Shown here piece by piece: positions 1 through 46,274 of a stretch of 46,274 bases of DNA (positions are counted from its first letter, which is position 1; each line of letters starts with the position of its first letter). The DNA comes from Spongospora subterranea. Its lineage: Eukaryota > Endomyxa > Phytomyxea > Plasmodiophorida > Plasmodiophoridae. The stretch covers positions 2,447-48,720 of the forward strand of contig OUQQ01000091.1 in the NCBI GenBank assembly GCA_900404475.1, given 5' to 3'. A program made the position numbers and the translations under genes. Under the pieces are notes generated by a model. The model saw only the letters and a list, made by a program, of their open reading frames with translations. It was not told where the DNA came from and searched no databases.

Positions 1-530
1 AGGTAGCCCTTCAACACTCAAATGCCGACGAACGGCGGTCGATCCTTCGAAGCATTCACCAACAGTGTAAGATTGGTCTTTGTTCAATAATGTTCATCTG
101 TTTCAAAGGTGTTTTAGTAGGGCTACAAAGGCAAAACGATTCGATCGAATATTTGATCTTTATCGGGAACTGATAATTCCACGACCTTCAAATTCATGGA
201 TGTTTCCAGAACCGGTGGGTATGAATCTCACGCATTCACGACAAATAGGCCCGAGTTTCTATGTTGTGAACTTTGTCAATATTTTTACAAAGAATCGACA
301 ACAACGATACTGACCATTGGCAACAGAAATTTCGAATTATGAAGCTTCAGACATTCCCGAAAACCACATCAAGTAGGTTTTGTTGCCTGTGCGAATCTGC
401 TGCATGTTATGAACCAAGTTTAGTTTAGAAAACACGGACGAAGAACGGAAACTAGGGGCGAGGGACGGTGACTTTGTCTGTGATGTGATTAAAGAGTGTC
501 AACACGAAGACGGTATTCTATTTCAACAGA
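1..530. other. Left edge, no supported gene
   Basis: Only short open frames occur here, the longest 77 codons at 80-313 on the plus strand. None resembles a family I know and none has convincing exon boundaries. It may be decayed repeat DNA continuous with the retroelement fragments that follow. Confidence 0.4.
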
Positions 531-1060
531 TCAGCAACAATGGTTACATGGGGACTTTGTCAAGTTGGAGACCCCTCTTGTGATCGAACATGTGTCCCCC
601 GAGATTCTGGGTTTGTCAATCACAAACAAATTCAAAGCCCTGTTGTGATTGGCCCTGCTTTCTTTTTGTGTGGTCCTTTCCTCATCGAATCTCCCTTCAA
701 AGCCGGAGACGCAGGATTTCCATGGTGAAACAGGGTTTATGACCTTCGTGACTTCGAACGGCCCCAATAACTTGTGCTCTAATTTACTGCAAGGTCGCAG
801 GGTGTTGCGATATCACCTCGTCGCAACCATACATTATCGCCAACTACAAATCCGGGAATGTCCTTTCTGGGTCTTGACACGCTGGTTGCTAGATTCGCGG
901 GTACAATCTGATTTACTTGTTCGCTGTGCTGTAAGCGCTGCAACAATTCTTGCAGTAAGACTTGAATCTGCTGCTCTTGTTGATGGTACGATGCCTATAA
1001 TCGTTCGACGTTGTCCATTTCAGGATTTTGTAGTAGAGTAAATTTCCGATTACACTGTTA
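531..1060 (-). mobile_element. Truncated Ty3/gypsy-like retrotransposon fragment
   Basis: Read on the minus strand from about 1024, the sequence begins with a gag-like start (MDNVERL, interrupted by a stop) and a Gln-rich stretch ending EQVNQIVPA. Near 860 it switches to a segment resembling the C-terminal part of a gypsy integrase: GDNVWLRRGDIAT, then GPFEVTKVINPVS in another frame. The middle of a normal element (protease, reverse transcriptase, RNase H, integrase core) is absent, and stops and frame changes are frequent, so this is a dead, internally deleted copy. Assignment rests on motif resemblance to the usual GDxVWL...GPFxV integrase tail. No intact LTR or target-site duplication could be delimited. 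Confidence 0.55.
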
Positions 1061-1400
1061 TAATACACCTGATGTCTCCGTCTTTCCTGTTTTCGTCTGT
1101 TCGTCCCCGGTCGTTATCCTATCCCGTCAGTTACCACCCTATCCTGTTCCAGTTTAGTTCCTAAAACAGTGTAATCGGAGATTTACTCTACTCAAGATCC
1201 TTACCCTAATTCACTATCACTTCCATAATTCACTATGGACAACGTCGAACGATTATAGGCGTCGTACCATCAACAACAACAGCAGATTTAAGTGTTCCTG
1301 CAGCAACAGCAAGAATTCTTGCAACGCGCACAGCAGAGCGAACAAGTAAATCAGATTGTACCCGCGATTCAGACAACTAACATGTCAAGACCCCGACTGG
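880..1400. repeat. Large imperfect inverted repeat (two elements head to head)
   Basis: The reverse complement of about 885-1059 matches about 1165-1400. The tightest part is 28 bp, 1032-1059 against 1165-1192, with a single mismatch (core AACAGTGTAATCGGA). A second long match pairs the Gln-rich gag-like stretch at 890-1024 with 1232-1375. The right arm carries about 35 extra bases just before its ATG. The arms flank about 105 bp of unrelated spacer. This looks like two copies of one retroelement inserted in opposite orientation, or a fold-back rearrangement. Confidence 0.8.
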
Positions 1401-1760
1401 CTACGTTAGAGAAGATGGAGATCGGAGGGTTTCCGGGCCTTCATGAACCAGATTAATTTGATTGTAAAACCTTCCGACAAATGGGTCATGGTCTGATGCG
1501 GATCGAGTGGGATATCTAATTCAGTCTAATGAAACGACCTGCGCTTCATTGGGCATCACCGTTGGTGGATTTCTAGAACCAATCAGTTCTGGACTGGGGA
1601 CTGTTCAAGGAGAAATTTCACTTGGCACAACGACATTGATACGCCTACGTAATATGCTTCCGATTGGGAGTGTTCAGGATACGTCAACATTCACTTCGGC
1701 GATCAGTCACGATTGAGTTGTAATACGGGATTCATGGACTGATAACCCCACACGTTTGAT
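1165..1760 (+). mobile_element. Decayed gag region of a Ty3/gypsy-like element
   Basis: This is the partner of the minus-strand fragment. From an ATG near 1232 it reads MDNVERL, a stop, a Gln-rich coiled stretch (QQQQEFLQRAQQSEQV), then METHIONINE-rich gag-like text in shifting frames: a segment like KMEIGGFPGLHE, PALHWA, and RLRNMLPIGSVQD followed by FTSAISHD near 1640-1710. The last resembles the LRxLxQxGSVxDYxxEF motif of gypsy gag proteins. Several stops and frameshifts make it non-functional. The downstream limit is uncertain. Confidence 0.5.
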
Positions 1761-2915
1761 AATAATTAAAACTGACTCCTAAAGTACCAACGCAAGTGCG
1801 ACGAGGGTCTGCTCCATTATAGATAGACAAACGAATTCAGCACAACTAAACCTGGGCGACGCCACAACTAGAACTGATGTTCGCGAGCCCGATTTTTCTG
1901 AACTCTGTGTACAGCATTTGGCCATGACTTATACTTCGGACATTGAGTTTTTCAGTTTGCGCTCCAATATCGTATTCCTTCAACCATTGCACTTTACAAT
2001 CGCACAGCCATTACCGAAATGGCCACGGTGACCCAAAGCCCAAGCTAGCTGAATCTATGTCTCTCGTTGCGAGAAATTAACATTTTTGCGAGTTTTCATG
2101 CATTTGGCGATGGATTTGTCGGTAAATTCGCCGATTGCTCAACAGACTGCGGTTGCGAGTCGGTCGCAACAGTTCGGCTGAATACGGGATCATCTGTACA
2201 AAGTTACGGCATGCTGTTTGAAATTGATACAGCTGAACACGATTTCGTGAACAATGAAAGCAAACCTTTGCTGCGCCACTCTTTCTTCTTGCATAAATTC
2301 ATCAGTTTTGAGACGGTAGAAGTTGCACTGTGTCGATATGCTTAGGGAACCTTGGGCGATTCATTAAACACGGTGGTCACTGATCATGGACTACTGGACA
2401 ATGTCTCTGCTGAACTGTGTCCGGCACCAATTCTGAACTGCAGTGTTTAGGTACGTGCATATGAACTCCTGTCCCTGTTGACGGAAATAAACTAAAGAGC
2501 GTCGCGCCCATTGCTCGACAATGATCGACTCCTTGGACCGTACAGGCAGGAAATTGTATATCAGCTCGTAAGAGAATTGTTGCGCTGAACTGAATGTATT
2601 AGAGACGAACAGCGAAAACAGGTTTGAATATTTCCGATTTAGATAACATCTCCATTAACGTTGAACAGATTCTGAAAGAAATGTGAACCTGGGAAGTAGA
2701 GGTCATTTTGAGTGGAAACGGCCTCAGACCTGACTATGTTGTGAGCCATCTCGGACCGGTCTATAATGGCAATGTGTATCAATCAACAACACTGTGATGT
2801 AATCTGGCAGACCTGGGTCCTCCGGAACCCGTCGCAAATGTTTTTGCGGTCGAGACCGAGTTGATGTCGAGTTTCCATCGAATTCCTTCGATTTTAAACT
2901 AAACGGTTTGCAACA
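1761..2915. other. Probable decayed repeat DNA, no supported gene
   Basis: No open frame longer than 92 codons (2067-2345, plus) and no recognisable domain. It follows the gag-like segment directly and may be the eroded remainder of that element, but no protease, reverse transcriptase or integrase core motif could be read. Confidence 0.35.
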
Positions 2916-3335
2916 ATGGATTTGCCATCTGGATTATTTGAAGGTGACCGAACTGAATCCGAGGATTTCCTCGACTGTGTTTTGTTTCAGATCGATTATC
3001 CGCAGGAGTCCGTGATTCCGTGGCGTCCTGTGGGTGACACCACCACTATACTTCCATCAGACAGGGACGAGTTGGTTCGGCGAACACCGCCGCTTCTCTA
3101 CTTAGGGCGGCCTGCATTAGGTCCATTTAAACGAATTCACATTCGTTTAGAAAACGAAATTGTGTCAACAATTGTGTTGGCCGATCTCTACGATAGCCCA
3201 AAACCAAATGCGGAGCGCCGATTACGACATGTGGCCCAAACAAACACAGGGACATGCAATACGATATTGGAGGCACTGCGAAATATGGTTCCTGTTCCAA
3301 GTTCACCTGTACCTCAAGAGGTGGTAAAAAACTGA
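2916..3335 (+). CDS. Hypothetical protein, 139 aa, unidentified
   Basis: An ATG-initiated open frame whose start reads MDLPSGLFEGDRTESEDFLD. It is polar and moderately acidic, with no membrane segment, signal peptide or cysteine pattern. A central stretch LGRPALGPFKRIHIRLENEI looks like ordinary coding sequence and not low-complexity DNA. I do not recognise the family. It could be a single-exon gene, the first exon of a gene continuing into the acidic ORF at 3520, or the surviving ORF of a repeat element. Stops lie in the same frame at both ends. Confidence 0.35.
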   Translation: MDLPSGLFEGDRTESEDFLDCVLFQIDYPQESVIPWRPVGDTTTILPSDRDELVRRTPPLLYLGRPALGPFKRIHIRLENEIVSTIVLADLYDSPKPNAERRLRHVAQTNTGTCNTILEALRNMVPVPSSPVPQEVVKN

Positions 3336-3519
3336 TTGTTCTATTGCAATCTCGATATGCAATGTTCGCACGAATCGAGGGAGACTTGTTACGGCAAACC
3401 TATTTGTAGAAGTTTTCCTTTTTCAGAACGCAATGAATACTCTGGGATTGTCTCTGATATGGTCTGTAGGGTGAAGTGTTTTATCCAGGTGAATGGTGTA
3501 GATCGATATTTGAATTAGG

Positions 3520-4011
3520 GTGAGGCAGTTGGCCACACGTAAACCAGGAAAGCCTGCTGTATTGAGTCTTGATTGGATAAATAGGCAGCAGTTAGGGACA
3601 CCAGATTGGTTTCCATTGAGCGAGAAGGCAGAAGAGAGCGATTTGACTCATGTTGAATCCACGGCAACTACACAAGATTGTGATCGAGACCTTGTCCAAG
3701 ACGATCAGGAACAAGAACAGAGCGATCAGGAAGAGGAGCAGGGCTTCATAACCCCTGAATGGGGCAAATGGAGCCCTCTGAACGTAGAGCATCTGTTCGA
3801 CGAACCTCCAAGTCCTCGTTGGTGTTGCAACGGTCCACCAAGAGAAGAGGACCGAGGCATTTTTATTCCATACGGGGTCAGGGACCCCGAAGAACGCAGC
3901 GATTGGAGCCCTCGTTGTTTCTTGTGGAGCCCGCTCGACAACGATACAGATGGCCTCGACGACGATAAAGATGGCAACGGAGACAATCAAGACGAACAAC
4001 CGAAAACATAA
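3520..4011 (+). CDS. Hypothetical acidic protein or exon, 163 aa
   Basis: An open frame with strongly acidic patches: DDQEQEQSDQEEEQ in the middle and DNDTDGLDDDKDGNGDN at the C-terminus, separated by a Trp/Pro-rich region with repeated WSP motifs (KWSPL, DWSPR, LWSPL). The three WSP units suggest a short degenerate internal repeat. I cannot assign a family. The frame may begin upstream by splicing from the 2916 ORF; 3336-3518 between them shows no clear coding. A long minus-strand open frame overlaps it (3592-4272) and looks like a shadow. Confidence 0.35.
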   Translation: MRQLATRKPGKPAVLSLDWINRQQLGTPDWFPLSEKAEESDLTHVESTATTQDCDRDLVQDDQEQEQSDQEEEQGFITPEWGKWSPLNVEHLFDEPPSPRWCCNGPPREEDRGIFIPYGVRDPEERSDWSPRCFLWSPLDNDTDGLDDDKDGNGDNQDEQPKT

Positions 4012-4305
4012 AAAACTCAACGAGTTCATGAAATTGAGGGTTAACAGTTTTGAATTGAACCTGCTATTTGTACATATCAAACTTCTACATCGTCTGGTTT
4101 GTTCGTCCAAAGAATTTGAACAGCGCCGAGACAGAAATGAACAAGATGCTAGATTCGCGAAAATGTCGTTGGATTGTGAAAAGCCATGCGGCCTGCCCTT
4201 TCTACGTATAACAAGTCTTATTTTTTTTTCAATGTAGCAGCAAAAAGAACCCTCTGAAAACTCTTCGACCATAAGGTTTCAAAGCAACTGAGCGATCGAT
4301 TCACG

Positions 4306-4425
4306 ATGTCAGAACAGTCCGAGGTTAGCGCAACGCGTAATTTAACCAAGGTAGAGCGTGATGCAGTTCTATTAGAAGGAGATTGTGGAAACTATTTGAT
4401 AAAGGAAAACCTGGCAATGGCGTAA
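4306..4425 (+). CDS. Small hypothetical ORF, 39 aa
   Basis: A short ATG-started frame beginning MSEQSEVSATRNLTKVERD and ending ENLAMA, with amphipathic, charged composition. It may be the first exon of a small gene or a remnant. It lies in the convergent gap before the 3' end of the NCLX gene and nothing downstream in this orientation extends it. Confidence 0.2.
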   Translation: MSEQSEVSATRNLTKVERDAVLLEGDCGNYLIKENLAMA

Positions 4426-4670
4426 AACCCACAAATTGCTAGAAAATTTGCTGTTTTTCCCACGTAAACGGAGTCTGTAGCTAAACGAAATTTCAACCAA
4501 GGAAAGGTAGCTGCTGATGTGAGCCCAGAAAAAAAAATGGAGTTCCTGCACTGTGTTTTCGCCAAAATCAAAACCAATTTCACGAAAGCCGCTTGGATTT
4601 GAGGGAGTATAATTTATTGATGATACAGTTTGAGAAAAAGCCTTTGGCTGGCACAGTACCTGGACCTGCA

Positions 4671-7600
4671 TTAGATGAAAGCAATCGAAACAGCAACGAA
4701 GACGACGTAGAATAGAATAAGAATGATCCCGAATGCTGACGGCGGACGGAAACGATAAGCGATAAACCCAAACGCGTTGGTAAACAGGCTTAAAATGAGG
4801 AATGACCAACCCAGAGCTATATGCGGTGTAGTCGAGAATGTCACTGGCGACGGGTACGTCGATGAACACGCAACAGCAAAGGATAATCCTAGGCCCAATA
4901 ATCCCTATATAGAAACTAAGAGACAATAGACAAACAATTATCAATTTCAGAGAAAGAATTCAAATAGCAAATGTTGGAAGTCATGGAAAAATGGTAAGAG
5001 CACGATTACCCTCTAATAGTTGCGAAACGAAAACAAATTAATGTTATGGAACTTGGAAACTATATTTAAAAAAAACGGACATTCATGATGGGTGCACCGA
5101 AACATGCAGCGATCGCCAAAGCTGATCCAGACGGTGACCGGGCGACAGACGAATTTGTAACCAAATCGGAGACAGAATTTGCAAAGGCAAAAGCCGTAAC
5201 GCCCAAAGCAGAAACCGATACGTTGACGATTGCGCCCAATGCCTGAATAGCCGACACCAACTCGGATGCAAGTAACGATATCCATGCCATGGACGTGACA
5301 AAACCGATCAGCGACAAAGACCACAATGGGAGCGGCCTGGATTGCAAAGGAAATATACGCCATGCCAAAACCGCCAAAGTCGCACCAATAGGAATCGTGA
5401 ACAGAGCAGCACTCAGAGTGCTCGTGAAAGCGAGAACAATGAGGGGTAATGCAAAGAAAGGCATCACGCAAAGCCGACTGCGTTCCGATTGTGTAAACTC
5501 CCCGGTCGCCACAGGTATCGTAATGCGCCTAACAATCAAAATCGGGGCACGTTAATGACCAAAACCGTTTGAACGCCAATTACTCGTCAAAGTTATATAC
5601 AATGTGCACAATCTGGAAAAACCGAACACAAGTTTGACGTGATCCAAAGTGGTGGCAAGATAACGAACTAAACTTAGTGGTGGCAAAACGACGAACTAAA
5701 CGTAAACCAGAGTGGATGATTGCGAAGAATGAGCAGAAAAACGACCACCGACTGACCGAAGCCAAGTGTAGGGTGTTACGGCCAAGTTCCAACCCTCCTG
5801 TGCAGAGCGGAAGAAACAGGCGAAAATCTGGCCAGACTCATACAGCGAATCTTCGCGAGAGGAACTTTCGCTGTCATCGAAAACAGAATCTCCAAAATCA
5901 TTACGATGGTCGGGACCGAAATCATACAGCGGCAGCGGCTGTGCTCCACCTGGGATCGGGGCGAACAGCTCTATACGAACTTGCTTAGGGCACCCAAATT
6001 CCTACAAATTAGTCTATGATTATATATTTGTTAGGATCGTAATTTCGCGAAACAAGGATGCACTATGCCATTCGCATGCAGCGTTAGACATTTGCTACAA
6101 AATTATAGGAGTATTCCGGATTCTGATACACAAAATGCGGAACGTTTGATCATTAAAAAAAATGAAGGTAAAGTAAACCATTAAGTTGACGTCAAACAAA
6201 ACAAAGAAACGACTGTACCGTAATACTTAATTGGCAATTGAACAGTAATGAGATACAGGGAGGCGCTAATGAGCTGTGAAAGACAAACTATATTGCGAGC
6301 AAAAGCCTTACCGATGACTGAACGAGCCGCTGAGGTTGTTCATCAGTCAAGAGAGAATAAGTAAGACCATCATCGAGCCCAGAGAGCGAAAGGACCTGAA
6401 GCATAATCGGTGCATTATCGAGAAAACACCAACCACATTTAATCAAGAGGCACCAAGAAACCAGAACAAATGACCAATTTGAGACGGCAATATCGATATC
6501 CGGGAGGTCAATCCAAACTTTTTTTACGAAAAGTGATTTTTTCTAAAAAAATAACTTTGTAGTGGAGAGGCATTTTGTGTGAAGCCTAACCCGAACCGGA
6601 ATCGATCTGGGCGTTAAAAAGTATGTGGAAACGATAGCAGCGGCGTACAGGAAATAGAGAAGAAGGAAAGCACTCGCCTGCCACATGTACACCTTGCCTG
6701 ATTGGCAAATCATCACTATCAATGCCTACGAAGCCAAACATGTTAAACAATGCAAGATACACACTCAAGGACAAATCACAAAAAAATGCATAACGAATCA
6801 ACCAACAACATACTACTCATTTGCTTCAAAAATAAATAAATGCAGAGTGCTAATTGTGGGAAACAACGAGTGTTGACCATATGCATAAATGGTGTATGGA
6901 TTATTTGACGTCATACCGTTGCGATTAAGTAGACGGCGATGTCACGGATGAGCCAGACGCCGTGTTCGACCTTTGCTGGAGACGCGCAAATTACGAATCC
7001 TATTATATGTATAAACATTCGCGCGTTGCTACGTAATTCAAAATTCTAAGTCGAAACACCGTGTTTCAATCTCGAAATTCGGTATTCAACAAAGCCGGAA
7101 GAATCACGTTGCTGAAAATTAAGACTAACGTCAATCCACTAACGTAATTTCTCGACGTCAAACATATTTGGAATATGAGTTATTTGCTGGGTTACCGAGA
7201 CACAGGGTAGTTACACAGACACCGCCACCGATAATTGCCGATAGCACGAATGGGATATCCGAGGTGCGAACACCAGCCACCGCCGTAAATACCTAATGGA
7301 AAGACAGATACGATATGACCCCCAGCTCCATCACAGTGGGTTAATCAATATCTCTCACTCACATCGGTGGCGCTATTACCGAACGCTAAGAGAGTAACAC
7401 CGGCAACGCTGGGAGGCAATTTTAAGAAGCCCGACAGGCTCTTCAAGATTGGTACCTGAACGTTCACCATACCCCATTACCATGATGAATGGCACTGATA
7501 TGCTCCTGATTACTCACAAAATAATGCTGGACGGTATCCGACAGCAGGATGAGCAGGACGATGGTAACGAACAACACCAAAGGTAACGTGACCATGTGAC

Positions 7601-7823
7601 CAAACCATCCTGGTGTACAGTAACGCAATGCGTAGTAATTAATACCATAGATTTGGTCGACACAGAAACGTTGACTATATTGACATTGGGTAAGTCCCAA
7701 ATCCGCCGCATTGCGATCGATAAATTCACAGCGATACTGATCCATGTTACTGTCGTCGGCAAATGTCAAACTAAACAATATACATGCAATGATGTTGGCT
7801 ACGTGGCGCCATTTTGATGTCAT
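4671..7823 (-). CDS. NCLX: Mitochondrial-type Na+/Ca2+ exchanger (NCLX family), 9 exons
   Basis: A CaCA-superfamily antiporter that in characterised members exchanges calcium for sodium or lithium across the mitochondrial inner membrane. Exons, transcript order: 7823-7518, 7455-7363, 7292-7196, 6999-6917, 6725-6591, 6395-6312, 6001-5757, 5528-5081, 4904-4671. All junctions keep frame and give 574 aa, close to human NCLX (584). The N-terminus has a hydrophobic signal (NIIACILFSLTFA) and a Cys-containing lumenal segment. Alpha-1 repeat: GVTLLAFGNSATDVFTAVAG. Alpha-2: ALGVTAFAFANSVSDLVTN, then GSALAIAACFGAPIMN. The acidic loop in exons 6-7 is the regulatory cytosolic loop. The alpha-2 motif has Ala where Gly is usual (GNS to ANS). 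The last intron has an unusual GTCCGT donor. Introns of 62-310 nt. Confidence 0.88.
5648..5703. repeat. Two-copy direct repeat in an NCLX intron
   Basis: Two adjacent, slightly diverged copies of a roughly 27-bp unit (core AACGAACTAAAC following GTGGTGGCAA) lie inside the intron between the seventh and eighth NCLX exons. Probably a simple local duplication. Confidence 0.5.
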
Positions 7824-9273
7824 GAGCTAAGCCGTAATGGCGAGGAATTCCTAAGCAATCATACCAGTATCAGTGTCAAAATGCCAACTCCGCAGTGCAT
7901 TTGAATTATATCGGGTACGGTTCACTGAACTATGAGACATTGCACTCATTACCGCAGGCAATTGAAACATTTTTCAAACTGCTGATTCGATGGCCGATCG
8001 TGACCATTGCTTTAAATTGTTGATTTCACGTTTCGAATAAACTGGGTACTGTACTCATTCAAGTTCAAGAAACACCGCCTGTGAGCGTCTCCAATGATGC
8101 CTGATCATCAAAGTTCAAGAAATTGGCGTGTTCTAGTCCATTAATCAGGTGATTTATTAGATTGAAACACCATTTATCAAAGGCTTCCGCGGCGCTAGTG
8201 AGTGGACAAAGTATTGTAAGCGGCAGCGGCATGGCAGGGCGGCATATTGCCTCGTCAACGAAACGGAATGAGGAAATAAAAAGAGTTGCTTGAAAATCGT
8301 CACGAACGGTGACAAATGAAAGGTACTGCTTGAAGGATCGGCACGAAGGCTTGTCCATGACATTAAGGGTGTTGTTTGCAAGATCGGCATGAAAGGCTTG
8401 TCATGACATCAAGGGTGTTGTTTGCAAGATCGGCATGAAAGGCTTGTCATGACATCAAGGGTGTTGTTTGCAAGATCGGCATGAAAGGCTTGTCATGACA
8501 TCAAGGGTGTTGTTTGCAAGATCGGCATGAAAGGCTTGCACATGACATTAAGGGTGTTGCTCGCAAGATCGGCACGAAAGGCTTGCCCATGAATGAAGGG
8601 TGTTGTTTGAAGGATCGGCACGAAAGGCTTGTCCATGAAGTGAGCGATGTGGCTTGAGGATCGGCACAAGAGGCTCGTCTTACTGGCGAGGCTTGGGGTA
8701 CAGCAGGTTTAACGTCGAGGAAAAACTTTCACCAGTCGGACCACCAATTTGCCTAAGGCTTCCTCCATGAAAACTTTTTTCTTCCCAGTTCCATTTGTTC
8801 AGTGCCGCTATCTTTCTGAGAGCAACGTCAATCGAGTCATTGCTGACAGCAGCAGCAAATGGGAATTCAACAGCCTTGGAAGCACCATTGTGTCACGGTG
8901 TTTGGCATAGACTTTTGGTGGCAAACGTTGGATATAGGGCTTTCGTCTCTGTCAACTAAAAACTACTGTGCAATCAAGAAACCTTTGTTAAGTAAATAAT
9001 AATATGCCTACCTACGAAATGAACTATCTTCCCTGTAGTTCAATCATAATTATATTAAGAGTTTTGAATGAGAACTTCATCATTATCTTTGAGCCTGGGC
9101 AAGCAATTCGTAAGAACTACGTCGATATGTTCAAGTGAGCTTTCGCAAACGGACAGATGTGCTACTCACGAACGATATGCGTTTGATATATCGGTTTAAT
9201 TTCCATTTAGTGACAATCCAGGGTCAACCCAATGTTCGCTCAACTATCCGAGTCCAATTACCAGTTTTGAAAC
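7824..9273. other. Divergent intergenic region between NCLX and UFD2
   Basis: About 1.45 kb between the starts of two divergently transcribed genes, so it should hold both promoters. The middle carries the minisatellite described separately. Minus-strand open frames at 8065-8390 run into the repeats and show no domain. No TATA-like or other site could be assigned with confidence. Confidence 0.5.
8318..8665. repeat. 46/47-bp minisatellite, about seven copies
   Basis: Tandem units containing GCAAGATCGGCATGAAAGGC followed by TTGTCATGACATCAAGGGTG and TTGTTT. The central copies (about 8375-8535) are near identical with a 46-bp period; outer copies are more diverged, with a 47-bp variant (GTCCATGACATTAAGG) and shortened units near 8590 and 8640. 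Each inner unit includes the palindrome GTCATGAC. Homogeneous centre with eroded edges is typical of recent unequal crossing-over. There are no spacers, so it is not a CRISPR array. Confidence 0.9.
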
Positions 9274-12200
9274 GTGAGGCTCATGGATTGTCACCGACGA
9301 CTTACACGATCGTTGGACGACTGCGGAGAGCGGCCGCGCAATCTTCAATTGTATTTGCTGAATGGATCTATGAATCACGGAGACGCCAACGACGATATCG
9401 ACCAATTTCTGTGCAATATATTGCAGATTAGACACGATCCCTGCGCCGACGATGCTGTTGACGAGTTGGGCGAATACGATGAGGCGTTCTGGCGAAGCTG
9501 GGACAATGCCGTAGGCTCAGGTCAAAGGCAGTTATCGATCCGCAATGTCGAATTAGTCATCGCCGATCGTGTATCAGCTGCTTCTCCAGTTGAGTTTCTA
9601 GCGCATTCCTTTTTTGCTATTAGCTCCTATCAAAAATATGGGTCTGTTTCGTTATTGCTGCTCAGATATGCAACCCTAATGCTAACGCGCCCCGGCTCAA
9701 TACCAGTCAAAGACGCGAAAGAGCCGTGTTTAACCGTATTTACCGATTGGTTATGCCGGGAGCTGCCCGCTGAGCAGGCGACAGCCCAGTCTATATTGGC
9801 ACGTGATGTCTCCTCAGCAACGCTTGACGATACTGGGTTTGTGGACAACACAAATACCCGTGAATTTCTTAGCGCCATCGTCACCGCCGTTTCGGAGAAA
9901 AACGTCGCCACTATTGTCTGGAATCTGGTCGCCAGTCTGATTCGAATTGTAAAAGGCAGTACTGTTTTGACTTCCGATTTTTTGCGTCCCCTTCGTGGGC
10001 TTCATCGTCTATTGTTATGTGATCGCAAATGCATGGTGAAATTCGTGTACCTCCCAACCTTCATGAATGCATGGCTAAGTGGGCCCAACCTCGAAGTGGA
10101 TAGCCTAATGGGAATTTTCATGCGGTTGTCAACTATTATGGACTCGGACCCCTCCGTCAGCGAAGCCATATTTTCCCGTGTTGATATGATGTCAGAACAA
10201 CTTGTTTTGATTACAACCACGAACGTACGTCACAAACTATATAGGTTAGTACAGTCAAAAAATTCATTATTTTGAGCGATGTGGGCTTTTCTTTTCATAT
10301 ACAAGTCATCAAATGAAGGCTTCACGTAATAGGCTCGCAACTTTGACGTCAATTATCTGTCCAGCAAATCCTTTTTTTTGCGGGTTTCACGTCAGCCTAG
10401 CGATTGCATTTTTATTTTGTTTCAGCCGACTCTGTCTCGTTTTGTACAATTGTATTGTCTAGTTTGTTTACTGACTTCGATTAAAATCGTCTAGAGTTCA
10501 CAATGTTTTACTAGAAATCTGGACAGAAATGATCTCTAGAGACGACATTTGCAGAGCTGCTCTTTTAGCGTGGATTGGCTCAGTTTTGCTCGGTAACTGG
10601 TCTCGCACGAGGATGCACTCTCGTGTCAAGTCCACATCTTCGGGTTTGTATTTCGTTTGTGTATCTCTTCAAGTTCTTACTGTAGTACAGATGATTTTCT
10701 ATTAAGTCTATGCTCTTTGATGTTGAGCGTTGCTCAGGATAAGTTGCGCATCTCTCTAGATAGTTTATCAACAACTTTCTTCACGCGACGGTCACGTCTT
10801 GACCTGGGTGAACAGGAGACCAGAATTCATATGCCCACTACAGAGGTTCGCATGCTGGCACTCCCAGATTTTTTTTCAACGTTTCCAATGATTTACTCCC
10901 AATATATGTCTTCTTTTGATGATGTAATTGGTTTCGGCGTTGGCATTTTGCCTTGTGTATGAGCTGTGGCGGTTTTAAATTGTACTGACCCATGCTGTTT
11001 TGTGCTGTGGCAAATATGCAGATTACAGAGATACTGTCCCGTCAACCCGACGTTCCGCAAAATCGAGCCGATGAAGAGTTCATGCGTGTTTCTTTAACAG
11101 ATTCTCACTATGGGATTATATGTTAGTACGACGCCTTATATAGATTTGCCCGAATAATTATAGCCAGGTGATCGCTGCCGCTCCCGATCTGTCCATGGAG
11201 TCAGATTCAAGTGCGTCCACTGTCTTGACTTTGACCTTTGTGAACCGGTAAGTGGGAGTTTTCCCGTTCTTCTATTGTAAATTTATTTCCGGGTATTTGC
11301 AGTGTGAGCGTGAATTTTACCGTCTCACTCTTGGTCAAGCCATCGATTCTGGAACGGCGTTTATCTGCCCATTTCGAGGTTGCAGTGAACTCTCGCAAAT
11401 GACCGAGCTAGAGCTTCGTCTTCATATTTGTCAGACGCACAGTTCGAATCGAGAAACAACTCGTTGCCCAATATGCTATGGTATTGAAAAAAATTCTCTT
11501 TTTTTGTTGTCAATATCTGCTTCTTTCTCCACCATTCATATTTGCACGATTACTTATTTTGTGGGTTATCTCCCGTCGCTTGTCACTTATTTTGTTTAGC
11601 TAATGGTTCCGATGCTTCCTTTCCGTTATTAGCCGATCATGTTCAGCGGGACCATTGCGATGTTCATGATCATACTCGGCACTTGATGCTCAAGATCAGG
11701 AAAATGATTCCCTGTAGCCCTTGGAAACGATCATTATCGTTACCTATACCAGATATTGCTGACCTATCAAACGAACAGATTCAAATTGATGCTGATACTT
11801 ACCAGGTTAATTACTTTCAACAGGGTTTTTACTAACTTTTGTGTCAAACCACATTGTCTTTTTTTGCCTGTTGTCACCGGTTTGTGTACATAATTTTTTG
11901 TTGCATTGTCGTTTTAAAATGTCTTTGACATTGTTGGTTATGGTTGTGTCATTCTTCTAACGGGTCGTTGCAAAGGGGCAGGTGGTTCATCCCGGAACTC
12001 AGTGCTGCAACTGCTGTGTTTCACCAATCATTGGGTACCCACTGTTTCTTGTCATCCTGATCGTCCTGACTGCTCATTCAGGATCCGATATGTTTGCATT
12101 AATTGTCCTCCGACACTTAGCGTCTGCTCCCAATGCGAGAATGGCTCCCGTTTTTATGATTCTCATTCGCCCTCGCACCTGTTACTGCAATTACGACGTC

Positions 12201-15200
12201 CGTTAAAGGAAGATATTTTTCAGTCGTTTCCGTCACCTAGTATTTATCCCAGTCCGATCGTGGGAAGTTTTGGATTCGCTCTTCCCTCTGAATGGTTTTA
12301 TTTGACTATGCATGGAGTCCATCTTGGCATCATTCAGTCTTGCATTCGGTTCAATGCCATCTCTCAGACCATCCATAATTCACGTAATCCTTATTTTACA
12401 AAAGTCTGAATCCATTTAGTTAAAGAATTTTCAACTTTTATTTATTCAGATGCTTCAACTCACCTAATCTTTTTTTAGCTGCTCCTCGCCCCAATCAACA
12501 GACGATGAATCAAGTAAAATTTGGAATGGCGGTTCAGCTGCTTGACCCATTGCTGCTGCGTGCGGTTCTCTCACTTTTCGGTCTAGCAGCAAGATTGATG
12601 CTGACTCTGATCAATCCCTCATCGTTGAGACCTGAATTGCCGCTTACTGCAACATGCTCTCCGACTTTCGCTGCGTTACCCGAATATTACGTTGATGATA
12701 TGGCCGCATTTTTGATTTTCCTTGCGGAACATGGAATATCGTCTTTCAACGCAACCATTCCGACTCGGGTGGATCAACTCGATGAGACACACGACTCAGT
12801 GTGGATTCTGCGCCTGTTCGTCTGCTTGATCGCCAGGTTGGAGTTGTTTATATTGAGTGATCCATGGCCATTCTTTTTCATATTTGCTCCGTCAGTGGCT
12901 ATATCTGTGGCATATTAGGGATTTCTATATTTTTTCCATGGGTACCCATATTCGAGCTATTGTAAATTGACGGCTATCCAAGTAGCCACCAGCCATTGTT
13001 AGATTTCCTTCACAAATCTTTTTAATGGCCTTTTGTTGATGTTATATAACTTTCGCTTGATTTGCTAACATGCTACTTCTCGGTTTCTTTTTAGTCCTGG
13101 GTTTGTCACCAACCCGTATCTTCGAGGANNNNNNNNNNGGCATTCTGTGCGCTAGCGCCTTTTCATACATCTCATGGATACGGCACTCAACGACTTGGGG
13201 CATTAGTTGAACAAGACGAGTTAAGTTTTACCCTTGTTTTCGAATGCTTTTTATTGATGATTTGCAGGTTTCTCTGTCAAAACTTTCTTCCCTCTATCCT
13301 CCTTCTCTACATTCATATCGAACATACTGGTTCTACTGCCCAATTTTACGAAAAATTTAATGTAGCGTCTGACTACACTGAATGAGAGCTTTCAACCGAC
13401 CTTGTTGCTTAGGTCCGGAACGTAATTGAGCTCCTGTTGAACTGGCTGTTGACAATTCCTGCTCATCAAAATGTTTTATCAAGTTTCAGGTATTGGGACA
13501 TTTGATTAGGTTAAAAACTATTTTCAGGTATTTAGCGTTGCAATAGCTCAGCAGATCCAGACACAAGCTTGCAGTTTTTACACTGTCTCATTACCGATAT
13601 GGTGTTTGTTCTGGACGAAGTAATCGTCAAGGTGAATTACGTTGTTCTCATGTTTCTGATGTATTTTGTTTATTTCTTTGTTCATGATTATTGTACTGTC
13701 AGATTCTCCTAATGTGCGTTAACAAGCATTTTGTGAAATCTACTTCATCATTTATGGTTCTAATCTGGCTTTTAGGCTGAGGCGTTTAGTCATGAGGATT
13801 CTAACCTCCTCCAAAGTGTTTGTTTTCGCATCGTTCCTTTTTTCAGTGTTAATCTTCGTTGCCAGGCTCGATCAGCTGCGGCCTCTACCCGACATTTGCG
13901 GATCGTGTCGTCATTGGCTAACGAGTCCTTGCGAACACTGCTTAATTTGGCTGCTCAACCCAGTATGAGTTTTCAATGACTTTCTTATGGTTTACTTCAC
14001 AAAAATTTGCTGTATCATTCAGTTTACGGTGTCGCCAGGTTCTTAAACATTTTTTTGTAATCGTTTCAACTGTTGATTTCTTACTGTATATTTTTTGTTA
14101 ACGAAACGTTTTTTGGTAGTATGCTGACAATCATGAGCTTCAGCCCGAACATTATTTCGATTTTGTATCTTAAAACTTTCCATTTTAAGCATGATCTCAA
14201 GTTAATTTGTCTCAACCGCACTTCTGTAGGTGTGAATGTGATTTTGAGGCGTCCTGAATTGGTGGATCGGCTTGCTTACTGCATCTCGTACTATGTGGTT
14301 CGCTTGCTGAGCGTTATCGATATCGCCCAGCGCAGTTCATTTGCTGCCTCCGGGTTTTCACCAAGCGATTGGCTTCGAAAATTCTGTCAATTGTATATTT
14401 TTATGTCACCATCCCCAGAATTCACTCATGTAAGTTTCAGTTTGTCAGCATGCGTTTGTTCTTTTCGCAAACCATAATCGCTATGGGGTCTTGGCTTGGG
14501 CATTCAATATGTTTTTGATTTGTTAACATAAATTGTTTTGTTTGTTCGTAGGCTGTCGTAACGGACGGTCGTTCCTTTCGACCTGACTTGTTTGACTCTT
14601 GTTTAAGAGTTGTTCGGGATACACTTCCCTCGGAACACTCCGATTACTTCGATCCTGATCTTATTATCAAGTTGGCCAAATTCTTCGATGATATGATAAC
14701 CCTAGCCGAAGTAGTCAAACAACGTGAAGAAGGTACACCTTTTTCCATAGATCCATTTTTCTCAAGTTTTTCAGTTAATTTCTAACTTTGTATTTAACGA
14801 TCACTCTCATTTTCCTTATCAATTGTGTTCAAACGATTACACTTTTACCTACTGTGATTGCTGGTTTTGCACGTCCATTGAAACAATCATTCAGGATTTA
14901 TGTCTACAGTTTTTTATTTTGCAAGAGCCTCGAAGGGTCGGTCTTTTGTGCACTCACATCTGTCTATGCAGTTTTAGGTGACATTCCCGAGGACTTCTTA
15001 GACCCTATTTTAAACACACTCATGGTTGACCCTGTAATTCTCCCTGCGTCTGGTATAACCATGGACCGTGCTGTGATATGCCGTCATTTGCTGTCTGCCC
15101 AAAGCGACCCGTTCTGTAGAGAACGGTTAACTCCGGAAATGTTAAAACCAGGTGCTCACATGTTTCTTTGCTGCGTACAATTGATGTTGAATTTGCAATT

Positions 15201-15277
15201 CAGACGTTGAACTCAAAAGAAGAATCGAAGAGTGGCAAAGTCGGCAAAGAAACAACGAATTGAATACACATACCTAA
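9274..15277 (+). CDS. UFD2: Ubiquitin conjugation factor E4 (UFD2/UBE4) with internal zinc-finger module
   Basis: An E4/U-box E3 ligase that extends ubiquitin chains. Exons: 9274-10244, 10495-10643, 10691-10923, 11022-11121, 11168-11247, 11303-11480, 11600-11805, 11982-12034, 12082-12383, 12479-12890, 13095-13219 (with N gap), 13268-13361, 13413-13489, 13547-13631, 13776-13962, 14230-14429, 14552-14732, 14978-15151, 15204-15277; about 1,290 aa. Core landmarks: [88 protein letters not shown], then a C-terminal U-box with [15 protein letters not shown] and [12 protein letters not shown] and the tail [10 protein letters not shown]. Phases agree at every junction except across the gap, whose length is not real. 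The N-terminal start is the least certain part. The zinc-finger insertion after exon 3 is not in the yeast or human proteins I know. Confidence 0.88.
11022..12200 (+). other. KCMF1-like ZZ - C2H2/Di19 - ZZ module inside UFD2
   Basis: This part of the E4 gene encodes zinc-binding domains in order. First a ZZ-type finger, HYGIICDRC, then FKCVHC, then LCEPCE; its usual trailing His pair is missing. Next two C2H2 fingers of the Di19 type: FICPFRGC...LHICQTH and RCPICY...HVQRDH. Then a second ZZ finger: [28 protein letters not shown] and [14 protein letters not shown], complete with its His pair. The order ZZ then paired C2H2 and the linking text resemble KCMF1, an E3 partner of UBR4. ZZ domains often bind N-degrons or histone tails, so a substrate-reader role is an inference. 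Exon 12082-12383 runs without a stop from the second ZZ into UFD2 core sequence. Confidence 0.8.
13129..13138. other. Assembly gap (10 N)
   Basis: Ten ambiguous bases inside a UFD2 exon, between NPYLRG and AFCALAPF in translation. The reading frame is not conserved across ten bases, so the number is a placeholder. Both sides match neighbouring parts of the UFD2 core. Confidence 0.95.
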
Positions 15278-15784
15278 TTTATTTTCTGTCGTTCACTGTT
15301 ATCCGTAGTTTTTTTTTCCTGTTTGCCCCATTGCGAAGTAAATTTCCCAGAACATGAGGGAAGCACTTATCTGTAGGTTGAGAGAATCGGAAAATGCTAT
15401 GCGCCAGGTGTCAGAAAAACCCAGCGAATGTTTGAGTTCAATTCTCGACTATTGAAGAACTGAAGCAGAGGGTCTTTTTGGGGAAAAATACACTAGAGGG
15501 CAGATGAAATATACATATTCATATTCTGGCAGCCGTCGAATATCGTATTAATATCGCATTTTCACTGATGTATTTTTTGTGTCAGATAATCAACACAAGA
15601 CGTTTTTTTATCAGAACCATACCGGCAATAAGGGACATCCGGTTTGAAAAAAGTCACAGATGCAACGCGTTGGTTTCAGCACTTGCATGGTCCTAACCTG
15701 ACAGCTACATGTCTTTTGTCTATAGTTATTTCAGGTTTTGCGATTTTCTCCAATTCAATACTTGTAATTTGGTTTATTTAGACT
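15278..15784. other. Convergent intergenic region
   Basis: Lies between the stop codon of UFD2 and the presumed 3' end of the next minus-strand gene. AT-rich with several T tracts; no gene, repeat or RNA recognised. Poly(A) signals for both genes are expected here, but no clear AATAAA was picked out. Confidence 0.4.
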
Positions 15785-16600
15785 CAAATGGAATAACAGC
15801 ACGATTATCGCCATCGCACAGCAGACCGTTATGGGACGCCACCATCAGTCGGGCGCTCAAATTCAGGATATCGTCGACGAGAGCGTATTCGCTTCGGGTC
15901 TTACGAAAATGTCTATACTTTTCAATGGCGACCTGGTCATCGTTTCAGCCGACTAAGTCGTTGCAAGTCGACTGATAGGTTTTACTCAGGGTCGGCCATT
16001 ATCTGAATAAACAGTCAAAGGCGCAAAACATACCTGGTTGGGCAGTGTTATTGATTCGAATTAAGATTGCCCTTATACCAGACGTTCTCTTGGCAGTTGT
16101 GGCCGAGTTTAGAGATATAGCAGTCCATTCCCCCTGCAAAATAAAACTGCAGTAGATCGCTTCCCATATAAGTTGCAAAGCAAAAAAACTCATGATATTC
16201 AAACGCCAATGGCAGAACATTCATTTTTCGCCGGGGAAGAACCATTAGCGAAAGCAATAAAGTGATAGAAGATAGAAATATTCGGTATTCGTGTTTCTCA
16301 CTGTGTTTTATCCAGAGAAACGCTATTTTAACTGGCCATTCTGCGGAACCATTATCACAACGTTGCAGGATTGCGGTTAAGAAGGGACGAATCGCGTCCT
16401 CAATAAGCGTCCACCGATCAATACTACCGCGTATATACTGTTGTGCACCAGGCAAGGCTCTGTCAATGCAATGCCATTAATTGACCTCACCATGCTCTCC
16501 GCAAACCCTGATACGCAAGATGTAGTGTGTAGACACCAATCTGGTGCTGTAAATTCTACCAAACCGTTTTGTGCTGCTGAAAAGAGATCAACAATGAAGT
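15785..16600 (-). CDS. Unidentified spliced gene (approximate limits)
   Basis: Several minus-strand segments look like exons. The first includes SIDRWTLIEDAIRPFLTAIL and ends PVKIAFLW (about 16470-16310). A second reads GEWTAISLNSATTAK to RINNTAQP after a TTTTGCAG acceptor (about 16131-16032). A third runs VAIEKYRHFRKTRSEYALVD to DNRAVIPFESK and a stop (about 15942-15785). Composition and splice-like borders (GTGAGA and GTATGT donors; TTTTGCAG acceptor) support a real gene of roughly 200-250 residues. No domain is recognised, and the 5' exon and exact joins are uncertain. The gap to the DUF1664 gene, on the same strand just upstream, is under 100 bp. Confidence 0.35.
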
Positions 16601-16631
16601 TTTAGATACGATAACGTGATCAGGATGATGA

Positions 16632-17507
16632 TCACATCACCCATCCCCGAGTGACGTCCGTTGCACATGGAATATTAACGAGCGGGATCTGTCCAACACT
16701 TCTTGGTACAACCATATCACGCCAAGAGTCTTGCCGCTCGTCCAGGGCCTTGAACTTGGTCTGCGGTGGTGCCAACCTTCCTTGTTGCTTCTCCACAATC
16801 TGCCGCAACATCCGCAGCTCCTCCGCCGACGTCTCCCGATTCTCGATCGTATTGCAAACAGCTCGGCATAACAGCATTACACCACGAGTGCAGTCATTGA
16901 GGGTTGAAGCGGATTCACCGACCTTAAACTCAACACTATCTATTTTGTTTGCGACGAGATCAACAACACCTTTGATGCAATTCACGTTCTGCCCAAGTCC
17001 ATCAACTTTGCCGTCAAGTTGACCCAGATCGCTGCGGATTTCCGACTGGGCTGAGGCCAGTTTGTCTTGCTTGCCTGAAACTTGTTCAATCTTGGCCATA
17101 AGACCCACACGAACTTCGGTGATGCGTTTGGAGAGTCCATCGAGGCCTTTCTCCAAGGTGGCAATGCCTTTACGGAAATGACGACGTGTGACCCAGGCGA
17201 GGGATGTGAGGGAAATGCCCGCCCAACGCAGCCCAATATACCCGGCTCCACATACACAGACACAAGCGACTCCAGCTGACAAGGCCTTGCTTCCGGTGGC
17301 GCCAGAACCGGTCACGACCGTTACGCCCGAGTTCGACCCGCGAAGATTTGCCAGGGCAGTGGCCAACTGCGACATTTCGGATGGCTCTTTGCCACCCATA
17401 AATTTCGGTACGAATGTTGCACCGGCACCTCCCATCAGTCCGGCCATGACGCCAGGGAATAGGCCCCGGCCAGCCGTTTGGACGAGAATTGGTGCCGCCA
17501 TCCTCAA
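16632..17507 (-). CDS. DUF1664 family protein, 291 aa
   Basis: Single open frame on the minus strand. The N-terminus is short, basic and Gly/Ala-rich and could be a mitochondrial or organellar targeting segment. A hydrophobic region (ALSAGVACVCVCGAGYIGLR) is followed by GISLTSLAWVTRRHFRKGI and then a long coiled coil with heptad-like KGLDGLSKRI, KIEQVSGKQDKL, QLDGKVDGLGQN and SVEFKVGESASTL, ending near GVMLLCRAVCN. This matches the DUF1664 layout known from plants, where a short membrane part precedes VTKRN and a coiled coil ending in a hydrophobic MYLC-like motif. Function of the family is unknown. The last 60 residues (EKQQGRLAPPQTK onward) are less conserved. No intron needed. Confidence 0.75.
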   Translation of the reverse strand: MRMAAPILVQTAGRGLFPGVMAGLMGGAGATFVPKFMGGKEPSEMSQLATALANLRGSNSGVTVVTGSGATGSKALSAGVACVCVCGAGYIGLRWAGISLTSLAWVTRRHFRKGIATLEKGLDGLSKRITEVRVGLMAKIEQVSGKQDKLASAQSEIRSDLGQLDGKVDGLGQNVNCIKGVVDLVANKIDSVEFKVGESASTLNDCTRGVMLLCRAVCNTIENRETSAEELRMLRQIVEKQQGRLAPPQTKFKALDERQDSWRDMVVPRSVGQIPLVNIPCATDVTRGWVM

Positions 17508-19595
17508 AACACGACAAGCGAAACTGACGCCACAAAACTCCGTACCAGAACGACCTCACAAAGCCCTTTCCAAGTCGCAGCTGACGTGACGCGACCTTCT
17601 AACGGGTCCCCGTTCCCACTTGGGGGCAGTTGTGCCCACTTTATCTGACGCGCTGGGAGAACTACACTAATGGGATTGAGGCTGTGACTGCTGCGACCTT
17701 TGTCACGGTGGGATAAGATCAGATCTACTTGAGTCAGTTATCTATGACGGGATTGCTGCTTGAGATCGTTTGAGACACTATTGAGACTCGACAGTACTTC
17801 GCCGATTAAAACATCACAGCTCAATTGAATCGCCAAAAGAAATCATTGTTTCATGTTGAGTTGATTGTAGTTTTCGCTATGTCTCACGGTCTTCAAATCA
17901 CTCATGTTTCTGGTTCTGTCAGTGAACCAGATAGACTTTGAACCGTTCTTTGATTCGGACTGTGTTGCAAATGCATTAAGAAGCCTGGACCTTCAGAGAT
18001 TGAAGGTCAAGCCATATTTCAGTTAACAGAGGAAGACGTTTGATGAAGCAATCAACCAAGGCTCACGATGGAAGAATCTAATCAAACTAAAAATGTGCAA
18101 AATGTGACCTGAGTCGTTCTCGTCAAGGCCACTATCAATGGTCTTGGGGGGTCTCCGTTCGTATTTAAGTTACGGTGAACTTGACAGAGATTCTGTCCAC
18201 ATTTTATTTTGTTTGTTTGATTTGATCATGGCGTGGTCTTCGATTTTTCAAGGCCTGCCTTCATTGAACGCATCGCACATCACCAAACCGGCTCAAACAT
18301 CGAATCAAAGCCTGACACGGTCCGAAAACTAAAGCCTTCGTTTTTCCTACTTCCAACCCGCTCATAATCTCGACTCAAGAAGATCATTTTTTAATGAATA
18401 TTAACTAAATCATTAAAAATCTACTATAGTTTGAGGCAGGCGTGCAAGTAGCGGATCTGAACCCGGTTCATGCATGTGACAACATATCATCCGAAGTTGG
18501 AACGGAATGATCGCTATATTTGGGTAGCAGGGAGCTCTTCCTGAAATCCTTCGAAATCATCTGGTTGAGCAGGTTCTGATCATGCAACCAAGCACGACTG
18601 TTTATGTCACTTTTTCTGGATCCAGGTTTAACGGCAAAAAATCTTTTTGGAATATATGCCATCAAAATGTGTATATGTTTCAAAGGCGAAATTGAGCAAT
18701 TGATTATGCAGTGAAACAGCAATGATTAGGCAAAACCAGACTTTGTTATCACCAACAGCATACCGATGGTTGTATGGCAAAAGACTATTTAATCGAATTA
18801 TGTTAGAAGTGGTTGTCTGCTGTATCTGACCGCGATTCTTGGTCGATTACGTCAGCAACAAGGGTTCAAAGAACGACGAATCCGAAACCCTCAAGTTGAA
18901 GGTCAATGAAAGCCAGCATTACGTATGATTGGATTATTGACCACATCAATCGCCTTTAAAATGTATAGTGGACGAATATTGAGGTGATAAAACTTGGCAA
19001 CGACAGCAACTGATTCGTCGCTCTTCAGTTCGCCGTTCCCCATGCTTCAATGCTAATTTGCAGGCATGTTTTCAGTTCCAGATTAACAAACCGCCGTTAT
19101 GCAACTGCAGAATACTTCTGTCCTCTGACTGCAGTTCATCTCGAAATCAACTTCAAACGAGCGGACTCAAATCATTTTTGGAACGAAGCACAGTGTTAGC
19201 AATCATCAGTTCCTGATCGTCTGTCTTTGACAAACACCCTTCCCTTGCTGTGATATATCAACTGAGTACCGCACCGTAATCAGGTACCACTTACCAGACC
19301 AGATATGACCCATTGTTAGACGGTGGTTCACGTGGGACCGACCCCGTTCCGTGTCGCCTGTCAGAAAACATTGGTAACGTGACACGATTAACAACGTAGG
19401 TGCAGTCCGGCTTGACACGATACCGTTTCGAGGAGTGGCCCTGTTACGTTCTAGAGTGAACTTGTCGACCAGAGGTAACGTTGCGCGTGGATAAAAAAAA
19501 GTACAGTACAGCGCGGAAAATACTCTGGGATTAAAGTTAGGGGACTAGGGGTAACCCCGTAGAGCTGGTCAATCAAAGTCAAAACCAAAGTGGCA
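17508..19595. other. Intergenic region of about 2.1 kb, no supported gene
   Basis: Only short frames occur, including 84 codons at 18468-18722 (minus) and 64 codons at 18138-18332 (plus), with no recognisable domain or splice-consistent extension. Parts could be eroded repeat DNA. The region lies between divergently transcribed DUF1664 and ABC transporter genes, so promoters for both are expected. No tRNA or repeat array was identified. Confidence 0.4.
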
Positions 19596-22500
19596 ATGAG
19601 ACGTGTGAAATCGGTTCCGGCGTTGTCCGAGGACGGCGGAGACTTGGACGGAACGTTGACTAGGGCAAATAGTAACCATTCATTACAAGGGGTCCGCCAT
19701 GAGGAGAACTCGAATGCGGCTGGCACTGTCATGGAGAGGCTTGAAGGAATTCTAGGGACGAGTGATTTAGAAGGCTGCGACCTGAACACCATCACCAAAA
19801 TGCAATTCGCCAAAATTATCAGTATCATGCAAGAGTTCAATCTCATAGAACAGCCTGCAACCTTGGTGTGGAAAGATCTATCCTTCATTCGGGACGATCG
19901 CCGCGTTTTTCAAGGTATATCGGGGTTCATCAAACCGGGCTCTATGGTGTGCTGCATTGGCCCGTCTGCCTCTGGAGTATCTTCGTTTCTTCGCGTGTTG
20001 GCTGGACGTCAACAGGCGGGAACTGTACACGGCTCAATTTTTCTCAATGGTAAATGAACTTCATATTGCAATAACTTGTACTACATGTTCTCAAACGATT
20101 AAACAGGTCTTCCGCCTGCGGAAAATTTCCGAAAGGTCGTTTCATATGTCCCATTTGAGGATTTGCACATTGAGTAATTTTCTAATTTTGTTTTATCGGC
20201 GCCCCAAATAATATTTTTCAGTCATATGAAAGTCAAAGAGGCGATTCGGTTCTCAATCGCATTACGCGCATCGCCACTCATACCGCAGCGCTTACTCGAT
20301 CTTCAGGCTCGAATTATACTTCACCTTCTCAAGGTACTTTAGTCAAACAACATCCGTTCTGTATTCTTACGATTGCCAGCTCACGCACCGGGCGCGATCC
20401 AAAATTGGAGGCGCCAACGTCCGAGGCATCAGTGGAGGTGAACGTCGCCGTCTAACAATTGGGTTAGAGTTTGCTGCCGGCAACTCCAGTAGGCGTCTTT
20501 GTTATATCGTCTTTTTTGTTATTGATACGGGCCATGAAGTCATGGTTATGGACAGTCCCACTAATGGGCTTGATTCTGTATCAGCTGGAGAGTTAGTCGA
20601 TATTACCCAGGCGTTAACCAAAAGCGGTCGCTCTGTAATCATGTCATTGGTTCAAGTTAGTCACATGGGTTCTCTTGATTTTTAAGTGACTTACTTGGAA
20701 CACAATCAGGTCTCGATGGAAATACTGTCCAAATTCGATTATGTGATTTGCTTATCGCGATCTGTGCTGATATACTTTGGGCCAGTCAGCCAAGTTCTGC
20801 AATACTTCCAATGCATTGGGTAAGGACATGAGAATCATGCTCACGTTTAGTGGGTTGAATCTTGCAATGTTCATCAGATATCGGAAGCCATCGTCCCGAA
20901 GCCTGCCCGATTTCCTGGCTGACGTTTGCGCTGATCCCGGGGAGCACTACGTTGGCGGATCTCCCTTATCTGAACTCCAAATTAATCCAAACTCATCATC
21001 ATTCTGGTCAAAAAGCGAAACTCAGTATTTTTCGTTGAGCCCCTCCAGTTGCGATCGTGTTAAGGGTCACGATCGATGATATTATTGTCAACTGGTATTT
21101 TTTCCAACTGGATTTTTGTTTACAGGTGGGTCTGCCCGCGCGTTGGCCCATGCGTATAGAGAGTCTGTGTTGTTTGAAGAAGTTGGTCGAGTTATATGGA
21201 AAGAACAGAATCAATCAGAGAATATCGCGGTATGAACCTTTGTTGCATTGTTGACATTTCCTCACATGCTCTATCGACAGGTCTTGTCATCCCCTTCCCA
21301 TGAAAAGTCATTAGCCGGTGCTGTACGCGAAGTGCTCAGCCAAGTGGCCAAAACCATTCCTAAACACAAAGCCGGAGCAATAGCTTCCGGATTCAACTCA
21401 ACTGTCATGGCTCAATTTACCGCCTGTTTGATGAGGTAACTGGGTTTTTTCTCTTCATGCCTCTATTTCAATATTTACACTCTGCATAATACTTGTCTGT
21501 CAGAACTTGCTTCTTCAAGTTTGCATTGATATTGCGTTTTTGTACAGGGCGGTTATACTGAACTTTCGAGAAAAATCTAAATCGATTGGTCGCCTAGCGC
21601 GGGCTATTCTGGTAGCCATCGTGACTGGAACAGTATTCTGGCAATTGGAAAACTCACAGGTATCTTAGCGTATATGAAATTTCAACAAGAGGCATAATTG
21701 TTTTTAGGCCGGTGCTTTATCTCGAATTGGAGCCAGTATGCTCATCGTTCTTGTTCGTCGCTCCTATCGTTTTTCGTCTAACTTTTTACCTAGTTGCGGT
21801 CGTTGCTGGGTTTATTGGTTATGACGCTGCCGATGAAATTCCACAAATTTTCCAATCTCGGTACAAGTTTCGCTTTCATGTAAATTTTTTAACGTTTGTT
21901 TGGTATCAGATCGATGTTCTATGCTCAGAGAAATGCAGGATATTTTTCTGCCTTTTCATATTTTCTTGCAAGCTTGATTGCTGATTTCCCGATTATACTG
22001 ACGCAGACGACAATATTTTCGGTTATTGTGTATTCAATGATAGGTATTGCCGCTATGTCTATTGTCGTTCGAGGTACAGTCAACCGGTGTTCATTTTTTT
22101 TGCAGGCATGAGGGATGGCGTGTTTAGCATTCGCTTTTTCATTTTCGCCCTTCTAGTTTTGCAAATTGGGATAACAGGTCAGTCTTTTTGCTGGTAACAA
22201 CTTGTCTCTGACGTTATCTTAGGGAGGGCATGGACTACATTTGTCGCAAATATGATCACCAACGAGGTTTGTGATTCTTGTGCATTATGAAACCTGTTTG
22301 ACTTACTTTACCACAGTCTGTTGCTATCACGCTAGCCCTTGTGACAAATGATCTCTTTTGGTATTTTCAAGGATATTTTCGGCCCGTCCAAGCAATTCCT
22401 TCATTCCTGCGCTGGTTAAACTATATAAGCTACTTCACTCGCCTGTTTCAGGTAGACAGACGTTGCTGTCGAAATACAGGACATGTTAAATTTTGTCAGG

Positions 22501-25500
22501 CATTGGCTGTCAATGAGCTGTCTGGAATGGATATTGACTGCCTTGCACATGAGAAACTTTGTCGATGGAGCACTGGCAGTGATCTTCTTCAAGATTACTC
22601 TTGGAATACCGGATCAGGCCCTCTGAAACTTTGGGCGGAATCTTTCCTTGTTCTCGGTACTGTTCAATTGTGATTGTCATTGATTATCATCCAACCATTT
22701 CGAGATCTTTTTTTGATGATCGAAAAGGATTTAGAGCTGTTATTTCGCATATAAGTTCTGTTTCGCCTTATCCATGTTCTGTTTCCGCGATTTCCTTGAT
22801 CGCTTCTACATTCTAAGCCTCGCTTCATTATAGGAGTGTTTCATGTTCTGTCAATAGTATGTATGTTCGTGCTTAATTACGAAGTGACGGATGCCGATGA
22901 AAAAGTCGGCTCTAGTGAGCAGTCGAATCCAGTTCAGATTGGCAACACGCTTGATTCAGCGGTCACCACGATTGAAATGGGCAAGAATATCACATCCGGT
23001 ATGGCACTTGAATTGCACGCCCCCAGTTAATAGTTATAGTGTGAATTTTAGCAATCAAAGGCGAACCGTCAAGTGAACATGTACGGATGCAGACCATGAT
23101 GGATGTTGGAACGCATCTTTACGTGAAATCCTTAACTTACAAAGTTAAAGATATCACTCTGCTCAACGACATCAACATGTACGCTACTCCTGGGATGCTC
23201 ATTGCGATGGTAGGGGTTTCCTTGCTTGTTGTTCTCATAAATATGCTTACTAAAGCTTCATAAGATGGGCCCTTCTGGTGCCGGGAAATCGACGCTCTTG
23301 GATGTTTTGGCACTACGGAAAAACACAGGCACTGTTACAGGCACAATTCTAGTGAATGGGGAGCCTTTGCAAAAACAAAGTTTCCGCCGACGGTGCGCTT
23401 ATGTCGAACAGTTTGATTCACTACCAATGTTTTGCACGGTGAAGATTGACGTTTCATAAAGTTCTGTGTTTTTACTTGAGCTTTAGGTGCGAGACGTCAT
23501 TGAATGCAGCGCTCAGCTTCGTCTTTCGAAGCACGTAACCGCTGCCGCCCGTGCGAAAATCGTGGAAAATGTGCTGGAGAATCTTCGCATTAAACACGTG
23601 CAGAACGAAATCGCTGTAAATTTGGGCGGGTTTGTATACTAGAACCTGGAAAGCTCTTTTTTTTAAGTCTTCTTAGGGCGTTGCGAAAGAAAACTTCCAT
23701 AGCCGTCGAACTTGCTTCTATTCAGCCAGATTCTGGTATACTTTTTTGTGTGAGGAGCCCTTCTTGTTTCTTTGTTGTCGTTTAATTAAGATGGTATTTT
23801 TACAGGACGAAGCCACCACAGGATTAGACTCTCCTGCTGCTATGGATGTGATATCGTGTATATCTCGCGTTGCACAGCATACACCGGTTATTTGCACCAT
23901 TCACCAGGTTAACAACGTAAGCGTTTTGAAATGTGGTCTTATTTGCTCTTTCAGCCTTCGAGCGAGTTAATGTCGTCAATTCCCTGGCTTCTCTTACTTC
24001 GCCGTAATGGAATCCTGGCGTATTTTGGTAAAACTGAGCAAATTCCAGACTATTGTGTCAGCCAAGGTTTGTGCTGTTGTTGATTTTTTTTCAATATTTG
24101 CGTCTATTCAACTTTTTTCTTTCGTTTTTAATAGGATATCCGCCAATCGAGCCCGAGGAAAACCTTGCTGAATATTGTCTTCGTACTATATGCAGCTCTG
24201 CTCCAAACTCGCTGATTTCTCCAGTTCATGAGCCTCCTGTACTGGCAAGCGTCCCCGACTGTCTTAGCGCTGAAGCCACCAAACCGTCCTCCTCTTCGTT
24301 TTCGCGTCCTTCCCTCCTTCACACGTTCATTGTTTTATTGCGTCGACGTTTCAAGTGTGAGCTTCGCGATCGGTCATCTTTGCTGACACGACTGGCCTCA
24401 TTGCTGGTCATTGGTTGCGTGATTGGCTCGATGTTTTACCAGTTGCCCCTAACTTACTCAGGGTTCACCGGCAGATTCTCTTTCTGCTATACTATCAGTA
24501 ATGGTTTCGCTATTTTTGTCAGACTCGCATTAAACGCTGGCATAGTCAATTTGGTTTGTTGGGCGCAAGCATCGAAAGTTTCCAACATTATCAATGATCG
24601 TCCCAGTTATTACCGCGAACTCTCTCTTGGCATGTATACATTATCTCAGATTTCGTGGAACGCCCGATTTTTAGTTCAAATTCCTAGGTACGGGGAGGCG
24701 ACATATTTCCTGGCAGAGACGTTCGCTGAGTCGCCGATTATCATCATGCAGGTAATTGTTGCATCCCTTTTGGGTGTGTGTGTGATTTCGCCAACGATTA
24801 ATCCTGGTTGCTGTATGTCTTTCTGACTTTCCCATCATTTGTATTGAGACTGGATTTTTCAAGTTTTCGGTCCAACGTTTCAAAGCCGACAGTGTTGTTG
24901 TCCATCTTCGTTATCGTTGGATGACCTTTTGTGCTCATGCTATCTTTGTTTTTACTTAGGTGCTTTGTCTTTGCGTGCCCTCATATTTTTTGAGTGGGTT
25001 TGCACCGCTATCGATTTTCTCGTTTATTTTGACGGTATGGCTTTGCGCGGAGGCATCGGCTGGCACGGTCCGCTTGCTTGCCGCACTCTCCCCTAATACA
25101 GTTATCGCTGGAGGGCTCATCACTGCTGTTTACACTACTCTGATGTCGTTTTCGGGTTTCCTGCTTGTCTACTCGGTATGCGGTTTTTTTCACAAAAATG
25201 TTCGGTTTTCGATGTTGATTCTCTGGTTTTTATCCGATTTCTTGTTGATTCACCAGTTACCGTTTGATGAAGATGACCGAGTTCCGGTAGTTTCCCAAGA
25301 GCAATCTATTTCAGTTCTCATTGACGATGCGTCTAACTGTCTTGTCAGGCTATGCCCTCATTTTCCCGCAGTATATTCTATATATCTTTTTTCCGATACG
25401 CCATGTTCGCTCTTGTGGGCGGCGAGGCAAAAGCCATGGGGGTGTTAAATTGCAGCGATGGTGGAAGTGATGGTGACTGCTCCGACGCCATCCTTGCCCA

Positions 25501-25618
25501 ATACGCGGTCGACCCATCCCAGCAGTGGTTCTACGTTTTAGAGCTAATTCCAATCATCATCATCAGCAGGGTCCTTGCCGTCATCGCCCTCAAATTTGTC
25601 AAGCACATTCGGCGATGA
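19596..25618 (+). CDS. PDR/ABCG-type full-size ABC transporter, 28 exons
   Basis: Order NBD1-TMD1-NBD2-TMD2, typical of pleiotropic drug resistance exporters at the plasma membrane. The 28 exons sum to exactly 1,380 codons with consistent phases. NBD1: Walker [10 protein letters not shown] (no Lys), signature [10 protein letters not shown], Walker [14 protein letters not shown] (no Glu). NBD2: canonical Walker [14 protein letters not shown]-loop YVEQFD, degenerate signature [17 protein letters not shown], Walker [15 protein letters not shown]-loop TIHQPSSE. This gives one intact and one degenerate ATP site, the PDR pattern. TMD1 has [23 protein letters not shown]2 has [16 protein letters not shown] and [14 protein letters not shown]. 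Main exon borders: 19596-20049, 20107-20173, 20222-20333, 20380-20488, 20540-20655, 20710-20819, 20878-21065, 21126-21229, 21281-21435; last 24960-25175 and 25349-25618. Substrate unknown. Confidence 0.9.
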
Positions 25619-26384
25619 CAGGGCGTTTTAAATTCAACATCAAAACGTTTATCTGAAAGCACCCCATAAGTAATAAACGCATTGGATTTGTATTTACAAC
25701 GGTTTCGCCGCGACCAACCCTTCAAACAATATGCATATGTACGTCAACTCAAAGTTGATCCTGCGCCAGCCTGAACATCCTCTTTCCCTATTGAACAATT
25801 TTCTATTACGTTAAAGTGTAATTCGGATACTCAACAAGGTAAACTGTCCTCCTGTTTCGCATTGAACATCCCGCCTTTCTTCAATGTGCCAGTTCGAAAG
25901 TGGTTGTGATAGAGCAAAACTGGTATTGACACTTATGCTGCCTTGAAACAGTCTGGTAGTTGACGCTCTCCGACCTGACAACGAGTGTTTAATCAACATT
26001 ATGAATAAACAATGAACCATGATATCTTTGCGTTCAGAAGTCAAACGTTCACTCAGAGTTTGGATAAAAAAACTGCAGAATCGGGAAAAACTGGTATAAA
26101 AAGAGTGGTGCTGTACGATGTCCTGCAACAGTTGATGGACACAAATTGCATCTGTTATATATATGCATTGGGCATGTGTAGGCTGTTTCATCACTGTTCG
26201 CCAAGGACCTAAACCTTCACAAATCTCCTCGGTACTTGAACGTTTTGAAGTTGTTAGCACCATATACGTGAAGACGCCCTGGCCAACTCTTGTTTCTAAT
26301 GATGAACGGGTTCCTTTATGTAATTGATGGTAACGGGGCCATCTAAAACCATTGGCAGCGCATAACGCAGAATTTCCCAGAAAT
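25619..26384. other. Intergenic region between ABC transporter and ADH
   Basis: No gene supported. A minus-strand open frame (25811-26503) covers much of it, but its 5' half is antisense to the ADH start and it shows no domain, so it was not called. Holds the ADH promoter and the ABC transporter terminator. Confidence 0.45.
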
Positions 26385-27859
26385 ATGAACGCCGCTGTGA
26401 ATCTGTTCGATAAGTTGGCCGGAAAGCACGATGTGGCTGAGGAATCAACTCGCCCCATCCAATCCAAGACGGAAACAATGCAGGCCGTTGTCTGGAAGGG
26501 CAAACAACGAGTGGCGGTTGAAACTGTCCCACGACCTTGCCTTACTCATGAAGCCGATGCCATTGTTCGCGTCACATCCTGTTCAATCTGTTCCGGCAGC
26601 GACAGCCATGTCTTTGCCGGCGAAATTCCCAACGTGAAAAGCGGACAGATCCTGGGTCATGAGGCAATGGGCATCGTCGATCAAGTTGGCGAACGTGTTT
26701 CGCGAACCAAGGTTGGTGATCGGGTCGTACTCTCATTTGGTATCGCATGTGGCGATTGTGAATATTGCCATAAGCAGCAGTATTCCGCATGCAACCGCAC
26801 CAATGACAGCAATCTTACCAAAAAGACCTTCGGGCATACACATGAAGCCATATTTGGATATGGAGATATGCTTGGTGGCGTTCCAGGATCCCAAGCCGAG
26901 TACGTTCGCGTTCCGTTCGCCGATGTGAATCTGTTCCAGGTCCCCAAAGAGATCCCAGACGACATCGCTCTATATATGTCGGATATTCTGCCGACTTCAT
27001 TACACGCCACCGAGATGGGCGAAGTCGGTCCAGGCGATGCTGTCGCCATCTGGGGTCTGGGACCGATCGGGTTGATGACAGCTCGATGGTGCCAGATCAA
27101 AGGCGCCCGGCGCGTTATCGGAATCGACCTTGTGCCGGAACGGCTGAAGCTTGCCCGGGAACAACTGAAAATCGACGTGATCGATCGTCAGGCGGTTAAA
27201 GGCAGTATTCCCGAAGCCATTCTGGCATTGGAACCTGAGGGAGTTGACTGGTATTGTTTATCCGCCTTTAATACGAATACCCACGACACATAACATTTAA
27301 ACTGTTCTGCAGAAAACACTCTCTCTTTGCTGACTTCCTTTTGTTGTTCAAAGTTTGAAATTGATGTGCACTCAGCGTTTTTTTTACGACAACAGTTTCC
27401 ATGGGCGTTTTCTTCCCGTCTCTCAACTCATTTCAATGCCTATGTCAATATTACAGTGCCGTTGAAGCTGCTGGTTTCCGCTTCGCCACAACTTTAGCTC
27501 AGCGCCTTGAACGTGCCGTCGGCCTGGAAACTGCAACGAGCGATATCCTCAACGAATGCCTGTACGCCGTCAAAAAATTCGGAAGGGTCTCAGTGATTGG
27601 CGACTACGTCGGTTATACCAACCACTTCGCCATTGGTCATGTCATGTTCAAACACGTGACGTTGCGTTCGGGACAATGTCCCTGTCAAAAATATTTTGAC
27701 GAGGTTCTACGCCACTTGAAAGCTGGCGATATCGATCCCCGTATATGTGTGACCCATCGGCTGACGATCGAGGATATACCCGACGCCTATGAGAAGTTAT
27801 TCGAGAAAGAATCAGGAATGGTGAAAGTGTTCATCTCCATGGATCGTCAGGCGGCGTGA
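26385..27859 (+). CDS. Zinc-dependent alcohol/formaldehyde-type dehydrogenase
   Basis: Medium-chain dehydrogenase/reductase, 422 aa, in two exons: 26385-27250 and 27457-27859. The junction restores the frame (DCAVEAAGF). The catalytic zinc site is visible as TSCSICSGSDSHVF (Cys), GHEAMGIV (His-Glu) and a later ligand. The structural zinc lobe has the four cysteines CGDCEYCHKQQYSAC. The NAD-binding Rossmann fold reads AIWGLGPIGLMTARW with an acidic GIDLVPE. The family catalyses NAD(P)-dependent oxidation of alcohols; the layout recalls glutathione-independent formaldehyde-type and other long ADH-like enzymes, but the substrate cannot be told. The ATG at 26385 gives about 31 residues ahead of the usual MQAVVW start at 26478, which is an alternative start. 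Confidence 0.88.
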
Positions 27860-28240
27860 ACGAAATAATTCGAAATCACCCGTGAATCGAAAGGTTGTCG
27901 ATTTTCGTGCATACGCAGGCCGATTGTTTCAATCGGCAAATCAAACATTTTTTAGTAAAAACAGATCTGAAGAAAAATAAGCAGATGATTAAATGGATAC
28001 GAGTAGAATCTGACTGGAGTTTTGTCAAACAAAGCGCAAGGGTTAACTAACCAGCTCATCGGTATCGCTGTAGGAATTAGTCAATCAGTAAAATATTACT
28101 GATGATATTACACCGACACTTTGATTATTGGCGATAAACCATGAACACAGACCCATTGGGAAACATTTAAAACAGCTGAGGTCGGGAAATGTATTGAGAT
28201 AAATTCGGAAGAAAAAAAAACAAGAGGTAGTTGTGCGCAT
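27860..28240. other. Convergent intergenic region
   Basis: Between the stop codons of the ADH gene and the acidic conserved protein. AT-rich; no gene or structured element recognised. Confidence 0.5.
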
Positions 28241-28822
28241 TTAACAATCCAGCGTGTCGAAGAAATCGTCGCCCATTGCCTCCTCCTCTTCCTCATCGTC
28301 ATCATCATCGGGGAACTGGCCCTTTCCAATCAGGTACTGGATGGCGATCTTCAATGCCGGGTCTCGAATCTTGAGTGGGAATACACCGGCTTCAGCGTTG
28401 ACGTCAACATAGCCTTTGGCCATGAATCCACCCTCAACTTCGGGCTCGGCGCAGAGGATCTTGCCGCTGTACTTGCTCAAAACGTCGTTCAACCATTCTA
28501 GAACATTGATATCGGCGGCGAGAGGGGTTGGGACATAGGCACAGGCCAACAGCTTCTCAGCATCGCACGAGAAGATCAGTTTTCCAATAGCGCCAGAGCC
28601 ACCTTTGCGTTCCTCAGCACCCTCGTCGACCTTGGCGTTCATGGCATTCATGCACTCAGTCAGCAGGTCCATATCGCCCTCGGGAGTGTCAACGTTGGTG
28701 ACGAAGAACTTCAGGCCACCCATGTCGGCGACACCCTCAATCTCGACGCCCTTCTTTCCGCCTTCCTTGATGACCTTGGCCACTAACTTAGCCCTCTCCA
28801 TTGCCTTCTTCTGTTCATCCAT
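28241..28822 (-). CDS. Conserved small acidic protein of unknown function, 193 aa
   Basis: Single-exon minus-strand gene, well-behaved coding sequence. It starts MDEQKKAMERAKLVAKVI, contains GGKKGVEIEGVADMGGLKFF and GGSGAIGKLIFSCDAEKLL, then LFP-like motifs (GVFPLKIRDP, GKGQFPDDDDDEEEEE) and ends in a very acidic tail GDDFFDTLDC. From memory, similar proteins with EIEG-ADMGGL and ERKGGSG occur in diverse protists such as stramenopiles and alveolates, without assigned function; a search is needed to confirm. No signal peptide or membrane segment, so probably cytosolic or nuclear. The high codon regularity suggests good expression. A TGATGATGATGATG run sits just before its start. Confidence 0.75.
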   Translation of the reverse strand: MDEQKKAMERAKLVAKVIKEGGKKGVEIEGVADMGGLKFFVTNVDTPEGDMDLLTECMNAMNAKVDEGAEERKGGSGAIGKLIFSCDAEKLLACAYVPTPLAADINVLEWLNDVLSKYSGKILCAEPEVEGGFMAKGYVDVNAEAGVFPLKIRDPALKIAIQYLIGKGQFPDDDDDEEEEEAMGDDFFDTLDC

Positions 28823-30189
28823 CGTGTGATAATGATGATGATGATGTTATCGGAATACCCAAATGACTGTCCCAATACGGACACTCTCCCACTCGATCAT
28901 CCAATCTCCGACAACTCCAACAAAAACTGCGCTCGGTGTCCGTCTGTCTCACATATATACACAACCATAAGAATAACGCAGATCCACATACGGGATCGGT
29001 TGGGATTTATCTCCACGCGGGTTGAGTGCACTGTATCTCCCAGTAAGATGTGCTCTCTACCGGGTAGGGCTGCGGGGAACTTTCTCTCAATGTTCAACGT
29101 GTTTGGTCAAGTTCGCCAATGGTATTTTGGTCAATTCCATTCAATGTCAATGGCCCTCGTTTTGCGATTGCCATCTTGTACAGCATCGCTAACATGCGTA
29201 TATAAATATTGCCCCCAATGTATCCTGAAAGATTATTCTTTCTTTACTTGTTTATCATCTCCTTGGTCGTGAGTTACCTCTCGTCTTCGTGATTACTCCT
29301 CATAATGTTTGGTTCAAAGTCCATGATTGTAAAATAGATGTGGTTGTGACCCATGTTTTTTATTATATAATCGTAAACAGCTGTCTCATGTAGCTAACAA
29401 TTCGCGACAATGTCGCTACGTGTCTCAAACAGTTTCCGTGATCGCCACTCCCGAATCGCTGACCTTCATCAATAAATCATAGGTGTTCAGTATTCGGCAT
29501 CTTTTCTTAATTGAGGTCATGATTTTGGGGGCAACTCTCATGTGGATATATTTGAAAATTGAGGTCACTGGATGGAGCACAACCGTTCTCAAAGCGGTTT
29601 AAACGTCAACCAGCTGTTCAATAGAATCGGTCGAGATACTAATATATTATGATTGGAGAACTATGTCGCAATTGGACGATATTCCTATTTCCTGAGCATG
29701 TTTGTCTATCACAATACGTAATAGATGGCAGTGCTACGTCCAAGAGTAGCTGTATCGCCTCAAACAACTGTCGGATCGAAGACCTATTTCTGACGATCTT
29801 GTGTTATTTACCAAATTGTTTCTTTGTTTTCATCCTAGGTTAGTTCTCTGTAACCCTCTCCATATTTGTGCCTATTCCAAAGTTCGTATTCAATTCGAAC
29901 TGCATTGTATATCTCTCTCTCTCTCCTCGTCGTACGATCCGTTGTCTATTTCTGTGATTCCTGGCCGTACGACCGTTTTACAGATTTCTGGCCGTACGAC
30001 CCTTTGACAGATTCCTGGCCGTACGACCGTTTTACAGAATCTCCTGGCCGTACGACCCTTCTGTCTACAGAATCTCCTGGCCATGTACGACCCATTTTAC
30101 AGAATCTCTCTCTGTACCGGTTCTGGTAAATAATAATACAATTGACCACGGACTGGAACAATCACAGTTTGAACCGACTCCGGATCGGA
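28823..30189. other. Divergent intergenic region, about 1.37 kb
   Basis: Separates the divergently transcribed acidic protein gene and SET. It begins with a short trinucleotide run (near 28830-28847) and ends with the tandem repeat array described separately. Short open frames (28826-29272, 29649-29843) have no domains. Both promoters are expected here. Confidence 0.5.
29928..30112. repeat. Degenerate 28-33 bp tandem repeat upstream of SET
   Basis: Five clear and one diverged copies of a unit with core CCTGGCCGTACGACC followed by a T/C-rich link and ACAGAATCT. Spacing between cores is about 27-33 bp because the link varies. The core contains the palindrome CGTACG, altered to CATGTACG in the last copy. 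The array ends about 78 bp before the SET start codon, so it lies in the promoter or 5' UTR. Confidence 0.85.
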
Positions 30190-30991
30190 ATGGACGGCAA
30201 TGGCGATACAGTTTCGAGGCAAAAGAGGAGACGCGTCGAATCCGATCTGGGCCCGTTGATTCAACGACTGGATTCAATTCAGAACCAGCTGGAAGTACTC
30301 AATGATGAGGTATAGAGCAAAGACGGTTCACCGCATTGGTAAAGGTCAAATACAATCTCAGGTCGCCGTCGAAATTCTTCAAGTTGAGCAAAGGTATAAC
30401 TTGAAGCGGCGCCCTATCTATGACATGAGACAGAAAATTATTGAGCAAATCCCACATTTTTGGCTAGAAACTGTATGTTCATTGGAATGTCTGTCCAGAC
30501 GTCAGTATTGAGCACATTTGTTATTGATGATATAGTTTATGAACCATGACAATATTGGCCCAATTCTCGAGTCGGTCGATAAGGATATTCTCTCGTATAT
30601 GAGCAAACTGTATATCGTCGAGGACGACGACATGAAATCTGGCTACACAATCGAAATGGATTTCGACCAAAATCCTTTTTTTTCCAATGCTAGTCTAAGC
30701 AAAAGCTTCCAATTCAATGACGAAGGTCAGAGAGTGACGTTTTTCACTTTTTTTTTGTGGTTTCCGAATGAGTAACAGTCTTTAGGAGATCTAAACGTTA
30801 TTCCCAGCATGGTTAACTGGATTGACCCCGAGTTCCCAATCAAGAATGAGACGTCCTTCTTCGTGGACTGGTTTGCTGAGAACTCTGCATCTGCAAGTGG
30901 GGACGATCCGCTGGCGGACATGATTCGCGACAGCATATGGCGCGATCCGTTTCGCTGGTTTTCGTCATCGTGGCAAAACGGAGTTGAATGA
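30190..30991 (+). CDS. SET: SET/TAF-I-type nucleosome assembly protein, 4 exons
   Basis: Histone chaperone of the NAP superfamily, 208 aa. Exons 30190-30309, 30362-30472, 30536-30725, 30786-30991, all in phase. A basic N-terminus (RQKRRRVE) is followed by the dimerisation helix (LDSIQNQLEVLNDE, then VAVEILQVEQRYNLKRRPIY) and the NAP fold: RQKIIEQIPHFWLETFMNH, LYIVEDDDMKSGYTIEMDF, NPFFSNASLSKSFQF and the end segment ETSFFVDWFAE with DSIWRDPFRWF. This tracks human SET closely. The C-terminus stops soon after the NAP domain, so the long acidic tail typical of animal SET is missing. It would act in the nucleus on histone deposition and transcription. A repeat array sits directly upstream. Confidence 0.9.
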
Positions 30992-31433
30992 TTAACAAAC
31001 AATTAGTATAATTTATCACCAGCCTCATCATGAAATGCTGCTTGTAAGCAGCGTTGGGATTCACGTCAACCTGTTTTAACGCGTTTGAAGTCAATATTCT
31101 TAATCCTAGTCCGTTCCAGTTGCCGTTATTGTTAGTGAATGACACCATGGTCCCACCCCATATCACAATAATAATCGCAAAGTCGCGCTGAAACTCTGGA
31201 TTGGTCAACACCGATGGATGCCGAAAATCATGGGGTCGATAGCATTTAGTATCACAAGTGTCGTCTCCCCCCGATCTAATATTGCTGGTCTTCTTGTTCA
31301 CGATATCATCGTAGATCTGGCCATTTGAATATCAGCGCTTGTGGGATGTCGCAATCGTTGTTCCACCCCACTTGTATCCGTTGCCGCCATTCTTGGCGGT
31401 AAACTTCCGTGGCGCCATCCCGGGTCATATACG
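30992..31433. other. Intergenic region with one possible small minus-strand exon
   Basis: Between SET and the aminopeptidase. A minus-strand open frame (30840-31301) has a single hydrophobic stretch (FAIIIVIWGGTMVSF) outside the SET antisense part, preceded by HPSVLTNPEFQRD, and could be a small membrane protein, for example a mitochondrial import or respiratory subunit. The evidence is too weak to call a gene. Confidence 0.3.
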
Positions 31434-33487
31434 ATGGTCTCTGGAATCAATGCCAGGTTTCGCCGTTCATACGTCTCATCGTTAGATCGAGCGTTACGAA
31501 TCGCTACATCGGCGCCCACGAATCTGGCGCTATCGTTCTCATCTCGGCCCACACCGATACCTGATGCTGTGTTGATCCCTGTCCGCCGGTCCCTTCTTAA
31601 TTCTGGCCTCAGTTCAACTGACGCTCTTCATCCAATTCATATTCCGCGATTACAGGCGTTGATTGGTGGCAATGTCCAGCAGTATATCACCCCTGTCGCT
31701 TTATCGTCCATCAAATCGTCACCAGTGACCATTTTTACCGACAAGACAAGGCTTGTTCTTCAGCCATTCGACGATCTTGCCGACGACCAAATTAACGAAT
31801 TGCGAATTGCCTTGCACAAATCCATGAAAGCTGCCTCCAAGTTCGGATCCAAAGTCGGTTTGGTCAAGTCGTTTTCAACAGATATGTTTATTGTATCCTC
31901 TTAGTCGGCTGTCTTGGTTCTTCCTAAGCCCAAGATATCAGATTCGGAAGCCGACGCGCTAATACGAGTAGCAATAACATCGTCGCACTCGTTTGACCGA
32001 TATCTAACCCAGCGGGATAGCTGCGTTTCCGATCTGCAATTTGTGGATTTGTCTGGCGAAACTGGTGACGCTGCCTCTGAGCGGATGACATCGTGCAATT
32101 CGCGCGTTGCCCTTCAACAAGCAATTGCTGAAGGTGACAATCGTCTGATTTTCGATTGTAGTCGTTCCTGTGGATAAACGTATATAGGGACGATTCTCGC
32201 TAGGGAGTTGGCGAATGAACGGGCAGACGTTGCTACTCCTGAATATATCGAACAACTGATCAAATCAATGTCGGATACCATATCAGGTGGGACTTTACGT
32301 ACGCGTACCATCAAAGGGGTTGAGGCTCTCTCAAAAAACGGACTGTCGATGTTGGCTGCTGTTGGCCAAGGATCCGTCGTCGCACCCAGGTTTTTACCCA
32401 TTATTGTTGTTGTTTTTTCTCTTTTTTCGCATTAGCCTGGGGTGTCATAGACCTCTGTTTAATCGCATGCTTTTGACTTGTCGCGCGTGACGATTAATTC
32501 TATTTTGTTCAGGTTGGTTGTGATCGAATACGTTCCAGAAGGGTCGATACCCTCGGTGAAGCCTATCGGCCTGATTGGGAAAGGGATTACTTTCGATTCT
32601 GGCGGTCTCAATTTGAAAACAACCGGAAGTACGAAACACAGAAGTACTAGATATTATCATATGCTAAATGGCTCACACAGATATTGAACAAATGCACTTG
32701 GACATGTATGGAGCAAGCTTTGAAGGAAAACTCAATTTGACGTAGGTGTTATAGGTCTGGAGCAGCCGCTGTCATTGGCGCGATCCGCGCCATTGCTCTT
32801 GCAAAGTCAGATCAGCCTGTTGTTGCTGTTTTGGCTCTTGCTGAAAACGCTATCGGATCGCGCGCCTATAAACCGAACAGTATCCTTTCCTCTTCACAAG
32901 GGTCAGTTCTGGTTTCCAATACCGATGCTGAAGGGTATGATTTTCTTGGTTCTCAACAAATTTATCTAACGTCCATGACAACAGCCGTCTCTGCCTTGCT
33001 GATGCTTTATCGTATATTCAAACGCAATATAAACCCTCTGTTCTGATAGATATCGCAACATTGACAGGAGCGTGTGTGGTCGCCCTTGGTATTTCATCTG
33101 GCGCGTTGTGTTTCGTGTATGAACCATGTTGCCAGGCGAGTATGCGGCTGGATTATTCTCAAATGACGACCAGCTGGCGTCTACATTACTGTCTTGTGGG
33201 AAAACGTCCTTTGAGCGTTGCTGGCGGCTGCCCATTCTTCCAGAACACATCGACGAATTAAAAGGAGACCAGTCCGATATGTTATCGTGCGGCATCGGGA
33301 AAACAGGCGGGTAAAGTCATCTCTTACCATGAACAACTGTATTACTGATGAGTGCAGAGCATCGACAGCTGCTGCATTTCTGTCCAAATTTGTAGAGAAG
33401 GGTAACAAATGGGCTCATCTAGATATAGCTGGTCCAGCCATGTATTCACGAACGATCAATCATATGCCGAAAGGCGGAACGGTATAG
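31434..33487 (+). CDS. LAP: M17 leucyl aminopeptidase, 9 exons
   Basis: Dizinc exopeptidase of the cytosol aminopeptidase family, 529 aa. Exons 31434-31862, 31905-32133, 32188-32389, 32513-32628, 32681-32705, 32755-32934, 32985-33088, 33136-33310, 33358-33487; the sum is 530 codons including stop. The N-terminal M17 domain leads to the catalytic domain. Active-site text: GLIGKGITFDSGGLNLKTTG (metal-binding Lys and Asp), MHLDMSGAAAV (second Asp), VLVSNTDAEGRLCLADAL (Asp, Glu and catalytic Arg), and LIDIATLTGACVVALG. Later AGLFSNDDQ, RLPILPEHIDELK and WAHLDIAGPAM match the family. Unusual: a 42-nt first intron and a 25-nt microexon (32681-32705) carrying the metal-ligand segment. The start at 31434 is the first ATG in a good frame; a basic N-terminus (RFRRSYVSSLDRALR) could target mitochondria. 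Confidence 0.9.
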
Positions 33488-33630
33488 TCGTCCTGACACA
33501 TTTGCTGCCTACTGTCCGATTGCTGATTTTCGATCAGGGGTTTGGGGCGCAGCTTTTAGCCGACTTTATATTGCAAAACAAATAAGCGATAAATTACATG
33601 AACCTGTTGCAATGTTAATAATACTGAGGT
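33488..33630. other. Convergent 3' ends
   Basis: Short gap between the aminopeptidase stop and the stop of the minus-strand NDUFB3-like gene; no feature seen. Confidence 0.5.
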
Positions 33631-34099
33631 TTATTCGTCTTCAACTGGCTCCGGTTGCGGTATCTCACCAATTCCAGCTTTAGTCCACACCCACTTTGGT
33701 TTTAATGCATGATGATCATGGATATTGTTATCAGAATGTCCTTCTCCTTTAGTTGCCTCCATTACCTTTTGCTTTTTCGCCTGTACCTTCTCAAAATTTG
33801 GGCGCGAAATCGGTAGCTAGAAAGTTACCATGTTATTCAAGCCATCAACTGTGAGGTATATGAGAAAAGCGCCGGCCCCTAACCGCCATCCGGGGAAGAC
33901 GTACTTGCTGCTCAGAACCCCAGTCAGCAGCGGATGCTTTCGCCATGCTTCGGACATTGATCCAGTTGGATGGTGGTTAGCCCCAGATGGCAGATCAGCT
34001 TATTGGAACCCGACTGTCTGTAAATCGTATTTCCCTCTATGTACAGTGCACCCTTGGGCGGTTGGGCCTTGGCTTTGCCTGCGGATTTTCGCGCCACAT
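33631..34099 (-). CDS. Probable NDUFB3-like complex I subunit, spliced
   Basis: Coding text on the minus strand includes MSEAWRKHPLLTGVL, then YVFPGWRLGAGAFLIYLT, a single membrane helix, then EKVQAKKQKVMEA and a C-terminal KPKWVWTKAGIGEIPQPEP ending EDE. The pattern EAWRxxP ... FPGxxxGxxAFxxY is that of the small accessory subunit B12/NDUFB3 of mitochondrial NADH dehydrogenase. A proposed first exon starts MWRENPQAKPRPN at 34099, joined over a roughly 57-nt intron. An in-frame TAG after the membrane helix must be removed; a 33-nt intron (GTTGAT to TTCTAG, about 33814-33846) would do it. Assignment is tentative because such subunits are short and diverged; it implies a functional complex I if right. 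Confidence 0.5.
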
Positions 34100-34221
34100 T
34101 AGTAGTACAGTAGTCAGGTAAAGGAATAATAATAAAACTGACGACCACGTCGTTTATTAAGATCTGACGTTGCAAATAGTTGGCAGCTTATATCAGGAAA
34201 CTAAAGGATCTGGAAAACGTA

Positions 34222-35705
34222 TTATTGATGCGGAAACGGCATTCGCTGCATTGGAGGTTGTCTTTGGGGCATAACATGTGGCGGTTCACCACCGTTTAAT
34301 AAGTCGAAATCGCCGAAGTACACCATGCCAACGGCCATTGACGTCGCTGGTGAATATACTTCCGGCGTCTTATAATGAATCCGTTGCAGCTGCTGCTCGT
34401 GGTGCTGAACTTTTGATCTGCGACAAGCAGCACAACAGCATATTCCTCTACAAGATGGGCAGCACCAAGTAGCCTGCTCTCGAGGTGGATTCCTCCTGCA
34501 CGGCTGCATCTGGTAAAATTTGGACAAACACGAGTCACAATACTTCTTCCTGCAGGATTTCCTTTTGGTCTTTGCACCTGAACAGAACGACAAATGCCCT
34601 TGCATGCGTCGACTTTTGCACTGATGGCAACTGCTGCCAGCACGTAAGAGCGAATCATTGAACTCGGCTTGTGCACTAGGACCTAACGAAAGGTCAATCG
34701 ACAAGGCCGCGAATATACAACAAATAGCCATACTCAGATCTTGTGATTCTCCCGACACGTCAGCGGATGATACGTCGTCGTCATCTTCTGCGATCAAAGG
34801 CATGATACCAGTTGTTTGATTAACCGTTGGCATTTGCTGATGTTGCTAAACAACACACGATATAACACTTCAGATTACGGAATCTGACATGAAAAATACG
34901 GCCGATACCTGTCTCACGGCCTGATTGAAATTTACCATCTCATTCATATTCGCAGAATATTCATCCGAAATGCGCTGATTATCAAAGAACTTTTTGAATC
35001 GCTCAATTACGGAATTTTGTCCTTGCGGTCTATAATTGAGCAGAATTGATTAGAACCTATAAACCAGTGTGCAAGCAAACTGACCCTGAAAGTGACAATC
35101 CAGGAACGGAATCCATAGAGAAAGAGTTCTGATGTTCACGGCTATACAATTGCGGTCCCGGTGAATCCATGAACGGCATCGGAGACATCATCCCAGTTGG
35201 CAACTGTTGTTGCTGAGGAAAGCCAGACTGAGGATGAGCAGGCATCAGCTGGTTCTGAAACACACTCGGTGCCGTTGAATATTCAAATACGGGTGTACGA
35301 ACAGTAAACACTGATAGCATCATAGATCTTAGCTATAATCGGTGGAAGAGGAGATAAGTTACTAACTTGGTGAATTGAAGATGCCAGATGAAGCATTCAG
35401 CCTTGGACTGAATCGAAATATCTTATTCTGTGCAACATTGCCGCCGAGATTCGGGCCTATTTGCCTGAACTGGTGGGCGGATGGGGCAAGCGGACCCATA
35501 ATTGGCGTCTCGCATGAAAACCCCGCTCCAGTTTGGTTATAGGCAGAGTTCATCGCGTCGAAACCGGTATTCATTACATGTGATGTGTTCTAAACGACTT
35601 GTTTTAAACAATATGCAAGTTACCCAAATCTAATAGCACACCGACCTCATTAGCAGGACCCACTTTGAGGAATGACGTGCCCCTTTTTCTTTTCTGGCCA
35701 GGCAT
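34222..35705 (-). CDS. CDCA7-like zf-4CXXC_R1 protein, 5 exons
   Basis: 417 aa from exons 35705-35646, 35589-35367, 35310-35085, 35029-34909, 34845-34222, in phase throughout. The N-terminus is basic (MPGQKRKRG, a possible nuclear signal). The middle is low-complexity, rich in Gln, Pro, Met and Asn (HPQSGFPQQQQLPTGMMSP). The last exon holds the Cys-rich domain: SSCHQCKSRR, FCSGAKTKRKSCRKKYCDSC, then WCCPSCRGICCCAACRR, the hallmark of zf-4CXXC_R1 proteins. Animal and plant CDCA7 proteins with this finger recruit the HELLS remodeller to hemimethylated DNA. A short helical stretch NSVIERFKKFFDN precedes it. Whether this is a true CDCA7 orthologue or a fungal paralogue cannot be settled by eye. 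Confidence 0.8.
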
Positions 35706-37507
35706 TGGTACCGGACAATCCGGAACGACAGTTAACTATATTCCTGTTTGACGGCTGCACGTATCTACGTTAATGGCGCAGGTACGCAGGGATGGTTCAG
35801 GATCGCGCGACCCCACCACTTTAAACAAATCGACTTGATGCGCCAACCAAACTGTCGTTACGAAAGTTGCGTCAGTCTCGACGAAACTGCGCCACTGCTC
35901 GGACCACACTGAAGCATGAACCGAAACGTTGACCTCGGATTAATCTTGAAAGACTGATTGCTCCGAATCACATAACCGCAACATCGATGATCACTAAGGT
36001 CCAGTGGTACTTTATCGCCGAATTCGACAATGAGGACAAGTTTGGGAAATAAGCGATGAGGGATTGACTGATAAAAAGTTGTTGAAAACTGAGCATTACC
36101 TTTCATTTGTTTCTGAATCAGGAAAATATGGTTTGTTCTTGAATTCACGAAGATATGGTTTTGAAGCTAGGATATGGGGTCCTTCCTGAGGTGACCACAC
36201 ATGTTCCCTTTATCACTCTGTGCTGCACTAACTGCCGTACTTGCCGGTAGCCGACGTGTACCGAAGCAAACGCTACGCAACGTTGACCGATGCACCGAAA
36301 TCAAATTAAAAAAAGTCCATCTCTAGGGCATGAGAGAAAACTTGGCCTGATTTTTATCCTGGCAATTTGGATAATATTTGTGGATCATATTCAATGCGTA
36401 TTTGGCTCCATCTTGTTCTAATTTACCATGCTTTTTTGAGTGCGAATCGAGCAGATGTCGCATGTTCAGCCAAAACTGGCCGTCTTGTTTTTTTCCTCAG
36501 TGTGGCTTTTTTGCAGTAATTCTCCTCGAAAACCCGCTGCGAATCTGCGACTTCTTCGTTGTCACTTTCGAAATGAGACTAAAGGAACTCAATGGCTTCA
36601 ACATCGTTTCAAGTTCCATGTTGTCGCTCATTGTGACTGCCTCCAGACCGGAAATTATTAACAGCAAAACCATCTTCACCTAGAAGGCAGCTAGGCGCCG
36701 AGACTCAATTTTCAAACTTGCCCATGAGGCTTCGATCCAGATACTTCAAAAAACCCAGAGCATGACGTCATGCATCCAGGGTTCTATGGCTTGACTTCAT
36801 TTTTTTTTGTTAAAATATAATTGATTCTGATCAAATTCATCGTTTGCAACGTCCCACTGTGTAGAAGTTTGAGCATTATCAATTTATCAGTTTTTGTTGT
36901 TTTCGGCTGATTGAGTCAGAATTTTTGTTTTGAAGAAGCAAAATACTGGAGCGAGTCTAGACATATCCAATCATTGCAACCATGGATCGGCGAACATTCA
37001 TATCGCAAACTCATCTATAGACTCCACGACAGAGGATGACCCGATCGGTCCCATAACGGGAAAGGTCTTGTCCTTGCTACAAAATTCCGAAAAAATGCTC
37101 GCAAATGTGCACCTTTCATTTGGTGTGTCGCTTGCATTAGCGAAAACCGCTTTTGTCTATCCTATAGCTTTGAAGGCGATTGTGGCGATTGAGCGCCAGA
37201 AGAACTCCACAACAATCCGGATTCCGTTAAATGTCTCTGTTTATCTGTAAATTAGGAATTAATGTACAAAATGTATCAATATCGATGCCCACAGACGTCT
37301 CTGATACGAGTGCTGACGTAACGTTGTGGTTTTAGTCATGCATCGAGGAACGGGAGTATCTGACGATACAACAGCAGAGGCAGTCGAGAATCTTGGTGAC
37401 GTTAGTTGTAAGTAACGAATGACTAATCACTTTGAATCGATGATTTCCAAAGTTCGCATTCATTTGTATTTGGTTTGTGTTATCGAGACATTGAAAATTA
37501 CCATAAA
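35706..37507. other. Gene-poor stretch with weak candidate exons
   Basis: No gene could be closed. Candidates are a minus-strand frame 35858-36148 with well-mixed composition (for example LFPKLVLIVEFGDKVPLDL), a minus-strand frame 36497-36679 starting with a signal-like MKMVLLLIISGLEAV, which might be exons of one secreted protein, and a plus-strand frame 36930-37250. None has a known domain. The region also holds the promoter of the CBM18 gene. Confidence 0.35.
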
Positions 37508-38897
37508 ATGGTTTGTGCGATGAAGGTCGGGGTACTAGTCGCAATGCTGGCGTGGTCGTATGCATTGGCCAGGCAAGCAGCAATTGGACTTTGACTGCGC
37601 GGTGGACTGACTCGTCCCTGAATGCAGCTGTTCATTGGAAGATGAAGATTGCCCCAAAGAGTATGAAAAAAAACGTTCTGACAAAGATTATGACCCATAT
37701 GATGGAGATCGAATAGATGATGGAAGTTCAGACTATGAATCGGACGAAGAAAAATATCCCGAACGGTATCACGAAAAATATTCTGATGGGTACCAGAAAG
37801 AGCTATTTTTCAAGAAGGTACGGCTGTGGCCTGCTCTTGGCAACTGATTTGATTAGCAATAGCCTTGCTCTGGCCCCTTGACTCGGGATTACCAATGTGG
37901 TCCAGACAAGGGGAACAAGAGGTGCCCAGCAGGAGAATGCTGTAGCAAGTTCGGATAGTAAGTTGATCTAGCGTTTAACGCTTGCTCTTCAGCGTCCAAT
38001 TCTTACAGTTGTGGCGTAACAAAAGAACATTGCGAAAACCCACTCTGTCCACCCGCTAAGGCACCGAAAATCAAACGAAGCAATGTATACTCGTTTAAGG
38101 GGTCCTTAGTTGACACTGTTAATACTGTGTTTGTAGTGCCACGGCCGCGTTTCAAAGACTGGAAAATGTGGACCAGCTTTTAGCTTTATGCGATGCCCTA
38201 TAGGAACCTGCTGCAACGAGTTCGGCAAGTATGCTTCTCATTTCATCTTACATGAAACACGACTCACATCAATCTGCAAACAGTTGCGGAATAACGCGCC
38301 AGCATTGCACGTTTCCTATATGCCCAGTAATTCACGAAAAGAAAAGGCTCAGTCACGACGACCCTGGCTACGAAGAACAAGTAATTTTTGTAAAGAAAAT
38401 CACCTTACGCTTGTCTAAGTCTTACAGTATCCGGAGCACCCAGATTACGAACGACCTTCTCAATACGGATATATTGGTGGGTCATACGAAAATGTACATT
38501 GCCTATTTTCGTTTGGAAACTGTAGCTCAGTGTCGTTGCCTAGTGTCCCGCTCATGAAGTTGACCACAGAGATGGAAAATGTGGACCTGAGAACGGTGGT
38601 TTCCATTGTCAAAGAGGGCATTGTTGCAGTAAAGATGGACAGTATTGGCTTAGCCACATTTTTTTTATCCAAACCTGATGCTTTTCAAACAGCTGTGGAA
38701 AAAGTCCAGAACACTGTAATGTCCATTCGAAGTGCCCTCCATTTCATCCTGTTCACCACGCCAAACTTGATGGTTCTGATCCCAAACATATGGAATACGA
38801 AGACGACATTGACATCTACGTTGGCGGATCACATCGCAACGTGGGAACAATAACTGCACAGTCTGTTACTAATCCTACTCATGTATATGCGCGATAG
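37508..38897 (+). CDS. Secreted protein with three CBM18 (hevein) chitin-binding domains
   Basis: The first exon gives a signal peptide (MVCAMKVGVLVAMLAWSYA). Exons: 37508-about 37554 (or 37573 with a GC donor), 37628-37817, 37863-37957, 38009-38084, 38137-38228, 38284-38380, 38428-38480, 38570-38641, 38693-38897; about 310 aa. An acidic Asp/Glu/Tyr-rich spacer (DYDPYDGDRIDDGSSDYESD) leads to three hevein domains, each split by an intron just before the CG motif: YQCGPDKGNKRCPAGECC plus YCGVTKEHCENPLC; KCGPAFSFMRCPIGTCC plus NCGITRQHCTFPIC; KCGPENGGFHCQRGHCC plus HCGKSPEHC. The eight-Cys pattern is intact in each. Such lectin-like proteins bind chitin in the cell wall or cloak it. No catalytic domain follows. 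The first splice junction is uncertain. Confidence 0.85.
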
Positions 38898-39435
38898 TGC
38901 AAGGGAGCCGCCAGTAAGAACAACCGATGTGGACCCAAGTTCGAATATTCTCATTGCCCAGTTGGTTCATGCTGTAGCGCAAAAGGACGGTAGGCAAAAT
39001 TGCGACGATGGGGTATTTCTGGTATTGTTAACTGTGCGGTCTAGTTGCGGAACTTCAGAAAAATTTTGTAACGTGGATTCAATATGTCCCAAATTTAGTG
39101 ATGTCTTCTATCGCATTGTCCAGGAGGATGATAGCTTCTACAAATCCGTTTTTGAAAAAAAAGAGGTTGACAAAAAGTAAAGTCAATGATGTCTCGGTCC
39201 TAATGGTTGTGGATTTTGTAGAGATGTGAAAAGTTCAAAAAATGCGGCAGCACAGCTTGATAGGAGTCCTCCGAGGAGAAAATTCAGATACGTAATAAAA
39301 GGATTATGATAATATTCCAACAACAAATGCGCAGTTGTTTAAACTTGATTGTTTCAAGTTGCTGAGTTTGCCCGTTGGATGCGACGGATGTGTCCGCCAC
39401 GCAGTCCGCAATCACATTTCCAGGTGTCTCGTGCA
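38898..39435. other. Intergenic region between CBM18 gene and SDA1
   Basis: A plus-strand frame runs from 38881 to 39180 with several cysteines (RSSCGTSEKFC, VDSICPKFSD). It overlaps the CBM18 stop in another frame and could be an alternative last exon, but no splice pair supports this. Otherwise the SDA1 promoter is expected here. Confidence 0.35.
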
Positions 39436-42252
39436 ATGGCCACGAAGCAGTACTTGGCTTCGGATTGTTCCAATTTGCTGAGTTTACGTAGTCTGTTGAA
39501 ACGTGATCCACCCGCTTATCAAGATGAATTTCTACAACAGGTTGCTCATCTGCGGTCTTTGTTCGCCATTCATGGGATCCATGTTGGAAACGATCTTGTT
39601 GACGAGCTTTCCACAGCCAACGCCGGAACTGCCCGGGCCCAGGTCCAGCAAGATCGGCATTTCGCGGAAGTCGTCGACTTTGTCGCGCACTGTTTACCGT
39701 GTTATCTGTCCAATCCCACTTTGTCGAGCGGCTTGACAGAACCCTCTATTCCTGGCGCGATTCTTGAAATGTTGCGGTGCCGAGCGGCTACCGTTTCGCC
39801 TCTTTTGCGTAAATCTCTTGTTCAATCCTTGACAATGCTTAGGAACAATGGTATACATATGCACACTCATCACAGTTATTGTTACGAACTCTATTCTAAG
39901 TTGGAGATTTGAGAAGTTGTTGATTTTTTGGTGCAGGGGCCCAATCTTCGATTGAACTCATGCCTGTCCTGTTCTCATTGTTTGAAATTCCGGATAAGAA
40001 CCTACGAATTGTAGTTTTCGCTGATTTGGTTTCAAACATCGTTCGAATTGAAGAAAACGGCACCGCCGCGCAAAAGCGTGCCCATCGCGGTTTTATTTAT
40101 GACAAGATCTCGAACAAAAGCCAATCTCAACCTTCAGGTAATACAGTCGTTTTGCAATTTTGCTCCAACGTTTGATACTGTATCTTAGTCCAGTCTGATG
40201 ACTCGGAAATACAATGCATCAAAGCTCTTGGTGTCGCCGTCGAACTTTTTCGAAAAAATGTCTGGAAAGACGAAAAAACTGCCAATACTATTGCCGAAGC
40301 TGTATTTTCGCTGTATTCGAAAATGTCCACGGGAGCGTTGAGGTGTGGTCGTTTTCAGCAAAGAAATTCATTTTTTTCAAGTTTGCATTATCCAGATTCT
40401 TGCTCTGCGACGCCTTCACGGACGACAACGACGAGGACGGTGGTCAGCGTCTAGGGGTATCTATCCGGTCAGCACTTAAAACGATTCGTGAAAACACTTG
40501 CGGATCCAAAGTCGGGTCCAAAAAGAAAAAACGTGAACGTGCCATAGAAAGGTGTTCTCAAGACGTTGTTTATATGTTCTGAGAGTGTCATTGACCTTTT
40601 GTTAGAGCTAAGGATAAGCTGAAAAAGGCAGATGGTCGTTCCAGTTTAGGTCCCAAAATTGAATTCGGTCCAATTTCAATGCTCTACGACCCTCAGAGCT
40701 TTGCCGAGCGCTTATTTTCAAAGCTGCAAGCATCTAAAGATGTAGGTTTTCAATCTCGTAAGTTTGATTTGCGACTGAAGCTCAAAATCGCTTTTAGGCA
40801 TTTTCGATTCGCCAGCTACAGATGAATGTGATCTCTCGATTGATAAATGAACATCAATTGTTTTTGTTGAAGCTCTACCCGTTCCTACAGGTATGTTGAA
40901 TCTATATGTTGATTCAACACAAATAATTGTTTCAACAACAGAGGTATATGCTGGCACATGTAAAAAATGTTACGACCATCATGTCGTTCCTGGTTCAATC
41001 ATGTCACAATAAGATTCCACCTGACGTCTTAGAGCCTATTATTAAGGCGATTGCTGATCAGTTCGTCAACGATCGGACCAGTCCTGAGGCGATGGCTATT
41101 GGCATCAATTCAATCCGGTTGGCTCAGTTCAGTACAATTTCCTGTTTCGCTAAATTGTTTTGATTAGCGCCGTTTGTGATCGTCAACCTTTAGCCATGAA
41201 TGCAACTCTCTTACAAGATCTTGTTTCCTACAAAGATCATCGCGACAAAGGCGTATGAACTCCAGCAAACTTCACCTACCAATATGTTTATGTTATTTGC
41301 TTAGGTTGTTATGGCGGCTCGTTCGCTGCTTGGGTTATTCCGTGAAATCAATCCTTTGCTCCTGGAGAAGAAAGATCGAGGTCGTCCGACAACAGTAAAG
41401 GTAAGCACATCAATTTATTGCAGTAACACAACTCGCTGAAAGTATCACAGACGCCCGCTTTGGAATATGGTGATGACAATGTACCAAGTGATATCCAAGG
41501 TGTGCACCTTATACTGGCTGAGAAACAAGGTGAAAACGGTATCAACTCTAATTCGGAATGGGACGAAGAAGTCGAGATGTCGGATCAGGATGAAGAATCA
41601 GAGAGTGACGGTAGAGATTTACGCATTCGAGATGGATTTTCATTAACGAGTGTTGAGTTGCAGACGACGACTCAGTTCCTTCACTGATGGATGATGATGA
41701 GGCGGCGGCTCTACAAAAAAAAATGGCAGTCGCCGAAAACCTACAAAGGCAGTCCAAATTGCCTTTGGGTGCAGTGGAAATTTTGACACCAAAAGATTTT
41801 GAACGCCTGGAAATATTGCAGAAACACGAAGCAGCAGCTATGGGGAAACGCCAGCGCCGAACAGAAATCGGCGCTGTGGTGGACCCAACAGAATTAGAAC
41901 CCTCCACCAAGCAAAAGCGTCGACGCATCGAGGAGCGCATCGCCTTAATTAAAGCCAATCAAGATGAGGTATCAATAACATTTCTCAGTTGCGCTCTAGT
42001 GTGTTTGCTGACGGATTGATTTGAACGTAGCGGAAGGCAACGATGGTTATTGGAGGAGTAAAGGGAGGTAATAGCGCGACAAATGAGGAGAAGAAGCGAA
42101 AGAAACCTTTCATGTTAACGAAACACAGTCGAGCGTTGCGAGAGCGGCGTCAAGATTCACAGCTCACCAAGCAATCACGAACTGGAAGTCATACTGCAAA
42201 GACGCGGAAGTCGGCCAAAAACTCACATCGAAGAAAACGTCGCCGTTTCTGA
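39436..42252 (+). CDS. SDA1: SDA1 homologue, 60S ribosome biogenesis factor, 12 exons
   Basis: Nuclear protein needed for maturation and export of pre-60S particles. Exons 39436-39850, 39937-40137, 40189-40342, 40396-40551, 40606-40741, 40798-40890, 40942-41126, 41168-41252, 41305-41400, 41451-41610, 41664-41968, 42031-42252; exactly 736 codons. The helical-repeat core reads LLKRDPPAYQDEFLQQV, AVELFRKNVWKDEKTAN, YDPQSFAERLFSKL, MNVISRLINEHQLFLLKLYP, GINSIRLAHAV and DKGVVMAARSLLGLFREINP, matching human SDAD1 (687 aa) block by block. Then an acidic region (SDQDEESESDDDDS), the motif VEILTPKDFERL, and a basic C-terminus (KKRKKPFMLTKHSRALR, RRKRRRF) that serves as nuclear/nucleolar signal and rRNA-binding tail. 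Confidence 0.93.
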
Positions 42253-42422
42253 GTATATCTTAATTATTTCAATACAACCAATTCTGAATTCAAGGAATAT
42301 TATACTATCGATATATATTTGATGTTGGCAAGTTCTCTGAAAAAGACACGCGATGCCCGCTCAACCTACAGCGTAGTGAAACAGCGCCGTTGAGGATTTT
42401 TATCATTTCTATGAAGATGTTA

Positions 42423-44021
42423 TTACAAAAAACCGGGAAACATGTGAGAATTGCAACCTATATGAGGATACTTCTGTAACGTCTGCAACATGTCAGCGTA
42501 GTCCATGGCCAGCAAGTGAACCCTGATGCAACTACATTGGAGAGATGTCACACACAAAGAGCACAACGACAAAGAAACACATAGAAATTCCCTGACATAA
42601 GCATCGAACAGCAGAAGTATGCAAGAAAATCGAAACGATATGGGTCAGAGAGCAATGAGTCCCATAAGCGAAGAACGTCTGGAAGATGAAACTCTTGACT
42701 GCAAAGCAATGTCAACCACCTGTTCGGGAAAGTGTCTGGAATCCATTGAAACTTTAACAGCGAACACACCAACCTCAAACTATAGTATCTGGCGTCAACA
42801 TGATTTGACTCAAGATGAAAATATAGCTCCGGATCCGCCCTTCTGAAAATGTCACGAAATTCGTCTATGCATGAGCTTAGCCCTGAGTCTGAGCTGTCTA
42901 AACTAGCAATAAATCGGTCCTAAGGCGAAGACGAGTGAGCAAGCATAACAGTTTGCAACCGCTGCACGAACTTTCAATTCTGCCATGATTGCTGTGAAGC
43001 AAAAAAATGCGTCTGCTTCGCAATGCGCGCGATGCATGGGATCCGGATCTTGTGCAAACACATAGTATAATGGCGCCAGAAGTTCATTCATACCTTGAAC
43101 ATATCTGACGCCTGGATTCAACTGAACGCGAACGTTCAAAATGTCAAGAGAAGACAGGAGAATAGTGAAACCACCTGCGCATAAACAAAAAGGATCCGCG
43201 ATAATATCTGATGATGTGTCTCGGATTGCTTTTCCTGCCCATTCTCGTTTGAGCTTGGTGTAGGGAACAATCCTCTATAGTCAACCTTCTGGGTGAAAAA
43301 ATGCATAGCAGCATGAGTTCTATAAAACAGATTAATCAAGGGTGTACCATTACAAAGGCCAGACTACTAGCCTTTGGACGTCTTTTGCAATTTCGTCGCG
43401 AAGGGTATTGTCGTCAAAAAATTTTGACCAAGTTCCAGGAGTACCGTTATGGTAAAGCGGATTATCGACACAATGATCCGCCGAGGAGCCCAATTCTGGT
43501 GTGGGTTCAACAGACAACTGATGAGGAACAGCTGATAATGGTTGTTGACTAAACGGATTGACGACAAAATCAGATAGGAATTTTTGATAGTGTGATCTCT
43601 GTTGTTGCAGACAATCCATCCATTCTGCACTGTCCGGCGGAAGATATCCAAGTAAGATCTAAAGACTCGGTGTCAGTGCACCCATTGACAACAGCAAACC
43701 CTTGTTCGAATTGACCTTCCAGCATGTTGATCGAAGACCTTTCTTGTCGGGGATTCCATCAAAACTCAACGCTCGAAACAATCTCATCGGTACTATCGGC
43801 GTCGTCAAGCAATCGGTAAAAGCAGCAACACTGCCAACAAAGTTCATCATGACTTGCCACGCAATGCAGGAAAGGACGGCTAACCGGTCTTGATATCTTT
43901 GACTCTGCTGGGATGAAGCAACGAGGACCTCAGAATCATCGGTAACGACGTTCGATATTGTGTCGGCGATGTCGTCTGTGGCCTTTTTATATGGCCGGCT
44001 AAGGTACGAACGCCAGTTCAT
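42423..44021 (-). CDS. TBC1D13: TBC1D13-like Rab GTPase-activating protein, about 8 exons
   Basis: TBC-domain protein that speeds GTP hydrolysis by Rab GTPases; human TBC1D13 acts on Rab35. Exons, transcript order: 44021-43716, 43658-about 43373, about 43329-43175, 43121-42972, 42919-42774, 42719-42597, 42522-42423. Landmarks: LFRALSFDGIPDKKGLRSTCWK, of which the Arg in GLRSTCW is conserved; ILL continuing GYLPPDSAEWMDCLQQQ; TWSKFFDDNTLRDEIAKDV; ILFVYAQ; PGVRYVQGMNELLAPLYYVF (the catalytic YxQ motif with Gln); HCEADAFFCFTAIMAELK; RWLTLLCSQEFHLPDVLRLW; RFDFLAYFCCSML. The second intron appears to use a GC donor (GCTAGT) because only that keeps alignment DVQR-THAAMHFF. The N-terminal 60 residues may contain an unrecognised intron. 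Confidence 0.88.
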
Positions 44022-45020
44022 CTACTGTATTACGAATGTTGACGATTAACGACGTGACTGCACTGGAAATGTGATTGTATCTTCTACTGGATCTATGATC
44101 GCGCCAATCAAATTATATTCAAATAACAATCTGTTGAACAACTTCTACCACGATACAGTTCAAGGAATGGCGATGATAAATGATGCGTCTTCCTGAGACC
44201 GGGGTAACGAACGACTACAGTAGCTATAAGGAGTACATGAGGCATTATGACTTCCCGGCACTCAGTCATGAGTCCACTTGATGATGGCGGTAGCGCCACA
44301 CTACGCCGTGGCTGAGTCTTGAAACAACTCCATGGTGTTTGGCGATGTTTGTTGGATGAAATAGTTGTTGCTTACAGTGGTTTATGTCTTAAATTATATG
44401 TTGCTCAGACTGGTTTATGTCTCGAAGTATATGTTGTTCAGACTGGTCTTTGTCTTAAATTATATGTTGTTCAGACTGGTTTATGTCTCAAATTATATGT
44501 CAATGTTCTCACATTGAATCATGGCACAGCTCATGAACGTTAGTTTACTCGCTGTTGAGTACATTTTGTTATAAATTCCAGGAAATCAATCTTTTGATGT
44601 TGTCAATCAGATTTGCATGACCTGACAATAAAAACTCAATAACAAATCAAATCAACAAATGTTTTTCCAAAACGCATGAATATAATCAACGTCCGAAAAA
44701 TTAAATGGCCTGCGGCTACAATATCCGAAAGACGCGGATCTCCAGCATGCTGACAGTAAAGCCCAATCAGCACTTTCAACAATGCCAATAGTGCGTGCGT
44801 AAGGTCGCAACTTGGGCAAATTGAACATACCTTGTGAGCCTTTCCAGAATACTACAACAAAAGATGATCCATTCGTCGTTCACCGAAGGGTGACCAAAAT
44901 GATCGATCTTAAACAATTTAACTTAGTATGAAATAAAACCTCATTGATAGTATCAACCCATGATGTTCAAAGATGATACCGTGTCCGTGGAGAGTCGCCA
45001 GCGTCTACGAGAGTAGCGAA
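44022..45020. other. Divergent intergenic region, about 1 kb
   Basis: Lies between the starts of the TBC gene and RRS1 and should hold both promoters. It contains the 33-bp tandem repeat at 44380. The rest is AT-rich and shows no gene or RNA. Confidence 0.5.
44380..44508. repeat. 33-bp tandem repeat, four copies
   Basis: Units at 44380-44412, 44413-44445, 44446-44478 and 44479 onward (last one partial), consensus GTTTATGTCTTAAATTATAT then GTTGTTCAGACTG. The period is a multiple of three and one frame is open through all copies, giving an 11-residue peptide repeat GLCLKLYVVQT within a 74-codon frame (44319-44543). Nothing else suggests this is translated. Confidence 0.88.
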
Positions 45021-46038
45021 ATGAAATCTCGGGATGCCACGGACTCCGCCACGGACTTGATCAGGTTGTTTCAATTGTTTGTGAAGAAAGAAGGTAGCAC
45101 AATGGCGTCGTTTTTTATCGATACTGGTCTGCTTTCTGTAAGAAACACAAATCCATTGGACGCAAAACGTCTATCGGGAGGCAACTGCGATGTGTATCTG
45201 AATGAGTTATCCACTGCTGGTGTGCAATTTCTTATGGATACTTTGTTCAAATTGCCATTCGAGAGCATTGAGGACGGGCGCATCGCACTATTGCCTGAAC
45301 CTGAAACTGTTCTTCCCCGTGAAAAGCCTGTAAGACGCGATTGATGCTAACAGATTCAGCATTGAAATGTAGCTTTTCTTATAGATCCCAGCGAAGAGAA
45401 TGTTGACGACCTGGGATAAATTTGCTCAACGTAAAGGTATCAAATCCAAGAAGCGCGATAGGCTACAATTTGATGAGAGCAACGAGGACTGGCGCCCGCG
45501 TTATGGTAGTAAAAGGGCGAATAAAGAATCGGATCAATGGTGCATTGAACACAAAGATTCTCTTAACACTGAAGACCCATGGGCCAAGATGAAAGCGGAC
45601 AAGAAGACTCGGGTCGAAAAGAATCGCAGTCATCAGGTGAAGAACCTCGAAGCGGCTCAAGGTCGTCGTCTACCTGGTACTATTGACCTTGCATCTGCGA
45701 CTGGCCACAAGGCCAAAGGCGCTGCCAAAGAGAAGAAAGGGCATGTCGAGGTGGCCTTCAAATTGGCGTCAAGTTCCACAGCATCAATGGGTGTTTTCGA
45801 TAAGAAATCGAGCAATATGGAACCAGGCAAGGATTCGATGAAGTTGTTGAAGGCTCAAACTGCCGGTAAGAAGCAAGATAGGAGTAATGTCAAGTCGGAG
45901 AAGGAGTCCAACCTTAAGCTATTGGGTCGCATTCTCAAGAGCACTGGTGACCGCAAAGGTGCTGAGCTCGACAAGAACAAGGCAGCCAACTTACAGAAAT
46001 CAAAAACCGAGCGAAAGAAACAGCGCTCAAAGAAATGA
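45021..46038 (+). CDS. RRS1: RRS1 ribosome biogenesis regulator, 2 exons
   Basis: Nucleolar factor that with RPF2 loads the 5S RNP (RPL5, RPL11, 5S rRNA) onto pre-60S particles. Exons 45021-45329 and 45385-46038 join in phase 0 to give 320 aa. Diagnostic segments: FIDTGLLSVRNTNPLD, QFLMDTLFKLPFESIEDGRI, LLPEPETVLPREKP joined to IPAKRMLTTWDKFAQRKGI, then DESNEDWRPRYGSKRAN and EDPWAKMKADKKTRVEKN. These match the LPREKPxP...RWxxFAxxKGI core of human and yeast RRS1. The C-terminus is highly basic and Lys-rich (KSKTERKKQRSKK), a nucleolar signal. The ATG at 45021 leaves a short N-terminus; an in-frame ATG at 44973 is an alternative. Confidence 0.93.
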
Positions 46039-46155
46039 TAAACTTTTATTTGTAAATAGGGGGTTTTGTTCATTTTCATGACGCGGTTAGATTAGCCGGC
46101 TAACGGTGGCAGTCATTATCAAGTATGCATTCGGCCATTACAAATGGAGAGCGCT

Positions 46156-46274
46156 TTAATAGCGGGCAAACTCTGCAGAAGGCTGGACACTCTGAACGGT
46201 TCTATGTCGTTGTTCTAAACTTGATGAAAGGGCTGATATTGCAGTCGACTTCTTCGTCCGTCGATTCAGATTAT
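46156..46274 (-). CDS. Possible C-terminus of a gene entering from the right
   Basis: A minus-strand frame is open from the window edge to a stop at 46156-46158, reading NLNRRTKKSTAISAL and ending QPSAEFARY. It is Ser/Arg-rich and could be the last exon of a gene convergent with RRS1, but with 38 codons it may be chance. A second frame on the same strand is also partly open. Confidence 0.25.
   Translation of the reverse strand, partial: NLNRRTKKSTAISALSSSLEQRHRTVQSVQPSAEFARY

What the first reader, a model, noticed from the sequence alone, without database searches (positions are those of the whole stretch)
11022..12383. E4 ubiquitin ligase with an embedded KCMF1-like ZZ/Di19/ZZ zinc-finger module
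Yeast UFD2 and human UBE4A/B, as I remember them, have only about 20 residues between the ETRxxxTxE block and the next core helix (here WFYLTMHGVHLGII). In this gene about 270 residues of zinc fingers sit there: ZZ, two C2H2 fingers with KCMF1/Di19 spacing, and a second ZZ. Exon 12082-12383 is one open frame running from ZZ2 into the UFD2 core, and every intron phase on both sides agrees, so this is one protein and not two neighbouring genes. A built-in reader for N-degrons or histone tails in a chain-elongating ligase would join functions that KCMF1-UBR4 and UFD2 supply separately. I know of no described E4 like this.
Basis: partly seen in the sequence, partly recalled or inferred. Interest (0 to 1): 0.88.

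Follow-up and report, generated by a model that had tools for sequence, protein, structure and literature searches.

The report
Ubiquitin chain-extender with built-in zinc fingers
A gene for a protein that lengthens ubiquitin tags appears to carry, inside its core, a zinc-finger module like the one another tag-lengthening machine uses to recognise its targets, which would put target reading and tag extension in one protein.

Summary
Window 9370-15278 (+) is one UFD2-type E4 gene of about 20 exons (Ufd2P_core 1.1e-83, C-terminal U-box 5.5e-25). Its core profile stops at position 148 and resumes at 162. Between lie about 270 residues holding a ZZ, a Di19/KCMF1 double C2H2, and a second ZZ. The front part best matches KCMF1 (1e-10); ZZ2 best matches ZZZ3 (3.5e-8).

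ZZ2 resembles ZZZ3/PRT1, not KCMF1, and has no acidic pocket. The organism is probably not a fungus (recalled EF-1A form). The assembly holds a second E4 gene whose core has no insert at that point. It also holds UBR4 and ATE1, but no detected stand-alone KCMF1.

New: a strong, in-phase acceptor-like site at 12224 would remove the module as exactly 253 codons and leave an ordinary UFD2, so the module may be switchable.

Best reading: an E4 that reads substrate N-termini or degrons through the KCMF1-like module and extends chains through its U-box. Function is inferred. Eukaryote-wide novelty could not be tested because the protein database was off.

The parts
9370..15278 (+). UFD2-type E4 gene, about 20 exons, protein about 1199 aa (frame across a 10-N gap at 13129-13138 unknown)
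9370..10244 (+). exon 1, N-terminal part and start of Ufd2 core
10495..10845 (+). exons 2 and 3 (10495-10643, 10691-10845): Ufd2 core up to ETRIHMPTTE, ends in phase 0
11022..11121 (+). exon 4: linker with an internal ATG at 11082, start of ZZ1
11168..11247 (+). exon 5: ZZ1 (CDRC...CVHCLDFDLCEP)
11303..11480 (+). exon 6: end of ZZ1, first C2H2 finger (CPFRGC...HICQTH), CPIC of the second
11600..11805 (+). exon 7: second C2H2 finger end (HVQRDH), HDHTRH stretch, linker
11982..12034 (+). exon 8: start of ZZ2
12082..12383 (+). exon 9: rest of ZZ2, linker and resumption of the Ufd2 core in one open frame
12204..12224 (+). possible alternative 3' splice site (ATATTTTTCAG|TCG, first exon base 12224), phase 0; joined to exon 3 it removes 253 codons and gives a continuous Ufd2 core
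12479..14732 (+). exons 10-18: rest of Ufd2 core
14978..15278 (+). exons 19 and 20 (14978-15151, 15204-15278): U-box and C-terminus

Best explanation
The gene encodes a substrate-reading E4. A KCMF1-like ZZ plus double C2H2 (DZB) module and a ZZZ3/PRT1-like ZZ replace a short loop inside the UFD2 core, while both halves of the core and the U-box remain. The module most likely loops out and binds features of already ubiquitinated substrates, above all free N-termini through ZZ1, so that the U-box and its E2 extend chains on chosen clients. Shown: the architecture, the intact frame, kept zinc ligands in the double C2H2 and ZZ2, and kept pocket aspartates in ZZ1. Inferred: N-terminus binding, chain extension, and that the module leaves the core fold intact.
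For: Ufd2P_core and U-box scores; position of the insert between profile 148 and 162; best solved-structure match to KCMF1 ZZ-DZB, 1e-10. The alignment places D447 and D449 at KCMF1 Asp29/Asp31 (residues checked), whose mutation abolishes binding of the ABHD10 client in an experiment done once (PMC12286842, passages). KCMF1 ZZ-DZB is a substrate receptor for an E4 and reads N-termini (PMC7618180, passages). UBE4B and UBR4-KCMF1 act on the same Ub-fusion substrate in human cells (PMC12552062, passages). The genome has an ATE_C match, so probably the arginyl-transfer branch. A second E4 gene, whose core exon runs through this point without an insert, could leave this one free to specialise.
Against: ZZ1 lacks the usual H...H pair. 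Placing the later HDHTRH stretch after ZZ1 did not raise its Pfam score (37.7 against 38.5 bits alone), while a control tail from finger 1 gave 38.9 and a third tail 38.0, so its second zinc site may be broken. ZZ2 lacks pocket acids. PMC7617804 found the KCMF1 N-terminal part dispensable for one client (passages). No RNA, no orthologue, no structure model. Codon usage was uninformative.
Confidence: 0.55

Rival explanations
1. The module is a splicing cassette: transcripts joining exon 3 to 12224 make a plain UFD2, others make the reader-E4, so the cell can switch the reader on or off (or 12224 is the fossil acceptor of the intron into which the module was shuffled). This is compatible with the best explanation.
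For: 12224 scores second of 147 unannotated AGs inside exons with a matrix from this gene's own 19 acceptors; it is in phase 0 like the end of exon 3; the removed stretch is 759 bases, 253 codons; the joined protein gives one unbroken Ufd2P_core match of 142.8 bits against 70.2 plus 66.4 for the halves.
Against: No RNA. The first- and third-ranked unannotated AGs (11647 and 11435) lie in C2H2 coding sequence and are in phase 0 too, so score and phase alone are weak. My rough chance estimate is about 3% (six AGs in 12196-12283; 2 of 147; one in three phases).
Confidence: 0.25
2. The module is a dock: it ties this E4 to UBR4 through the contact that KCMF1 uses, joining the two chain extenders.
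For: UBR4 is present while no stand-alone KCMF1/Di19 was found; KCMF1's ZZ and two C2H2 fingers bind the DOC1 domain of UBR4 (PMC12286842, passages).
Against: Of five contact residues mutated in that paper, the two I could align differ: R20 is V438, E38 is R456 (alignment); the other three I did not align. No KCMF1 C-terminal pin helix is recognisable in the insert (by eye).
Confidence: 0.12
3. Two overlapping transcripts: an upstream truncated UFD2 and a downstream protein starting at ATG 11082, a few residues before ZZ1, as in KCMF1.
For: An in-frame ATG lies just before ZZ1; junction 3|4 is not crossed by homology; the exon 3 donor gttcgc looks weak by eye.
Against: Each product would hold only part of the Ufd2 core; phase and order agree across the junction.
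Confidence: 0.06
4. The module is a decayed relic without a binding role.
For: ZZ1 lacks two ligands and ZZ2 scores only 19.2-19.8 bits, below the 21.4 cut-off when scanned alone.
Against: Frames are intact over six exons; all eight C2H2 ligands, the ZZ2 ligands and the ZZ1 aspartates are kept.
Confidence: 0.12

Closest known systems
UFD2 / UBE4A / UBE4B E4 ligases
   Same: Ufd2P_core and C-terminal U-box in the same order; the C-half aligns with a solved UFD2 chain (yeast, as I recall) at 3.9e-42
   Different: About 262 extra residues of zinc-binding domains inside the core
KCMF1 (UBR4 cofactor, SIFI complex)
   Same: ZZ followed by a Di19-type double C2H2; pocket aspartates kept
   Different: Embedded in an E4; ZZ1 lacks H...H, finger 1 is CX4C, the two UBR4-contact residues that I could align differ, no pin helix seen by eye
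ZZZ3 and PRT1 ZZ domains
   Same: ZZ2 best matches 2fc7 (ZZZ3) and also PRT1
   Different: ZZ2 has CPPTLSVC without acids and Cys590 in place of the Asp of CDxC
Plant UBR4 (BIG) with DI19
   Same: A published case of the ZZ sitting in different partners of an E4 complex: the plant DI19 cofactor lacks the ZZ, which sits inside UBR4 (PMC7618180, passages)
   Different: Here the domains sit in the other E4 family

Membership tests
UFD2/UBE4 E4 | Ufd2P_core domain | tested here: met
   1.1e-83 in two stretches
UFD2/UBE4 E4 | C-terminal U-box | tested here: met
   5.5e-25; 4.6e-21 to the UBE4A U-box
UFD2/UBE4 E4 | chain-extending activity | not testable with these tools
   needs biochemistry
KCMF1 | ZZ plus Di19-type double C2H2 | tested here: met
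   best solved-structure match is KCMF1, 1e-10 over both parts
KCMF1 | UBR4-contact residues and C-terminal pin helix | tested here: not met
   R20 to V, E38 to R by the alignment (two of five residues aligned); no pin helix seen by eye in the insert. Not filed as a KCMF1
ZZ zinc finger (ZZ1) | six Cys and two His ligands | tested here: not met
   six Cys present; profile ends at 37 of 45, no His in the 20 residues between C454 and C475
ZZ zinc finger (ZZ2) | six Cys and two His ligands | tested here: met
   C589, C592, C604, C607, C614, C617, H627, H631; profile 7-44 of 45 but 19.2-19.8 bits, below the 21.4 cut-off
Di19 double C2H2 | two C2H2 sites | tested here: met
   C475/C480/H494/H499 and C508/C511/H526/H531; 29.0 bits over the cut-off 27.5 when scanned alone, below it in longer queries

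The most novel reading that the evidence does not exclude
Stand-alone KCMF1 has been lost in this lineage and its ZZ-DZB reader absorbed into a second UFD2 paralogue as an in-frame splicing cassette, so one gene makes either a plain E4 or an N-terminus-reading E4.
Probability: 0.15. Interest if true: 0.8.

Novelty: new variant of a known kind. Interest (0 to 1): 0.6.

Why it matters
In human cells UBR4-KCMF1 and UBE4B act on the same Ub-fusion substrate (PMC12552062, passages).

Tried and rejected
Two neighbouring genes: held unlikely, because one exon carries ZZ2 into the core and both core halves are in order and phase. Simple skipping of exons 4-8: rejected, 617 bases shifts the frame; the 12224 site keeps it. 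ZZ1 histidines supplied by the later HDHTRH stretch: not supported by the profile test, where one control tail scored higher. Codon usage as a coding test: uninformative; the training set was 7 long open frames not all checked as genes, 3586 codons. Relatives: viral contigs gave none (5 stretches matched a pattern, none confirmed); genome contigs was asked with the U-box only and gave one bacterial locus. A stand-alone Di19_C protein: no match, but the tool warned that nothing rang in any control, so absence is not shown. C447 as the middle part of UBR4: the propeller-like and sandwich-like frames had no match over a cut-off in Pfam and none in solved structures; only its ZZ resembles ADA2 and plant BIG, so it stays unproven. 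The insert-free N-half had no solved-structure match, so I could not place the loop on a solved UFD2 residue by residue. A piece of the C324 paralogue had no meaningful solved-structure match. Structure prediction was not used: the spliced protein is not given letter for letter by the window DNA, as that tool requires.
Full report
What is there. The window holds a UFD2-type E4 gene on the + strand from 9370 (ATG) to 15278 (stop). I built it by hand from GT-AG introns of 46 to 267 bases. The protein is about 1199 residues; a 10-N gap at 13129-13138 leaves a few residues and the local frame unknown. Pfam gives Ufd2P_core at 1.1e-83 in two stretches, U-box at 5.5e-25, ZZ at 4e-10 in two stretches and zf-Di19 at 4.1e-4. 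The C-terminal half aligns with a solved UFD2 chain (yeast, as I recall) at 3.9e-42.

The insert. The core profile runs from 1 to 148 up to residue 391 and resumes at 162 near residue 667, so about 262 residues are extra. They hold ZZ1 (422-457), two C2H2 fingers (475-531), a linker, ZZ2 (about 583-634) and a second linker. Residues 421-518 best match KCMF1 among the solved chains (1e-10 with the insert alone; 9.3e-10 with the whole protein). ZZ2 best matches ZZZ3 (3.5e-8) and also PRT1. The Di19 stretch passes its curated cut-off when scanned alone (29.0 against 27.5 bits) but not in the longer queries.

Is it one protein? The KCMF1 alignment crosses junctions 4|5 and 5|6 and runs a few residues past 6|7; the ZZZ3 alignment crosses 8|9 and, weakly, 7|8. 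Exon 12082-12383 runs in one frame from ZZ2 into the core. Junction 3|4 rests on splice signals and phase. An ATG at 11082 lies just before ZZ1, so a separate downstream start cannot be excluded, but each product would then carry only part of the core. Codon usage did not help.

Details that change the reading. ZZ1 has six Cys and keeps D447 and D449, which align with KCMF1 Asp29 and Asp31; in KCMF1 these are needed to bind the N-degron client ABHD10, in an experiment done once (PMC12286842, passages read). But ZZ1 has no His pair where the family has one. Adding the later HDHTRH stretch gave 37.7 bits against 38.5 for ZZ1 alone; two control tails gave 38.9 and 38.0. ZZ2 has all eight ligands but no acids in CPPTLSVC, and scores below the ZZ cut-off alone. 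Of the five KCMF1 residues mutated to break the UBR4 contact, the two that I could align, R20 and E38, are V and R here.

A possible switch. An acceptor-like site, ATATTTTTCAG|TCG with first exon base 12224, lies between ZZ2 and the resuming core. Scored with a matrix from this gene's 19 acceptors, it is second of 147 unannotated AGs inside exons. It is in phase 0, as is the end of exon 3. Joining the two removes 759 bases, 253 codons, and gives one continuous core match, 142.8 bits. This would be either an alternative splice giving a plain UFD2 or the fossil of the intron that received the module. Skipping exons 4-8 alone would shift the frame (617 bases). The matrix is small, and the first and third ranks, 11647 and 11435, lie in C2H2 coding sequence and are in phase 0 too, so this is suggestive only; six AGs lie in 12196-12283, which makes a chance hit of this rank and phase about 3% by my rough estimate.

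The genome (G000, 20.6 Mb, 679 contigs). A second E4 lies on C324. There the ETTR block and the next helix are about 25 residues apart in one exon, by eye, and the profile is continuous from 133 to 216 in a piece spliced by eye; its U-box is nearest UBE4A. UBR4 is on C112 (2.0e-40). An ATE_C match lies on C251 (9.0e-15, with three stops inside the matched stretch). ZZ matches were three: this gene, an ADA2-like ZZ with a SANT-like stretch (named by eye) and a ZZ on C447 that resembles ADA2 and plant BIG. Di19 matches were one, this gene. The insert itself found only its own locus (5 of 5 matches). These searches read exon by exon, so a stand-alone KCMF1 cut by introns could be missed. The EF-1A protein on C349 has the form I recall from stramenopiles and other non-opisthokonts, and a neighbouring gene is DUF1664; I therefore doubt the fungal label, on recall only. 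The organism is not identified.

What it most likely does. KCMF1 ZZ-DZB is a substrate receptor of the UBR4 E4 and reads N-termini (PMC7618180, passages). PMC12286842 also reports ubiquitylation supported by the KCMF1 ZZ (passages), against PMC7618180, which found no E3 activity. In human cells UBR4, KCMF1, TRIP12 and UBE4B all contribute to chains on a folded Ub-fusion substrate (PMC12552062, passages). A UFD2 with a KCMF1-like module would thus join client selection and chain extension in one chain. This is inference from anatomy.

Novelty. Six paper searches aimed at E4 proteins with ZZ or KCMF1 parts returned 1, 5, 0, 2, 7 and 164 papers (20 of the 164 listed); none of the listed titles or abstract openings describes such a protein. 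I read passages only of PMC12552062, PMC7617804, PMC7618180 and PMC12286842; the others I saw as listings. Two further searches served the KCMF1 background. The large protein database was off, so an undescribed but common clade-wide insert remains possible.

Noticed in passing
G000:C324:57300-60950 (L031): A second UFD2-type E4 gene whose core exon has no insert at this point, with many short introns; U-box nearest UBE4A.
   Followed up: partly
G000:C447:14186-14293 (L009, L018): A ZZ resembling ADA2 and plant BIG, downstream of propeller-like and sandwich-like frames; may be the middle of UBR4 with an internal ZZ as in plants, unproven.
   Followed up: partly
window 16632-17555 (-): Long frame with DUF1664 (3.9e-21) and coiled coil.
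   Followed up: no
window 8328-8679: Tandem array of a 46-base unit, about 7 copies, just upstream of the E4 gene.
   Followed up: no
window 19563-27859: Frames that look by eye like an ABC transporter of the ABCG type and a zinc alcohol dehydrogenase.
   Followed up: no
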